From Bacteroidaceae bacterium (GTDB lineage Bacteria > Bacteroidota > Bacteroidia > Bacteroidales > Barnesiellaceae_A), in assembly GCA_017935645.1 (NCBI GenBank), contig JAGBHF010000085.1, positions 1-61,255 of the forward strand: DNA of 61,255 nt, in the 5' to 3' direction. Each line of letters begins with the position of its first letter. The stretch's first letter is position 1. The position numbers and the translations under genes are program-made. The notes beneath the pieces were generated by a model, which was given only the letters and a program-made list of their open reading frames with translations, was not told where the DNA came from and ran no database searches. Below, one piece after another: positions 1 through 61,255 of the stretch.

Positions 1-150
1 AAAGCCTCTCGACCTTACGGGGTAAGGGGAAGGTGTCTGCATACAAGTCATGTCAAGCGTTTCTAAGCCTAGAGTCAGACACAATCGTCACAAGCAAGGG
101 CTAAATCTGACACTCGAAAAATTATCTGCGGATTTTAGGGTATTAAGGAA

Positions 151-594
151 TTGCTTGGGAAAGCAAAAAAAGAGTTAATTATTGCAGATCCGTATTTTGC
201 GGTAGATCAACTTAATGAATACATAACCACATTGAATAGTGATGAAAAACTTGAAATAACAATTGTTAATTGTAAAGAACAATTAGAGAGTGTAGCGCAT
301 TGCAAAAATATACCTTTTCAAGAAATGGAAGATGAGATGAGAACCGTTGTGAGCAACTATAATAAAACTGTAAACTGGAATCACATCTCTCTTTATTGTA
401 TTACAGGAAAAGGACGATTACATGATAGATTTATTTTGACGGAAAATGAAGGTTGGCAGATAGGCTCCTCTTTAAGCGAATTTGGTACTAGAGCATGCTG
501 TGTTATCAAACTCTTTGATAGTGCTCATATGGAGTTAAGCACGCTCATCCGTTCGTGGTGTAATGATAGTAATATTTCATATAGAATTGAGTAA
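151..594 (+). CDS. Phospholipase D-like domain protein, probably 5'-disrupted
   Basis: The readable frame (147 residues from a TTG) looks like the C-terminal catalytic half of a PLD-like protein. It has an N-terminal strand-rich stretch (KELIIADPYF) and a degenerate HKD-type motif LHDRF followed by a GSS (about residues 90-110), as in PLD-like domains of some accessory or defence proteins. There is no convincing start: a TAG lies in frame at 136-138, just upstream. Protein-like sequence seems to continue upstream in the two other frames (roughly 3-95 and 95-140), as if two single bases had been lost. The window edge hides the true beginning. The patch is visibly AT-richer than the rest of the window. 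It ends 6 nt before the next gene, so the two are probably one operon. The resemblance to VPA1262-type proteins is a weak inference; the PLD-like call is moderate. Confidence 0.55.
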   Translation: MLGKAKKELIIADPYFAVDQLNEYITTLNSDEKLEITIVNCKEQLESVAHCKNIPFQEMEDEMRTVVSNYNKTVNWNHISLYCITGKGRLHDRFILTENEGWQIGSSLSEFGTRACCVIKLFDSAHMELSTLIRSWCNDSNISYRIE

Positions 595-600
595 AAGCAG

Positions 601-2169
601 ATGGAAAGAAAATATTTATTTTTAAATAACGATATCTCTGTATTGTTATCACACGAACAGAGGATTAAGCTAAAAAAGACACCAGAATCGGATGATGAAC
701 TAAATATAATACGACAGAAGGCAGAAAGTATTATACAAAATCCAGCAGAGAATATTGATGTAGAATGTATAATAAAGAGAAGTATTCGATACTCGGCTAC
801 TGACGAATATTTTTTAGCTCTGTTTATAGAGGGTAAGGATTCAGAACAACTTAGCAATTTGCAAACTATAGAACATGTTGCAACCATGACGCTATTGCCT
901 GAAGCTATATTGATGGCGGGAGATATTCTATTAAAAAGGAAGAACTATTTTAGTTGGACTGCCATACTAAAATCATTGCATTATGTACCATTACAAAAAG
1001 CTTTTTGTTATAGTTTAAGGCAACACGAGGACTTTTGTGAGGTGCTAAAGGTCTTAGACACAAACGGATTAGATTATCCTCAGACATTTCTATGGACGTT
1101 TTGGAATCATTGGTTTGAATGGTTTGCTCAAGTTGGAGGAAAACTTCTGACTTACAACGACAAGAATGGCCTCTATGAAAAAAATAAAGAAGCTAAAGCT
1201 TTAATAAAAGAAGCCAAATTGATTAAAGCAGAATGGGATAAAGAGATGCCTGTAATGATACATGAAACAATGTTAGGCTTTGCTCTCAATTTACAACCAG
1301 AGAAAATGCTTGTATGGGCAACTAAAAAACTTTTGAGAAATGATGCGTTGAGCAACCCATATAGTGCTAATTATAATCATTGTCTCGAATCTGTTTGGGA
1401 AGAATTATCTGGAATGACCACCTTGAGCATAATGTTCAAAGAGGACTTAAATCTAAATTTGCTTGTGTTGATGGCAGAAAAAGCCGTGAGAGAAGATGAT
1501 GCTGATTTTGGCTTAAAAGTTTACGATAGATTGGTGTGTTGTCTTATGAATGAAAACTTTAGCAATATAGAGAAGAAATCACCCATAGATACACATCGAC
1601 AAACCATTATTGCAAAGTTGTTGGTAACTATTACTCCAACGTTAGTTTTCACTCCGTATATAAACAATGTAGCTACGCGTTTTCAAGGATGGAATTTAGA
1701 TTATCATCAAGTGTATAATGAAGCCCGACGTGAAGCGTATTTGTTCTGTGCCCTTTTTAGGATATTTGAAAACGAAACTTTTGATGAGAAAATTTTAGTT
1801 TCTATTTGGAAAGATTTATTAGATATCTATCTGAGGGAGTACAAACGTTGTGAAAATGAGTATATCACAAGGGATGAATTTTCCGCACCGTTTAGAGTAG
1901 CAATAGAAATCGCCGAAAAAATGAACAATAATTACTGTAGAGAATACTTACATGAAATTATACTTGAAAATGTATTGAATATAGTATCCTTGTTAACTAT
2001 CTTTTCAGAATGTGATGTGCGTCTCTCTGGACATATAGCGAAAAAAATGTTGCAAAGAGTTGATATCGAATGGCCATCTGCAAAAATATTGATGGAAGCA
2101 AGGGGGCAAAAGTTGATGGAAAAGAGATTTGATAGCATGATCAGCCAAGTAAGAGAATCTTTTAAGTAA
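601..2169 (+). CDS. Unrecognised, mostly helical protein (522 aa)
   Basis: I do not recognise this protein. It starts with ATG 6 nt after the stop of the PLD-like gene, which implies co-transcription and probably joint function. The sequence is rich in Lys, Glu, Leu and Ile with repeated amphipathic helical segments, and resembles a solenoid or scaffold protein rather than an enzyme. It has no signal peptide, no membrane span and no obvious nucleotide-binding loop. Aromatic-rich stretches occur near residues 160-175 (FWNHWFEWF). Base composition is AT-rich like its partner and unlike the conserved genes to the right, consistent with horizontal acquisition. A two-gene defence or conflict module is a reasonable guess, but nothing in the sequence proves it. 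Confidence 0.8.
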   Translation: MERKYLFLNNDISVLLSHEQRIKLKKTPESDDELNIIRQKAESIIQNPAENIDVECIIKRSIRYSATDEYFLALFIEGKDSEQLSNLQTIEHVATMTLLPEAILMAGDILLKRKNYFSWTAILKSLHYVPLQKAFCYSLRQHEDFCEVLKVLDTNGLDYPQTFLWTFWNHWFEWFAQVGGKLLTYNDKNGLYEKNKEAKALIKEAKLIKAEWDKEMPVMIHETMLGFALNLQPEKMLVWATKKLLRNDALSNPYSANYNHCLESVWEELSGMTTLSIMFKEDLNLNLLVLMAEKAVREDDADFGLKVYDRLVCCLMNENFSNIEKKSPIDTHRQTIIAKLLVTITPTLVFTPYINNVATRFQGWNLDYHQVYNEARREAYLFCALFRIFENETFDEKILVSIWKDLLDIYLREYKRCENEYITRDEFSAPFRVAIEIAEKMNNNYCREYLHEIILENVLNIVSLLTIFSECDVRLSGHIAKKMLQRVDIEWPSAKILMEARGQKLMEKRFDSMISQVRESFK

Positions 2170-2252
2170 GCGATCTTCTCAAACATAAAACTTTTATATA
2201 TTCTTTTCTCGTTTTGAAAATACAGATAGAGAAAAAATAGCTAATTCGAGAC

Positions 2253-2282
2253 ATTGTATATAAACAAATTTCACTACCTTTG
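2253..2282 (+). promoter_or_regulatory. Bacteroidetes-type promoter of the orphan RNA
   Basis: ATTG at 2253-2256, an 18-nt spacer and TACCTTTG at 2275-2282 match the Bacteroides sigma-factor consensus (TTTG, about 19 nt, TAnnTTTG). Transcription should begin near 2289-2290. No coding sequence follows before a strong terminator, so it appears to drive only the non-coding RNA. Confidence 0.7.
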
Positions 2283-2289
2283 CATCAAA

Positions 2290-2471
2290 GTAGGAACTCG
2301 ACTCTGCTAGACACTGCAAAATGGTGCAGAAATCAGGTGGAGCAATAGCGGGAGATTACGTTCGTTGCAATTCTTTAACGCAAAGATATAGAGCCATTTA
2401 GAAATGGAACTCATTTTCTGGTGGCACCACTGAAAATCAAGCAGTTACAGTAAAATGTGGCTGCTTTTTTT
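2290..2471 (+). ncRNA. Orphan structured small RNA (about 180 nt), family not recognised
   Basis: A stand-alone transcription unit between the helical-protein gene and the convergent acetyltransferase. It is bounded by a consensus promoter and a perfect terminator and has no ORF of useful length. Visible structure includes a hairpin CTGCA..TGCAG near 2312-2327, a CCATTT/AAATGG hairpin near 2393-2406, and a long-range pairing between TCAGGTGG (about 2332) and CCACTGA (about 2427) with one bulged G that would close the middle of the molecule. The overall shape (long-range closing stem, internal bubble) could fit a 6S-like regulator, but I see no decisive 6S, SRP, tmRNA, RNase P or retron signature. 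Its position beside an accessory patch also allows a role linked to that module. Confidence 0.55.
2440..2471 (+). terminator. Intrinsic terminator of the orphan RNA
   Basis: AGCAGTTACA (2440-2449) and TGTGGCTGCT (2456-2465) form a 10-bp stem (two G-U pairs) with a GTAAAA loop, followed directly by seven T. This is a textbook Rho-independent terminator on the plus strand. Confidence 0.85.
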
Positions 2472-2577
2472 GTTTATTTAGGTTGCTTGTAGGGCTAATG
2501 TGGACAAAAGTGGTTGGTAAAACCGCATATAATTCATTAAAATACAGATATTTATAATACCCTTGATGAAACTTCGT

Positions 2578-3120
2578 CTACTCTGCTTTCTTTGTGGCTA
2601 TTCGTTGCATGATGACTGCCGAGGTGTAGCCTTGTGTGGTTTTTATCCAGTGGGGTAGTGTGGCTGTTTGCGTAAATTGGCAACGGGTGAAGATGTGTAT
2701 TGATGGGTGGTTGTCGCTTGCTATGGTGGCGTATAGTGTGTGTATGCCTAAGAACTCCTGAGCGTAGCGACATAGTGCCTCAAGTGTGCTTGTTCCGTAT
2801 CCTTGTGAGCGATGTGTGGGTGTGATGTATATGCCTACTCCGGCTCGGCTGTTGCGCGGGTCGTAGTCGTAGAGGTCTGCTATGCCTATGCGTTCGCCGG
2901 TGGGTGCATGGGTTGCTATGAGGCGTAGCTGGCGATCTTGGTATATGTCGGCGCGGTATGAATCGATGTATTGTTGTATCATGTAGCGCGACATGGGTGC
3001 TACGGTCGATGAGGCTTTCCATGACCGACTATCGTTCTCGGCAAGGAAGATGAAGTCGAGGTCGGTGGGCTCTACGGCGCGGAGTGTTATCTCTTTTTCT
3101 TGTAATATGCTTGTGCTCAT
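2578..3120 (-). CDS. GNAT-family N-acetyltransferase (RimJ/RimL/SpeG-like)
   Basis: A 180-residue GCN5-related acetyltransferase that transfers an acetyl group from acetyl-CoA to an amine. The pyrophosphate-binding signature RSQGYG is at residues 104-109, after the central beta-strand (GVGIYITP), and the C-terminal half (ASDNHPSIHIFTRCQF) follows the pattern of RimJ/RimL-type and spermidine-acetyltransferase-like proteins. Its ATG overlaps the stop of the upstream glycosyltransferase by 4 nt, so it is the last gene of a translationally coupled set with the radical SAM and glycosyltransferase genes. This context suggests modification of an amino sugar or cell-envelope molecule, but the substrate cannot be read from the sequence. 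Confidence 0.85.
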   Translation of the reverse strand: MSTSILQEKEITLRAVEPTDLDFIFLAENDSRSWKASSTVAPMSRYMIQQYIDSYRADIYQDRQLRLIATHAPTGERIGIADLYDYDPRNSRAGVGIYITPTHRSQGYGTSTLEALCRYAQEFLGIHTLYATIASDNHPSIHIFTRCQFTQTATLPHWIKTTQGYTSAVIMQRIATKKAE

Positions 3121-3884
3121 AGCTTGCGGTGTTTACAGTAGAAGTATATGAGTGCCGCTGTGTGCTTGCGACCTATGCGACTGAAGGGGCTGCGATTGGT
3201 AATCCGCTTCCAGTGGTGTGTGATGCTTACTTGGGGCAGATAGGCTGTGTGCCAGCCTGCCTTGCGTGCCCTGATGCAGTAATCGGCATCTTCCGGTCCG
3301 TAGAAAATTTTCTCATCGAGTAGTCCTATATGCTCTATTACCTCTCGACGTATCAACTGGCATGCACCTATGATGTAGGTGGGCTCAAATGGGACTCCTG
3401 CCGCTATTTCACGGGCGTAGCTGTCGGTGGTGTGGCTGTTCTTAATGTGCGAATGTAGCACGTTGCGTACCTTGATGGCAAGTGAGGGGTAGGGCTTGTA
3501 GCTCTCTTGTGTTTCGCCCTGGGTGTTGAGTAGGCGACAGCCACATATTCCGCACTCGGGATGTTGTTGCATGTATTGCAACATCTCGGCGAGTGCCTTG
3601 CTGTTGGCAATAGTATCGTCGTCGAGTAGCCACACATAGTTGCCACGAGCTTTTTCTATACCTCTGTTGCGTGCGTATGCAACGCCTCTATTTTGCGGTA
3701 GTCGTTGGTACACTATTTGAGGATAGTGTTGTGCAATAAAATTGTCGGTACCATCGGTCGAACCGTTGTCGATAAGGATTATTTCGCTATCGGTAGCTAC
3801 AGTGAGGGTCTCTTGCAGTGAGGCCAATGCTTCACGCAGGTAGTTCAGTGAGTTCCAACAGATGAGTACGACAGACAGTTGCAT
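3117..3884 (-). CDS. Family 2 glycosyltransferase
   Basis: A 255-residue GT-A fold glycosyltransferase. The nucleotide-sugar site is visible as LSVVLICWNS at the N-terminus, LIDNGSTDG near residues 38-45 and the DDD metal motif at 88-90. The acceptor-side ED motif appears in GPEDADYC toward the C-terminus. The ATG at 3884 shares one base with the stop of the radical SAM gene; a longer reading from 3965 would overlap that gene by 82 nt and adds a non-homologous leader, so it is rejected. It resembles rhamnosyl- or other polysaccharide transferases. It has no membrane segment and should be cytoplasmic or peripheral. It overlaps the acetyltransferase by 4 nt downstream. Confidence 0.9.
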   Translation of the reverse strand: MQLSVVLICWNSLNYLREALASLQETLTVATDSEIILIDNGSTDGTDNFIAQHYPQIVYQRLPQNRGVAYARNRGIEKARGNYVWLLDDDTIANSKALAEMLQYMQQHPECGICGCRLLNTQGETQESYKPYPSLAIKVRNVLHSHIKNSHTTDSYAREIAAGVPFEPTYIIGACQLIRREVIEHIGLLDEKIFYGPEDADYCIRARKAGWHTAYLPQVSITHHWKRITNRSPFSRIGRKHTAALIYFYCKHRKL

Positions 3885-5320
3885 TATCCGAATAATTTTA
3901 TTTTGAGAGCCTTGAGTGCATGGAAAAATTCCGACCAACTTGTAAAACGGCGCAAGTGCGACCATATTACATAGGGCGATAGGAAGTATCGTAGGTTGTA
4001 TCGATATAGTATCTTTTCCATTTCACGAGCCGATAGGTGAGGATAGTTGAGTATCGAATTGCGTTGCACGTTGGTGGGGGTGTATTCACCACCGGCTATC
4101 CAACCGTTCTCTTTAGCCAACTTGTAAAACTCGGTGCCGGGGAAGGGCGATACGATGTTGAACATAATCTGGTCAACACGCAACTTCTGTGCTTGTCGCA
4201 ACGTGTCGCGTAAAGTCTCCTTTGTCTCCAACGGACTTGTACCTATGAGTATGTTCAGTTTTACGGGTACTTTATATTTCTTGAGCAGCTCTATGGCTTT
4301 GTATATCTGTTCACGTGTAATGCCCTTCTTGATATATTTGAGGATTTCGTCGTTGAACGATTCTACACCCAGGTCGACATACAAGCAGCCCGACTCACCC
4401 AACATGCGGGCAACGGGTTCGGTAATGGTATCTACACGAGCCTGACAGCCCCAACGGAAGTCATACTTCTTGAGTATGCGACATAAGTCGGCCGTGCGCT
4501 CCTCGGTCCATATAAACTCATCGTCCATAAAGCCTATGGCGCGATAACCGGCCTCGTGCAACTCTTTTAGCTCAGCCTCGATATTTTCGATTGAACGGTA
4601 TGAAATAGGAGGCTTGCGATTGTGTTCGCTACGATATTCCAGCTCGCGAGCAAATGATAGTGAGCTGGGCACACAGTATATGCACTTGAAGGGGCAGTTG
4701 CGCGAGGTAATCATGGTGGTGTAAGGCGCAATCTTCAATTTTGGGTTGTGAAATTCGCGCTTAGCCAGATGGTGTCGTGCCGGGAAGGGTAGGTCGTCGA
4801 AGCTCTTGGTTGCCTGACGGGGTGGATTGTGTGTGAGTTTGTCTTCTTGTCGATACGACAGACCCTTTATTTCATTCCAAGCAATACCGTCGCGCACAGC
4901 ATTTGTCCATTCAAGGGCTGTATATTCGGGTTCGCCACGCACCACTACGTCGCGGGCATTATCGATGTATAGTTTGGTAAAATAGGTCGCACCCGGGCCC
5001 AAGAAACAGATATATGCCTCGGGGTGTGCCTTCCTGATGATGTCGCGCGCTTGCAAGTCGGCTGCACGCGAGAGGTTGACACTCCATATATAGTATATAT
5101 CGCTGGCATCGTCAGCTATAAAGCGGGCAAAGTCGTCGGTAGAGCGATTGTCGTAGACAAAGTCAATGTATGATACATCATAGCCATGTTTTTCGAGCAT
5201 GGCTACCACATAAAGTTCGTATATATTGGGTGCAGGATATACGACTCGGGTGCATCCTGCAGTGCGCTCGGCAGGAGCTTCTTTGGTAGGCTCGGGGGGT
5301 ATGACAAATGTAATTTTCAT
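3884..5320 (-). CDS. B12-binding-domain radical SAM protein
   Basis: A 478-residue protein with an N-terminal cobalamin-binding-like Rossmann region (about 1-135, PPEP followed by MLEKHGYDVSYID) and a radical SAM core. The [4Fe-4S] cysteines are C209, C213 and C216 (NCPFKCIYC), followed by the GFMDDEF and GVES motifs of the TIM barrel. Members of this class do methyl transfers or other radical modifications on lipids, sugars or peptides. It is the first gene of a coupled trio with a glycosyltransferase and an acetyltransferase, so a lipid or glycan substrate is a reasonable inference. The gap to recR upstream is 101 nt with only weak hairpins (near 5371-5384 and 5398-5410), so recR may be co-transcribed. 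Confidence 0.85.
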   Translation of the reverse strand: MKITFVIPPEPTKEAPAERTAGCTRVVYPAPNIYELYVVAMLEKHGYDVSYIDFVYDNRSTDDFARFIADDASDIYYIWSVNLSRAADLQARDIIRKAHPEAYICFLGPGATYFTKLYIDNARDVVVRGEPEYTALEWTNAVRDGIAWNEIKGLSYRQEDKLTHNPPRQATKSFDDLPFPARHHLAKREFHNPKLKIAPYTTMITSRNCPFKCIYCVPSSLSFARELEYRSEHNRKPPISYRSIENIEAELKELHEAGYRAIGFMDDEFIWTEERTADLCRILKKYDFRWGCQARVDTITEPVARMLGESGCLYVDLGVESFNDEILKYIKKGITREQIYKAIELLKKYKVPVKLNILIGTSPLETKETLRDTLRQAQKLRVDQIMFNIVSPFPGTEFYKLAKENGWIAGGEYTPTNVQRNSILNYPHLSAREMEKILYRYNLRYFLSPYVIWSHLRRFTSWSEFFHALKALKIKLFG

Positions 5321-5421
5321 TATGCTGTGCTATGTAAAGCCATTGAGGCAGTATGTTTACTATATATAAAACGCAAAAAGCGTGAGTTTATTATCTTGTT
5401 TCGACAATAAGATTGAGCGCA

Positions 5422-6045
5422 TCAGCACTTGAAGCTATCGCCGAAAGGTGTGCGGTTGAGTATGGAACGTCCGAGGGTAATCTCGTCGGTATATTCAAGT
5501 TCATCGCCTACCGATACACCGCGCGCAATGAGGCTTATGCGCACGTCGTAGGGTGCTAACTTGCGGAAGATGTAGAAGTTGGTCGTGTCGCCTTCCATTG
5601 TGGCACTCAGCGCCAATATAATCTCCTTGATACCACCACTTGCCACACGTTGCACAAGGCTCTCTATTTGCAGGTCGGCCGGTCCTACACCATCCATAGG
5701 CGATATGACACCACCTAACACGTGATATAGTCCGCGAAATTGTCCTGTAGCCTCTACAGCCATTACTTCGCGCACATTTTCTACCACGCAGATGGTCGAG
5801 CTGTCGCGCGTCGAGTCGGCACACAAGGCGCATGTGTCGGTATCGCTTATGTTATGGCACACGTTGCAATACTTTATATCATGGCGCAAGCGTGTTATGG
5901 CTTGGCTGAAATTGTCCACCGAACTCTTGTCCTGACGCAGAAGATGCAGTACAAGTCGCAAAGCGGTTTTGCGTCCTATGCCCGGCAGTTTGGCAAATTC
6001 GTTTACGGCATTTTCGAGTAGAGTAGATGCAAAGTTCTGCTCCAT
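5422..6045 (-). CDS. recR: Recombination mediator RecR
   Basis: A 207-residue RecR, which works with RecO and RecF to load RecA at single-stranded gaps. A helix-hairpin-helix ([13 protein letters not shown]) lies at about residues 19-31, a four-cysteine zinc finger at C60, C63, C72 and C75, and a Toprim domain ([14 protein letters not shown] onward) from about 84 to 180. The length is as expected for the family. It lies downstream of gltX behind a strong hairpin, so it probably has its own transcription start or depends on read-through. Confidence 0.97.
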
Positions 6046-6071
6046 GGTGAGTATCTGTTGGTTTTATTATA

Positions 6072-6101
6072 AACAGTGCCTGATGGATATCAGGCACTGT
6101 T
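6072..6101 (-). terminator. Hairpin terminator after gltX
   Basis: A perfect 13-bp inverted repeat (AACAGTGCCTGAT / ATCAGGCACTGTT) with a 4-nt loop, followed on the minus strand by TTTATAATAAAA. It sits between the gltX stop (6135) and the recR start (6045). Confidence 0.75.
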
Positions 6102-6134
6102 AGGGTGTCAATATAATAGGGATAATTGGGCTTG

Positions 6135-7652
6135 TTAACCGAGTCTCTCAATGGCTGCACGAAGGCGTGCAATAGTCTCTTCGCGACCCATTATCTCCGA
6201 TATGTCAAACATGTGCGGACCCTTACAGTATCCGACTACAGCCAAGCGATAGGCATTCATTACATTGCCCATGTGATAGCCTTTGTCGGTAATCCAGCCC
6301 AACACAACCTCCTCGGCTGCTTTTGACTCCATTGAGGGAAGTGACTCGATGATAGCAATGAGTTCGTTCATGCGAGCACCCATGCCTTCATCCCAACGTT
6401 TGCGCACCGATTTTTCTTCATATTCGGTAGGAGCTTCAAAGAAGAATGCTGTTTGCTCCCACAATTCGTTTACAAAGTTTACACGACTCTTGACGAGCGA
6501 AACAATGCGTGTGAGAGTATCAATATCACATTTGTGACCTTTAGCCTCAACTGTGGGCATGAACATCTCGGCTATTTCGCGGTCACTACGCATTTGCAAG
6601 TATTGGTGGTTGAACCACTTACCCTTCTCATAGTCAAACCTGGCTCCGCTCTTGCTGCAACGATGCAAGTCGTAGAGTTTGATAAGTTCGTCCATCGACA
6701 TTATCTCTTGCTCAGTACCGGGATTCCAACCGAGCAATGCAAGGAAGTTGACAACAGCCTCGGGCAGATAACCGGCCTCGCGATAACCCGACGAAACCTC
6801 GCCACTCTTGGGGTCGTGCCACTCCAAGGGGAACACGGGGAAACCAAGACGATCACCGTCGCGTTTGCTCAACTTGCCTTTACCATCGGGCTTGAGCAAA
6901 AGAGGAAGGTGGGCAAAACGGGGCATGGTATCTTCCCATCCAAATGCACGATAAAGCAATACATGCAAGGGTGCTGAGGGCAACCATTCCTCTCCGCGGA
7001 TTACGTGCGATACCTCCATCAAGTGGTCGTCAACTATGTTGGCCAAGTGGTAGGTAGGAAGATTGTCGGCCGATTTGTATAGTACCTTATCGTCGAGAAT
7101 TGATGAGTTGATAACAACTTCACCGCGTATAATGTCATTAACTTTTACGTCTTCACCCGGCTCTATCTTGAAACGAACTACATACTTCTCACCCGCCTCG
7201 ATAGCTGCTTTTACCTCTTCGGCACTCATGGTGAGTGAGTTGCGCATACTCATGCGGGTCGATGCGTCGTATTGGAAGTTGGCTATTTCGTTGCGCTTGG
7301 CATCCAACTCTTCGGGGGTATCAAATGCGATATAACCTTTGCCGTTCTCGAGTAGGATATCGACATATTTGCGATATATATCTTTACGCTCCGATTGGCG
7401 ATAAGGGCCATAGTTGCCACCATAGCCTACACCTTCGTCAAACTTGATGCCTAACCATTCAAGCGCTTCCATGATATACTCCTCGGCTCCGGGTACGAAA
7501 CGTTGTGAGTCGGTGTCCTCAATACGGAAAATCATGTCGCCACCATGTTGGCGTGCAAATAAATAGTTGTACAATGCAGTGCGTACACCGCCTATGTGAA
7601 GTGCTCCTGTGGGGCTGGGTGCAAAACGCACTCTTACTTTACGGTCAGTCAT
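6135..7652 (-). CDS. gltX: Glutamyl-tRNA synthetase
   Basis: A class I aminoacyl-tRNA synthetase charging tRNA-Glu. The protein opens with the family-typical [16 protein letters not shown], with the HIGH-type motif HIGG at residues 19-22. The KMSKS-type loop appears as [11 protein letters not shown] chose the ATG at 7652 because family members begin two to six residues before [10 protein letters not shown]; an ATG at 7691 would add 13 unusual residues but cannot be excluded. The resulting 505 aa is normal. A promoter with perfect boxes lies at 7724-7754, giving a leader of about 65 nt. GluRS here is the discriminating type by length, but glutaminylation capacity cannot be judged from this window. 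Confidence 0.96.
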
Positions 7653-7723
7653 AATATTATGAGTGTTTATTGTTTTATTCATTTTAGTCAAGCCCTTTGA
7701 TAAGGCTTTAGTTGTTCAAGTTA

Positions 7724-7754
7724 CAAAGATAGCGATAAGCGAGAGGAGAACAAA
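7724..7754 (-). promoter_or_regulatory. gltX promoter inside a repeat element
   Basis: On the minus strand TTTG (7751-7754), a 19-nt spacer and TATCTTTG (7724-7731) match the Bacteroides promoter. The boxes are the left part of a roughly 75-bp repeat element (7724-7799) that also has the AAATAAG/CTTATTT palindrome and the TTCCGAGCG..CTTATCTTATCC tail. A second, partial copy follows at about 7800-7840. Confidence 0.75.
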
Positions 7755-7840
7755 ATAAGTTTGCTTATTTTTTATTCCGAGCGTTGCTTATCTTATCCAA
7801 TGATAGTGAAACGCGAGCGAAGAAAAACGAAGTTTACTTG
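7724..7840. repeat. Promoter-bearing intergenic repeat, one full and one partial copy
   Basis: The unit runs from the promoter box (CAAAGATA on the plus strand) through GATAGCGATAAGCGAG, a short palindrome and a TTCCGAGCGTTGC tail. A degenerate second copy begins near 7800 (GATAGTGAAACGCGAGCGAAG). The same architecture recurs at 22.70, 47.93 and 56.39 kb. Confidence 0.6.
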
Positions 7841-7861
7841 AGTTTTGGGGTGAGACGATGC

Positions 7862-8506
7862 CTATTCCTTGAGTTTTTGCATGATGAAGTCTCTAATTTG
7901 TTCCTTCGAAACGTCGTATTTGGGCTCTAATGTTGCAAAATTATCATCGGCAATAAACTGTCCACCCAGCAGTATTGCCATGATATTCTTGGTCGAAAGC
8001 CGGTGGCGCGATAGGTTGCGAGCCTTTTCGATACCTCGGTGTATGGAGTATCCCTCTCGCAACATGCAGTAGATGTCGTAATAATCGCGGAACTTCATTC
8101 GGCGCAACATTACTTCCATCTTCATCGCCATAATTGACTCGATGTCGGCCAGGCGGATATTGCCGAGGTAGTCGACAGGAGTAGTAACGGGTGAAAGGTT
8201 GTCGCTTACATAGAAAGAGAACTTAACGCCCTTAACAACAAACTCTACTTGGTCGAAGCCAAGCATGTTGAAGTTCTCTATCTCGCCTATTTTTTCACGT
8301 AGCTCCCGTTCTATAACATTCCAATTAACCTCCGGCTTCTTGGTCTTGGATGTGCGCCACATCATAAAGTCCAAGTCCTCACTTTTACGATGACCTATCT
8401 GTATGGCAAGTGCTGTACCGCCACACAAAGTGTATGGCTTGATACTCTCCATCTGAGCTACTTGCTCAATGATGGCTTCGATGTTAGCAGTCAATCCCTG
8501 GCGCAT
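7862..8506 (-). CDS. AbiEii/AbiGii-type nucleotidyltransferase toxin
   Basis: A 214-residue protein of the nucleotidyltransferase family that includes AbiEii and MenT toxins, which modify tRNA or other RNA acceptors using NTPs. The GG-(T)-AL motif (LCGGTALAIQIGHR, residues 27-40) and the catalytic SEDLDF (42-47) are intact. The KFRDYYDIY helix typical of the family is in the C-terminal half. Its start lies inside the antitoxin gene (23-nt overlap), so it is translated from the same mRNA. Type IV toxin-antitoxin function is inferred from family and arrangement. Confidence 0.88.
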   Translation of the reverse strand: MRQGLTANIEAIIEQVAQMESIKPYTLCGGTALAIQIGHRKSEDLDFMMWRTSKTKKPEVNWNVIERELREKIGEIENFNMLGFDQVEFVVKGVKFSFYVSDNLSPVTTPVDYLGNIRLADIESIMAMKMEVMLRRMKFRDYYDIYCMLREGYSIHRGIEKARNLSRHRLSTKNIMAILLGGQFIADDNFATLEPKYDVSKEQIRDFIMQKLKE

Positions 8507-9065
8507 ATAACGATTGTTTTAGTAATTTGTTGAGGTGTTGTCGTTCTACCTTTGCAAGGTATTTTTCCGGCTCTTTTATGCCGAAGTAGTACATTGCAAT
8601 CATAATGTTGAGCATCTGCATATACTCGCCCTGAATAGCCATGCGCTCGCGCCACACTTGTAGGATGCGCTTGCGAGGAAATAGCTCAAACAAGAGGTCG
8701 ATATCATCTATATCCAACTGAGTAAAACACTTTTCAATCAACTCTTCGTCGGGAATGGAGCCGAATGAGTCTACCTTGTATGACCAAAAGGCGTTCTTTG
8801 ACACCAGTACCTCGCATAGGTGGTTGCGGATGTCTTGCTTGCGCTGCTGTACGGCTTGCAGTGCTTGCCTCTTCATTAATTCGCCATCGGGTAATGAGAA
8901 GTAGGCCTCCAGTTTCATGGCAAGTTGCAACGACATGTCGCGCTTGCCACAAATAACATAGCTGAGCAGTTGGCGCGGGACTTTAATATCGCGAGCAACA
9001 TCTGCCTGCGATAGTCCCGAGTGGGCTATCAACTCACTTATATATTGTCCAATATTGCAACTCAT
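8484..9065 (-). CDS. XRE-family antitoxin with DUF6922-like C-terminal domain
   Basis: A 193-residue protein. Residues about 5-58 form a helix-turn-helix of the XRE/HigA type (SGLSQADVARDIKVPRQLLSYVICGKR). Residues about 90-160 (FWSYKVDSF, then IPDEELIEKCF and LFPRKRILQVWRERM) resemble the small domain found in antitoxins paired with AbiEii-type toxins. The DNA-binding and toxin-neutralising parts are fused in one chain, unlike classical AbiEi with a winged helix. Overlap of 23 nt with the toxin supports a functional pair. A promoter and a small inverted repeat lie right upstream, consistent with autorepression. Confidence 0.85.
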   Translation of the reverse strand: MSCNIGQYISELIAHSGLSQADVARDIKVPRQLLSYVICGKRDMSLQLAMKLEAYFSLPDGELMKRQALQAVQQRKQDIRNHLCEVLVSKNAFWSYKVDSFGSIPDEELIEKCFTQLDIDDIDLLFELFPRKRILQVWRERMAIQGEYMQMLNIMIAMYYFGIKEPEKYLAKVERQHLNKLLKQSLYAPGIDC

Positions 9066-9072
9066 AATAGTA

Positions 9073-9126
9073 TGTTGTCAACAAATCTGTTTACAAATGT
9101 AGCGCAAAATTTTCAGTGTTGGCAAA
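9073..9126 (-). promoter_or_regulatory. Antitoxin-toxin promoter with candidate operator
   Basis: On the minus strand TTTG (9123-9126), 21 nt and TACATTTG (9094-9101) make a good Bacteroides promoter, with a start near 9087. Between that start and the antitoxin ATG (9065) lies TGTTG-T-CAACA (9073-9083), an inverted repeat in the right place for the HTH antitoxin to repress its own operon. The operator role is an inference. Confidence 0.6.
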
Positions 9127-9212
9127 TATTATTCGTTATTTTTTTATCGCTTGCGCAAAATTAACAGTCTTAATCATAGATAATTCAATAAGGACTTCTT
9201 CTCCTCTCTACT

Positions 9213-10097
9213 TTATAGCGGAAAACGATAGCTTGCACCGATGCTGAACTTGTGGAAAGGCCAGTCGACAAAACCTACTTGATAACCGGCATTGATGGCG
9301 AATTGATTAAAGCTCCATGATGCATTGGCTTTGAGTGTCATAGGTGCATCACCGTCATTTTCCCAACCTACATATCCGCTATATTCGGCCGATAAGTATA
9401 ACTTCTTGGTGCTCATAGATAGTTTTACGCCATACATCACGGCATCGTTCTGTCGGCCGTTATCGGTTTGCCAACAGAGAAAACCTCCCGATGCCGCTAC
9501 CTTAAATCGCACATCGCTTGATGGTAGTTTTATCTCTCTGCCGAATGTGGCATCAAAGAAATATCCCGGGCTGTCATAGTAACGTGCACGCTCATAGTCA
9601 CTACCCGAGGCTGTTTTAAGAGCCGCTCTAATAGCCAAGTCTATGTGATTTTTCTCTTGCATAAGCACCATGAAGTTGGTAGAGACGTATATGTCGCCTG
9701 TTAATGAGCCGGTCATAGTTCCTTCATGTTTCACTCGGCGATAATTGTTGATAGCTTCTCCACATCGATAGTACTCGTATAGGTTGCCCCAAAGAACAAA
9801 GTTCACTCGTGGCGAAAACAATGGAATGGTCAGTTTAAAGAAAGCACAAGTTGTATAGTCTTCGTTACAATTGGGGGTAGTGCCTATGTAGCTATCCCAA
9901 CTGAGATTGACATCCCAAACGTCCGAGGTGCGACCATCCAGCATATCGGGTACAGGAAAAGCATTGGGACCGAAGTATTTGGGTGCTATCTTGGACGGAA
10001 TGGAAAGGCTGGGATGCTCTAATGGCGTTTGTGCACAGATGTTACCGATAGCAAGCAACATTGCTATGATAATTGTGTGAAGTCGGTGTGTGTGCAT
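9213..10097 (-). CDS. Outer-membrane beta-barrel protein of unknown role
   Basis: A 294-residue exported protein. A signal peptide is clear (residues 1-22, hydrophobic LHTIIIAMLLAIGNICAQ). The mature part alternates polar and hydrophobic residues in strands (VNFVLWGNLYEYY, LYLSAEYSGYVGW, FSIGASYRF) and ends with a barrel-like FSIGASYRFPL with a near-terminal Phe. I do not recognise the specific family. It is the last gene of the mnmA-subtilase-xseA-xseB run, 28 nt after xseB. Confidence 0.8.
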   Translation of the reverse strand: MHTHRLHTIIIAMLLAIGNICAQTPLEHPSLSIPSKIAPKYFGPNAFPVPDMLDGRTSDVWDVNLSWDSYIGTTPNCNEDYTTCAFFKLTIPLFSPRVNFVLWGNLYEYYRCGEAINNYRRVKHEGTMTGSLTGDIYVSTNFMVLMQEKNHIDLAIRAALKTASGSDYERARYYDSPGYFFDATFGREIKLPSSDVRFKVAASGGFLCWQTDNGRQNDAVMYGVKLSMSTKKLYLSAEYSGYVGWENDGDAPMTLKANASWSFNQFAINAGYQVGFVDWPFHKFSIGASYRFPL

Positions 10098-10125
10098 AAT
10101 GTTTGTAGGTTAAGGTTGGTGGTAT

Positions 10126-10347
10126 TTACATATCTTCCAACTCGGCAAGGAGTTTTTTCAACTCTTCGTCGGTTTGTGTCAAGCATGTTTTGCAGAATTT
10201 AAGCAGCGAGAGAGCTTGCTTGGTATAGTCGCGCAAGAGGTCTATGTCGCAATTGGGGTCTTGCAAGCGTGTGGTTATCTCTTCCAATTGTTTCATTGCC
10301 TGTGTGTAGGTGAGATCTTGTGTGGCTTCGGTTGCTTTCTTACTCAT
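10126..10347 (-). CDS. xseB: Exodeoxyribonuclease VII small subunit
   Basis: A 73-residue XseB; the two-helix protein (LTYTQAMKQLEEITTRLQDP and a second helix with CKTCLTQTDEELKKLL) binds the large subunit in exonuclease VII, which degrades single-stranded DNA. The ATG at 10347 is chosen because family members start just before this point, and it overlaps the xseA stop by 8 nt. A start at 10395 would lie deep inside xseA and add a non-homologous leader. Confidence 0.93.
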   Translation of the reverse strand: MSKKATEATQDLTYTQAMKQLEEITTRLQDPNCDIDLLRDYTKQALSLLKFCKTCLTQTDEELKKLLAELEDM

Positions 10348-11674
10348 TATCGTGTTTTTTTGAGGTTGTTGTAATGTGTGCTTGTGCTGTACCATCGACC
10401 ATGTGTATCTCTATGGGGGTGTTGGTGGGCAGATTGTCGACCGAGCGTACAACCTTGTTGTTGTGTGTAACAAGGCTGTATCCGCGAGCCAACGTCGCGT
10501 CGGGCGAGAGTAGGGCTATGGTGTTGGCGAGGTTGTCAAGGTGTTGTTGCTCTTGGCGTAACAGGGTGGTAGTTCGCTCGGGCAGAAGGTGTGACATGAG
10601 CGATAGGCGATTGTGCTCGCGTGTAATCTTCTCGCTTGTGCTACGACCTATGGTGTGTGCCCAATTTTGTAGCTTTGTCGTTTCGTTGTGTACCCTTTGT
10701 GCCACCATGTAAGGAACGCCGGCTGTGAGTTGTTGTAGGCGGTTGTTCTCCTGCTGCAAGCGGTTGCTAACGATGTCAACAACTTGTTGTCGCATGGCTT
10801 GAGCTGCCAGGTCGGCAAGTCGCATACGCTCTATAAGCCATTCGGCGGCGGCTGTCGGGGTCTTTACCCTTACGGCTGCTACATAATCAAGAACTGTTTC
10901 GTCACGCTCGTGACCTATACCCACAATGATGGGTAGCGGAAATTGTGCCACATTGGTGGCCAACGGGTAGGTATCGAAACATGATAACTCGGATGTAGAT
11001 CCTCCACCACGGATGATGACAACACAATCGAAGTGCTCGATGTGTGTGTGAATGCGATTGAGTGCCTCGATGACCGATGTTTCGGTGCGATCGCCTTGCA
11101 TGGCAGCTGTAAATAGTACAGGATAGAATATGTAGCCGTAGCTGTTGCCTTGGAGCTGGTCGATAAAATCGCCATATCCTGCCGCTGTGCTCGACGATAT
11201 AATGGCAATGCGTCGAGGTAACATGGGGAGTGGCAACTCTTTGTTGTCGTTGATAGTACCATCTTCCTCAAGTTGTGCTATAATCTCGGCACGTCGACGA
11301 GCTGCTTCGCCTATGGTGTAAGTGGGATTGATGTCGTGGATAGTAAGACTCATGCCATACAGCTCATGGTAGGTAACTGTTACCAATACCAGTATCTTGA
11401 TGCCGGCAGTGAGTCGTTGTCCGGTAACTTGTTCAAAGTAGGGTTGCAGCAGGTTGTAGGTGTTGCTCCATATAATAGCGCGTTGTCGAGCTGTAGTGCG
11501 TCCCTGACGGTCTTTGTCGATAAGTTCGAGGTAACAATGTCCGTTGCGGTTTGGGTGGCACTCACTAATCTCGGCACATACCCAATATTCGTCGGGATGT
11601 GTATGACTCAGTGCCTCTCGTATGTCGAGGTTCAGCTCGGTAAGAGTGTATATATGTTCCCCGCGCTCTTGCAT
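10340..11674 (-). CDS. xseA: Exodeoxyribonuclease VII large subunit
   Basis: A 444-residue XseA. An N-terminal OB-fold (WVCAEISECHPNRNGHCYLEL, about residues 30-100) is followed by the catalytic region with RIAIISSSTAAGYGDF, VIIRGGGSTSEL and GIGHERDETVLD, and a C-terminal coiled-coil rich in Gln and Arg. With XseB it trims single-stranded DNA from both ends. Its ATG comes one base after the subtilase stop, so translation is coupled to a secreted protease gene, which is an odd functional pairing. Confidence 0.96.
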   Translation of the reverse strand: MQERGEHIYTLTELNLDIREALSHTHPDEYWVCAEISECHPNRNGHCYLELIDKDRQGRTTARQRAIIWSNTYNLLQPYFEQVTGQRLTAGIKILVLVTVTYHELYGMSLTIHDINPTYTIGEAARRRAEIIAQLEEDGTINDNKELPLPMLPRRIAIISSSTAAGYGDFIDQLQGNSYGYIFYPVLFTAAMQGDRTETSVIEALNRIHTHIEHFDCVVIIRGGGSTSELSCFDTYPLATNVAQFPLPIIVGIGHERDETVLDYVAAVRVKTPTAAAEWLIERMRLADLAAQAMRQQVVDIVSNRLQQENNRLQQLTAGVPYMVAQRVHNETTKLQNWAHTIGRSTSEKITREHNRLSLMSHLLPERTTTLLRQEQQHLDNLANTIALLSPDATLARGYSLVTHNNKVVRSVDNLPTNTPIEIHMVDGTAQAHITTTSKKHDNE

Positions 11675-11675
11675 C

Positions 11676-13286
11676 TTATCTGATAATTATCTTTTGAGCC
11701 TTTTGAGAGTCGTTAGTTGTTACAGTAACGATATAGATACCCTTTTCTATATGACCTAAGTCGACCTTAACAGTACCTTGCACAAGGGTGCTGTTCCATA
11801 CCACTCTACCACAGGTGTCGTATATCGTGAGTATTGTAGTGTGCGATGTGGTGGGTAGATGCAGCATGTTGTCGGCCATGTATATATCGTGGCGGTCGGT
11901 AGCTGTATGTTTTATACTGTTGGCATCGCAGTGTATGCCATAGATATCGGGGATACCATAACCCAAAAATTCGTCGGGGGTGTAGTATTGCGAAGCACCT
12001 CTCTGTACACGATCTATGAGTTCGGCTACACTCCATTCGGGGTGAGCCTGCCACAAGCATGCCATAGCACCGGTCATAAGGGGGGTAGAGTATGAAGTAC
12101 CCGAAACAGATGCTATCATGCCATCGGTGTGTAGTACCTTGGTTTTTGTCGCTCTTGCTACTACGTCGGGCTTGACACGACCGTCGGCAGTGTAACCTAT
12201 ACTGCTAAACTCGCTATGTGTGCCGTCGCTACTGACGCCACCCACCGTGAGTACTCCATTTGCATCTCCAGGTACGACAATCTTATTCCAGTCGGTTCCA
12301 TACTCGTTGCCGGCGGCTGTTACAACCAACATACCCTTGCTTGCCGCAATGGTAGCACCGCGAGAGCAGAAGGCTGTTTGCCCATCTAAATCTTCATGAG
12401 TGTAGCTCATGTCGGGGTCATCGTAGATATAATATCCCAGCGATGAAGTAATAATATCGGCTCCTACACTATCGGCCATTTCGGCGCCGGCTACCCAGTA
12501 GTCTTCTTCTATAGGAAATTCACGATTGTTATCTTCGGTTATCATGAGCCAATAGTTGGCTTCGGGCGCTGTTCCTATATAGGTATTGGGAACATTAGTT
12601 GCCATACATATCAGCACCATCGAGCCGTGGTCGACACCATTGATATAATTAAACGACTTGCGAGTGAAGTCGTGTGTGCCTATGACTTGCGACATGTCGA
12701 TGCCGGCGTTCTGATTGACACAATAAAAGCCTGCATCGAGCACAGCTACAGTCATACCCTTGCCACGGTAGCCCTCCTGATGCAATGGCGCAAGATTGAG
12801 TTGGTTTATCTGTTCCCATGCTGCGCCATAGTAACTTTCCAGCTCTCCTATGTACTCCGTGGTGTCTTCCTCAACGGTTTTTGTGGGCGCATGTTGGGCT
12901 GCAAATGGCGATGATGTTTTGTCGTTTTGTACGCACTCTACCTTCTTAACAAAGGGCAGTTGATAAATCGTGTCTATCGTAACATCCAAGCCGGGTGCAA
13001 TAACGACGGTATTCATCCAGCGCGAGGTTGTGACAATATTAAACCCCAATTCCTTTATCTGTTGTAAGTATGTAGGGCTGACGGGGAGGTCTTCTTCTGT
13101 TATTTCAATATTGCGTAGAGTGCGTCGTTCGATAGCTTTGGCAGAAAGGAATGTTTCGGGTTGTTCGATGTTGTGAGTGTTCTCTGATTTGTCTGTAAGC
13201 CATACGCGATAGCGATTTCTTACTTGGCCTGCTACACAAAGTGTTGTGAACGTGAAAATGAGAATGATTAAAATTCGCTTGTACAT
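11676..13286 (-). CDS. Secreted S8 subtilisin-like protease with T9SS sorting domain
   Basis: A 536-residue exported serine protease. The signal peptide is residues 1-20. The catalytic residues are visible: D184 in VAVLDAGF, H220 in NGVDHGS, N327 in TAAGNEYG and S398 in SGTSYSTP. The C-terminal ~75 residues (LTIYDTCGRVVWN, then GIYIVTVTTN..AQKIIIR) form a type A T9SS sorting domain, so PorU would cleave it and anchor the protein on the cell surface. It overlaps the mnmA stop by 19 nt and abuts xseA, so it sits in an operon of RNA and DNA housekeeping genes. The region between residues 20 and 120 is likely a propeptide. Confidence 0.93.
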   Translation of the reverse strand: MYKRILIILIFTFTTLCVAGQVRNRYRVWLTDKSENTHNIEQPETFLSAKAIERRTLRNIEITEEDLPVSPTYLQQIKELGFNIVTTSRWMNTVVIAPGLDVTIDTIYQLPFVKKVECVQNDKTSSPFAAQHAPTKTVEEDTTEYIGELESYYGAAWEQINQLNLAPLHQEGYRGKGMTVAVLDAGFYCVNQNAGIDMSQVIGTHDFTRKSFNYINGVDHGSMVLICMATNVPNTYIGTAPEANYWLMITEDNNREFPIEEDYWVAGAEMADSVGADIITSSLGYYIYDDPDMSYTHEDLDGQTAFCSRGATIAASKGMLVVTAAGNEYGTDWNKIVVPGDANGVLTVGGVSSDGTHSEFSSIGYTADGRVKPDVVARATKTKVLHTDGMIASVSGTSYSTPLMTGAMACLWQAHPEWSVAELIDRVQRGASQYYTPDEFLGYGIPDIYGIHCDANSIKHTATDRHDIYMADNMLHLPTTSHTTILTIYDTCGRVVWNSTLVQGTVKVDLGHIEKGIYIVTVTTNDSQKAQKIIIR

Positions 13287-14386
13287 TTGCTATGATATTT
13301 CTTGAGTTGTTTACTGTCTTCGATGATACCGCCACCTACCACTACATCATCGTCGTAGATAACAGCCGACTGTCCGGGTGTAAGTGCCGATACAGGCGAG
13401 GCAAAATGTACAATAGCATTGCCGTCGTCTTGAGGCTCGATAGTGGCCTCTACTGCACTGCTGCGGTATCGGATGCGTACCTTCAAACCTTGTTGAGGTA
13501 TGTATCGACTATCAAATTGTACACCTGAAAGAAGGGCGGTTTGTTGCATCAGCTCCTCGGCTTTACCCAATCGGATGGTGTTCTTGCCTGCATTGATGCG
13601 TATGACATAGGCCGGATGACCAAGTGCAATTTCCAAGCCTTTGCGTTGTCCGATGGTGTAGAATGGATAACCTTTGTGTTGTCCGAGTTTGCGTCCTACT
13701 GAGTCGACAAAGTAACCACCTTCGACCTGAGAGTCGAGATTGGGAACCATTTCGCGTAAGAAGTCGCGATAGTCGTCGGGGACAAAACATGCCTCCATGC
13801 TCTCTTTTTTGCTTGCCTTCTGTTCAAATCCTTTACGTGTCACATACTCTTTTATCTCTTGCTTGTCGCGGTTGCCAAGCGGAAAGATTGTACGAGCCAA
13901 CTGCTCCTCAGTGAGTCGCCAGAGGAAGTAAGATTGATCTTTTTTCTTATCGACACCACAAGCGAGCATGGGCTTTCCGTCGCGTTGAACGATGCGGGCA
14001 TAGTGTCCGGTTGCTATGCGGTTGCATTGTAAGCGGTCGGCCTCGTCAAGCAAGTATTTCCACTTGAAAAATCGGTTGCACATGACACAAGGGTTGGGAG
14101 TGCGACCGCGCAAATACTCGTCGATATATGACTGTACAACCTCGGCCCTGAAGGCTTCTCTTATGTCGAGTGTGTGGTGTTCTATGCCCAAGCGTTCGGC
14201 CAGTTCGCGGGCTTCGAGTATATGGTTTGGTTCTACTTGTTCGGGTGAAGAAAATTGAGACGGAACATCCCACATGCGCAGGGTGAGACCTACTACCTCA
14301 TATCCCTCGTCTTGTAGCAACATACACACGGCCGAGCTGTCTACTCCGCCACTCATTCCCACCAATATACGTTCTTTTTGCGACAT
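13268..14386 (-). CDS. mnmA: tRNA 2-thiouridylase MnmA
   Basis: A 372-residue enzyme that thiolates U34 of tRNA-Lys, -Glu and -Gln. The ATP-pyrophosphatase P-loop SGGVDSS is at residues 12-18, and the catalytic cysteine pair is C103 (NPCVMCN) and C200 (SMEACFVPDD). A candidate promoter lies at 14413-14420. Its 3' end overlaps the subtilase start, so the mRNA continues into that gene. Confidence 0.97.
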   Translation of the reverse strand: MSQKERILVGMSGGVDSSAVCMLLQDEGYEVVGLTLRMWDVPSQFSSPEQVEPNHILEARELAERLGIEHHTLDIREAFRAEVVQSYIDEYLRGRTPNPCVMCNRFFKWKYLLDEADRLQCNRIATGHYARIVQRDGKPMLACGVDKKKDQSYFLWRLTEEQLARTIFPLGNRDKQEIKEYVTRKGFEQKASKKESMEACFVPDDYRDFLREMVPNLDSQVEGGYFVDSVGRKLGQHKGYPFYTIGQRKGLEIALGHPAYVIRINAGKNTIRLGKAEELMQQTALLSGVQFDSRYIPQQGLKVRIRYRSSAVEATIEPQDDGNAIVHFASPVSALTPGQSAVIYDDDVVVGGGIIEDSKQLKKYHSKCTSEF

Positions 14387-14412
14387 AATATATCAAACCT
14401 TTCTCTTGTAGA

Positions 14413-14420
14413 CAAAGGTA
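14413..14420 (-). promoter_or_regulatory. Candidate promoter -7 box for mnmA
   Basis: TACCTTTG on the minus strand matches TAnnTTTG 27 nt upstream of the mnmA start. No TTTG lies at the expected -33 distance, so it is weaker than the other promoters in the window. Confidence 0.45.
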
Positions 14421-14481
14421 ATAATATTTTTGGTATTAATGTGTGGTGGATGACGGTAGATGTGTTAATCTCTACAAACTT

Positions 14482-16230
14482 TTATTGAGGTACTTTCAAG
14501 AGTATGATATATTCGTCTCTATACACTTCATAGTAGCCATTGCGCTCGATGAAATCGACCAATAGCAAAGCCTTCTTATGAAGCTCGGGATGTTCTATAG
14601 CGTTGAGGTAGTCGGTCTTTGACAAATCTTGATAAAAGAATCGCGGTATCGCTATCAACGGTAACTGTCGCGAGCTGTGCTCGGCATTGAATAGTTGTTG
14701 CTTGAACATTTCCGTACCCCAGAAAGTGCTCCACGGAGAGCCTAAATAGGGTTGCATTCCGGTGAGATAGTGTAGCATGGGGGCGTTGTCGAAGACAAGC
14801 AAATAGTTGCCCGGCATACGGTGCTTGAGGGTGACGGTTGTGATTTGGTCGATGAGGCGGGCACGCTCTTGCGAAGTATATGTTGTTGCAACGGTAGCAA
14901 TCTGCGGGCGGTGTGTTTTCAACATTCGGCTGCCGTTGTCAAAGTAACATACACTGTGTGTTGCTACATAGAGGATGAATGCTGTAGCGGTAATGATATG
15001 AATATCGCGCGACACCGTGTTGTCAATGGTAAATCGGTAGTTGCAATTGTGATAATCGTCGATGTTAATATTACATTTGATAGGTCGGCGTATAAGGTCG
15101 ATAAGCATAGGCATGCCCAACCACATGCATGAGTTGCAAATGTTGGCATACGAATCACCTCCGAGAGGTATAACTATCAGTGCTACCAATGCACTGAGTG
15201 CCAATATAAGGTTGTTGCCATCCTTGCGATTGATAAAGGCATATATGATAGCAGCTGACGTAACTGCTCCCCACATGGCATAGATGTTGCGTTCGAGTAG
15301 CATGTAGAACAATGCTATGCAGATAATACCTACTATCAGTTTGTTGCCTTTTATCTTGATATGCTCTGTTGCGATAATGTAGGTAAAGCATACCAATACT
15401 CCATACAAGGTACTTGTAAATATGGCTTTATAGGTGTAGGAATAGCTGCCGATAAGATTTTTGATACCGTGAGTGTCAGATGAATCACCGCTCATAACCA
15501 AGAGTGATACGACCGATGACAGCCATAAGTCAAGGTGTCGTAGCAGATACATGATTAATAGCATCAATAGCGAACCGATAATCATACCGGCTACAATGCG
15601 CATGATATTTTGTCCGGCTTTGTAGTAATTGCCCGATTGATTGGCCTCAATAAGGGGTACGAGTATGAGTAGGCACAATGCTATATTGGGTAGCCTGGTA
15701 AAACTATTGATAATGAGTATAAATCCCATTACATACCACGCAGCTTTCTTCTCTTGCAGTCCTTGCATCATAGCATATATGGTGAGGAGGAACAGCAGTA
15801 TGGTGAGGCAGTCGTGATTGAAATAATAAAGGCACAGACCCGGCCACAAAATAGATGCTAACGTGCCTATAACAATGGTTGATGTGCGAAAGTAGGGCTT
15901 AAGAATGGCAAATGTCGTGAGTACAATACCGCCCGATGTGAGCGCAAACAGTATGCGATATCCATAAGTGCCCAACCAACCCATTAATAACTCCCATGCG
16001 CCACCTATCAGGCCGGTGAGGTAGTATAAAAAGAGGTATTCGACATCGGCCGGATGGGTGTAGATATTTTGGTAGAATGTGAGCGAAAATCCTTCATCGG
16101 CAAAGTCGATTCCTTGCAACGACACAAGCAAGTAGTATATCACTGCAAAGGCCGTTACACTCCACATGCATCGCCGCGGATGGCGGTCGAGTATGTTCAT
16201 TCGGTCCGAAATGTTCTGGAGGATTTTCAT
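14482..16230 (-). CDS. Multi-spanning membrane protein, GT-C-like
   Basis: A 582-residue integral membrane protein with about ten to twelve hydrophobic segments over the first 390 residues and a soluble C-terminal part of about 180 residues. An acidic DFADEG motif lies after the first membrane segment (about residue 42), resembling the catalytic Asp/Glu loop of GT-C glycosyltransferases. I do not recognise the exact family. It follows ispF by 15 nt, in the porU-like/porV/ispF run, so a role in envelope glycosylation or polyprenol-linked sugar transfer is plausible but not proven. Confidence 0.75.
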   Translation of the reverse strand: MKILQNISDRMNILDRHPRRCMWSVTAFAVIYYLLVSLQGIDFADEGFSLTFYQNIYTHPADVEYLFLYYLTGLIGGAWELLMGWLGTYGYRILFALTSGGIVLTTFAILKPYFRTSTIVIGTLASILWPGLCLYYFNHDCLTILLFLLTIYAMMQGLQEKKAAWYVMGFILIINSFTRLPNIALCLLILVPLIEANQSGNYYKAGQNIMRIVAGMIIGSLLMLLIMYLLRHLDLWLSSVVSLLVMSGDSSDTHGIKNLIGSYSYTYKAIFTSTLYGVLVCFTYIIATEHIKIKGNKLIVGIICIALFYMLLERNIYAMWGAVTSAAIIYAFINRKDGNNLILALSALVALIVIPLGGDSYANICNSCMWLGMPMLIDLIRRPIKCNINIDDYHNCNYRFTIDNTVSRDIHIITATAFILYVATHSVCYFDNGSRMLKTHRPQIATVATTYTSQERARLIDQITTVTLKHRMPGNYLLVFDNAPMLHYLTGMQPYLGSPWSTFWGTEMFKQQLFNAEHSSRQLPLIAIPRFFYQDLSKTDYLNAIEHPELHKKALLLVDFIERNGYYEVYRDEYIILLKVPQ

Positions 16231-16245
16231 GTTGTTGTGCTTGTG

Positions 16246-16722
16246 CTACTTTTCTATGAGTACGACTGCATAAGCCGAGATACCCTCTTCACGACCTGTA
16301 AATCCTAGCTTTTCGGTAGTTGTGGCCTTGATTGAGATGTCGTCGATGTCAATACCCATGCAAGCCGATAAAGCCTCTTTCATGGCAGGTATGTGCGGGT
16401 TGAGCTTGGGGCGTTCGGCGCATATTGTCATGTCGGCATTGCCTATGCGGTAGCCCTTATCGGCCAGCAAGGCGACAACCTTGCGCAACAAAATCTTACT
16501 GTCGATACCGGCATATTCGCCCGCAGTGTCGGGGAAGTGATAACCAATATCGCGCATATTGGCGGCGCCCAATAGAGCATCGCATAGGGCATGTATGAGA
16601 ACATCGGCGTCCGAGTGTCCCAACAAGCCGGCTGTGTGTTCAATGCGCACACCGCCTAACCAAAGGTCGCGACCTTCGACTAAGCGGTGTACATCATATC
16701 CCATACCCACTCTTATCTTCAT
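16246..16722 (-). CDS. ispF: 2-C-methyl-D-erythritol 2,4-cyclodiphosphate synthase
   Basis: A 158-residue IspF of the MEP isoprenoid pathway, cyclising CDP-methylerythritol 2-phosphate. The metal ligands are D10 and H12 (MGYDVHRL), with HSDADVLIHAL and the FPDT motif following; all are intact and the length is normal. It sits 12 nt after porV. It ends with TAG, which shows TAG is used as an ordinary stop in this genome. Confidence 0.97.
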   Translation of the reverse strand: MKIRVGMGYDVHRLVEGRDLWLGGVRIEHTAGLLGHSDADVLIHALCDALLGAANMRDIGYHFPDTAGEYAGIDSKILLRKVVALLADKGYRIGNADMTICAERPKLNPHIPAMKEALSACMGIDIDDISIKATTTEKLGFTGREEGISAYAVVLIEK

Positions 16723-16734
16723 AGGGATTATATT

Positions 16735-17952
16735 TTATCGGATTAGATTCTTTATACCTTCGAGGTCAAATGAGAGAGTGAATCGCAATGTTTGGTCAAG
16801 GGGACTTGATGCGGCTGTTGCCAATAGGTAAGCTGCATCTACTTGCAATACGCTGTATGCAAAGCTGGCTCCGAACGAGAAGAATTGGCGGTTGTCTTTG
16901 TATTCGTCTTCGTAGTAGTAGCCTGCGCGTAGCGAGAATTGACGGTTGTATGAATACTCGATACCTACCGAGAAGTTTATCTCGCGCAACTCTTCTTCAA
17001 AGCCACCGGGGGCATCGTAGAATGACTTGGCAATACCCTCGAAGGGTGACATATTGTAGTATTCGTCACGTGCAGCATTGTAAGCGTCGAAGTCGGTTGT
17101 TCCGTCGGCATTCTTGAATTGGTACTCTTGAGGCATGGTCGGCACAAGCAACTTGTTGGCGTCGAAGCTGATAGACATGGTATTCTTGTCGGCAATGGGG
17201 AAGAGGAATGTTGTTCCTAACTTGAGGTTGGTAGGCAAGAATGCCGGTTCGTTTCCATTGTCGTATGCAAGTTTCGAACCGATGTTAGAGATGTTCATAC
17301 CCCATGTCCATTGGCATTCGTTGCGGGCAATGATAGGATAGCTGGTGTAGTACCATGAGATGTCGGCACCGAAGGCCGATGCACCCTTTACACTACCTGT
17401 GGCACTTCCGCTCTCGTCATATTGAAAGCCCAAGTCGGAGTAGATATAACGTAATACAACACCCATAGAGAAACTCTCTGACAACTTACGCGAGTAACCT
17501 ACGTCTACTGCCATTTCAAAGGGGTTGATGCTGTTTACCTCATCGCCATTTTGGTTGGTGAGGATAATACTACCCAATGAGAAATATCGCAGAGAGGCAC
17601 TCACGGCTTGGGGGCTGCCCTCGCCAAATTTCAAGTAACCACTAAGGTTGGCCAAGTAGATATCATTGACCAACTTGCTCAACCACGGTGTATATGACAA
17701 TCCGATACCGGCATCGCTGAAGGCAAAGGCATACTTTGATGCGTTCCAGAATTGTGAGTTTACGTCGGGGTCGGTCGCAGCACCAATGTCACCCATACCT
17801 GCACCTCGTGCATCGGGGGCGATGGTTAATGATGTAGCACCGCTGTTAACGGGGTTAAATTGTTTTACAACCTCTCCTTGTCCATAGGCATTGATAGTAA
17901 GTATCGCAGCCAATATAAGTGTTACGAATGATATTTTGCTTATCTTGTTCAT
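16735..17952 (-). CDS. porV: Type IX secretion system outer-membrane protein PorV
   Basis: A 405-residue FadL-like beta-barrel that shuttles T9SS cargo from the translocon to the PorU sortase. It has a signal peptide (residues 1-24) and the family-typical N-terminal FLTIAPDARGAGMGD-like motif (SLTIAPDARGAGMGDIG, about 41-57). Tyr- and Gly-rich beta strands run to the C-terminus (LRFTLSFDLEGIKNLIR). It lies 55 nt downstream of a porU-like gene with no promoter between them, consistent with one mRNA. Confidence 0.92.
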   Translation of the reverse strand: MNKISKISFVTLILAAILTINAYGQGEVVKQFNPVNSGATSLTIAPDARGAGMGDIGAATDPDVNSQFWNASKYAFAFSDAGIGLSYTPWLSKLVNDIYLANLSGYLKFGEGSPQAVSASLRYFSLGSIILTNQNGDEVNSINPFEMAVDVGYSRKLSESFSMGVVLRYIYSDLGFQYDESGSATGSVKGASAFGADISWYYTSYPIIARNECQWTWGMNISNIGSKLAYDNGNEPAFLPTNLKLGTTFLFPIADKNTMSISFDANKLLVPTMPQEYQFKNADGTTDFDAYNAARDEYYNMSPFEGIAKSFYDAPGGFEEELREINFSVGIEYSYNRQFSLRAGYYYEDEYKDNRQFFSFGASFAYSVLQVDAAYLLATAASSPLDQTLRFTLSFDLEGIKNLIR

Positions 17953-18007
17953 GCAATAATGTTTGTTATGTTTATATCACTTTTATATAACAGCGTTTAT
18001 ACCTGTT

Positions 18008-21000
18008 TTATTGCGCAAGAACGATTAATTTTTTCTTTTCTGTTGTAAACTTTTTGTCACCCATGCTTATAAGAGCATATCCGATGTACTCTCCGGGTGT
18101 TATATTTCCACTATTGTCGGTCAAGTTCCACACAATTTCGGTAGCCGATGTTTCGCTTCTCCACACTTCATTGCCGGTAGCTTTGTCGGCTACGATGTAT
18201 TGAATATTCATATCCTGTTCGATAGTACCTACAATACTCAATGTGGCTTGTGTAGTAATGGGGTCTTCTTCGATGTATAGTTCGTATTGGCTATCGGCAT
18301 TATCTTCAACGTAGAATGCTATGGTTATCTCAGCGGCATTGCCTGCATTGTCAAATACCTTGACTGTGGCGTGGTGTGCACCGGCCGAGAGGTTCTTGAA
18401 AGGATAGTTGATGCTACCTTTACCAAATTCGCATGCGGGGCTGTAATATCCTGCCAAGTCGTTGCATACAATCTTGCCATCGAGAAGCATAATCATGCCT
18501 TTTCCGATAGATAGCTCGTTGTGGGTAATGCCACTCTCGCTGTCGTGAATATCGCAGTGGAAAAGTGCATTGGGGGTCACAATACCACCTTCGCTGAAGT
18601 ATTCGTCGCCAATCCAGATGTTTGAAAATTCGGGCGCTGTAACATCGGCAACCGATTCGGCATTGCCGTTTATCACGATGTTTTTGCTGTAGCCGGCAGC
18701 TTCGATGCTCATATCGTTGTTGTAAGAGTAGAGGCTGATAAAGCCCGGCTTATCGCTTTGTAATGTTTGCACCGGCAAGCTGAATGTGGCTGTAAATCGA
18801 CCGTTGACAACCGTGTCGGCAGCTGTTGCCAACTTGTATTGACGCAGGTTAAAGTCCTCTTTAATAGCGATGTTACCCATTGAGGTGCTGATAAACTCTT
18901 GGGCTTGTTTTTTCTCCTCTGCATCATATACCTCGTAGCAGAGTACTCCGTTGTACTCCTCGGCTATCTCACCGTTGAGGTCGTAAATAGCTCCGGTCAA
19001 TGTTACTTGGCTGCCGGCAGGGGTATTTACTTGTGTCGATGAGGTGATGTCTGTTTCATTGATGCTTTCGATAACAATACTGTATGTAGGTAGGGGTATG
19101 GCCAATGCCGGGTCGCCTATCAAGCAGTATTTGAGTTTGTTCGGGTCGCTTGTCAAGTTGCCCTTGTCGTTATACATAAGAGTCTTTTTGGCACGACGCA
19201 TTACGTCGCCAAGTCTTATTTTACCGTCATCGCCCGGGATGTAGAACTCGTGCAACAACTCACGGTTAATATCCTCGTTACCATTGGTGTATACGGTACG
19301 TGTAGTTGTGTAGAGTCCGATAAATCCACCTTTGTCGTTGCGGAATAGCTCTTCACCAACCGAGTTCTCATCCTTGTCAAAGGGGCACACGTCGCAAGTA
19401 GCAGTAATAAATACAGGCCAGATGTCGTTGGTCATCTCCTTGGCGTGTGTGATGTTTATGAGGTCGATACCCAGCGAAGTGTGACCGGCATGTCCCATAT
19501 AGCTATAAATCATAGTGCCTTCCTCAAGGTCGCGGAATATCTGTTCTTGTGCACCCTCAAATTGTGCACCGGTGCGCGAATTGTATGCTCCCAAATATAT
19601 CTTGTCAATGATGACATGTTCCTGTTCTTTCTCAACCGACTCCATCGACACAGTATTCATTTGGTGAATGTGCAAGTTGTTATCGCCATTAAGACCTATA
19701 AAGCATGCTTTATTCTTCCATAAGTTCTTGATGGGCTTTTGGTTGATATAGGTAATCAACTTGTTGTACACCTTTTGCGATTCTTCCATGTTCTTGACAG
19801 GAATACGACCAATACTTAGGTTTATCTCTTCCATGGTGATGTCTATACCGGTATTATCACCCAGTATACCGAAGTAATCGTCAGTGATGTATGAATAGCG
19901 TTGGTCAGTACTGCTTTCCGATTGGTATGAAACCAACAAGCGATTGTCTTCGTTGTGTAATGTAGGGCTGATAGCTCGGTTGTTGTATGAGCTGCGACCA
20001 TATAGGAGCAGGTAACGAGGCTGATCGCCATATCCGGCATTGGCTCGGTCGTAGAACATCTTCATCATGCGACGAATGGCTGTTGCATCGGGATTACCGG
20101 CCGAGAATTCATTAAATACAGCAAGTTGTTCACATACCAGCACCTTCATGTTGTCGTTGTCGCGGTGTAGTTGAGCTATTCTCTCGGCCTCCTTGATAAA
20201 TGTGCGAGTGGTAACAATAACCATGTCGGGTATGTAATCGATGCCGTGTAAGTTCTGATTTTCTACATTGCATACGAATTGAGGTGTGGCCAGTGCTTGA
20301 GTGATATCGAATGCTACATACTCATTGTCCGATGTTGGGGTGAACGCCACCTTGTTATCTACCACCGAGGTCTTTTGGATAGCGGGCTTATTTACATTGG
20401 TTACATCCCATACGCGAATGTTGTTGCTGTTGCGACCATTGATGTCAATGGCGAAATAGCCTTCCTCAACATTGCTACGACGGAAGTGCAAGGGGATGCT
20501 ATCGATAGCAAGGCGACGGGGGTAGAACAGTCGTACATAATCGAGGTAAAAACTCTTGATAGAGCCTGATGATATGGTCTTGAACGTAAGAACAAGATTG
20601 TCTTGGGCATCGATGGTGTAGTAGTTACTACCGAGCTTGAGATATGAATATGAATCGGATGCACCTACTGACATATTGGGTGTAAGTGCCGACCCATTAC
20701 AATCGGTTGAAATCTTGCATGTAGATGTGCTGTTTACTCCCACTGCTGCATACAGGGTTATTTTGTCACCATCCACTCCCGGGACATTGATAGTAATGGA
20801 GTTATTATTGACAAGATCTTCACCCAAATAAAGGCGACCGGTCTGTCCTACGCAAATAATATCATTTTCGTATAGTGCATGTTCGTCGAATGTAGTAATT
20901 GCAGTACCGCTGCTCAATGGAGTATCAATCTCTTGCAACTTTACTTGTTCCTTATCCTCGGTAAGGAAGTAGTAGTAAAGGTTGGTGTAGTAGTTGTTGG

Positions 21001-21388
21001 TGTGCTTGTAGTATTCGTCATCCTTTTCCCATTGAACACCACCCGATGCGTAGAAGTAGAGATCACCGTTCTCGATATGCACGGGCAGGGGAGTCAAGTC
21101 GTCGCTATCCTCGGTGCTGAATGTCTCGGGCAACATATATCCATCCTTACCATAAATGCTCACCTTTGAGGCATCGGTAAAACCCCAACTTTGCAAGGTC
21201 GCGGCATCGATGCGATGTATGCCTTTATCGGTAGTTGATATTTTTACCCACTTGCCACTACTCAATACCGACTGCTCGGCATAGTGACTTGTAGGAAGTG
21301 ACAATGCCTGAAGTGTGGTAATGATAGCTACAAACGACGTGGCTATATAACGTGTGAAGATGTGTCGATGGCGGTTGAAGTGTATCAT
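18008..21388 (-). CDS. Divergent PorU-like C25 sortase paralogue
   Basis: A 1126-residue exported protein with the gingipain-like (C25) fold of PorU. Signal peptide about 1-31; N-terminal beta domain; catalytic H633 in MGHAGHTSLG and C665 in ITATCDVCPFD; then immunoglobulin-like domains and an FlgD-like C-terminal domain. The canonical PorU (23481-26948) has GWTAE after the His and ATCDFSRYD at the Cys; here both stretches differ. Catalytic His and Cys remain, so it may be active with another specificity or a partner role. It lies 12 nt after the FAH gene and directly upstream of porV, the place where a canonical porU would be expected. Confidence 0.88.
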   Translation of the reverse strand: MIHFNRHRHIFTRYIATSFVAIITTLQALSLPTSHYAEQSVLSSGKWVKISTTDKGIHRIDAATLQSWGFTDASKVSIYGKDGYMLPETFSTEDSDDLTPLPVHIENGDLYFYASGGVQWEKDDEYYKHTNNYYTNLYYYFLTEDKEQVKLQEIDTPLSSGTAITTFDEHALYENDIICVGQTGRLYLGEDLVNNNSITINVPGVDGDKITLYAAVGVNSTSTCKISTDCNGSALTPNMSVGASDSYSYLKLGSNYYTIDAQDNLVLTFKTISSGSIKSFYLDYVRLFYPRRLAIDSIPLHFRRSNVEEGYFAIDINGRNSNNIRVWDVTNVNKPAIQKTSVVDNKVAFTPTSDNEYVAFDITQALATPQFVCNVENQNLHGIDYIPDMVIVTTRTFIKEAERIAQLHRDNDNMKVLVCEQLAVFNEFSAGNPDATAIRRMMKMFYDRANAGYGDQPRYLLLYGRSSYNNRAISPTLHNEDNRLLVSYQSESSTDQRYSYITDDYFGILGDNTGIDITMEEINLSIGRIPVKNMEESQKVYNKLITYINQKPIKNLWKNKACFIGLNGDNNLHIHQMNTVSMESVEKEQEHVIIDKIYLGAYNSRTGAQFEGAQEQIFRDLEEGTMIYSYMGHAGHTSLGIDLINITHAKEMTNDIWPVFITATCDVCPFDKDENSVGEELFRNDKGGFIGLYTTTRTVYTNGNEDINRELLHEFYIPGDDGKIRLGDVMRRAKKTLMYNDKGNLTSDPNKLKYCLIGDPALAIPLPTYSIVIESINETDITSSTQVNTPAGSQVTLTGAIYDLNGEIAEEYNGVLCYEVYDAEEKKQAQEFISTSMGNIAIKEDFNLRQYKLATAADTVVNGRFTATFSLPVQTLQSDKPGFISLYSYNNDMSIEAAGYSKNIVINGNAESVADVTAPEFSNIWIGDEYFSEGGIVTPNALFHCDIHDSESGITHNELSIGKGMIMLLDGKIVCNDLAGYYSPACEFGKGSINYPFKNLSAGAHHATVKVFDNAGNAAEITIAFYVEDNADSQYELYIEEDPITTQATLSIVGTIEQDMNIQYIVADKATGNEVWRSETSATEIVWNLTDNSGNITPGEYIGYALISMGDKKFTTEKKKLIVLAQ

Positions 21389-21400
21389 CGGTATATGATT

Positions 21401-22015
21401 TTATTTAATATTAAATTCCAAAACTTTCTTCTCTCCTAAGTATCCTGTAATATGGTCATCGATAGCCACGGGTCCCACACCGGCAGGAGTACCGGTATAT
21501 AGTATATCGCCCATCTTAAGAGTGAAAAATTGGCTAACGTATGCAATGAGCTTGTCGATGCTATGTATCATGTCGCGGGTATTGCCACTTTGCACGGTTG
21601 TGCCGTTGAGTTGCAGTGTGAAGTCGATGCCGGTTTCCAATGGCAACTCTTCTTTAGGAATCCATGTACCTATGGCAGCCGAGCCGTCAAAGCCCTTGGC
21701 GAGTTCCCATGGAGCACCTGCTTGGCGCAACTCTTGTTGCAAGTCGCGAGCAGTAAAGTCGACACCCAACGTGAGGGCATCGTAGTATCGATGTGCAAAT
21801 CGAGGTGCTACATTCTTACCTACGCGACAAATGCGTACTACAACCTCGGCTTCATGTTCGATGCGATTGCTGAATGGCGGGAGAAACAATGGCTTTCCGT
21901 CCTTGAGCAATGCGGTTTCGGGTTTGAGAAACACTACCGGATTGCCACAATCTTCTTTGCGTCCCATTTCGGTGTTGTGTGCGCGATAATTCCAGCCTAC
22001 TGCTATGATTTTCAT
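21401..22015 (-). CDS. Fumarylacetoacetate hydrolase-family protein
   Basis: A 204-residue enzyme of the FAH superfamily (acylpyruvate hydrolases, oxaloacetate decarboxylases and related). The metal-binding signature is visible as HEAEVVV (about 55-61) and GVDFTARDLQ (about 85-95), with the conserved Gly-Asp-Ile-Leu-Tyr-Thr-Gly-Thr-Pro-Gly loop (GDILYTGTPAGVG) near 170-182. The start overlaps the rex stop by 4 nt. FAH-family hydrolases and Rex together hint at redox-responsive carbon metabolism, but the substrate is not defined. Confidence 0.9.
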   Translation of the reverse strand: MKIIAVGWNYRAHNTEMGRKEDCGNPVVFLKPETALLKDGKPLFLPPFSNRIEHEAEVVVRICRVGKNVAPRFAHRYYDALTLGVDFTARDLQQELRQAGAPWELAKGFDGSAAIGTWIPKEELPLETGIDFTLQLNGTTVQSGNTRDMIHSIDKLIAYVSQFFTLKMGDILYTGTPAGVGPVAIDDHITGYLGEKKVLEFNIK

Positions 22016-22671
22016 TTTTCTTCTTCTCCTCTGATGTTATTAAGACGATTGAACATGACAGCCAAATGTGCATATATCGAAGTATCTTGTATAACGATAT
22101 GCTTGGGTGCTTGCAGGCGATAGGGCGTGAAATTCCATATAGCCTTTATGCCGTTGGCTATCATATAGTCGGCACATTCTTGGGCTTTCTCGACAGGTAC
22201 TGTAAGTATGCCTATTTGAGCATCAAGTTCTTCTCTTTTCTTGCTGAATTCATTGACACTGTAGAGGGGTATGCCATTGATGTTATTTTGTTTCATGGCA
22301 CGAACATCAAATCCGGCTACAATTTCCAATCCGTATTGTGCCAAACCTGAGTCATGCATCAGTGCCGCGCCCAATCGACCTACACCATATACAATAGCTT
22401 TGTGTTGCGAGTTAAATCCCAAGAAATGTTCCAATACATTTACCAGAGTGTTTACCTCATAGCCCACCCTCGTTTTGCCCGAAATGTTGACAAATGAGAG
22501 GTCTTTGGCTATTTGCGAAGCGTCTACATTGATAGCCTTGGCTATCTGTGTCGATGATATATGTTCTACACCTTGTGCTTGCATAATTTTTACGTATGCC
22601 AAGTACCAAGGTAACCTATGCAGGGTAGGCTCCGGTAGCTTAATGATTGTGTGAAGTGCTGGTGTAGTCAT
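22012..22671 (-). CDS. rex: Redox-sensing transcriptional repressor Rex
   Basis: A 219-residue Rex, a winged-helix repressor that senses NADH/NAD+. The N-terminal HTH (LPWYLAYVKIM..ISSTQIAKAINVDASQIAKDLSFV) is followed by a Rossmann domain with GVGRLGAAL. I chose the ATG at 22671 over 22695 because the promoter just upstream would start transcription near 22693, leaving the longer form without a leader. It is first of the run rex-FAH-porU-like-porV-ispF, so Rex may regulate that operon. Confidence 0.92.
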   Translation of the reverse strand: MTTPALHTIIKLPEPTLHRLPWYLAYVKIMQAQGVEHISSTQIAKAINVDASQIAKDLSFVNISGKTRVGYEVNTLVNVLEHFLGFNSQHKAIVYGVGRLGAALMHDSGLAQYGLEIVAGFDVRAMKQNNINGIPLYSVNEFSKKREELDAQIGILTVPVEKAQECADYMIANGIKAIWNFTPYRLQAPKHIVIQDTSIYAHLAVMFNRLNNIRGEEEK

Positions 22672-22699
22672 ATACAATAAAGCAATATTATTCAAGATG

Positions 22700-22731
22700 C
22701 AAAGATAGTGAAAGGTGAGAGAAGATACAAA
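22700..22731 (-). promoter_or_regulatory. rex promoter in repeat copy 1
   Basis: TTTG (22728-22731), 20 nt, TATCTTTG (22700-22707) on the minus strand. Copy 2 of the repeat holds an identical pair (TTTG 22807-22810, TATCTTTG 22779-22786). Copy 3 has TATCTTTC, a degraded box. The rex operon thus has at least two tandem promoters 79 nt apart. Confidence 0.75.
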
Positions 22732-22907
22732 TCAAACTTGTTTGAATTTGTATTTTCCGAACCGCATCCTATATTATCCAAAGATAGTGAAAGGTGAGAG
22801 AAGATACAAATCAAACCTGTTTGAATTTGTATTTTCCGAACCGCATCCTATATTATTGAAAGATAGTGAAAGGTGAGAGAAGAAACAAATCAAACTTGTT
22901 TGAATTT
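22701..22907. repeat. Tandem 79-bp promoter-bearing repeats (2 full, 1 partial)
   Basis: Units start at 22701, 22780 and 22859, an exact 79-bp period; the third ends near 22907. Each has GATAGTGAAAGGTGAGAGAA, a CAAACTTGTTTG palindrome and, in the first two, a TTTTCCGAACCGCATCC tail. Copies 1 and 2 are almost identical. Confidence 0.85.
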
Positions 22908-22911
22908 TTTC

Positions 22912-23380
22912 ACGGGTGAATTAAGATAAAAGATATGCACCCCCCGCACTTCGTGCCTGCGGCACTCGTATGGGGTTATTATATTTCGGGCATAAAGCCC
23001 CTCAACCCGTGCTTCGCACGATTATCTTATTATAGACAAAAGAATTTCACCCACAAAAAATATGTTCCTTATGTTCTTATGTCTTAATAAATTGTCCTCT
23101 TGTCGGGCATGCGGACGCAATGGAATTGTGTCCCTATGTGAGAGGATATCTCACACCCCTCAACCCGTGCTCCGCACGTATTATCACCTCGCCTGAGATA
23201 ACACGGACGCAATGGAATTGCAATGTGGCTTCGCCCAAGCTGCTCTTGCTCGACAAAGCGCATACAAGCAGGCTCTGCACTCGCTTAATCACAACAGCGC
23301 CCTACGTGTGGATGGTATATTTTTCCTCCTCTGCTCGTAGAGATAGGGGAGGTGGGCAACGCCCGGAGGGGTTAAAATAG
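22912..23380. repeat. Non-coding block with nested direct and inverted repeats
   Basis: No credible gene. GGGTGAATTAAGATAA (22914-22930) and TTATCTT..AATTTCACCC (about 23024-23054) are inverted ends of a 140-nt element. CCCCTCAACCCGTGCTTCGC recurs at 22998 and, with one change, at 23156; each copy has a CGTGC/GCACG palindrome. CGGACGCAATGGAATTG occurs at 23112 and 23204. CCTCCTCTGCTCG near 23331 pairs with downstream GAG..GGGGAGG. The block resembles decayed mobile or REP-like palindromic elements. Confidence 0.55.
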
Positions 23381-23413
23381 TTCGTTAACAAACATCCACT
23401 ACTCAATGCGAGG

Positions 23414-23453
23414 ACTCCCCCTGTATTTTCCACGCGGAAAACACAGGGGGAGA
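23414..23453 (-). terminator. Long hairpin downstream of porU
   Basis: Arms of 17 nt (CTCCCCCTGTATTTTCC and GGAAAACACAGGGGGAG, one mismatch) with an ACGC loop, about 30 nt past the porU stop. There is no T-run on the minus strand, so it may act as an mRNA 3' stabiliser or Rho-assisted stop rather than a classical terminator. Confidence 0.55.
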
Positions 23454-23480
23454 AAAGGATATCACGTGTGTTATGCGATT

Positions 23481-26400
23481 CTATCGGGTGGGGGCAACCA
23501 ATAGTTTTTGGGCTTTGGTCGAGGTGTGTACGTTATCGGTTGAGATAGTGGCTCGGTATAGATATACACCGCCGGGTACTTTTGCACCTCCGCTGTTGGT
23601 GAGGTTCCATGTGATGGGGAAGCTCTTGAACATGTTTGATACACCCGACTTTTGGGTGTGCCATACAGGCATACCATTGATATTGTATATCGTGAGAGTG
23701 ACGGTAATGGTTTCGTCGGGTTGGTCGTGTTCGATGAAGAAGTTGGTTGATGTACGGGCGGGATTTTGGTCGGCATATACTTTGACAATCTCCGGAGCTT
23801 TACCTACTTGTACAGTGAATGCCAAATGTACCGTTGATGAGTTGCCCTCATTATCCCACACGCGCAACTTGAGTGTATGTTCGCCTTCGTCAAGGTCGTT
23901 GATAGGATAGCATATCACACCCGATATACCGGTAGTGTCGGGGGTATAGTAGTCGCTAACGTCGGTAAATGATAGTGTCTCGTCGATGGTTATCGTCATG
24001 TTGTGTCCTATACCGGCGGTAGAGATATTGATGCCCGATGAGTCGCTAATGGCTGCAACGAGCATGGGCGATTCGTTGATAATATCGCCATCGCTGAAGT
24101 CGACCGAATTGAGGTAGCAATATGTTATATCGGGGCCTATGGTGTCTGTAGTGGCGGTATTCACGGTTTTACCTATCTTAAAGTCGGTGCATATACCGCT
24201 TGCTTCGTCGCCTTCAAGATTGTATGCATAGAAGTCAAATCGACCCTCTTTGTTTGAGTAGCTGGTCTCTTTGGGCATATTGAATGTTATCTTGAACTGT
24301 CCATTCTCCACCTTGGTACGTCCCATAAAGAGCTTATTGTTACGTTCGGTGAACTCTACTTGCGGGCAGTCGTCATAGCCGTTTGAGAGTGTGATTTTCT
24401 CGGCATCGTATAGTGTGATGTGTACTTCACCGTTGAAGTCGGGTGCTGCCTTGCCATCGGGGGTAAGTATGCAACCCTCCAAGGTTACTTTTGTGCTGGC
24501 GTTTAAGGTTATCTCGTTGCCTATTTCTACGCCATTGATAGATATAGCCTTGGCCTGATGTGTGGGGTAGCCTAATCGCATGGCCGGGTCGCCCAACAAG
24601 GCATACACGAGCTTGTTGCTATCGGGCGAGTAGTGTGAGGGCGATTCTTTATAAAGGTTGGAAATATAGTTCTTACCCTTCTTTACAATGTCGCCCAATC
24701 GGTTGTATTGGCTGTCATCGTTGCGTTCAAAGAGGTATTCGCCTATGGCGTTGGAGAGGCGACCGTTTTCGTTAATCCATGCTACGCGCGTTGATGATAA
24801 TAGGGCTATTGCACCACCTTGCTCGTTGAGGAAGAAGTATTCGCCACCCGAAGTCTCTTCCGAGTCGTAACGGCTGAAGTCGCATGTCGCCGTAAACATG
24901 AACGGCAGATTTTTGAGATACAACGATTTGATGTCATTGATGTTAAGAAGGTCTTCGGCTGTCCATCCTACCGAGTTGGCATGGCCTATATAGTTGAGTA
25001 CCAACTGTCCTTCCTTGAGCAATCGCATCATTTGCTTCTTGGCCTCGGGGAAGGTTCGACCGGTCGAGGTGTTCTCCTCCTTGTATGCGTCAAGATATAT
25101 CTTGTTGACAAACAAGTCGGGCTTGTCTTTGAGCCAATATGAAATGGCGCTTTCGGCCTGTCGCATGTGTGTGTTGGAGTTACCATCATCGGCTATGACA
25201 ATGGCTTGGTTGCGCCAATTACCATAGTTGGGTTTATTGACATAATTGTAGAGTTTCTCTACCACTATATCGGCCTCCTCATTGCTCTTTACCGGAAATC
25301 GTCCTACCGATATATTCATGAAATTAATGCTGTTCTTACCCGTTGTGGCGTCTTCGAGATAGGTGAAGAAGTCGTCGCTTGTATAGGAGTATGTCTCGTT
25401 CTCACTACGGGGGCTTTGGTAGGTGAGCAGTGTTTGATAGTTACACTTTTTTATTTCGGCCGTTACGCGACGGTTGTCGTAAAATCCTCGACCGAACAAT
25501 AAGAGATATTGTGTTTGACGTCCGTTGGGGTTGGCCAATGAACGGTCGTAGAACATCTTCATGAAACGACGATATGCTACTGCATCGGGTGTTCCCGACG
25601 AGAACTCGTTGAATACCAAGTCATGATTAACAACATGTACCAGCATCGAGTCGACACTCTCGTGTAGTGCCGCCACTTGTTGTGCTTGTGTCATGAATTG
25701 CGCCGGAGCCAATATGACCATATCGGGAGTTTCCAATGCGTGCAAGTCCTGATTGGCTATGCTGCCGACACCGGTGGGGGTGGGGAACGTTGCCGTGGGG
25801 TTGAATGCTACATATTCTCGTTGCATCATGATCGGGCTGAATGTTGCAATATCGTTGGTAACTGTTGTTGTAACATTCATGGGTGCATGGGGTGTGGTTA
25901 CATCCCATACGATACATTGCTCGGTCATGCCTGCTATGGCAAAGCTCTGTCCGGCTGTGAAGTTGAAGACCCTGAATTGTACCGAGCCGTTGTATAATTG
26001 CAACTTACGCTTGTACGATAAGCGTATGTAGTCGAGGTTGGCATTAATCGTTGTACCACCGGTTTTATATGTCAAGGAGAACTCCTCTTTGCCACCACGC
26101 GGGGTTGTTGTGACCGATGGGGTTATGTACTTCATGAACTCGTAGGTCATGTCGCGGTTGGTAGCAATATCCCATTGTGCATCTTGCGATAGGAGAGTAC
26201 CATTGTGGTATAATCGTAACGAACCGGTAGAGGCAATAATCTTTGCACCGAACGCTACATCAACTCTCATAGGTGAGAGAAGGTCGATACCGGGTATGTC
26301 GAACGAGAAAGTGCGTGTTTGTGTGAAACGGAAATCTTCTCCAAGGAATATCTGACCGGTCTTGCTTACCGATACAAGTTCTTCCTCGTGTAGCGAGTAT

Positions 26401-26948
26401 CCGTCATACATTTCCACTTGTTCACCGGTAGGGTTTGGGTTGAGGGGGGCTTCCTCTGTTGAGCAGGCATCGGTACTACTCTCGGTTATAAAGTAATAAC
26501 CGGCTGTCGAATAGGTGTTTTGCTTATGACGTACGCTACCCTGTTTCTCGTCATACATCCATTTGATAGTACCTTGTGCGTAGAAAAGAATACGGTCGTT
26601 GCTGTGTACGACAGGTATTTGGGGCAGGTCGTCAATATCGTTGTTGCTATATACCTCGGGAAGAACGTTACCACCATAGCCATATATACGTACTTCGGTG
26701 GGGTTGTTAAATCCCCAACTCTTCAGTTGCGAGTAGCTTATCTGATATATACCACTGTTGGTGACAGCTATCTTGTACCATTTGCCGGTACTCAATACCG
26801 AGTGTGAGGCGTAGTGCTCAACAGGCAATGCCATCGTGTGGGGGGTGCAGATGCTTGCTGTCAAGAGTATAACAAGTAATATTGTGATACTCCTGATAGA
26901 GGTTATATAGTGTTGTGCGTTGTTGTTCAATCTCATTGTTATGCTCAT
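23481..26948 (-). CDS. porU: Type IX secretion system sortase PorU (canonical)
   Basis: A 1155-residue C25-type cysteine protease that removes the C-terminal signal of T9SS cargo and attaches the cargo to anionic lipopolysaccharide. Signal peptide about 1-40; catalytic H655 in YIGHANSVGWTAE and C689 in FTATCDFSRYD, both in the sequence context expected for PorU. The C-terminal part has Ig-like domains and a sorting-domain-like end (IYNINGMPVW, GGVYLYRATI). It stands alone, separated from porV by the repeat block, rex, FAH and the divergent paralogue. A weak -7 box TAAATTTG lies at 26997-27004 on the minus strand. Confidence 0.92.
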   Translation of the reverse strand: MSITMRLNNNAQHYITSIRSITILLVILLTASICTPHTMALPVEHYASHSVLSTGKWYKIAVTNSGIYQISYSQLKSWGFNNPTEVRIYGYGGNVLPEVYSNNDIDDLPQIPVVHSNDRILFYAQGTIKWMYDEKQGSVRHKQNTYSTAGYYFITESSTDACSTEEAPLNPNPTGEQVEMYDGYSLHEEELVSVSKTGQIFLGEDFRFTQTRTFSFDIPGIDLLSPMRVDVAFGAKIIASTGSLRLYHNGTLLSQDAQWDIATNRDMTYEFMKYITPSVTTTPRGGKEEFSLTYKTGGTTINANLDYIRLSYKRKLQLYNGSVQFRVFNFTAGQSFAIAGMTEQCIVWDVTTPHAPMNVTTTVTNDIATFSPIMMQREYVAFNPTATFPTPTGVGSIANQDLHALETPDMVILAPAQFMTQAQQVAALHESVDSMLVHVVNHDLVFNEFSSGTPDAVAYRRFMKMFYDRSLANPNGRQTQYLLLFGRGFYDNRRVTAEIKKCNYQTLLTYQSPRSENETYSYTSDDFFTYLEDATTGKNSINFMNISVGRFPVKSNEEADIVVEKLYNYVNKPNYGNWRNQAIVIADDGNSNTHMRQAESAISYWLKDKPDLFVNKIYLDAYKEENTSTGRTFPEAKKQMMRLLKEGQLVLNYIGHANSVGWTAEDLLNINDIKSLYLKNLPFMFTATCDFSRYDSEETSGGEYFFLNEQGGAIALLSSTRVAWINENGRLSNAIGEYLFERNDDSQYNRLGDIVKKGKNYISNLYKESPSHYSPDSNKLVYALLGDPAMRLGYPTHQAKAISINGVEIGNEITLNASTKVTLEGCILTPDGKAAPDFNGEVHITLYDAEKITLSNGYDDCPQVEFTERNNKLFMGRTKVENGQFKITFNMPKETSYSNKEGRFDFYAYNLEGDEASGICTDFKIGKTVNTATTDTIGPDITYCYLNSVDFSDGDIINESPMLVAAISDSSGINISTAGIGHNMTITIDETLSFTDVSDYYTPDTTGISGVICYPINDLDEGEHTLKLRVWDNEGNSSTVHLAFTVQVGKAPEIVKVYADQNPARTSTNFFIEHDQPDETITVTLTIYNINGMPVWHTQKSGVSNMFKSFPITWNLTNSGGAKVPGGVYLYRATISTDNVHTSTKAQKLLVAPTR

Positions 26949-26996
26949 TTAGCCTTATTTTATAACGGCTCGAATAGTGCTTTATTGTATATCATG

Positions 26997-27004
26997 CAAA
27001 TTTA
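26997..27004 (-). promoter_or_regulatory. Candidate porU -7 box
   Basis: TAAATTTG on the minus strand, 48 nt upstream of the porU start; no TTTG at the expected -33 distance. Confidence 0.35.
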
Positions 27005-27027
27005 CAAATATTTTGATAGTAATCTCT

Positions 27028-27058
27028 ATTGCGATTGGCCGATTTTTCTCTATCTTCG
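27028..27058 (+). promoter_or_regulatory. Promoter of the SUI1-family gene
   Basis: ATTG (27028-27031), 19 nt, TATCTTCG (27051-27058): one mismatch in each box from TTTG/TAnnTTTG. A leader of about 15 nt would precede the ATG at 27080. Confidence 0.45.
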
Positions 27059-27079
27059 CCTTAATAAAATTGACTGACT

Positions 27080-27424
27080 ATGGCATTTGATAATGATTGG
27101 AAAGACCGCTTGTCGGTAGTGTATTCAACCAACCCCGATTATAAGTATGATACAGGCGAGGTAGAAGAGGAAGAAACATTACCTCCTGCCAAGCAAAACC
27201 TGCGTATAAAACTTGATAAACGTCACCGCAATGGCAAGGCTGTTACGTTGATAACCGGCTTTGTGGGTACTGCAGCCGACCTCAAGGCACTCGCCAAGAT
27301 GCTTAAGTCGGGATGCGGTGTAGGAGGCTCGGACAAGGATGGCGAGATACTTGTGCAAGGCGACCACCGTGAGAAGGTGTTGGCTATTCTTGTTAAGGCG
27401 GGGTATAAGGCACGTATCATATAG
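27080..27424 (+). CDS. SUI1/eIF1-family translation factor (YciH-like)
   Basis: A 114-residue protein whose residues about 40-114 match the SUI1 fold (LDKRHRNGKAVTLITGF, then LAKMLKSGCGVGGSDKDGEILVQGDHREKVLAIL). Bacterial YciH homologues affect start-codon fidelity. The N-terminal 40 residues are acidic and probably flexible. It ends with TAG, followed 15 nt later by the helicase gene, so the two are likely one mRNA. Confidence 0.93.
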   Translation: MAFDNDWKDRLSVVYSTNPDYKYDTGEVEEEETLPPAKQNLRIKLDKRHRNGKAVTLITGFVGTAADLKALAKMLKSGCGVGGSDKDGEILVQGDHREKVLAILVKAGYKARII

Positions 27425-27439
27425 AAAGGGTTGCAAACA

Positions 27440-30400
27440 ATGCTCAACGTATACAAGGCTTCGGCCGGTTCGGGAAAGACCTATAGGCTTGCCTATGAGT
27501 ATATAAAGATGCTGTTGGGTCGTCGCAGTGAGAGTGGCGATCATTATCAATTTTATCAGAACTATAACAATCCGCATCGTCGCATCTTGGCAGTAACCTT
27601 TACCAACAAGGCTACCGAGGAGATGAAACAGCGTATTGTTAAGCAACTCGAAGTATTGGCTCACAATACCTCGAAGTCGGATTATTGCCGTGATTTGTGT
27701 CGGGCATTTAATTGTAGCGAAACACAATTGCGTAATAATGCCGAGCTGGTACTTGAGCAGTTGTTGCACGACTTTTCATATTTCAATATCTCTACCATCG
27801 ATAGTTTTTTTCAACAGGTACTACGTGCATTTGCTCGCGAAGTGGGTTTGCAAGGTGGGTACGAGGTGGAGATGGACTCGGACTATGTGACTCAGGCCGC
27901 CATTGAGCAGATGTTTGGCGAGTTGGAAGACAACCCCGAGCGGCTCGAATGGCTCAAACAGTATGCCGAGGAGAATATTCGCAATGGTGGTAATTGGAAT
28001 ATATTCGGTAGTTCCGATATATCGGCATTGGCCAAGCAACTCGAAAAGGAGGAGTATAAAAAGTACCGCGAGAAATTGGCTGAACATGATTTGCAATCGT
28101 ACAAGGAGTATATCGACAGTCTTACGGCGCATCGTCAGTCTATTCGTGATGGTATAGTTGCCGCTGCCCACAATGTGTTGCAGGCAATATCGCATGAGGG
28201 TATTGATACCGAGGTGTTTATGCGTGGTTGGATTAAGTGCGTAAATACTATAACGCTCGACGCTGACTCGGTAGGTGATAAGGAGTGGGATCGTGCTATA
28301 CAAAGTTTTCTTAAGTATTTTGACAAGCCCGATGGCTGGTTTGCTGCTTCGAAACTTAAAAAGCATCCCAAGAGTGTCGAAGAACTCACCCACAATCTAA
28401 TGCCTGCATTTGAGGCTCTTGCTCATCAAGTACAGCAGCACTATAAAGAGTATATCTCAGTACCTATCTGCCTCAAACATATATATGCGTTGGGCGTGCT
28501 CTCTACCATCGACCGATATGTGTCGCAGTATGAGCGTGAGCACAACAGTATTCTTCTATCAAAGACCGCCGACATATTGAGTGGGCTTATTAATGAAAGT
28601 GACACCCCATTTATATACGAAAAAGTGGGTACTCGCATAGAGCATTATATGATTGATGAGTTTCAAGATACCTCCCATTTACAGTGGCGCAATTTTGAAC
28701 CTCTGGTAAGTGAGAGCCTTTCGCGAAATAGTGAAAATCTGATAGTGGGTGACGTTAAACAAAGTATCTATCGTTGGCGTAACTCCGACTGGCGACTGCT
28801 TCATGAAGAACTTGATAAAAAATTCAGTTACAGTGAAATAAATGCAGGTCGCGACACCAATTGGCGCAGTTGTGCCAATGTGGTGAATTTTAACAACACC
28901 TTCTTTAAGCGAGCCTCCTTGTTGTTGCAGAATGATATAGAGACAGCCTTGAAGGAGCATTCCATCACTCACCTCAATCCTATAATAAAGCAGGTGTTTG
29001 ACAACGTTGCGCAGAACGTATCACCTAAGCACCTCGACCATTCGGGACGTGTAGCCATCAATGTAATGACGGTGGATAATGTCGACGATTTTGAGGAACG
29101 AGTTATGCGTCGTCTGCCCGACACCATACGCTCGCTCATGGCTAAGGGGTATAGACAGAAAGACATAGCATTTCTCGTTCGCACTCGTGAGGAGGGTCGC
29201 AAGATTGTCGAGTTGCTATTGGCTCTCACAGCCGAGGGCGAAGAGTCTTTGAGCGACTTACGAGTCGTATCGGACGAGTCGTTGCTCATATCCAACGCCC
29301 CGCCGGTGAAGCTTATTGTGGGTATATTGCGGTATTTACAAAATCCCTCATATCCCATTAATGAGCTGATATTGTCGTATGAATATGGTCTGATGGGCGA
29401 AGAACAAGGTGTATCTCCCTCGCAAGTACTTGCCGAGTACTTTGATTGTCGTGACGGCGAAAACAACTTTGATAGTGAGTTGCAATCCTTCATTGACGAC
29501 ATTGCGTCGAAACCTCTCTTTGAGATGTGTGAGCGTATTATTCATAAGTTTAATATGCACGAGCACACGGCTCATGTGGGTTATGTCGAGGCCTTTCAGG
29601 ACTTGGTCGTAGAGTATTGTCAGACACATTCGGCCGACCTCTATTCGTTCCTGCGTTGGTGGAGTGAAAAGGAGAAAACGGCAGCTGTCAAGTTGCCCGA
29701 AAATCTTGATGCCATTACCGTTATGACCATTCACAAGTCGAAGGGACTGGAATTTCCCGTTGTGATACTGCCCTTTGCTACATGGAAGTTTACGTCGCAT
29801 GGTGGCTATACGCCTTCACTCAAGTGGTATGTGCCTCAGGGTGAGCCTTTCAATCGCCTTCCTATTCTGCCGGTTAATTACGATGCCAAGTTGGCGTCTT
29901 CGATATTTGCATCGCAGTATTATGAGGAACTTATCAACGAGTATATCGATTGTCTTAATCTTACATACGTCGCCTTTACACGCGCCGAGCAGGAGCTTAT
30001 AGCCTACACCTATGTGCGTGCCAAGGGTGCAAACACTTCTATCGGTTCGTTGATAAAAAATGTGCTTGATATGCCTCCCGAAATAGGGGGTGAGGATATG
30101 GACTTTGCTCCTTATGTGCGTCATGATGAGGCTGCAGAGGGCGGGAACGATGAGTGGATATTTGAGATAGGAGCCGATTGGATGCCTATCTTCGAGTCAG
30201 CACCTATGGCGCAAATGCTGGATGTCAATTATCATGTAGTGATACCATCGGAGCAACGATTGAAACAACGACTTACAGCGCATAACAAAAGTGGTAACCG
30301 CATGCGCAATTATGGTATCTTGATGCACGAGATTTTGTCCGAAATTGTGTGTGTGGATGATGTACATAATGTAGTGCAACGTTATGTTCGCGAGGGTAAG

Positions 30401-30727
30401 CTAAAGAGTGCCCAATGGCGTGACATGGAGGAGAAGATTGTACGATTGATTACCATGCCACAAACAAGTCGATGGTTTGCCCCTGATGTACATGTAATAA
30501 CCGAGACGGATATACTCAAGTCGGGCGAGAAAATCAATCGTCCCGACCGCGTGGTTATAGACGGTGATATTGTTACGGTTATCGATTATAAGTTTGGTCA
30601 AGTAGAACGTGGCGACTACAAGAGCAAGGTGTCGAAGTATATGCAGCTTGTCCGCGATATGGGTTACAGTAAGGTCGTAGGCTGTGTATGGTATGTCGAG
30701 AAAGATAAGTTCGTAGCAGTAGAATAA
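27440..30727 (+). CDS. UvrD-family helicase with PD-(D/E)XK nuclease domain (RecB/AddA-like)
   Basis: A 1095-residue superfamily 1A helicase-nuclease for double-strand-break processing. Visible motifs: Walker A KASAGSGKT near residue 6; Walker B MIDEFQDTS near 403; GDVKQSIYRWR near 437; motif V MTIHKSKGLEFPVVIL near 762; motif VI YVAFTRAEQEL near 842; and a C-terminal nuclease VIDYKFGQ near 1047. I prefer the ATG at 27440 (AGAAAGGG lies upstream) over a TTG at 27431. In many Bacteroidetes the AddB-like partner is adjacent; here the next gene is the convergent nuoN, so any partner lies elsewhere. Confidence 0.92.
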   Translation: MLNVYKASAGSGKTYRLAYEYIKMLLGRRSESGDHYQFYQNYNNPHRRILAVTFTNKATEEMKQRIVKQLEVLAHNTSKSDYCRDLCRAFNCSETQLRNNAELVLEQLLHDFSYFNISTIDSFFQQVLRAFAREVGLQGGYEVEMDSDYVTQAAIEQMFGELEDNPERLEWLKQYAEENIRNGGNWNIFGSSDISALAKQLEKEEYKKYREKLAEHDLQSYKEYIDSLTAHRQSIRDGIVAAAHNVLQAISHEGIDTEVFMRGWIKCVNTITLDADSVGDKEWDRAIQSFLKYFDKPDGWFAASKLKKHPKSVEELTHNLMPAFEALAHQVQQHYKEYISVPICLKHIYALGVLSTIDRYVSQYEREHNSILLSKTADILSGLINESDTPFIYEKVGTRIEHYMIDEFQDTSHLQWRNFEPLVSESLSRNSENLIVGDVKQSIYRWRNSDWRLLHEELDKKFSYSEINAGRDTNWRSCANVVNFNNTFFKRASLLLQNDIETALKEHSITHLNPIIKQVFDNVAQNVSPKHLDHSGRVAINVMTVDNVDDFEERVMRRLPDTIRSLMAKGYRQKDIAFLVRTREEGRKIVELLLALTAEGEESLSDLRVVSDESLLISNAPPVKLIVGILRYLQNPSYPINELILSYEYGLMGEEQGVSPSQVLAEYFDCRDGENNFDSELQSFIDDIASKPLFEMCERIIHKFNMHEHTAHVGYVEAFQDLVVEYCQTHSADLYSFLRWWSEKEKTAAVKLPENLDAITVMTIHKSKGLEFPVVILPFATWKFTSHGGYTPSLKWYVPQGEPFNRLPILPVNYDAKLASSIFASQYYEELINEYIDCLNLTYVAFTRAEQELIAYTYVRAKGANTSIGSLIKNVLDMPPEIGGEDMDFAPYVRHDEAAEGGNDEWIFEIGADWMPIFESAPMAQMLDVNYHVVIPSEQRLKQRLTAHNKSGNRMRNYGILMHEILSEIVCVDDVHNVVQRYVREGKLKSAQWRDMEEKIVRLITMPQTSRWFAPDVHVITETDILKSGEKINRPDRVVIDGDIVTVIDYKFGQVERGDYKSKVSKYMQLVRDMGYSKVVGCVWYVEKDKFVAVE

Positions 30728-30745
30728 AGTTGTATTGATGGATAT

Positions 30746-30780
30746 ACGAAGGGCGGGTGTGTTGTACATCCGCCCTTCGT
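30746..30780. terminator. Bidirectional hairpin between convergent genes
   Basis: ACGAAGGGCGG (30746-30756) and CCGCCCTTCGT (30770-30780) form an 11-bp perfect stem, extendable by GTGT/ACAT. It lies between the helicase stop (30727) and nuoN stop (30800). No clear T-run on either strand. Confidence 0.65.
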
Positions 30781-30799
30781 GTATTGTATGTGGTAATGA

Positions 30800-32248
30800 T
30801 TAGATACCTACTGTGAGGCTCAAGCCCGACAAGTAGCCATATACGCAACTTGCAAGACCAAGAAGCAAAATACCTGCCACGCACACAACAAGACCTGTGC
30901 GACCATAGCAACCGGTCTTGATGGTTTCGATAGGATTCTCATTCTCGTTGATAAACATGGCTTTTACAACCAACAAGTAGTAGTACAACGAGATAATGGT
31001 ATTGAGCAATGCGATGAATACGAGTATATAGTATCCGCTGTGCACGGCCGAAGCAAAGATGAAGAACTTGCTAAAGAAACCTGCAAAAGGAGGAATACCG
31101 GCCAATGAGAACATGGCGAGCATCATGGCAAGACTCAACTTGGGATTGGTCTTGTACAAGCCGTTGTAATCATCCATGCCTACCTTGCCTGTTTTGTGCT
31201 CGATAGTAGCTATTACACCAAAGGCTGCAAGGTTCGAGAAGATATATACCAAGATGTAGTATACAAGAGCTGTGAGACCTTGTGCGCTGTATGCCATTAC
31301 ACCGAGCATAATGTATCCTGCTTGTGAGATTGACGAGAAGGCCAAGAAGCGTTTCAAGTCTTTCTGACGAACGGCAAAGAGGTTACCCAATGTAATGGTG
31401 AGGATAATGAGTACATAGAGTATACCTTGCCATACCTCGGGAGCAGGGCTGAAAGTCTTGAAAAGTACCCAGATGAATGCAAATGCTGCTGCACCCTTTG
31501 AAATAACCGACAGATAAGCTGTGACGGCTGTAGGGCCACCTTGGTATACATCGGCTGTCCACAAGTGGAACGGTACAAGCGATAGCTTGAAGCCGATGCC
31601 GGTGATGATAAATGCCAAGGCAACAACAAAGAGTGCTGTGTCGGTGGCTGCGGCAGTGGCAATGTCGTCGAAGTAGAGCGAACCTGATATACCATATATA
31701 AATGATATACCCATCAAGAATATTGCCGACGAGAACACGGCATTGAAGAGGTACTTGGCACCCGATTCATGCGATTTATCGCCTTGCTTGTTGTATGCTA
31801 CCAATGCTGCAATGGGGAGTGATGCTGTCTCAAGTCCGATGAAGAAGATGAGGAAGTGACCCGATGAAATCATCAAGTACATACCAAACAGGGTGAAGAA
31901 TATCAACTCATAGAACTCACCGCGACGTACACGGCAAGCCTCGCTGTTGACCCATTCGTGTGCTTGAAGTAGCACAAGGATAGTACCTATATTGAGTACC
32001 ATCTTCATGGCTGTGGTCATGGGGGTGTTGACAAACATTCCGGCAAAGAGCGTGTGTGTTTCGCTACCGGGTATACAGCTCAATGCTGTAACAGCTGCAA
32101 GTAATACACAAGCAATGCCCGAGAACCACTTATCGAGAAAGCGGGGTGATGCAAACAAATCGACAAAGAAAAGGAGTATGGTGGCTACCAACAGCAACAA
32201 TTCGGGTTGCATGTACTCCCATATCAAATAATATTGTGACAAATCCAT
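30800..32248 (-). CDS. nuoN: NADH-quinone oxidoreductase subunit N
   Basis: A 482-residue proton-pumping antiporter-like membrane subunit of complex I with about 14 hydrophobic segments. The family core is clear (KLSLVPFHLWTADVYQGGPTAVTAYLSVISKGAA, with the discontinuous helix Lys and Pro). The start follows nuoM by 10 nt. It is the distal gene of the 17-kb nuo-atp cluster. Confidence 0.96.
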   Translation of the reverse strand: MDLSQYYLIWEYMQPELLLLVATILLFFVDLFASPRFLDKWFSGIACVLLAAVTALSCIPGSETHTLFAGMFVNTPMTTAMKMVLNIGTILVLLQAHEWVNSEACRVRRGEFYELIFFTLFGMYLMISSGHFLIFFIGLETASLPIAALVAYNKQGDKSHESGAKYLFNAVFSSAIFLMGISFIYGISGSLYFDDIATAAATDTALFVVALAFIITGIGFKLSLVPFHLWTADVYQGGPTAVTAYLSVISKGAAAFAFIWVLFKTFSPAPEVWQGILYVLIILTITLGNLFAVRQKDLKRFLAFSSISQAGYIMLGVMAYSAQGLTALVYYILVYIFSNLAAFGVIATIEHKTGKVGMDDYNGLYKTNPKLSLAMMLAMFSLAGIPPFAGFFSKFFIFASAVHSGYYILVFIALLNTIISLYYYLLVVKAMFINENENPIETIKTGCYGRTGLVVCVAGILLLGLASCVYGYLSGLSLTVGI

Positions 32249-32258
32249 ATCTGTAAGA

Positions 32259-33752
32259 TTATGATAAGCGTTCTACAATAGCGTTAAGGCTGTTACTGAT
32301 AAGGTCCGAAATCCAACCGGGGAGGCAACCTATGGCAGCTACACAAACAATGAGTGTAACAGCCGAGAGGCGTTCCCACCAAGTAGCATCGGTAAGTTCG
32401 CGATGGTGCTCATTTTGTACTGCACCATAGAGCAACTTGCCCACCACTCGCAGGATGTACACTGCTGTGATTACAATTGAACAGCAGGCTACGATGGTAA
32501 ATACACGGTGGAATGTGTCGGTGTGTTGGAATGAACCCACGAAGATAGTCATCTCGGCAACGAAACCACTGAGACCCGGCAAACCTAATGAAGCCAAACC
32601 GGCGATTACGTAGCATACCGAGAGGAAGGGCATGATTTGCATCAAGCCACCCATTTCACGTATATCGCGAGTGTGTGTGCGACCATATATCATACCAATC
32701 AATGCAAAGAATAATGCTGTCATAAGACCGTGCGAGAGCATTTGCATCACAGCTCCTGTCATGGCTGTATTATTGAGCATGAGAATGGCGAAGAGTACAA
32801 GTCCACAGTGGCTTACCGATGAGTATGCGTTGATATATTTCAAGTCGGTCTGTACGCAAGCCGAGAATGCTCCATATACCACGCTTATACCGGTAAGGAT
32901 GAGGAATATCCACGACAACTCTTGTGCTGCAAAGGGCATGAGGTAGATGGCAACACGGAAGCAACCATAACCACCCAATTTCATCAACACACCGGCGTGG
33001 AGCATCGATACTGCTGTGGGAGCCGATGCGTGACCGTCGGGCGACCATGTGTGGAAGGGGAACATAGCTCCCAAGATACCAAATCCAACGAATGTCAAGG
33101 GGAACAAGTAGTATTGCCACTCATGAGGTATGGCATTGTTGCGTGCAATTTCAAGGATATTCATGGTGAGTGTGCCACCCTCGGGAGCCGAGTGGTAGTA
33201 GATACCAATAATACCCAACATGAGCAATGCCGAGCCACCCATGAGCATCAAGGTGAGCTTCATGGCCGAGTAGTTCTTCTTGCCGCTACCCCACACACCG
33301 ATAAGCAGGTACATCGGAATGAGCGCTACCTCGTAGAACATAAACATGGTGAACAAGTCTATCGAGATAAAGAAGCCATATACACCTATCGATAGAAGTG
33401 TGAGCCACAAGAAAAACTCTTTTGACAGAGGCTCTATCTTCCACGATGCAAATACACCTGCAAACACGATAATGGCAGTGAGCAACAACATGATTATCGA
33501 GATACCGTCAACACCTACAGCATAGTGAATGTTGAGGGGCTCGTACCACATAGTCGATGCTTGGAACAGCATCTCTTGTGTATTGCCTGCTGCACGCTCG
33601 GCCAAGTATTTAATGACCGTATAGATAGCAAGTCCCAGTTGAAGGGTAGAGAATGTGACTGCTACCGTGCGTATCTGTTTCATATCTCTTGCAATGGCAA
33701 GTCCTGCCATCATCAAGATAGGAATTAGCACAAATAATGATAGAAAATTCAT
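32259..33752 (-). CDS. nuoM: NADH-quinone oxidoreductase subunit M
   Basis: A 497-residue antiporter-like complex I subunit. Diagnostic motifs include the FMFYEVALIPMYLLIGVWG region with the conserved Glu in TM5 and FPFHTWSPDGHASAPTAVSM with the pumping-channel His/Lys region. It lies 28 nt downstream of nuoL and 10 nt upstream of nuoN in the same direction. Confidence 0.97.
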   Translation of the reverse strand: MNFLSLFVLIPILMMAGLAIARDMKQIRTVAVTFSTLQLGLAIYTVIKYLAERAAGNTQEMLFQASTMWYEPLNIHYAVGVDGISIIMLLLTAIIVFAGVFASWKIEPLSKEFFLWLTLLSIGVYGFFISIDLFTMFMFYEVALIPMYLLIGVWGSGKKNYSAMKLTLMLMGGSALLMLGIIGIYYHSAPEGGTLTMNILEIARNNAIPHEWQYYLFPLTFVGFGILGAMFPFHTWSPDGHASAPTAVSMLHAGVLMKLGGYGCFRVAIYLMPFAAQELSWIFLILTGISVVYGAFSACVQTDLKYINAYSSVSHCGLVLFAILMLNNTAMTGAVMQMLSHGLMTALFFALIGMIYGRTHTRDIREMGGLMQIMPFLSVCYVIAGLASLGLPGLSGFVAEMTIFVGSFQHTDTFHRVFTIVACCSIVITAVYILRVVGKLLYGAVQNEHHRELTDATWWERLSAVTLIVCVAAIGCLPGWISDLISNSLNAIVERLS

Positions 33753-33780
33753 AGTTCTTTCTTTTTATTAAATCTTCAAC

Positions 33781-35694
33781 TTATAGACAACAGCAAATGG
33801 TGAGGGTTGCAATGAGTAATGTACCCATGATGAGTATCCACACATAACCTTGTATTGAACCTGATTGCAAGCCTTTGATACGTGCCGATATCCATTGTGT
33901 TACATGAGCAAACATATCCATTGTTCCATCGATGATGTGGCGGTCGAACCATGCGATAGGACGACATATCAACCCGAATATTATCTTATGTGTTACAAAT
34001 AGATATATCTCGTCGATGTAGAAGCGGCGGTAGGCAGCAGTGTGCAGTGTGCGAGTTGTATTGGCCATGGCTGTGGGCTTATTGTTCTCTTTCAAGTACA
34101 ACCATGCTGCCAAGGCGATGGCACATACTGCTACTATAATGCTGGTGGTAGCCACGCTCCAGTTGAGGTGGATGTGGTAGGGCTGACCATTGACACTTAC
34201 CAACTCACCGAAGGGGATGAAACCGGCCACACATGTAACCAATGCCAAGAATATGAGTGGCATAGTCATGGTTGCGGGTGCTTCGTGCGGTGTGTGGTGG
34301 CTGCAATCGGTATCTTTCCACCAGAAGATGCGGAAGTAAAGGCGGAACATATAGAATGCAGTCAAACCGGCTACAGCAGTCATCCAAATACCCCAGAATG
34401 TGCTCTTTTCAATCACAGCGGTAAGAATCTCGTCTTTACTGAAGAAACCCGAGAAGGGAGGTATACCGGCAATGGCCAAGCAAGCAATGAGGAATGTAAT
34501 GTGTGTGATGGGCATATATTTGCGCAAACCACCCATTTCCGACATTTCGTTTGAGTGTACAGCATGGATGATTGCTCCGGCTCCGAGGAAGAGCAATGCC
34601 TTGAACATCGCGTGAGTGAAGAGGTGGAACATTGAGGCCATGTAACCAAGACCGGTGTGTAGGTCGGTATCCGATGCAACGCCCAGTGCTACTATCATGA
34701 AGGCAATTTGCGAGATAGTAGAGAAGGCCAATACACGTTTGATATCGGTCTGTACACAGGCTACTATGGCTGCATATAAGGCTGTTATAGCACCTACGGT
34801 TGTGATAAGTTCGAGAACCTCGGGTGTTACACAGTATACGGGGAAGAGTCGTGCTACCAAGTATACACCGGCTACTACCATGGTTGCAGCGTGGATAAGA
34901 GCCGAAACTGGGGTGGGACCCTCCATCGCGTCGGGCAACCATATGTGCAAGGGGAACATAGCCGACTTACCTGCACCACCCATAAAGATGAGTGCCAATG
35001 CCCATGATGCTACCGAGCAACCCAAGAATGTGGCTCCGGCGCTCTCGGTAATGATAGCTGAGGGGTTGGCTGTAAGGGTGGCAAAGTCGAATGTCTTGGT
35101 AAAGAACGATAAGATAAGTATACCGATAAGGAAGCCAAGGTCGGCAAAGCGGGTAACGATAAACGCCTTCTTTGACGCTGCAATTGCTGCCGGTTTGGTA
35201 TAATAGAAACCGATGAGCAGGTAAGATGATACGCCCACCAACTCCCAGAAGATGTACATCTGGAAGATGTTGGTAGCTACTACCAATCCCAGCATCGACA
35301 TGCTGAAGAGTGAGAGGAAGGCATAATAGCGTTGGAAACCTTTCTCACCATGCATATAACCAAGGCTATAGATGTGCACCATCAACGATATGGTAGTAAT
35401 AACGACAAGCATCATTACCGAGATAGGATCAAGGTAGATACCCAAGTCGATGTGCAAATATTCGGTAAAACGCAACCACTCGAAGTTATAGGGCACTTGC
35501 GAGGGAATTACACCCTCAGCATTGCGAGGTTGTGTAAAGAATTGAAAGGCTGTAAAGTAAGCCAATGCCGTGCACACGGTCATGCCTAATGTGCCCAATA
35601 TACCCGCAACGCGGGGCTTCAACTTGCTATCGAGCAGTCCCAACAGCAAGAACATTGCCAACGGCAGTACTAAAATGAAAAGTGTATATTCCAT
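33781..35694 (-). CDS. nuoL: NADH-quinone oxidoreductase subunit L
   Basis: A 637-residue antiporter-like subunit that carries the long amphipathic C-terminal helix linking the proton channels. Core motifs FWELVGVSSYLLIGFY, FPLHIWLPDAMEGPTPVSALIHAATMVVAG and FTHAMFKALLFLGAG are intact. About 16 hydrophobic segments. It starts 9 nt after nuoK. Confidence 0.97.
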   Translation of the reverse strand: MEYTLFILVLPLAMFLLLGLLDSKLKPRVAGILGTLGMTVCTALAYFTAFQFFTQPRNAEGVIPSQVPYNFEWLRFTEYLHIDLGIYLDPISVMMLVVITTISLMVHIYSLGYMHGEKGFQRYYAFLSLFSMSMLGLVVATNIFQMYIFWELVGVSSYLLIGFYYTKPAAIAASKKAFIVTRFADLGFLIGILILSFFTKTFDFATLTANPSAIITESAGATFLGCSVASWALALIFMGGAGKSAMFPLHIWLPDAMEGPTPVSALIHAATMVVAGVYLVARLFPVYCVTPEVLELITTVGAITALYAAIVACVQTDIKRVLAFSTISQIAFMIVALGVASDTDLHTGLGYMASMFHLFTHAMFKALLFLGAGAIIHAVHSNEMSEMGGLRKYMPITHITFLIACLAIAGIPPFSGFFSKDEILTAVIEKSTFWGIWMTAVAGLTAFYMFRLYFRIFWWKDTDCSHHTPHEAPATMTMPLIFLALVTCVAGFIPFGELVSVNGQPYHIHLNWSVATTSIIVAVCAIALAAWLYLKENNKPTAMANTTRTLHTAAYRRFYIDEIYLFVTHKIIFGLICRPIAWFDRHIIDGTMDMFAHVTQWISARIKGLQSGSIQGYVWILIMGTLLIATLTICCCL

Positions 35695-35703
35695 AGCACG
35701 GTA

Positions 35704-36015
35704 TTAATATTTCATATCGTCGAGGTTATCGGCATCGATGTTGCGGATGTGACGATAGATGTTAATAATAATGGCAATTGCAATAGCCGTTTCGGCTGCC
35801 GCTATAGCAATGGCAAAGATAGAGAATATCATACCCTCCATTTGCCCGGGAAACAAGAAGCGGTTGAATACGGCAAAGTTGATGTCTACAGCATTGAGCA
35901 TAAGCTCAATTGAAATGAGCATCATGAGCATGTTCTTACGGGTGATAAATCCGTATACTCCGGCAAAGAACATGACTAAGCTCAGCACGATGTAATATAT
36001 CATTGGTATTTCCAT
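35704..36015 (-). CDS. nuoK: NADH-quinone oxidoreductase subunit K
   Basis: A 103-residue membrane subunit with three helices. The buried glutamates of the proton path are present (ISIELMLNAVDINF and AIAAAETAIAIAI). Spacing to nuoJ is 13 nt. Confidence 0.97.
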   Translation of the reverse strand: MEIPMIYYIVLSLVMFFAGVYGFITRKNMLMMLISIELMLNAVDINFAVFNRFLFPGQMEGMIFSIFAIAIAAAETAIAIAIIINIYRHIRNIDADNLDDMKY

Positions 36016-36028
36016 AGTCTACTGTATT

Positions 36029-36541
36029 TTAGCGTTTACGAGCTATCATGATAGCACCTATGATACAAGCCAATAACAATACACTCACGGCCTCAAAGGG
36101 GAGGAGGTACTGGAACTTGTCCATACCTATGAGCGCATGGCCTATATCGTTGATAGATTGTACATCTTGTATTGCTATCTCGGGCCATTTGTAGGTAAAG
36201 AGTGCGTAGGCGCACACTGCAGCACCGGCAAGAGCGGCTACAAGACCCAATACTCGATGTTTTATGTCTTTTTCATCTGTGCTTTCACCTGGCTTGCTGG
36301 TGAGTAGAATAGAAAAGACAAACAGAACCAATATACCTCCGGCATATACAGCAATCTGTACCGAGCCGAGGAACGTATAGTCGAGCATGAAATAGATACC
36401 TGCTGTCGATAGGAGAACGAACAACAGATATGTTGCAGCTCGAAGTATGCGACGAGTGGTTACAGCCAATATAGAGCACACCACAATTACTATCGCAAGC
36501 AAGTAAAATATAACTTGTTGAGCTAAAGGTAAGAGTTCCAT
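36029..36541 (-). CDS. nuoJ: NADH-quinone oxidoreductase subunit J
   Basis: A 170-residue five-helix membrane subunit. The TM3 region with the hinge (VQIAVYAGGILVLFVFSILLT) is conserved. It starts 8 nt after nuoI, with no promoter in between. Confidence 0.95.
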   Translation of the reverse strand: MELLPLAQQVIFYLLAIVIVVCSILAVTTRRILRAATYLLFVLLSTAGIYFMLDYTFLGSVQIAVYAGGILVLFVFSILLTSKPGESTDEKDIKHRVLGLVAALAGAAVCAYALFTYKWPEIAIQDVQSINDIGHALIGMDKFQYLLPFEAVSVLLLACIIGAIMIARKR

Positions 36542-36549
36542 ATGTTGTA

Positions 36550-37038
36550 TTATTCTGATTTTTCTTCTTTGTTAGTAACTGTGATTGGCTCGGGACGGTT
36601 GTTGAGTTGTTTTACGAGTTTTTCTCTCGTAAACACAGCTTGCTCAAACTCGTTGGTGAACTTAATGGCATTGTGTGGGCAAGAGCTTACACACAATTGG
36701 CAGAAAGTACAGCAACCAAGGTCGTACATGTAACGATCAAGTACGCGCTTGGTCTTGCCATCTTCAGTCTCTATCTTTTTGGCAACAATTTCTATTGTAT
36801 TGTTGGGGCAGTTGTTTTGACATATACCGCAAGCAATACACTTGTGATTGCCCTCCTCGTCATACACGAGTGAGAGTGTGGCACGAAAACGCTCCGGAAT
36901 CACAAGTGTTTTACGATTCTCGGGGTACTCTTGGGTAATCTTACGGCTGAAGAAATATCGGCCTGTAATGCTCATACCTGTGAGCAAGCTTCCTATGCCC
37001 TTAAATAAAGATGTGAAATAGTTCTTATTACTTCCCAT
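36550..37038 (-). CDS. nuoI: NADH-quinone oxidoreductase subunit I (ferredoxin-like)
   Basis: A 162-residue peripheral subunit with two [4Fe-4S] clusters: C67, C70, C73, C77 and C110, C113, C116, C120. It would pass electrons towards NuoB. It is the first nuo gene after the interposed atp genes: 97 nt separate it from the atpG stop, and that gap holds a hairpin (about 37081-37115). Confidence 0.97.
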   Translation of the reverse strand: MGSNKNYFTSLFKGIGSLLTGMSITGRYFFSRKITQEYPENRKTLVIPERFRATLSLVYDEEGNHKCIACGICQNNCPNNTIEIVAKKIETEDGKTKRVLDRYMYDLGCCTFCQLCVSSCPHNAIKFTNEFEQAVFTREKLVKQLNNRPEPITVTNKEEKSE

Positions 37039-37080
37039 AAGTTTGTTTGATAGTATCCTATCACTGTTTGGTTGTTATCC

Positions 37081-37115
37081 CTCACGAGTAAACCCGACAC
37101 GTATGTCGAGTTTGC
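37081..37115 (-). other. Intercistronic hairpin between atpG and nuoI
   Basis: CGAGTAAACCCGAC (from about 37085) pairs with GTCGAGTTTGCTCG (to about 37115) with a short ACGTAT loop and one mismatch. No T-run follows, so read-through into nuoI is likely; it could instead be an mRNA processing or stability site. Confidence 0.5.
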
Positions 37116-37135
37116 TCGCAAAGAAAAATTTAAGT

Positions 37136-38011
37136 TTATCCTTCAACTTTGCCACCCAATATATCGAGTAGCTCGTTGGTAATGCTTTGTTGTCGCAGTT
37201 TGTTGTACTCCAATTGCAACTCTTCACGCAACTTCTTGGCATTGTCGTTGGCCGACTGCATGGCAAGAACACGTGCCGCTTGTTCCGAGGCTCTGTTTTG
37301 GCATATACTCTCTTGTAATGTTGCCAATATCGATAGGGGTATTACCTCGTCAAAGATGGTTGTTACATTGGGCTCAAAGAGATAAGGCTTGCTCTCGCCA
37401 ACGTTGTCGGATGCCTCGGCAATGACGGGCAACATGGTGCGATTGGCAAGTCGTTGACGACCCATGCTGAGGAATGCCATGAATACAATCTCTACATGGT
37501 CTAACTCTTCGCCGAGGAATGCTTGTGTGAGTTCATCGCACAATTGCTTGATTTTGTCACTTCCACTCTTGGCAGTCATGTAGCCTATTTCGGCCACGCT
37601 TACATCCGGTAGTCGCAGTTTTCGACACGCAGCTACCATCTTCTTGCCAATAGGGTAGAGGGTAAATTTTACCTCTTCGCCGGCCTCCTCTTTAATGCGA
37701 TTGATGGTCTCAAGCATCCGTTTGAACAACATCATGTTGAAAGCACCGCACAAACCCTCGTCACTGCCTTGCACCACGATACCCACATTTTTAATGGGGC
37801 GTTCGAGTGTGAGAGGCGACGAGTACTCGCTATCGGCTGCCAATAGGTTGTCGATAGTTGCTTGTATCTGGTGGCGGAAGGGCTCTACGCGTTGCAATGC
37901 TTGCATGGCCTTGTGCATCTTGGCCGATGATATCATCTTCATTGCACCGGTTATCTTCTCGGTGGTCGATACCGAGCCTATTCTACCTTTCAATTCACGT
38001 ATGGATGCCAT
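37136..38011 (-). CDS. atpG: ATP synthase gamma subunit
   Basis: A 291-residue F1 central stalk subunit. N-terminal helix with REL.GRI.S...T.KIT.AMKMIS (residues about 5-30) and the C-terminal helix rich in RAR-type contacts (RASEQAARVLAMQSANDNA) are typical. Seven nucleotides after atpA. It is the last gene of the atp segment. Confidence 0.96.
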   Translation of the reverse strand: MASIRELKGRIGSVSTTEKITGAMKMISSAKMHKAMQALQRVEPFRHQIQATIDNLLAADSEYSSPLTLERPIKNVGIVVQGSDEGLCGAFNMMLFKRMLETINRIKEEAGEEVKFTLYPIGKKMVAACRKLRLPDVSVAEIGYMTAKSGSDKIKQLCDELTQAFLGEELDHVEIVFMAFLSMGRQRLANRTMLPVIAEASDNVGESKPYLFEPNVTTIFDEVIPLSILATLQESICQNRASEQAARVLAMQSANDNAKKLREELQLEYNKLRQQSITNELLDILGGKVEG

Positions 38012-38018
38012 ATCTCAA

Positions 38019-39596
38019 TTATGCCTTATAGCGGTTTGCAACTTCTTTTGCTACCTCGGTGAGTTTTGCGCCAATCTCATCGGTGAGATTACCTTTCTTC
38101 AACTCGTCGAGTACATCGGCTTGGTGCTTGGTGTGAAGAATTTGTACAAATAGTTTCTCAAATTCTCCAACTTTATCGGCAGGAACGTTCGATAGCAATC
38201 CTTGAGTACCGCAGTAGATAATAGCAATCTCTTCCTCGACAGGAACAGGGCTATATTGCGGTTGGATGAGCATGCGTTCGTTCTTGCGACCCTTGTCGAT
38301 AACCATTGCGGTTACGGGGTCAATATCGCCACCAAATTGTGTGAATGACTCAAGCTCGCGGAATTGTGCTTGGTCAATCTTCAACGTACCGGCAATCTTC
38401 TTCATCGCCTTGAGCTGTGCACTACCACCTACACGCGATACCGAAATACCTACGTTGATAGCGGGGCGTACACCTTGGTTGAAGAGTTTCGACTCAAGGA
38501 ATATCTGACCGTCGGTAATAGAGATTACGTTGGTGGGGATGTATGCCGATACGTCACCGGCTTGGGTCTCGATGATGGGCAGCGCTGTGAGCGAGCCACC
38601 ACCTTTTACCATAGGCTTCAATACCTCGGGCAAGTCGTTCATTGATGCCGCAACCTTATCGTTGTCGATAATCTTGGCCGAACGCTACAACAAGCGCGAG
38701 TGGAGATAGAAAATGTCACCGGGATAAGCTTCACGACCCGAGGGACGACGCAAGATGAGCGAAATCTCACGGTACGATACAGCTTGTTTCGACAAGTCAT
38801 CGTAGATAACAAGGGCATGACGACCCGAGTCGCGGAAGTACTCGCCGATAGCGGCACCTGCCATAGGTGCATAGTAACGCATGGCAGCCGAGTCAGAGGC
38901 ATTGGCTGCCAATACGATAGTATAGTCCATAGCACCATGTTCGCGCAAGGTGTTTACCAATGCTGCTACTGATGAAGCCTTTTGACCTATCGCAACGTAG
39001 ATACAGTAGAGGGGCTTGCCGTTCTTGAAGTTTTCACGTTGATTGATGATAGTGTCTATAGCAATTGTTGTTTTTCCTACTTGACGGTCACCGATAATCA
39101 ACTCACGTTGTCCACGACCTATGGGTACCATGGCGTCGATAGCCTTGATACCTGTTTGAAGAGGCTCTTTAACGGGTTGTCGGAAGATAACACCGGGAGC
39201 TTTACGGTCGAGGGGCATCAACAGAGTCTTGCCTTCGATAGGACCTTTGCCGTCGATAGGATCGCCGAGTGTGTTGATAACACGACCCAACAAACCCTCA
39301 CCTACAGGAATAGAGGCGATGTCACCGGTACGGCGCACAGTCATATTCTCAGTAACCTTTTCGATATCGTTCAGAAGTATCACACCCACGTTGCTCTCCT
39401 CGAGGTTCATGGCTACACCGCGTACACCGTTTTCAAACTCTACGAGTTCGCTTGCCTTAACATTATCAAGGCCGTATACGTGTGCCACACCGTCACCTAC
39501 TTCGAGCACGGTTCCTATCTCTTCAAAGCCGGCTTGTTTGTCAACTTCTTCGAGTTTGCTTTTGAGTATATCCGATATCTCGTTTGGTTTTATCAT
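38019..39596 (-). CDS. atpA: ATP synthase alpha subunit, interrupted by in-frame TAG
   Basis: Reading straight through gives 525 codons, the normal length of F1 alpha. Walker A GDRQVGKT is at residues 169-176, and the C-terminal half carries the arginine-finger segment ([15 protein letters not shown]). At codon 304 (38685-38687) a TAG replaces the Glu of the conserved SRLLER. The frame does not change: 14 sense codons lead to the next ATG at 38642. A single G-to-T change explains it. The gene is otherwise intact and the neighbours look functional, so a sequencing or assembly error or a strain mutation is more likely than decay. The literal reading is two products, 303 and 207 aa. Confidence 0.93.
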
Positions 39597-39600
39597 ATGA

Positions 39601-40140
39601 TTATTTGTTTAGTAATTTTACGCGCAATTTCTTAAGCTCGTTTTGAATCGAAGCATCGAGTTGCATCGATTCGACGCGCAGTACAAAACCACCGATGAGG
39701 GAGGGGTCTATCTCATACACAAACTCCAACTCCTTGTTGAGTTGTTTCTTGAGCAGACCCTTGATGCGTTCAATCATATCATCGCTCAATGTTGTTGTGG
39801 TGATGATAGTAACTCGTGCTATGTTGTTGTCGTGACGATATATGTCTTGATAAGCCAACATGGTGGCACGGAAGAACGTCTCTCGGCGATTGAGAATAAC
39901 CAAGTTTATGAAGCGAAGGATAGCTTTATGGGCCTCACTGCCGGCTGCCATTACGAGCAATTGCTCTTTCTCTTTTGTGCTTAATGCCGGATTGCCCATC
40001 GCCTTTGACAGCGAGGGATGTGTGGCAAATACCTCTTCTATTCGTTGGGTATCGTTATAGAGTTGTTGTGTGCATTGGTGCTCTTGTGCATACTTGTACA
40101 AGGCCTTGGCATATCTGCGAGGAATTAATCCTTCGTTCAT
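39601..40140 (-). CDS. atpH: ATP synthase delta subunit
   Basis: A 179-residue F1 delta that ties the peripheral stalk to F1. Begins [18 protein letters not shown] as in the family; the C-terminal half shows the usual [21 protein letters not shown] strand. It lies 4 nt before atpA and 5 nt after atpF. Confidence 0.95.
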
Positions 40141-40145
40141 GATTC

Positions 40146-40643
40146 TTAGTTTTTATGTTCGAGTTCATTCAATAATTGCTCTACCATTTCCGCCTGAGCT
40201 TTGTCGCCCGCGAGTTCTTTGCGAATAATGTTTTCGGCTATTGTGAGGGCGAATTGGCTCACTTCTTGGCGGAACTGTAGCTCGGCTTCTTTGCGCGATT
40301 GCTCAATACTGATGGCTGCTGCATCAACAAGTTTCTTAGCTTCGGCTGCGGCGGCTTTCTTGGCCTCTTCGATGATTTGTGCTTTCATCTGTGCAGCTTC
40401 TTGCATGATTTCCATTTGTTGACGGTTGGCCTCAGCGAGAATGGCGCGGGCTTGTGCTTCTGAGTCCTCAAGGCTTGCCTTGGCGGCTTCAGCATACTCT
40501 ACACCTTTGTCTATAAGTGAGGCACGCTCGTCTACCATCTTAGTGATGACAGGCCAGGCAAACTTGGCCAATATGGCAAATAATACCACAAAGACCACGA
40601 ATATCCAAAAGACTAACCCTGCTTCGGGCATGAACAGTTCCAT
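40146..40643 (-). CDS. atpF: ATP synthase b subunit
   Basis: A 165-residue peripheral stalk subunit: one N-terminal membrane helix (LVFWIFVVFVVLFAILAKFAWP) and a long charged coiled-coil rich in Ala, Glu and Lys. It sits 19 nt after atpE. Confidence 0.95.
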   Translation of the reverse strand: MELFMPEAGLVFWIFVVFVVLFAILAKFAWPVITKMVDERASLIDKGVEYAEAAKASLEDSEAQARAILAEANRQQMEIMQEAAQMKAQIIEEAKKAAAAEAKKLVDAAAISIEQSRKEAELQFRQEVSQFALTIAENIIRKELAGDKAQAEMVEQLLNELEHKN

Positions 40644-40662
40644 ACGGGACGTTTAGGCAAGA

Positions 40663-40908
40663 TTAGAGGAACAATGCGAGAATACAAACGATAACGGCAA
40701 AAAGGGCAACACCCTCGATAAGAGCTGCGATAACGATCATACTACCACGTACATCGCCTGCTGCTTCGGGTTGGCGTGCAATTGCTTCCATGGCCGAGCT
40801 ACCAATGCGACCAATACCAAAACCGACTGCAATAGCAGCGATACCTGCACCTACGCATGCACCGATAACTGTGAGGGGTGCGAGTGCTGTCAAAATCATA
40901 GCTAACAT
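40663..40908 (-). CDS. atpE: ATP synthase c subunit
   Basis: An 81-residue two-helix proteolipid. The polar loop ARQPEA and the ion-binding Glu (AALIEGVALFA) are present. The Gln in helix 1 and Ser/Thr after the Glu that mark Na+-binding rings are absent, so proton coupling is the better reading. Confidence 0.97.
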   Translation of the reverse strand: MLAMILTALAPLTVIGACVGAGIAAIAVGFGIGRIGSSAMEAIARQPEAAGDVRGSMIVIAALIEGVALFAVIVCILALFL

Positions 40909-40962
40909 AATGTTTTCTTTTTTATAAGGTTAATAATTTATTTTGATTTTTCTTTTTCTTGT

Positions 40963-42033
40963 TTATTCGTGATGATGTTCTACTTGTGCCAACGATATAA
41001 ATATTGTCGAAAGCATGGTAAATACATAGGCTTGGATGTAGCTCACAAGTGTATCGATGATATACATGAAGAGCGAGAATCCTATCGACAGTACTGTTGT
41101 GCCTCCTGCTACGGCTACTCCTCCCATCTCCTTGAAGATGAAGATAAGTGAGAGCAATACCAATACAATCATGTGGCCTCCCATCATGTTGGCAAAGAGA
41201 CGTACCATAAGGGCTATGGGCTTGGTGAATACACCAAATATCTCTATGAAAGGCATAATGGGTAGTGGGGCCTTGAGGAACATGGGTACATCGGGCCAGA
41301 ATACCTCTTTCCAATACTCCTTAGTACCAAAGATATTTACAGCCAAGAATGTGCAAATAGCAAGTACCATGGTGATGGCCAAGTTGCCTGTAAGATTGGC
41401 TCCGGCAGGGAATATTACCATCAATCCCATCAAGTTCGAGACAAAGATGAAATAGAATGCCGTGAGCAAGTAGGGGGCAAATCGGCGACCCTTTTCAGGA
41501 CCGAGTATCGACTTGATAACATCGTCGTATACCATGCAGGTGAGCATCTCTATTGCTCCGGTAAAGCCACGAGGTGCTTTCTTGCCATTGTTCTTGTACC
41601 AACGTACCAAGGGGAAGAGACACAAGCATATAACGATAACGGTGATGAATAGCGCTGCAACATTCTTGGTAATAGAGATGTCGAGCGGGCGGTATACTTC
41701 ACCTCCTGCATTTGTCGACACTACCTTGCCATGGTGTGCTTCGCTCTGGTCAATGTAGAATCCGTTATATGTCTCGCCATGTTCTACTTTGCTCGACATA
41801 AAACAGTGCCAGTCGCCCTTGTAGTCACGGACTATGATGGGCAAGGCAATCTTGTGACTATGCGAAAAAGGCACCTCCCAGCTGTAGTGGTCTACCAAGT
41901 GGTCAAAGATGGTCTCTTTGGCATCGAACTTGGCATTCTCATCGTGGTGCGTGTGGTCAAACAAGGCTATGCTTGCTGCCGCTGCAAGAACGATGAGCGT
42001 GATGCTTATGATTAGTATCGAGTGCTTTTTCAT
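40963..42033 (-). CDS. atpB: ATP synthase a subunit
   Basis: A 356-residue Fo a subunit with an extended N-terminus (about 120 residues including a signal-like helix and a His/Asp-rich extracytoplasmic part), a known feature of Bacteroidetes. The essential Arg lies in IALMVRLFANMMGGH. Starts 35 nt after atpC. Confidence 0.95.
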   Translation of the reverse strand: MKKHSILIISITLIVLAAAASIALFDHTHHDENAKFDAKETIFDHLVDHYSWEVPFSHSHKIALPIIVRDYKGDWHCFMSSKVEHGETYNGFYIDQSEAHHGKVVSTNAGGEVYRPLDISITKNVAALFITVIVICLCLFPLVRWYKNNGKKAPRGFTGAIEMLTCMVYDDVIKSILGPEKGRRFAPYLLTAFYFIFVSNLMGLMVIFPAGANLTGNLAITMVLAICTFLAVNIFGTKEYWKEVFWPDVPMFLKAPLPIMPFIEIFGVFTKPIALMVRLFANMMGGHMIVLVLLSLIFIFKEMGGVAVAGGTTVLSIGFSLFMYIIDTLVSYIQAYVFTMLSTIFISLAQVEHHHE

Positions 42034-42068
42034 TTGTTATTTTATTGTAGGCTTAATGCCGTTGAGGG

Positions 42069-42302
42069 TTAATAGATGCATACCGCTATGCGGTTGTTGT
42101 CTACGTCTACAAATCCGCCACTTACCTCTAATGTGTGTCGCTCGTTGCCTGTAACATACTCTATCGTACCTTTTTCGAGGGTCGATACCAGCGAAGCGTG
42201 GTTATGCAGTACGGTAAACGAGCCTTTTGTTCCGGGCAGTGTTACCAACTCCACTTCTCCTGCGAAGAGTGTTGTTTCGGCCGATATGATTTCGAGTCTC
42301 AT
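42069..42302 (-). CDS. atpC: ATP synthase epsilon subunit
   Basis: A 77-residue short epsilon: the N-terminal beta-sandwich (LEIISAETTLFAGEVELVTLPGTKGSFTVLHNHA) is complete, but the C-terminal helical hairpin used for auto-inhibition in other bacteria is missing, as often in Bacteroidetes. It is 8 nt after atpD. Confidence 0.95.
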   Translation of the reverse strand: MRLEIISAETTLFAGEVELVTLPGTKGSFTVLHNHASLVSTLEKGTIEYVTGNERHTLEVSGGFVDVDNNRIAVCIY

Positions 42303-42310
42303 GGCTGCAA

Positions 42311-43837
<1,527 letters not shown>

Positions 43838-43871
43838 TTATAAGGTTATTATTTTTTTTATTTTTTACTGA

Positions 43872-44948
43872 TTAGAAGTGCCATCCCAATGCTACAATTA
43901 CGCTCATAATAGCGAGATTGACAAGACTGATGGGGAGGAGATATTTCCACTCGAGCTTAAGCAATTGGTCGATGCGCAGACGGGGGAATGTCCAGCGGAA
44001 CCACATGCTTATCCACACTACTACAATGCTCTTACCCAAGAACCATACAATCGATGGGATATAGTCCATGATTGTGTTGAATGACTCCCATCCGGGTATG
44101 TGCAACGGCATCCAACCGCCCAAGAACAGGGTTGTGGCAATACCACCCATGATGAAGAGGTTGAGGTACTCGGCCAAGTAGTAGAATCCAAAGTGTATAC
44201 CTGAATACTCGGTGTGATAACCGGCAGTAAGCTCACTCTCGGCCTCGGCCATATCGAAGGGACCACGGTTAATCTCGGCCGAGCCGGCTACTAGATATAC
44301 TATAAAGGCAATGAGTGCAGGTATGTGACCTCTGAAGAGGAACCATCCTTCATATTGAGCCTCTACAATGCCTGTTACCGACATAGTACCCGAAATGGCT
44401 ACTATTGTGAGTATCGACAAGCCTATAGACAACTCGTAGCTTATCATTTGTGCACCGGCACGCATGGCACCGATAACGGTATATTTGCTGTTTGATGCCC
44501 ATCCGGCCAATAGTACACCTATGATACCCAATCCCGATACGGCGAGCATGAAGAATACACCTACATCGTAGTTGATAACTTGCAATCCACGACCCCAAGG
44601 CAAGCATGCAAAGGTGAGCATCGAGGCTACCAATACAAAGAATGGCGCAAGGTTGAATAGGAAGTGGTCGATGTTTTTCAGATAGATAAGCTCTTTGATA
44701 AGAATCTTGAGCATATCGGCAATACTTTGAAATATACCGAAAGGACCTACACGGTTGGGGCCAAGACGACATTGAAATGCTCCGGCAACTCTGCGCTCAA
44801 AGTAGATAAGGAAAAGTGCGAGGATGCAATAAAGTGCCAATATGGCAACACCTATAAGCACAAACTCGATGAGTAGAGTAGCCCATTCGGGTAGGAAACT
44901 CATCAGCAGATTGTGTATCCACATCGTAATGTTCGAAAAATCGTACAT
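43872..44948 (-). CDS. nuoH: NADH-quinone oxidoreductase subunit H
   Basis: A 358-residue membrane subunit forming the quinone entry chamber. Conserved [24 protein letters not shown] and [21 protein letters not shown] are intact, eight hydrophobic segments. It lies 31 nt after nuoCD. After it the operon switches to atpD instead of nuoI. Confidence 0.97.
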
Positions 44949-44979
44949 GTTATTTGGTTTATTAGGTTTTTACATTTAA

Positions 44980-46608
44980 TTATCGGTCAATATCGGGTAT
45001 GACGTAGTCTAATGAGCCACCACCGGCAATAAGGTCGGCGATTTTTCCTCCGCGACATACCTCGTCGAGTGATGCTACAAGCATCATGCCCGGTGAGTTC
45101 AACTTGAGACGATAGGGATACTTATCTCCTCGGCTTTCAATATATACACCGAATGCTCCGCGGCTGGCTTCTACTTGACGGAACCAGTGACCTTCGGGCA
45201 ACTTGATGATGGGTTTCATCTTCTCCGATATAGGACCTTCGGGGATGTTGTCAACCAATTGCTCTATGATGCGTATCGATTGGAGTATCTCGTCCATACG
45301 CACCATGTAGCGGGCATATATATCACCTTCGGTGCGCAATACTTCGTCAAATTCGACTTTGTCATACAAAGCATAAGGTATGCGTTTGCGCACGTCGCAA
45401 GCCCATCCCGATGCACGACCTGAAGGACCTGTCATTGAGTGTGCAATACAGCGCTCTTTTGATATCACGCTGATACCATGCATACGACCCTGTGCAATAA
45501 CGTTGCCGGTAAAGAATCGGTGATATTCTTTGAGGCGTTCGGGCATGATTTTGCAGAACTCTTTGATTTTACGTTGATAGTCGGGGTGAATATCATGCAT
45601 CACACCACCAATCTTGTTGTAGTGGAACGACATGCGTGCTCCGGTAGTCTCTTCGAGAATGTCGAGTACCATCTCGCGCTCGCGGAAACCGTATATAAGT
45701 GCTGTTGTACTACCCAAGTCGTTGCAGAATGTACCCCAGAACAATAAGTGCGACGAAATACGCATCAACTCGTCGTTGATAGTGCGAATGTATTGTGCAC
45801 GCTCGGGTATCTCTACTTGCATAGCGTCCTCGATACACATACACAAGGCATGGCGATTTTGCATAGCCGAGAGGTAATCGAGGCGGTCGGTGAAGTGTAG
45901 TGTTTGAGGATATGTGAGCGATTCGCTCATTTTCTCGATACCACGGTGAATGTAACCGCAGTAGGGGTCTACTTTCTTGATAAACTCACCGTCGAGCGAG
46001 CAGCGTAGACGCAATACACCGTGAGTCGAGGGGTGTTGAGGGCCTATGTTGATAACATAGTCGTCGGGAGCAAATATTACAGGCTCAGTCTTGACAATCT
46101 TGCCATCGGCTTGCTCAACGTATGACACAGTAGTGTCGTATGCTTCTTCGTGATGCAGACGCACGGGATTGACCTCGGGGCTCGCATCATAATCTTTGCG
46201 CAAGGGATGACCTACCCAGTCGCGACGCAAGAAGAGGCGACGCATGTCGGGGTGGTTGATAAAGATAATGCCAAAGAAGTCATATACTTCACGCTCATAG
46301 AAGTTGGCCGATTCCCACAGGTCGGCTACCGAGTGAAGCATGGGATTTTGGCGATCGGCAGTTTCGACGCGCACGCTTAGGCGGTCGCCGGTCTTGGTCG
46401 ATTCGAGATAATATATACAACCGAGAGTCTCACCCCAGTCCATGCCAACGATGGTGGTGAGGTAGTCAAACGGCATATTTGCATCTTCATACAAGGCTTT
46501 TGCGAGCTTGTGCCATTGGGCATCGGGAACAGATACCTCAAGTACCTGAGCCTCAGTGAAAGTGGCTTCGGGTATCAGCGCGCTTATTTTTTCTTGAATG
46601 CTTGCCAT
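44980..46608 (-). CDS. nuoCD: NADH-quinone oxidoreductase fused subunit C/D
   Basis: A 542-residue fusion of NuoC (about 1-145, with the FYEREVYDFFGIIFINHPDMRRL signature) and NuoD (about 165-542, with INIGPQHPSTHGVLRLR and the quinone-site His). Fusion of C and D also occurs in enterobacteria and other Bacteroidetes. It is 47 nt after nuoB. Confidence 0.97.
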   Translation of the reverse strand: MASIQEKISALIPEATFTEAQVLEVSVPDAQWHKLAKALYEDANMPFDYLTTIVGMDWGETLGCIYYLESTKTGDRLSVRVETADRQNPMLHSVADLWESANFYEREVYDFFGIIFINHPDMRRLFLRRDWVGHPLRKDYDASPEVNPVRLHHEEAYDTTVSYVEQADGKIVKTEPVIFAPDDYVINIGPQHPSTHGVLRLRCSLDGEFIKKVDPYCGYIHRGIEKMSESLTYPQTLHFTDRLDYLSAMQNRHALCMCIEDAMQVEIPERAQYIRTINDELMRISSHLLFWGTFCNDLGSTTALIYGFREREMVLDILEETTGARMSFHYNKIGGVMHDIHPDYQRKIKEFCKIMPERLKEYHRFFTGNVIAQGRMHGISVISKERCIAHSMTGPSGRASGWACDVRKRIPYALYDKVEFDEVLRTEGDIYARYMVRMDEILQSIRIIEQLVDNIPEGPISEKMKPIIKLPEGHWFRQVEASRGAFGVYIESRGDKYPYRLKLNSPGMMLVASLDEVCRGGKIADLIAGGGSLDYVIPDIDR

Positions 46609-46655
46609 ATATTTTTATATATAAGTGTATGTTCTATGAGATTATTGTGCGAAGG

Positions 46656-47255
46656 TTACTCTTTGTCCTTGAAGAATTCGTCGCGTTTTTGTTTGCGATT
46701 GACACCGCCAAAGAAATTTTCAACCTTGATTTTGCGTTGCAATTGCATCATACCATATAGCATGGCTTCGGGTCGAGGAGGACATCCGGGCACAAATACG
46801 TCAACAGGAATGATCTTGTCGATGCCTTGTACAGTGTGATATGAGTTGCGGAAAGGACCACCCGATACAGCGCAAGCACCTGTTGCTATAACGTATTTGG
46901 GCTCGGCCAATTGGTCGTACACGCGCTTAAGGATGGGAGCCATACGGTGAACAATTGTTCCGGCTACCATCAAGAAGTCGGCTTGACGGGGTGAGTTGCG
47001 AGTTACCTCAAAGCCAAAACGAGCCATATCGTGACGGGCTGCTGCTACCGACATAAACTCAATACCACAGCAACTTGTTGCAAATGCCAGAGGCCACACC
47101 GAATTGGAGCGTCCCCAGTTGATGATGTCGTCAAATACGCCAACTACTACATTGGTGCCGGCTGCATTTAATTCTTCTACCAATTTTTCGAGTGACTCAT
47201 TGTCTTTAAAGTCCTCGTAAGGCATCGCTTTGATATTTGATTTCTTTACTTCCAT
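46656..47255 (-). CDS. nuoB: NADH-quinone oxidoreductase subunit B
   Basis: A 199-residue subunit carrying cluster N2. The tandem cysteines C62 and C63 (TSCCGIEFM) and the later GACAVSGG and PGCPPRPE motifs supply the four ligands. I use the ATG at 47255, which overlaps the nuoA stop by 10 nt; the frame stays open to 47474 but that leader lies within nuoA and is not NuoB-like. Confidence 0.97.
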   Translation of the reverse strand: MEVKKSNIKAMPYEDFKDNESLEKLVEELNAAGTNVVVGVFDDIINWGRSNSVWPLAFATSCCGIEFMSVAAARHDMARFGFEVTRNSPRQADFLMVAGTIVHRMAPILKRVYDQLAEPKYVIATGACAVSGGPFRNSYHTVQGIDKIIPVDVFVPGCPPRPEAMLYGMMQLQRKIKVENFFGGVNRKQKRDEFFKDKE

Positions 47256-47596
47256 TCCAACGCTCCTTTCTTCCATGCGTAAACAAGACCTAAAACAAGA
47301 ATTACCATAAAGACAGCAATGCTGATAAGACCGGCTACGCCTATCTCGCTCAATACCACTGCCCAAGGAAATAGAAATACTGTCTCGACATCGAACATAA
47401 GGTAAAGGATAGCAAACAGATAATAACCGGCTTTGAATTGCATCCAAGAGGTGCCTCGTGTGGGTATACCGCACTCATAAGCCTCGCCTTTTTGGGGGTT
47501 GAATGAACGTGGCGCAAGCAACCATGCAATGAGCAATGCTGCTCCAACCATTACAATAGCTGTGACGAGAATAGTCACAAATAGTGCTGAATTCAT
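47246..47596 (-). CDS. nuoA: NADH-quinone oxidoreductase subunit A
   Basis: A 116-residue three-helix subunit; the loop with KGEAYECGIPTRG (Cys in the TMH1-2 loop) and MFDVETVFLFPWA are diagnostic. First gene of the nuo-atp cluster, with a strong promoter 80-110 nt upstream. Confidence 0.96.
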   Translation of the reverse strand: MNSALFVTILVTAIVMVGAALLIAWLLAPRSFNPQKGEAYECGIPTRGTSWMQFKAGYYLFAILYLMFDVETVFLFPWAVVLSEIGVAGLISIAVFMVILVLGLVYAWKKGALEWK

Positions 47597-47675
47597 TGTT
47601 GTTTTATCCTAATGGTTTGTTTTTATGTTTTCATGGGTTTATTTGGGATATTTTTTGCCCAAATATAAATCCACG

Positions 47676-47705
47676 CAAAGATAAGAAAAAGTTTTTCCAT
47701 ACAAA
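47676..47705 (-). promoter_or_regulatory. Promoter of the nuo-atp cluster
   Basis: TTTG (47702-47705), 18 nt, TATCTTTG (47676-47683) on the minus strand: both boxes perfect. Transcription should start near 47670, giving a leader of about 75 nt before nuoA. No other consensus promoter was found between nuoA and nuoN, consistent with a roughly 17-kb mRNA. Confidence 0.75.
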
Positions 47706-47930
47706 GAAATAATCCAATCTTTTATTTACAAAAAATATGCTTTCGTGGACGTTTTGTTATAGAATGTGCCGATGCACCGATTGTGCAACTGAAGAATGTA
47801 ATTGTTGTTACAAAGGTGTGAAGAAAAGGATGTATAAAATATTATGGAATTGTATAAGTGTTGTGAAAATTACTCGTTTCAATGTGTTTGATTTATCTTG
47901 CCGTTTTTTTTCTTTTATCGTGTTTATAGA

Positions 47931-48002
47931 ACATAGGCTGCGGCATGGGATAAAAAATAAGTGAACTTATTTTGTTCTCCGCTCACCTTTCACTATATTT
48001 GC
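47931..48002. repeat. Promoter-bearing repeat element upstream of the DJ-1 gene
   Basis: Same element family as at 7.72, 22.70 and 56.39 kb, here on the opposite strand: a tail with GGCTGCGGC, the AAATAAGTGAACTTATTT palindrome (47956-47973), the conserved spacer CTCCGCTCACCTTTCAC and the promoter boxes. The 300 nt between here and the nuo promoter hold no convincing gene. Confidence 0.6.
47971..48001 (+). promoter_or_regulatory. Promoter of the DJ-1 / trmD genes
   Basis: TTTG (47971-47974), 19 nt, TATATTTG (47994-48001): perfect boxes. Leader about 80 nt before the ATG at 48088. Confidence 0.75.
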
Positions 48003-48087
48003 ACTAAACTGCGAAAGATTGTGCTGCTTGCAATTGACTGCATGTGATGGCACAACTGTAGCACAGAAACATTAAAAATAGAAAGTT

Positions 48088-48633
48088 ATGAAGAAATCGT
48101 ACCTTTTCCTTGCCGATGGCTTTGAGGAGATTGAAGCCTTAACAGTTGTAGATATATTGCGTCGTGCCGAAATGCCTTTGATAACATTGTCGGTAACTGA
48201 TAAAGCTGTAGTGACCGGTGCTCACGGTATTCCTGTTGTAGCCGATGCCTTGGCTCAGGATGTGTCGTTTGATGAAGTTGAGTGGTTGATACTGCCCGGT
48301 GGTATGCCCGGTATGACCAATTTGGCCGCAAGCCGTCCGTTGTGTGATTTGGTGAAGGCGCATGCCGAGGCCGGTGGTCGCACTGCTGCTATATGTGCCT
48401 CTCCCTCAATATTGGGTATGTTGGGCTTGCTCAATGGTCGCCGTGCTACTTGTTATCCCGGTTTTGAACACAACCTTGAAGGTGCTATTATCACCGGCGA
48501 ACGCACTGCTATCGATGAGAATATAACTACCGGTAACGGCCCTGCTTCGGCGGCTGTGTTTGGCTTGTCGCTTGTCGCTCAAAGTTGTGGCGAGGAGAAA
48601 GCTCAAGAGGTTGCAACCGGTATGTTGATGTAA
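48088..48633 (+). CDS. DJ-1/PfpI-family protein
   Basis: A 181-residue member of the DJ-1/YajL branch (glutathione-independent glyoxalase or protein/nucleotide repair activities have been described in this family). The nucleophile is C103 in AAICASPSILG, with the acidic partner in FEEIEA (residues 12-17). Length typical. It is 20 nt upstream of trmD, so the two are co-transcribed. Confidence 0.92.
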   Translation: MKKSYLFLADGFEEIEALTVVDILRRAEMPLITLSVTDKAVVTGAHGIPVVADALAQDVSFDEVEWLILPGGMPGMTNLAASRPLCDLVKAHAEAGGRTAAICASPSILGMLGLLNGRRATCYPGFEHNLEGAIITGERTAIDENITTGNGPASAAVFGLSLVAQSCGEEKAQEVATGMLM

Positions 48634-48653
48634 TGCTATAAGTAACAATACAC

Positions 48654-49331
48654 ATGCGCATAGATATTATTACTGTCTTGCCTGAGTTGCTTGATGGCCC
48701 GTTGAATAACTCAATTCTTAAGCGTGCACAGGATAAGGGATTGGCCGAAATTGTTGTGCACAATCTGCGCGATTTTACACTCGATAAGCACCGTCGTGTC
48801 GACGACTACCCTTTCGGTGGCGAGGCGGGCATGGTGATGCAAATAGAGCCGGTCGATCGAGCTATCTCGTTTCTGAAGTCGCAACGTGACTATGATGAGG
48901 TGATATTTACTTCGCCCGACGGCGATATGTTCGACCAGCCTATGGCCAATTCGTTGTCGATGCTCAACAATATCATCATTCTATGTGGTCACTATAAGGG
49001 TATTGATTATCGTATTCGCGAGCATCTCATTACCCGCGAAATATCGATAGGCGATTATGTGCTCACGGGAGGCGAGATGCCTGCGGCAATTATTGCCGAT
49101 GCTATAGTGCGTCTTATCCCCGGTGCCATCGGTGATGAGCAGTCGGCATTGAGCGATTCGTTTCAAGATAATCTCTTGGCTCCGCCTGTCTATACACGTC
49201 CTGCCGAGTATAAAGGTTGGCGCGTGCCCGATGTGTTGTTATCGGGGCACCAACGCAAGATTGATGAGTGGAAGCACGAACAAGCTGTGGAACGCACACG
49301 ACGTTTGCGTCCGGGCTTGTTGGATGAGTAA
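48654..49331 (+). CDS. trmD: tRNA (guanine37-N1)-methyltransferase
   Basis: A 225-residue SPOUT-class enzyme. The trefoil-knot SAM site is visible ([18 protein letters not shown] and [15 protein letters not shown]), as is [12 protein letters not shown] near the N-terminus. It methylates N1 of G37 to prevent frameshifting. Followed 28 nt later by a strong terminator. Confidence 0.97.
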
Positions 49332-49359
49332 TGGTATATAATACTTATTGCCTATAACC

Positions 49360-49395
49360 AAAAAAGGCATCGAGCATTGCGCTCGATGCCTTTTT
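49360..49395 (+). terminator. Terminator after trmD
   Basis: AAAAAGGCATCGAGC / GCTCGATGCCTTTTT, a 15-bp perfect inverted repeat with an ATTGC loop. It can end transcription on both strands and also serves the convergent T9SS cargo gene. Confidence 0.9.
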
Positions 49396-49413
49396 GCTTA
49401 TTGTGTGGATGTG

Positions 49414-51237
49414 TTATCGGATAACAACTTTGGTTGATACACCGTCGATAGTTACGATGTAAACACCTGCATTGAGGTTGGTCTCGATAGTTGTTTTGAT
49501 AGCTTGAGTTTGAGCAGTCAATACGATGCGACCGGCGATGTCGGTAACTACGATGTCGGCATTCTCGCGTGCGTTGACAATGTTGAGCTCGCTACCGTTT
49601 ACAAATACGTTCCAAGTGGCAACAGAGGGTGCTTTTACAGCAGTGTTGTCATTGAAGTATACATTGGGGTAGAGACCGCAACAGATGTCCATGCCACAGA
49701 AATCGGTGGCCGAGTACCAACCGGCGGGTTTGTTGGCCAAGTCGATGTCGTTGTGGAAGTAAGTTGTGCAATCACCGTTTTCGCGAGCGTAGCTGTGGGC
49801 GATGAATATACGGTTGTTGCTGCTGGGAGTAATCTCGGGGAATTCAACCTCAAAGAAGAATGTACCGGTTACTTCTATTTCGTCTTCCAATACAATTGCA
49901 CCAAGGCCAAGGCTACCTGAGGGTATTTCTGTTGTGCCAAATACGTCTTTTATTTTCAACTCTTTTGTGAAAACAACTTCGCCGGGCATGCCGTTTTCGT
50001 CGGCTTTCAATATGCGTGCGATGATGTTTTTAGAAGCGTGAACGGGCGAAATCTTGTAGTTGCCAAAGAGAACGTAGCTACCTGCTATGAGTGTCTTGGC
50101 ATCGGCAGGACGATCGAAACGCTCGGCAATGCGACTGTATGTCTCGCTAAGACCGCAGAGTGCATCGTATGTGGCATTGTCTGAAGATGAGAATGTGTAC
50201 AAGTTGTCTTCGGGTTTGAAGTTACCAACGCAGTCGCCAAAACCTTCTGTTCCATGGATGCGGTTGATATAATACTCGCGCAATATACCTGTTTCGCCAT
50301 CTTTGTTGATGAGAATAAGGAGGTCTTCGTTGAAGATTTCGTTGTCATCTTCGGGCAACTCAAATGTTACGATGGGTTTGGCTGCAGTATCGTCATTGGT
50401 GCTACCGTAGAAACCAAAGTCCCAAAGTACGCTTTCGCAGTTGGTGGCATTGTAACCATACTCAAATTCCTCGCCGGCGTATGTGTAAACGCGGGGAACC
50501 AAGCGGTAGCCTTGATTGTCGGCCATAAATTGGTCGATTGACCATAGACCACCTTTTGACATCATGTAGCCGTCGGGCATGATGCGGATGTGGTCGCTGT
50601 CTACTTGGATGTCGTCCCACATGCTGATGTTGGCTCCGGGTTGAGATGTACAGTGGTGGATGGCTACATAATATGTGCCTGTAGTTGTGGGTGTGAATGT
50701 GCCACTATAAAGTGTCCAATCGCTGTCTTTTACTGCGTTTGAGCCTTTGCTGTCAATGATAGTTGTTGTTTGTGCTTCGGCTGTTTGTGCAGTACCTATT
50801 GTCATTTCCCATTCATCGGGTATGTTGTAACCCATGCAGAATGCGTATACACCGAAGTGATATGTTACGTTGGCTTCAAGAGTGATAGCTTTTGATATAG
50901 CCCATGCGTCACGAGGATTCTCGTCATCGTACATAGATACGAGGGCATAATCGCCACTGAATGCCGCTAATGCACCACCGGTTTCTGCAGCAGGATTCTG
51001 GCATTTTATGCTGGTTATTGCATCGAATGTTGCCCAACCTTCGGGCATCATGGTTGTTGTATTGATTTGCTCAAAGTCCTCGAAGAGTATTTGAGTGTCT
51101 TCGTTGGCAACTGTTTTTTGCATAGTAACGTGTTTGTTACTTTTAAGATGTGCCAATTGGATAGGCGCTACAGTAGCCATTGCAATATTGGCAGAAAGAG
51201 CCAATGTTGCCATGCTAAAAAGTAATTTCTTTGTCAT
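49414..51237 (-). CDS. T9SS-secreted adhesin-like protein (choice-of-anchor J type)
   Basis: A 607-residue exported protein. Signal peptide 1-21; residues about 50-215 form a jelly-roll domain of the cleaved-adhesin/choice-of-anchor J type (ILFEDFEQ, PEGWATFDA, TWTLYSGTF-like SDWTLYSGTFTPTTTGTYYVAIHH). The middle part is not recognised. The last ~75 residues (IVVTDIAGRIVL, AGVYIVTIDG, KVVIR) are a type A T9SS sorting signal, so PorU should process it. A candidate -7 box TAATTTTG is at 51289-51296. Confidence 0.85.
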   Translation of the reverse strand: MTKKLLFSMATLALSANIAMATVAPIQLAHLKSNKHVTMQKTVANEDTQILFEDFEQINTTTMMPEGWATFDAITSIKCQNPAAETGGALAAFSGDYALVSMYDDENPRDAWAISKAITLEANVTYHFGVYAFCMGYNIPDEWEMTIGTAQTAEAQTTTIIDSKGSNAVKDSDWTLYSGTFTPTTTGTYYVAIHHCTSQPGANISMWDDIQVDSDHIRIMPDGYMMSKGGLWSIDQFMADNQGYRLVPRVYTYAGEEFEYGYNATNCESVLWDFGFYGSTNDDTAAKPIVTFELPEDDNEIFNEDLLILINKDGETGILREYYINRIHGTEGFGDCVGNFKPEDNLYTFSSSDNATYDALCGLSETYSRIAERFDRPADAKTLIAGSYVLFGNYKISPVHASKNIIARILKADENGMPGEVVFTKELKIKDVFGTTEIPSGSLGLGAIVLEDEIEVTGTFFFEVEFPEITPSSNNRIFIAHSYARENGDCTTYFHNDIDLANKPAGWYSATDFCGMDICCGLYPNVYFNDNTAVKAPSVATWNVFVNGSELNIVNARENADIVVTDIAGRIVLTAQTQAIKTTIETNLNAGVYIVTIDGVSTKVVIR

Positions 51238-51288
51238 GATATAGGGGTTTAAATTAAATTGTATTCTTCCTCATCTAAAATAGCGTTG

Positions 51289-51296
51289 CAAAATTA
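51289..51296 (-). promoter_or_regulatory. Candidate -7 box of the adhesin-like gene
   Basis: TAATTTTG on the minus strand 52 nt upstream of the start; no TTTG at the -33 distance. The surrounding 150 nt are AT-rich and gene-free. Confidence 0.4.
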
Positions 51297-51388
51297 GCCT
51301 AAATTTTTGTGCTGTAAAAATATATTGGAATAAAAATAAAATTTCAAAGAGTTAAAAATGTTAGATATAGGGCAATATTATAGTGCGG

Positions 51389-53488
51389 TTATTGGTATCC
51401 AATCACACACCATACACCTTGTATACGAGTGTCGTGGTAATTGATGTCGCTTTGTAGGCACTCTTGTATGAGTTCTTGTGCTTTCTCGGGATATACTCCG
51501 GCCGATAGGATAATGTTGTCGATGTTGAAATTTTTCTGCAGTTGTGATATGTGTCCACTATATTTTTCGGTGATAATGGCGTAGTCGATGTCAATGGGTG
51601 TTGAGGCGTGACTGTAACGCCATATATTGTTGTCGACCCACAAGATGCGTTTGCCGTAATACTCAATAAAGGGCAATGCCATGTAGATATGTTCCGTAGC
51701 GAGGGTATCACCGGCAACGACTCGTTGTGCTGTAAGGTGCTCACGTATGCGCCATTCTTGCCCTGCTTCGGGTATGCTCATGCAAGTGTCGGTGCTGATG
51801 ATAAGGCAATTGCGCTTGTTATCGCAAAGTTGCAGATGTGAGTATTTGCGCTCGCTTGGTAGCAGTATTGTGGGGGTAGAGGGACGTAATGTTTCGTATA
51901 AGATATAGCCCTGCATGGTAATGAGTGTAAGTAAAATGATCGTTGTAGGGCGCAAGGTGCGGTGCGACAGGCTGTACCATATAGCTATAATCATGATGCC
52001 ATAAAGGATGAGCATAGGCAATGATACCCACACACCTTCAATAACTGCACCCGGTAGGGTCGCTATTGTGTTGGCTCCATTGCATAACAGGCTTGCAGTT
52101 GTATCGGTGGCATGGTCGAGCCAAGCATGAGGCAGACCCACTACCTCGCACAGTTGCATAATAAGCGCCATGAACACCAGCGGGGTTAGTAACGGGGTTA
52201 GTAGCAAGTTTGACAACAACCCCCACATAGGTATATAGTGAAAATAGTAGCTTGCAAGAGGTATGGTAGCAATTTGTGCTGCGAGCGAAGCGGCTATGAG
52301 ATCGACGATATAGCGTAGGATGGGATTATGGGTGTTGAGTAAGTTGTTAATATTGAAATATGGACTTAATAAGATAATTCCGGCAACGGCTGTATAACTC
52401 AGTTGAAATCCGATGTCGAATAGTTGCATCGGAGCCATGAGCAGTATCATAACAGCCGATCCACACAGCGCATTGAGCGATGTGTTGGGACGATTGATAA
52501 TCTCGGCAACTCCAACAAAAGATGCCATGATACAAGCTCTGACTACCGAGGGCGATAATCCTGTAATAAAAGCGTATGCCCACAATACAATCAAGGTGAT
52601 GATGCCTCGAGTGTGAGGTATGGGGGTGTACCGTAGCGGGTATAATATTATCCACAGGATAAATGCTATTATACCGGTGTGCAGACCACTTACGGCGAGG
52701 GTGTGTGAAAGTCCGGCCGATGAGAAGTATTGGCGCATGGAATCCGGAATGTCGGCCTTATATCCCCACAGAAGAGCCGAGAGCAGCGATTGGTTCTCTT
52801 GCGATAATTGACATCGCTTCAAGCTCTCGATACAACGTTGTTGTATGCGGGCGGCTTGTTGTGTTATAGAAAGGGGGGCTTGTTGCTGCGATAGTTGCCA
52901 AGTACCGTCGGCCAGATATTGTCGATATAATATCCCCTTACGAGCCATAAATGAGGAGTAGTCGAACGAGTGCGGTAGCCTACTGCTCTCAATGGGTTGT
53001 AATTGTGGACGGAAAAGAATTATATCACCACTCTGCAATGTGCGTGCGGTGTAGGACTTCTGTAAGTGTAGCAGTACCTTGATAAGGACATTTCGTAAGT
53101 TGTTGCTGTCATTCAGTGCAACGATTGTAGCTTGCGTGCGGTAGGTGTACTCTTGTTCGGTAGGAGTGTTCTCGATGCAAGCAATGGCCAATGTGTTGGC
53201 TGTGGTAGTGGGAAGCTCTTTCGATACAGTGTTGTTGATGCACACAGCCATGCCTATAGCTATAAAAACTGCGTTGACAAATGTTGCAAAAGATATTTTT
53301 CGCCACACCGAGAATAGATGCTTGCGCAAAACGATTGTCGCCATAGCGCCTACCAATGCAATAGCGCACCATACATATAATATAATGTCCGAGGGGGCAG
53401 TATATTGCCATGCGATACCCACCATCAGCGGTATGAGCAGCCGTAGGAATGGGATATGGTCGAGTGTGTATCGTGGTGCGTTGTACAT
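51389..53488 (-). CDS. ComEC/Rec2-type DNA uptake channel protein
   Basis: A 699-residue membrane protein for passage of single-stranded DNA across the inner membrane in natural transformation. Domains: N-terminal membrane segments and an OB-like domain (about 70-220), the competence core with GLSHTLAVSGLHTGI (about 270-285) and multiple helices to about 520, and a C-terminal metallo-beta-lactamase-like remnant (about 560-699) lacking the HxHxDH motif. The ATG at 53488 is preferred to a GTG at 53515. It is monocistronic, facing away from the sigma-factor gene. Confidence 0.9.
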   Translation of the reverse strand: MYNAPRYTLDHIPFLRLLIPLMVGIAWQYTAPSDIILYVWCAIALVGAMATIVLRKHLFSVWRKISFATFVNAVFIAIGMAVCINNTVSKELPTTTANTLAIACIENTPTEQEYTYRTQATIVALNDSNNLRNVLIKVLLHLQKSYTARTLQSGDIILFRPQLQPIESSRLPHSFDYSSFMARKGILYRQYLADGTWQLSQQQAPLSITQQAARIQQRCIESLKRCQLSQENQSLLSALLWGYKADIPDSMRQYFSSAGLSHTLAVSGLHTGIIAFILWIILYPLRYTPIPHTRGIITLIVLWAYAFITGLSPSVVRACIMASFVGVAEIINRPNTSLNALCGSAVMILLMAPMQLFDIGFQLSYTAVAGIILLSPYFNINNLLNTHNPILRYIVDLIAASLAAQIATIPLASYYFHYIPMWGLLSNLLLTPLLTPLVFMALIMQLCEVVGLPHAWLDHATDTTASLLCNGANTIATLPGAVIEGVWVSLPMLILYGIMIIAIWYSLSHRTLRPTTIILLTLITMQGYILYETLRPSTPTILLPSERKYSHLQLCDNKRNCLIISTDTCMSIPEAGQEWRIREHLTAQRVVAGDTLATEHIYMALPFIEYYGKRILWVDNNIWRYSHASTPIDIDYAIITEKYSGHISQLQKNFNIDNIILSAGVYPEKAQELIQECLQSDINYHDTRIQGVWCVIGYQ

Positions 53489-53779
53489 AGTGTGATAGAT
53501 TGTGCGAATATACACAAAATTTTGAACAATTGGTTGCTGCTCATCCGGAGGTTGCTATCGTTCTATTTTCAAAATTATTGTGCTTTGGATAAAAAATACT
53601 GTGTTAAAAGTGTTAAAAAATGGAGGTTTGGTGCATTTTTTGGTCGAAAAATTAGGTTGTTCGCAAAAAATAGTCGTTATTTGCAATCAATTCAAAAAAT
53701 AAACCGACATATTCACCTTTTAAAAACAGAAGCCTATTGAACAAAATTACTCTTATTTAAACGCAAAATAGTAGAGTAA

Positions 53780-54370
53780 ATGAACAATTTGTTTAATCAT
53801 ACCGATGACGAACTCGTCGCACGGTATGCCAATGGTAATAATGAGGCTTTTGACGTCTTACTTAAAAGGCATGAGTCGAAAATCTTTTCGTACATATATT
53901 ATATAGTCAAAGACGATGACAAGGCAAATGATATCTTTCAAGAGACATTTGTCAAGGCGATTATGACTATTCGTCAAGGACGATATAGTGGTAATGGTCG
54001 TTTCGTTTCGTGGATTACACGCATCGCACACAACCTTATCATCGACAACTATCGCCAAGAGAAAATCGAGAATTGTGTGAATAGCGAAGATGAATCGCTC
54101 GATATATTCAACCGTAAAGAACTCAGCGAGGGTACAATTGAGGATTTCCTTGTGCAAGAGCAAATTACTTGCGACATACGTCGCTTGGTTGAGGCATTGC
54201 CCGACAATCAACGCGAAGTGATAGAGTTGCGCTATTACAAGGACTTGAGCTTCAAAGAGATTGCCGACCTTACCAACGTAAGTATCAATACCGCATTGGG
54301 TCGCATGCGTTATGCTATACTCAATATGCGTCGCATGGCCGAGCAGTATAATATCGCTCTCACACTATAA
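53780..54370 (+). CDS. ECF-family RNA polymerase sigma factor
   Basis: A 196-residue group 4 sigma factor. Sigma-2 region about 10-80 (AFDVLLKRHESKIFSYIYYIVKD, DIFQETFVKAI), sigma-4 about 130-185 (LPDNQREVIELRYYKDLSFKEIADLTNVSINTALGRMRYAI). No anti-sigma gene follows; instead there is a 53-residue gene and a terminator. The 260 nt before it are AT-rich and show no consensus promoter, which suggests autoregulation or another sigma factor. Confidence 0.93.
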   Translation: MNNLFNHTDDELVARYANGNNEAFDVLLKRHESKIFSYIYYIVKDDDKANDIFQETFVKAIMTIRQGRYSGNGRFVSWITRIAHNLIIDNYRQEKIENCVNSEDESLDIFNRKELSEGTIEDFLVQEQITCDIRRLVEALPDNQREVIELRYYKDLSFKEIADLTNVSINTALGRMRYAILNMRRMAEQYNIALTL

Positions 54371-54459
54371 GTGTGTGATAACGAAAAAAATATACTACCC
54401 GATACAATAATAGTACAGGCTTTTGCGTTATATAGGTGTAACTTGTAATTATAAAGCCT

Positions 54460-54621
54460 ATGAAGAAAAACTCTACACCTGTATCTATTAAGAAGTCATC
54501 CAACAGCACTGCAGAGTTGCACGCACGTCAATCGACGCTCAATGCCATCATGCAATTTGCACGTTCTTATACTTATGTGCCTAAGTTGCAAGCCGGATTG
54601 GGCAATATGGTAGCCAATTGA
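54460..54621 (+). CDS. Small basic protein gene downstream of the sigma factor (53 aa)
   Basis: An ATG-to-TGA frame of 53 codons beginning MKKNSTPVSIKKSSNSTAEL and ending QAGLGNMVAN. It is 89 nt after the sigma gene and directly before a strong terminator, with codon use like the neighbours. The N-terminus is Lys/Ser/Thr rich and disordered-looking; the rest is one amphipathic helix (STLNAIMQFARSYTYV). No known family is recognised. From its position it may be a partner or regulator of the sigma factor. Confidence 0.7.
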   Translation: MKKNSTPVSIKKSSNSTAELHARQSTLNAIMQFARSYTYVPKLQAGLGNMVAN

Positions 54622-54645
54622 CATCATTGTGCTGAAGAAGAACAA

Positions 54646-54685
54646 CCGAGATACTCAATGCGAGGGTATCTCGGTATTTTTTTTG
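54646..54685 (+). terminator. Terminator of the sigma-factor operon
   Basis: CCGAGATAC (54646-54654) and GTATCTCGG (54666-54674) form a 9-bp stem around TCAATGCGAGG; TATTTTTTTT follows. Confidence 0.88.
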
Positions 54686-54723
54686 CCTTGGTGTGAGGGT
54701 AGGGTGTGGTATAGAGAGAATAA

Positions 54724-54751
54724 AAAAGGTTGAGTCGCGACTCAACCTTTT
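54724..54751 (-). terminator. Terminator of pepD
   Basis: AAAAGGTTGAGTCG/CGACTCAACCTTTT is a perfect 28-nt palindrome; on the minus strand it runs into a T-rich stretch, 22 nt past the pepD stop. Confidence 0.85.
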
Positions 54752-54773
54752 CTGTAATTATATAGCAGTGCTA

Positions 54774-56237
54774 TTATTTTTTCATATCGGCAACCTTCTC
54801 AAGGATGCGGAGGAGGTGCAACCAGAATTTTTCTACTGCGGGGATGTGCATGCGCTCGTCGGGTGAGTGAACGTCGCGCAATGTAGGACCAAACGAAATC
54901 ATATCGAGGTGAGGATATTTTGAGAGGAACAAGCCACACTCAAGACCTGCGTGGATAGCAAGAATTTGGGGTGTAACGTTGAACAACTCTTCGTAAGCCT
55001 CAACAGCGATATCTTTGATTGCCGATTGCATGTTGGGTTTCCATCCGGGATAGCCTTCGCCGTGTGCGGGCACAGCACCTGCCATGGCAAAGAGAGCCTC
55101 GATTTGGTTGGCGATGTCGTATTTTTCACTCTCAACCGAGCTGCGTTGGCTGGTAGCTACAACGATAGTGTTGCCTTCGCGCATTTTTACCGATGCAAGG
55201 TTGGTAGATGTTTGTACCAAACCGGGCAATTCGCGACTCATGGCAATTACACCGTGAGGTGCAGCGTAAAGAGCCGAAATAAGGTTGTGAGCAGTTGTAT
55301 CGTCGATACAAGTAGCAGGAACGTCGGCAGTCTCCATACCCGAGCCTGTGAGGGCGTCAACACCACGCAACTCGTCTTCAACAGTAGCAATGTGGCAGTT
55401 GAAGTCTACACGGATATCCTCTTTGTGTTTTACGGGAACACCGATTACAGCCATAGCCTCACGAGGAATAGCGTTGCGCAAGTTACCACCATCGATAGCA
55501 GCCAACTTCACGTCATACTTCTTCATGGCATTCCACAAGAAGCGAGCCAAAATTTTGTTGGCATTACCGCGACCGTGGTGGATGTCGCCACCTGAGTGAC
55601 CGCCATTGAGGCCCTTAATGCGCAATGTTGCGTAGTAGTAGTCTTGGGGAGCAGCTTGCTCGGTGTATGTAAATGTAGAAGTAGTGTCGATACCACCGGC
55701 GCAACCGATAAAGATTTGAGCATCGTCCTCCGAGTCGAGGTTGAGCAATATATCGCCACTGATGAGGTTGCCATCGAGGTTGTTGGCACCTGTCAAGCCG
55801 GTCTCTTCGTCAACGGTGAAGAGCGCTTGCAAACGACCGTGTTTAGCTTCGGGGTCGATAAGCACAGCCATAGCAGCAGCCATACCAATACCATTGTCGG
55901 CGCCGAGTGTTGTACCGCGAGCACGTACCCATTCGCCATCGATGTATGTTTGGATGGGGTCGTTCTCAAAGTCAAGCTCTACATCGCTGTTTTTCTCACA
56001 TACCATATCCATGTGGGCTTGCAAGATTACGGTGGGAGCAGCTTCGTAACCGGGTGTTGCGGGAACGGTCATGACAACATTACCAATCTCGTCGGTGGCA
56101 ACTTCGAGGTTGTGTTTATGTGCAAAGTCTAAAAGGTAAGCACGGATTTTTTCTTCCTTTTTAGAGGGTCGGGGTACTTGCGTAATGGCATCGAAAATTT
56201 CCCATACCAACGCGGGTTTAAGGTCTTTAACTTTCAT
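54774..56237 (-). CDS. pepD: Aminoacyl-histidine dipeptidase (cytosolic nonspecific dipeptidase)
   Basis: A 487-residue M20C metallopeptidase splitting Xaa-His and other dipeptides. Zinc site motifs: LQAHMDMVCEKN (about 87-98), LGADNGIGMA (about 116-125), DEETGLTGA (about 146-154). The dimerisation domain lies between about 200 and 380. Start ATG at 56237; the leader is about 140 nt from the promoter in the repeat element at 56388. Confidence 0.95.
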   Translation of the reverse strand: MKVKDLKPALVWEIFDAITQVPRPSKKEEKIRAYLLDFAHKHNLEVATDEIGNVVMTVPATPGYEAAPTVILQAHMDMVCEKNSDVELDFENDPIQTYIDGEWVRARGTTLGADNGIGMAAAMAVLIDPEAKHGRLQALFTVDEETGLTGANNLDGNLISGDILLNLDSEDDAQIFIGCAGGIDTTSTFTYTEQAAPQDYYYATLRIKGLNGGHSGGDIHHGRGNANKILARFLWNAMKKYDVKLAAIDGGNLRNAIPREAMAVIGVPVKHKEDIRVDFNCHIATVEDELRGVDALTGSGMETADVPATCIDDTTAHNLISALYAAPHGVIAMSRELPGLVQTSTNLASVKMREGNTIVVATSQRSSVESEKYDIANQIEALFAMAGAVPAHGEGYPGWKPNMQSAIKDIAVEAYEELFNVTPQILAIHAGLECGLFLSKYPHLDMISFGPTLRDVHSPDERMHIPAVEKFWLHLLRILEKVADMKK

Positions 56238-56374
56238 AGAAATTTTGCTTTATTATTCCCCATCGAACGCTAATGAGTGTAATCGTGAGGAAATTTTTGT
56301 TAATTTTTAAGGTTTTTCAAAGGCTGTAATTAAAATATACGGCGAAAAATTGCGGTTAGAAAATTTCTCTTTCC

Positions 56375-56382
56375 TATATTTG
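56375..56382 (+). promoter_or_regulatory. Plus-strand -7 box facing the small membrane protein gene
   Basis: TATATTTG on the plus strand, immediately beside and divergent from the pepD promoter. No TTTG 19 nt upstream. If used, the leader would be about 170 nt and would span the repeat copies. Confidence 0.4.
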
Positions 56383-56387
56383 CACCA

Positions 56388-56419
56388 CAAATATAGTGAA
56401 AGGTGAGCGAAGATGCAAA
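56388..56419 (-). promoter_or_regulatory. pepD promoter in repeat copy 1
   Basis: TTTG (56416-56419), 20 nt, TATATTTG (56388-56395) on the minus strand, both perfect. Confidence 0.7.
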
Positions 56420-56535
56420 TCAAACTCGTTTGAATTTGAATTTTCCGAACCGTATCCTATATAATTCAAATATAGTGAAAGGTGAGCGAAAATGTAATCA
56501 AACTCGTTTGAAACTGATTTTCTGCCCCATATCTA
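56388..56535. repeat. Two tandem 79-bp promoter-bearing repeats
   Basis: Units start at 56388 and 56467, the same 79-bp period as upstream of rex, with GATAGTGAAAGGTGAG-like (ATATAGTGAAAGGTGAGCGAA) spacer, CAAACTCGTTTG palindrome and TTTTCCGAACCGTATCC tail. In copy 2 the -33 box spacing is lost (24 nt). Confidence 0.8.
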
Positions 56536-56557
56536 TATAATACAAAGTGATAATATA

Positions 56558-56776
56558 ATGTTGAAGACAATACTTATAACAATTGTTATAATAGCGATAG
56601 TCGTGTTATTGTTGGGCTTTAGGGTATTTTTTGTTAAGGGCGGAAAGTTTCCTTCGATGCACATCAGTAGCAACGAGAATATGAAGCGCAAGGGCATCAG
56701 TTGTGCTATATCAACCGATGCGCGCGATAGAAATCGCAAAAACTTGGAAGATATTATATCGGATAATAAAAACTAA
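56558..56776 (+). CDS. Small single-span membrane protein (72 aa)
   Basis: Residues 1-27 are one membrane helix (ILITIVIIAIVVLLLGFRVFFV); then KGGKFPSMHISSNENMKRKGISCA with one Cys, and a charged tail. Inner-membrane location with a short soluble tail. The KGG.FP..HI..N..M...GI.C pattern looks like a conserved Bacteroidetes family, but I cannot name it. It lies 16 nt before the OmpH-like gene. Confidence 0.8.
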   Translation: MLKTILITIVIIAIVVLLLGFRVFFVKGGKFPSMHISSNENMKRKGISCAISTDARDRNRKNLEDIISDNKN

Positions 56777-56792
56777 ATAGATACTGAAAATT

Positions 56793-57377
56793 ATGAGAAA
56801 ATTTTTGAACGCATTATGCGTATTTGCTCTTGTAGCAGGTCTTTCTGCTTGTGCAGGTAATAAGAGTGCCGAAGTTCCTGCTGCTACCGAGGAGTGTGCC
56901 GGACACAAATTGCCTATTGCCTATGTTGACACCGATTCGCTAATCTTGCTTTACAACTATGCTCAAGAACAAGAGCAAAAGTTGGTAGATAAAATTGAGA
57001 ACGATCGCGCCAACTTGAATGCTCGTGTTGCCAAATTGGCTAAACGTCAAGAGGATTTTCAACGTAAAGTGCAAAACAATGCTTTCTTGTCGCAAAGCAG
57101 TGCCGAGCAACAATATAATGAGTTGATGAAGGAGCAAGAGCGTTTGCAACAAGAGGCTGCTCTTATCGATGCAGAGAACTTACAAGCTCAACAAGCTATG
57201 CTCCAAGAGATAACAAATGATATCCGCTCATACATCGAGGAGTACAACAAGACTGCCGGTTATGAGGTTATCTTGCAAAAGGCTGCTACTGTATACATCA
57301 GCAATGCTTATGATATCACAGCCGAGATTGCCGAGGGCTTGAACAAAAAGAAACCTGTATCGGCCGAGGAGAAATAA
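56793..57377 (+). CDS. OmpH/Skp-like periplasmic chaperone lipoprotein
   Basis: A 194-residue protein with a lipobox LSAC (Cys20) and a long helical hairpin rich in Gln, Glu and Leu (about 45-140), typical of the Skp/OmpH chaperones that escort outer-membrane proteins. IAYVDTDSLI at the start of the mature domain matches the family's IAYVD strand. Lipidation would tether it to a membrane, unlike soluble Skp. It is followed by a terminator. Confidence 0.88.
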   Translation: MRKFLNALCVFALVAGLSACAGNKSAEVPAATEECAGHKLPIAYVDTDSLILLYNYAQEQEQKLVDKIENDRANLNARVAKLAKRQEDFQRKVQNNAFLSQSSAEQQYNELMKEQERLQQEAALIDAENLQAQQAMLQEITNDIRSYIEEYNKTAGYEVILQKAATVYISNAYDITAEIAEGLNKKKPVSAEEK

Positions 57378-57401
57378 TAGACCTTAACAGTTAAATGATA
57401 T

Positions 57402-57437
57402 AGTGGTGCACTTCATGACGAGGTGTACCACTTTTTT
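57402..57437 (+). terminator. Terminator after the OmpH-like gene
   Basis: AGTGGTGCAC and GTGTACCACT form a 10-bp stem (one G-U) followed by TTTTTT. Confidence 0.85.
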
Positions 57438-57500
57438 ATGCCGTTGAATCACGTGATTAAGTGTGAGTGGGTGTGAAAAACGAAACAATTCGTCAATATA

Positions 57501-57532
57501 TTTGGTAATATCTTGTGCTTGCATTACTTTTG
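57501..57532 (+). promoter_or_regulatory. Promoter of the glycosyltransferase-radC pair
   Basis: TTTG (57501-57504), 20 nt, TACTTTTG (57525-57532). Expected start near 57539, leader about 16 nt. Confidence 0.7.
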
Positions 57533-57554
57533 CGTTAAGCAAATGTAACGTTAT

Positions 57555-58547
57555 ATGGCATATTTTTCGCTTATCATACCGGTATTTAATCGCCCCGATG
57601 AGGTAAATGAGTTGCTTGAGAGTCTTACCAAGCAACATTGCAAAGATTTTGAAGTAATCGTTGTCGAAGATGGCTCGCAAGTACCATGCGATGCTGTGGT
57701 AAAGAACTACAGCAACCTGTTGGACATACACTACTACAATAAGCCCAACTCAGGGCCGGGACAATCGCGCAACTATGGTGCCGAGCGTGCCTCGGGCGAG
57801 TATCTTATTGTGCTCGACTCCGACTGTATCATACCCGAGGGATATCTCGATGCTGTGAAGGCCGAGTTGGATGCCTCGCCGGCCGATGCCTTTGGTGGTC
57901 CTGACCGTGCGCACGAGTCATTTACCGATATACAAAAGGCTATTAACTATGCTATGACCTCGTTTTTTACAACAGGTGGTATACGTGGAGGCAAGAAGAA
58001 ACTTGACAAGTTCTATCCTCGTAGTTTCAATATGGGTATCAAGGCCGATGTGTACAAGGCGTTGGGTGGATTCTCTAAGATGCGTTTCGGAGAGGATATA
58101 GACTTCAGTATCCGCATCTTTAAGGGCGGATATAAGTGCCGACTTTTCCCCGAAGCGTGGGTATGGCATAAGCGTCGCACCGACTTGCGCAAGTTCTTTA
58201 AGCAAGTACACAACTCGGGTATAGCGCGCATCAATCTCTATAAGAAGTATCCCGAGTCGCTTAAGTTGGTACACATGTTGCCGGCAGTTTTTACGATCGG
58301 TGTGGTGCTGTTGTTGCTTGGTACACCGTTTATACCGGCCTTTTCTTCGCTTATAGGGCTTTTTATACTTATAGTCTTTGTCGATTCGTCGTTGCAAAAT
58401 AAGAGTATCAAGATAGGCGCTCTCTCGGTTGTGGCATCATTTGTGCAATTGATAGGCTACGGCACGGGATTTCTGCGTGCATGGTGGCAACGCTGTGTGT
58501 TGCGAAAAGATGAATTTGAAGCCTTCAAAAACAGTTTCTACAAGTAA
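57555..58547 (+). CDS. Family 2 glycosyltransferase with C-terminal membrane segments
   Basis: A 330-residue GT-A enzyme. FSLIIPVFNRPDEV opens the domain, VVEDGS (36-41) and the DSD metal motif (88-90) bind the nucleotide sugar, and GEDIDFSIRIFKGGYK is the acceptor-side ED motif. Two or three hydrophobic helices at about 245-310 anchor it to the membrane. Its TAA overlaps the radC ATG by one base. Confidence 0.92.
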   Translation: MAYFSLIIPVFNRPDEVNELLESLTKQHCKDFEVIVVEDGSQVPCDAVVKNYSNLLDIHYYNKPNSGPGQSRNYGAERASGEYLIVLDSDCIIPEGYLDAVKAELDASPADAFGGPDRAHESFTDIQKAINYAMTSFFTTGGIRGGKKKLDKFYPRSFNMGIKADVYKALGGFSKMRFGEDIDFSIRIFKGGYKCRLFPEAWVWHKRRTDLRKFFKQVHNSGIARINLYKKYPESLKLVHMLPAVFTIGVVLLLLGTPFIPAFSSLIGLFILIVFVDSSLQNKSIKIGALSVVASFVQLIGYGTGFLRAWWQRCVLRKDEFEAFKNSFYK

Positions 58548-59233
58548 TGGCCAAGCTGACTATAACCCAACTATCGGTTGACGACCGACCTCGCGAGAAG
58601 ATGATGATGCACGGTGCTCGCGCACTGAGCAATGCCGAGTTGTTGGCTATTCTCATCGGTTCGGGCAGTGTCGATGAGACGGCTATCGAGCTGTCGCAAC
58701 GAGTGCTTAATGCGGTCAACAATAATCTCAATAGTTTGGGTAAGTACGACCTCAAGCAACTGACGGCTTATAAAGGTATTGGTGAGGCTAAGGCTATAAC
58801 AATCATGGCGGCTATGGAGTTAGGGCGTCGTCGTCGCGAAGAAGAGGCTCCCGAACGCCCTCAGCTTACTACAAGTAAGGCTGTATATGACTATATGGCG
58901 CATAGACTCATAGACTTGCCTCATGAAGAATTTTGGGCTATCTTGCTCAATCGTGCGGGGCGGGTTATCGATATGGTGATGGTAAGTAAGGGTGGCACGG
59001 CATCTACTGCTGTCGATGTAAAGATTATTATGCGTGCGGCCATTCAAAACCTTGCTTCCGCCATTATCTTATGTCACAATCATCCCTCGGGAAATAACCG
59101 ACCCAGCCGTGATGACGAAATGCTGACTCGACAGATTGCTGACGCCGCTAAGTTGATGGGGCTGATAGTATTGGACCACATTATCGTATGCGACGGTTGC
59201 TATTATAGCTTCTCCGATGAGGCTAAGATGTAG
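58547..59233 (+). CDS. radC: RadC/JAB-domain protein
   Basis: A 228-residue protein with helix-hairpin-helix repeats (about 30-90, YKGIGEAKAITI) and a C-terminal JAB/MPN metalloprotease-like domain: H177, H179, S181 and D189 in CHNHPSGNNRPSRDD. Despite the name its role in repair is doubtful; the family is often found with mobile elements but also as a chromosomal gene, as here. Translationally coupled to the glycosyltransferase. Confidence 0.94.
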   Translation: MAKLTITQLSVDDRPREKMMMHGARALSNAELLAILIGSGSVDETAIELSQRVLNAVNNNLNSLGKYDLKQLTAYKGIGEAKAITIMAAMELGRRRREEEAPERPQLTTSKAVYDYMAHRLIDLPHEEFWAILLNRAGRVIDMVMVSKGGTASTAVDVKIIMRAAIQNLASAIILCHNHPSGNNRPSRDDEMLTRQIADAAKLMGLIVLDHIIVCDGCYYSFSDEAKM

Positions 59234-59247
59234 GGCCTTTGGGGGCT

Positions 59248-60969
59248 TTATTCTACCTTTTCAATGCCTTGCAGTGTGTTGTAAGGTGGTCGAATATATA
59301 TAACATATTTGCGACCATCGGGTAGGGCTACCGTGTCGGGAAATTGCATGGGTGCAGTTGTCGGAATAGTATGTGGAGCTACAACGCGTTTTATCCGGCC
59401 CAGGAAAGAGGCCGAAGGGTCGCGCCATGATGCCGGCTTGTATTGCCATTGCCAATGGCTGTGTGTTGGTAGATTTTCCAATGGCGTAATAACATACCTA
59501 CTGTCGGGCGTTATGTAGAAGGGGTTGTTTCCTACTACTTTATTTGCAGATGTGAAAAATGCTTCGGGCAATTCGATAGCTTCTTTTACACCCCAAGGTA
59601 ATATTTGTATATATCTACCGTAGAGCTTGTAGCTCATGTCGCTGTTGCGGGCTATCAATGGTGTAGGTATTGCAAGTGTGTCTTTAAGACCAACAAGAGG
59701 AATTACAAATCCGCGCCACTCGGCTTCGGGTGCTTCATAATAGATTTTGTGTAAGTCCATAACCCATCTTTGAGCTATTTGTGGCTTATTTTCATACTCT
59801 AAGAATATTACTTCATTTTTGTCATTGCGTGATTGCTTAAATATTGCTTTGTGTTGAAGTCCTGTTTGGTAAGCACAAGGCATAATGGCTATAACCCATA
59901 TTGTTAGCGATGTAGCCATTGTAGTGCTTAATGCTCTAATAATGCGTGGAGATAATGTAAGTGTGACTCTGTTAATTGCGCGAAGGAGTAGAAGCAGAGC
60001 AAAGAACTCAGCTCCATAAAATATGCGCATGGTGTTTACTCCCGAGCTTATGGCTACCACAAAGAAAAAAGCAATGATTGTGGTGAGAATAAGATAAAAG
60101 TTCACTTTAATGAATTGTTGTGCTTTTGCACGCCACGATTTGCAAAATAGTGATAGAACAGCGATGAGTAAACAAAGCGGTATAACACGCAAATTGCGTA
60201 GTGTTAATATAACACTTGATAGAAACTGTTGTACCGAAATATACTCGATATGTCGCGCTTTGTTTTCCAATCCCGGGGCAGCAAGTATAGCAATGCACCC
60301 CAATCCATACGCCACTGCTATGAGTGTTTTTTGATTAACACCTATCGAGCGATAATGAATGAGCATGTACATAAATACTGTTGCACCTACCGGCAAAGAC
60401 AAAGCTTCATGACCAAATCCGCAACAGAAAGCCCATACTGCTAACCCTATGCTTGTAGCAGAGATAGGCTTGTTATGCTGTGTTACGTGTTGCCACATGA
60501 GCATAAATGATAGTGTTGCCGCCGATGTCCACATGTAGTTGAGTGAGCCGGATGCCCAGTAGAATAAGTAGTCCATATCGGGCATTAACCAGTATATGCC
60601 GGCAACAATCATTAGTAATGTTATCGGTCGTGGGCTCTCTTTACTCCCTTGTGTATATAGTGCCATGCACCATATCAATAGCATGAATATCAGAGTGTTT
60701 ACAATATCAAAGGCATAATCGGGTAGCACAGCCAATAGCGATTGTAATGTAATGTGGATGAGTGCTCGAGAGTTTTCGCCTATATAATGGTGGTATTGCG
60801 ATACAAGAATGTCGGAAAAGTTGCTAATAGGCGATAGTGTTTCGCCCGGTACATATCGTAGGGCATACCACACATCGTCATCGTAGTATGGAACAAAATA
60901 GTTGAAGAGAAAGAAACATATAGCAACAACTATGCAAGTAAAAAGTGTATAGAGATTACTTTTGGTCAT
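59248..60969 (-). CDS. Multi-spanning membrane protein (DUF6056-like)
   Basis: A 573-residue protein with about 11 hydrophobic segments and an extracytoplasmic C-terminal part of about 170 residues. The loop after the first helix has FVPYYDDDVWYALRY, an acidic motif like the catalytic loop of GT-C enzymes, so a polyprenol-linked sugar transferase is possible. ATG at 60969 overlaps the upstream glycosyltransferase by 14 nt; the frame stays open to 61050 but that leader lies inside the other gene. Convergent with radC, 14 nt apart. Confidence 0.78.
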   Translation of the reverse strand: MTKSNLYTLFTCIVVAICFFLFNYFVPYYDDDVWYALRYVPGETLSPISNFSDILVSQYHHYIGENSRALIHITLQSLLAVLPDYAFDIVNTLIFMLLIWCMALYTQGSKESPRPITLLMIVAGIYWLMPDMDYLFYWASGSLNYMWTSAATLSFMLMWQHVTQHNKPISATSIGLAVWAFCCGFGHEALSLPVGATVFMYMLIHYRSIGVNQKTLIAVAYGLGCIAILAAPGLENKARHIEYISVQQFLSSVILTLRNLRVIPLCLLIAVLSLFCKSWRAKAQQFIKVNFYLILTTIIAFFFVVAISSGVNTMRIFYGAEFFALLLLLRAINRVTLTLSPRIIRALSTTMATSLTIWVIAIMPCAYQTGLQHKAIFKQSRNDKNEVIFLEYENKPQIAQRWVMDLHKIYYEAPEAEWRGFVIPLVGLKDTLAIPTPLIARNSDMSYKLYGRYIQILPWGVKEAIELPEAFFTSANKVVGNNPFYITPDSRYVITPLENLPTHSHWQWQYKPASWRDPSASFLGRIKRVVAPHTIPTTAPMQFPDTVALPDGRKYVIYIRPPYNTLQGIEKVE

Positions 60970-61255
60970 GGTGCTGTTTCTTGTATTCTCGGGCGATGTA
61001 TGTGGGGCGGTTCTTGGTCTCGTTAAAGATGCGACCCAGATACTCACCAATAATGCCTAACGAGAGGAGTTGAATACCACCCAAGAAGAGTATGATACAC
61101 ATGAGCGAGGGGTATCCGGCTACCGGATCGCCCCATATCAATGTCTTTGCAATGATGACAATCATGTATATGAAGGCTACTATTGAAATGATAAAACCCA
61201 ATATAGACGATATGCGCAGGGGGGTAACGGAAAATGATGTAACACCCTCTATGGC
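60956..61255 (-). CDS. Polyprenol-phosphate glycosyltransferase (GtrB/DPM-like), C-terminal part
   Basis: The frame is open to the window edge, giving about 99 residues. It reads EGVTSFSVTPLRISSILGF followed by two membrane helices (IISIVAFIYMIVIIAKTL, IILFLGGIQLLSLGIIGEYLG) and IFNETKNRPTYIAREY, the typical end of GtrB/ArnC/CsbB family proteins that make polyprenyl-phosphate sugars. Its overlap with the DUF6056-like gene suggests the pair makes and uses a lipid-linked sugar. Confidence 0.88.
   Translation of the reverse strand, partial: AIEGVTSFSVTPLRISSILGFIISIVAFIYMIVIIAKTLIWGDPVAGYPSLMCIILFLGGIQLLSLGIIGEYLGRIFNETKNRPTYIAREYKKQHHDQK

Follow-up and report, generated by a model that had tools for sequence, protein, structure and literature searches.

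The stretch of DNA analysed here (the window, 61,255 nucleotides) was found to carry two PorU genes of the T9SS, a canonical one (PorUa) and a divergent one (PorUb), and PorUb is, on the trees, a separate clade that goes back to one old duplication of porU. The PorUb branch is old, widespread and sometimes multiplied in gut Bacteroidales. PorUb is likely to be catalytically active and to have specialised on some of the exported proteins. The search of the open literature, outside which most subscription papers lie, yielded neither a description of a second PorU of this kind nor any work on PorU in Muribaculaceae. Both forms are named PorU by the NCBIfam model, so the split between PorUa and PorUb is hidden. 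If the reading is true, gut commensals with this deep, maintained and sometimes multiplied second branch of PorU would have more than one enzyme able to sort T9SS cargo, and with two natural active sites in one cell it becomes testable what decides between release, anchoring and another fate.

Both PorU ORFs of the window are intact, open and full-length (Table 1). The minus-strand order is PorUa, rex, FAH hydrolase, PorUb, porV and ispF. The FAH and PorUb genes are separated by 12 bp and the PorUb stop from the porV start by 55 bp, while about 0.8 kb lies between PorUa and rex; because of this tight spacing, as against the PorUa gap, PorUb looks like a member of a rex-FAH-porV unit. A further T9SS cargo gene of the window (49414-51237, minus strand) encodes a protein of 607 aa whose type A CTD is accompanied by a weak carbohydrate-binding match. 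The third peptidase C25 protein of the genome (L003 1054-3261, G000:C79) has 735 aa, is not a full-length PorU and adjoins a protein whose tail resembles a type A CTD. The window also holds an ATP synthase alpha subunit gene (38019-39596, minus strand) with one in-frame stop after codon 303 and both halves otherwise intact, which may be a genuine nonsense mutation or a fault of the assembly. A 542-aa ORF within the respiratory complex I cluster (44980-46608, minus strand) resembles a putative NuoC-NuoD fusion.

Table 1. Features at and near the two PorU genes of the window
Feature	Position	Strand	Evidence or detail
PorUb, divergent full-length PorU, 1126 aa	18008..21388	-	C25 domain at residues 389-763
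PorUa, canonical full-length PorU, 1155 aa	23481..26948	-	His656/Cys689, GWTAE, FSRYD
porV (PorV/LptO, T9SS shuttle and PorU anchor)	16735..17952	-	PF19572, 9e-68
ispF, downstream of porV, conserved across Bacteroidales	16246..16722	-	named from sequence and synteny
FAH-family hydrolase	21401..22015	-	PF01557; synteny
rex-type redox repressor gene, overlapping the FAH start	22012..22695	-	PF06971, PF02629; synteny
UvrD/AddA-type helicase, divergent from PorUa	27431..30727	+	PF00580; synteny
S8 peptidase with type A CTD (Por_Secre_tail), T9SS cargo gene near the locus	11676..13286	-	PF00082, PF18962, TIGR04183

The identity of both proteins was examined with the NCBIfam PorU profile NF033707 (equivalog cut-off 420 bits), which PorUb passed at 767.8 bits, covering positions 1-1095 of 1095, and PorUa at 1039.3 bits. 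The C25 domain of PorUb matched PF01364 (1.6e-81). Full-length alignment to P. gingivalis PorU (6za2) gave 8e-123 for PorUb, aligned to its own last residue, and 7e-180 for PorUa; the two proteins are 34% identical to each other. The AlphaFold2 models had a pLDDT of 88 and pTM of 0.80 for PorUb and a pLDDT of 89 and pTM of 0.84 for PorUa, and the best PDB fold match of both was 6za2, followed by RgpB and Kgp, with 1.6e-84 for the PorUb model. The whole-chain TM-score against 6za2 was about 0.5 with high rmsd, alike for both predicted models, which suggests a differing domain arrangement in both. Bit score, C25 dyad, a multidomain fold ending in a CTD beta-sandwich and adjacency to porV place PorUb within PorU. 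The claim of the first-pass annotation that two PorU-type proteins of 1126 and 1155 aa are encoded, one of them beside porV, is in agreement with NF033707, the 6za2 alignment and PF19572. PorU2 (NF052324, cut-off 450 bits) was tried as an identity of PorUb and rejected at 104.1 bits; PorUa is likewise no PorU2 (132 bits).

The motifs described earlier for the two proteins were recovered, GHANSVGWTAED and ATCDFSRYD in the 1155-aa PorUa and GHAGHTSLGIDL and ATCDVCPFD in the 1126-aa PorUb. The claim that both keep His and Cys was borne out by alignment, in which His633/Cys665 of PorUb and His656/Cys689 of PorUa align with H657/C690 of P. gingivalis PorU, where C690 is the catalytic Cys (PMC5121618). 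The alignment revealed both residues in 138 of 138 PorU examined, among them 46 of 46 PorUb. Loss of the dyad in the Barnesiella copies was considered and rejected, the alignment showing His and Cys kept.

The canonical surround of the active site (a Glu following the GH motif, [DE]F.R.D following the Cys, and ADDG) was not found in PorUb of the window's family; this surround is common and not defining for PorU, as 6 of 56 outgroup PorU are also without the Glu. The Glu of GWTAE is lost in PorUb of the window's family in 9/9 genomes and absent from 28 of the 30 Muribaculaceae PorUb, while all seven Barnesiella PorUb (7/7) have it; 10 of 19 PorUa-type copies of Muribaculaceae lack it as well. 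Phe691 and Arg693 of PorUa are replaced by Val and Pro in PorUb throughout the window's family (FSRYD to VCPFD, 9/9). The ADDG segment reads GLNG (GLNGD) in the window's PorUb, and its Asp587, 99% conserved in canonical PorU, is Leu, Phe or Tyr in PorUb of the family (9/9). The view of the divergent PorU as a peculiarity of this genome does not hold, since the form is shared with Barnesiella and Muribaculaceae. Glu loss occurs elsewhere too, for instance in some of the canonical-type Muribaculaceae copies. One PorU copy each of G150 and G037 is also without the motif Glu.

The profile alignment puts the catalytic acids of the gingipains, RgpB E152 and Kgp D388, at most a few residues away from the ADDG segment. 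The activity of PorUb could be reduced, because the near-invariant Asp587, near the aligned gingipain acid, is replaced. The neighbouring Asp569 is kept in PorUb in 9/9 genomes of the window's family, and therefore loss of the catalytic acid in PorUb is not claimed here. An exact assignment of the catalytic acid was set aside, alignment to within a few residues of ADDG being too imprecise for it.

These observations bear on a different role for PorUb, mainly as a partner or regulator of PorUa, in which a heterodimer with little catalysis by PorUb would control activation of PorUa or its placement on PorV. This role, which we consider unlikely, is consistent with the title of the closest solved structure, 6za2, 'dimeric latent PorU' (P. 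gingivalis PorU being a latent dimer in the crystal), with the position of PorUb next to porV, and with a multidomain fold that is whole while the active-site surround varies, Asp587, the motif Glu and Arg693 all being changed in the window's family. A purely structural partner needs neither His nor Cys, however, and such a role is disfavoured because both are retained in every PorUb despite fast evolution elsewhere in the protein; two to three tandem PorUb per PorUa also fit a 1:1 partner badly.

The phylogeny of PorU, proposed earlier as a check on whether the second form is a clade, was built as trees of 90 PorU (containing no Muribaculaceae copies) and 138 PorU, a mixture-model tree of 59 and a further tree with an AU test. 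The porV-adjacent copies of the window's family, Barnesiella and Muribaculaceae fell on one side of a branch with a support of 93-98 (SH-aLRT 93-97 in the three trees that include Muribaculaceae), so that the second form is a clade, shared among the three. The PorUa copies of the same three families made another group (support 99), and PorUa and PorUb together were split from the PorU of other families (support 99.7). A duplication within the window's family alone was rejected, forcing its PorUa and PorUb together giving a p-AU of 0.008.

Gene order agrees independently with the clade drawn from the trees. The layout PorUa-rex-FAH-PorUb-porV-ispF is common to the window's family, Barnesiella and Muribaculaceae, with 1-3 PorUb in a row in the last, and in the window's family and Barnesiella the place of PorUa is flagged by the helicase gene. 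In the outgroups (e.g. Parabacteroides, Paludibacter, Dysgonomonadaceae) only one PorU is present, placed between FAH and porV; PorUb therefore occupies the ancestral porU slot, and PorUa has been relocated. The first-pass annotation had treated the version beside porV as the divergent one; it is divergent in sequence, but the ancestral slot is its own and it is the canonical PorUa that moved.

Each of the nine genomes of the window's family, which consists of a single genus, has both PorUa and PorUb (9/9), which puts the pair well beyond chance. Identity is 55-80% among the PorUb orthologs and about 35% between the PorUa forms and PorUb. The named relatives comprise MAGs from the ruminant rectum, labelled Bacteroidaceae, and an uncultured Barnesiella. 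PorUb is lost, apparently cleanly, in one Barnesiella relative (G215, L080 6168-6421), where about 250 bp without any PorU ORF separate FAH from porV. Tandems of two to three PorUb after PorUa were seen in the Muribaculaceae-family loci L235 (G313), L245 (G350), L254 (G334), L237 (G384), L246 (G412) and L253 (G406); the same genomes also have 2-3 PorZ genes, adjoining on one contig in several.

A sample of the order, comprising 109 genomes at nearly one per family, had PorU above the cut-off in 98. In about a quarter of these, PorU was present in two or more copies of close to full length, which frequently lay in tandem, so that Bacteroidales with a second PorU are not rare. The sample also contained PorU-related proteins of about 1650 aa with low scores, which may be candidates for the PorU2 type. 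Tandem PorU-PorU arrangements occur in other Bacteroidales families at L091 (G107), L092 (G126), L090 (G047), L087 (G103), L083 (G011) and L097 (G150), most of the six being followed by porV. These copies lie outside the PorUb clade, and PorU has thus been duplicated several times.

Selective constraint was estimated as dN/dS by the Nei-Gojobori method against the nearest genomes. The close pairs of the window's family gave 0.074-0.098 for PorUb, 0.054-0.071 for PorUa and 0.019 for PorV, and the values in Barnesiella were 0.20 for PorUb and 0.12 for PorUa. The identity of the closest pair was 80.4% for PorUb as against 89.1% for PorUa. PorUb is faster-evolving than PorUa, yet clearly constrained. 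The faster rate (80 against 89% identity in that pair) and the loss in G215 would suit a redundant or dosage copy with the function of PorUa that drifts under relaxed constraint. Such a copy is highly improbable in view of a protein only 34% identical to PorUa that is present in 9/9 family genomes, in Barnesiella and in most sampled Muribaculaceae, with dN/dS of 0.07-0.10 in the window's family and changes fixed by clade (VCPFD in 9/9). The idea of a pseudogene or of an assembly or annotation artefact draws on the sequence divergence of PorUb and nothing more; against it stand a frame open in every genome checked, low dN/dS, the same synteny in independent assemblies and a confident full-length model, and it can for practical purposes be dismissed. 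The first-pass annotation had named a place inside normal PorU with the same cleft, or a lineage-specific pseudogene, as findings that would tell against its proposal; PorUb instead forms a clade of its own under purifying selection, with an active-site surround unlike canonical PorU.

The association of extra PorU with cargo was examined in 118 Muribaculaceae genomes, 24 with one PorU match and 94 with at least two, where matches may include fragments. The median number of type A CTD proteins was 8.5 with one PorU and 15 with two or more (p 2e-4), and within genera the genomes with at least two PorU had on average 3.8 more such proteins (permutation p 0.004); counts near 44 in this family are to be read as at least that number. 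PorZ at 2-3 copies was found in 23 of the 94 genomes with at least two PorU and in 0/24 with one (Fisher p 0.0036), the extra PorZ being notable in genus g195, which has PorUb arrays. The cargo and PorZ statistics are correlations over related genomes, counted as partly independent, and the associations with extra PorU are suggestive only. The expectation that larger PorUb arrays go with more cargo was not borne out, genus g195 having the largest arrays and few type A cargos (8-16). Three genomes of the window's family had type A CTD counts of 57-69; among Barnesiella relatives, 38 matches were found in the one without PorUb (G215) compared with 57 and 70 in two keeping it.

One PorQ above the family cut-off was found in each of 16 genomes tested, independent of PorUb. 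PorUb as a stand-in for a missing PorQ or PorZ was rejected, both being present in 16/16. A role of PorUb for type B cargo found no support, 16 of 17 genomes having a single type B CTD whether or not PorUb is present; the type B CTD counts of these 17 genomes gave no support to a type A/type B split between the PorU forms. PorZ and PorQ are single in the window's family and in Barnesiella, and a complete second complex is therefore not evident there. Of the earlier proposal that the second PorU handles a subset of cargo, the subset itself is indirectly favoured by the cargo and PorZ counts (correlative, in Muribaculaceae), while a division along type A and type B is not.

PorZ presents A-LPS to PorU (PMC8545088), and cleavage by PorU with release and cleavage with anchoring have both been described (PMC11285876). 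The latter, together with the altered surround of the catalytic Cys and His, would allow PorUb to be an active C25 release peptidase for CTDs or other surface proteins, with no joining to A-LPS and thus not a sortase. We regard this as rather improbable; the tie to extra PorZ, the A-LPS supplier, points to anchoring, in some Muribaculaceae only.

The reading favoured here, to which we give about an even chance, is that PorUb is an active, faster-evolving PorU for a subset of type A cargo, forming a parallel attachment complex beside PorUa. For PorUb we infer activity, a transpeptidase nature and the cargo split. The porU gene would have been duplicated once, in an ancestor common to Barnesiella, Muribaculaceae and the window's family. 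Of the two copies, the one that stayed next to porV would have become PorUb, with faster evolution and an altered active-site surround, and the one placed between rex and the helicase gene would have become PorUa and retained the canonical sequence. PorUb would be exported like PorU and held at the surface by PorV, and with the same Cys/His chemistry it may cleave the CTDs of some type A cargo proteins, which would then be released or joined to an acceptor sugar by PorUb, the PorUa complex alongside handling the remaining cargo. A broader version, which we hold only tentatively, is that at least two sortase routes operate within a single T9SS in Barnesiellaceae, Muribaculaceae and the window's family, PorUa serving general cargo and PorUb directing defined groups of surface proteins to another anchor or fate; it includes the PorUb of some Muribaculaceae at 2-3 copies with PorZ copies of their own. 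These routes may be likened to the division of labour among the sortase classes of Gram-positive bacteria.

Among known systems, PorU of P. gingivalis (PG0026; 6za2; NF033707) resembles PorUb in length, full-length alignment, C25 domain, His/Cys dyad, C-terminal beta-sandwich and a porV-adjacent gene. Unlike it, PorUb belongs to a separate paralog clade and coexists with a canonical PorU, and in the window's family it is without the motif Glu and the acid residue of ADDG and has VCPFD after the Cys. PorU2 (NF052324), a putative T9SS sortase, is likewise a PorU-related second C25 protein of Bacteroidota. The gingipains RgpB and Kgp (peptidase family C25) share with PorUb the catalytic domain fold, the GH motif and the Cys, but they are cargo peptidases and the likeness is limited to the C25 domain, with no full-length alignment. 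PorZ is similar in belonging to the attachment complex at the surface and in having an uncleaved CTD, and in Muribaculaceae its copy number tracks that of PorU; it differs from PorUb as a beta-propeller protein without a peptidase domain.
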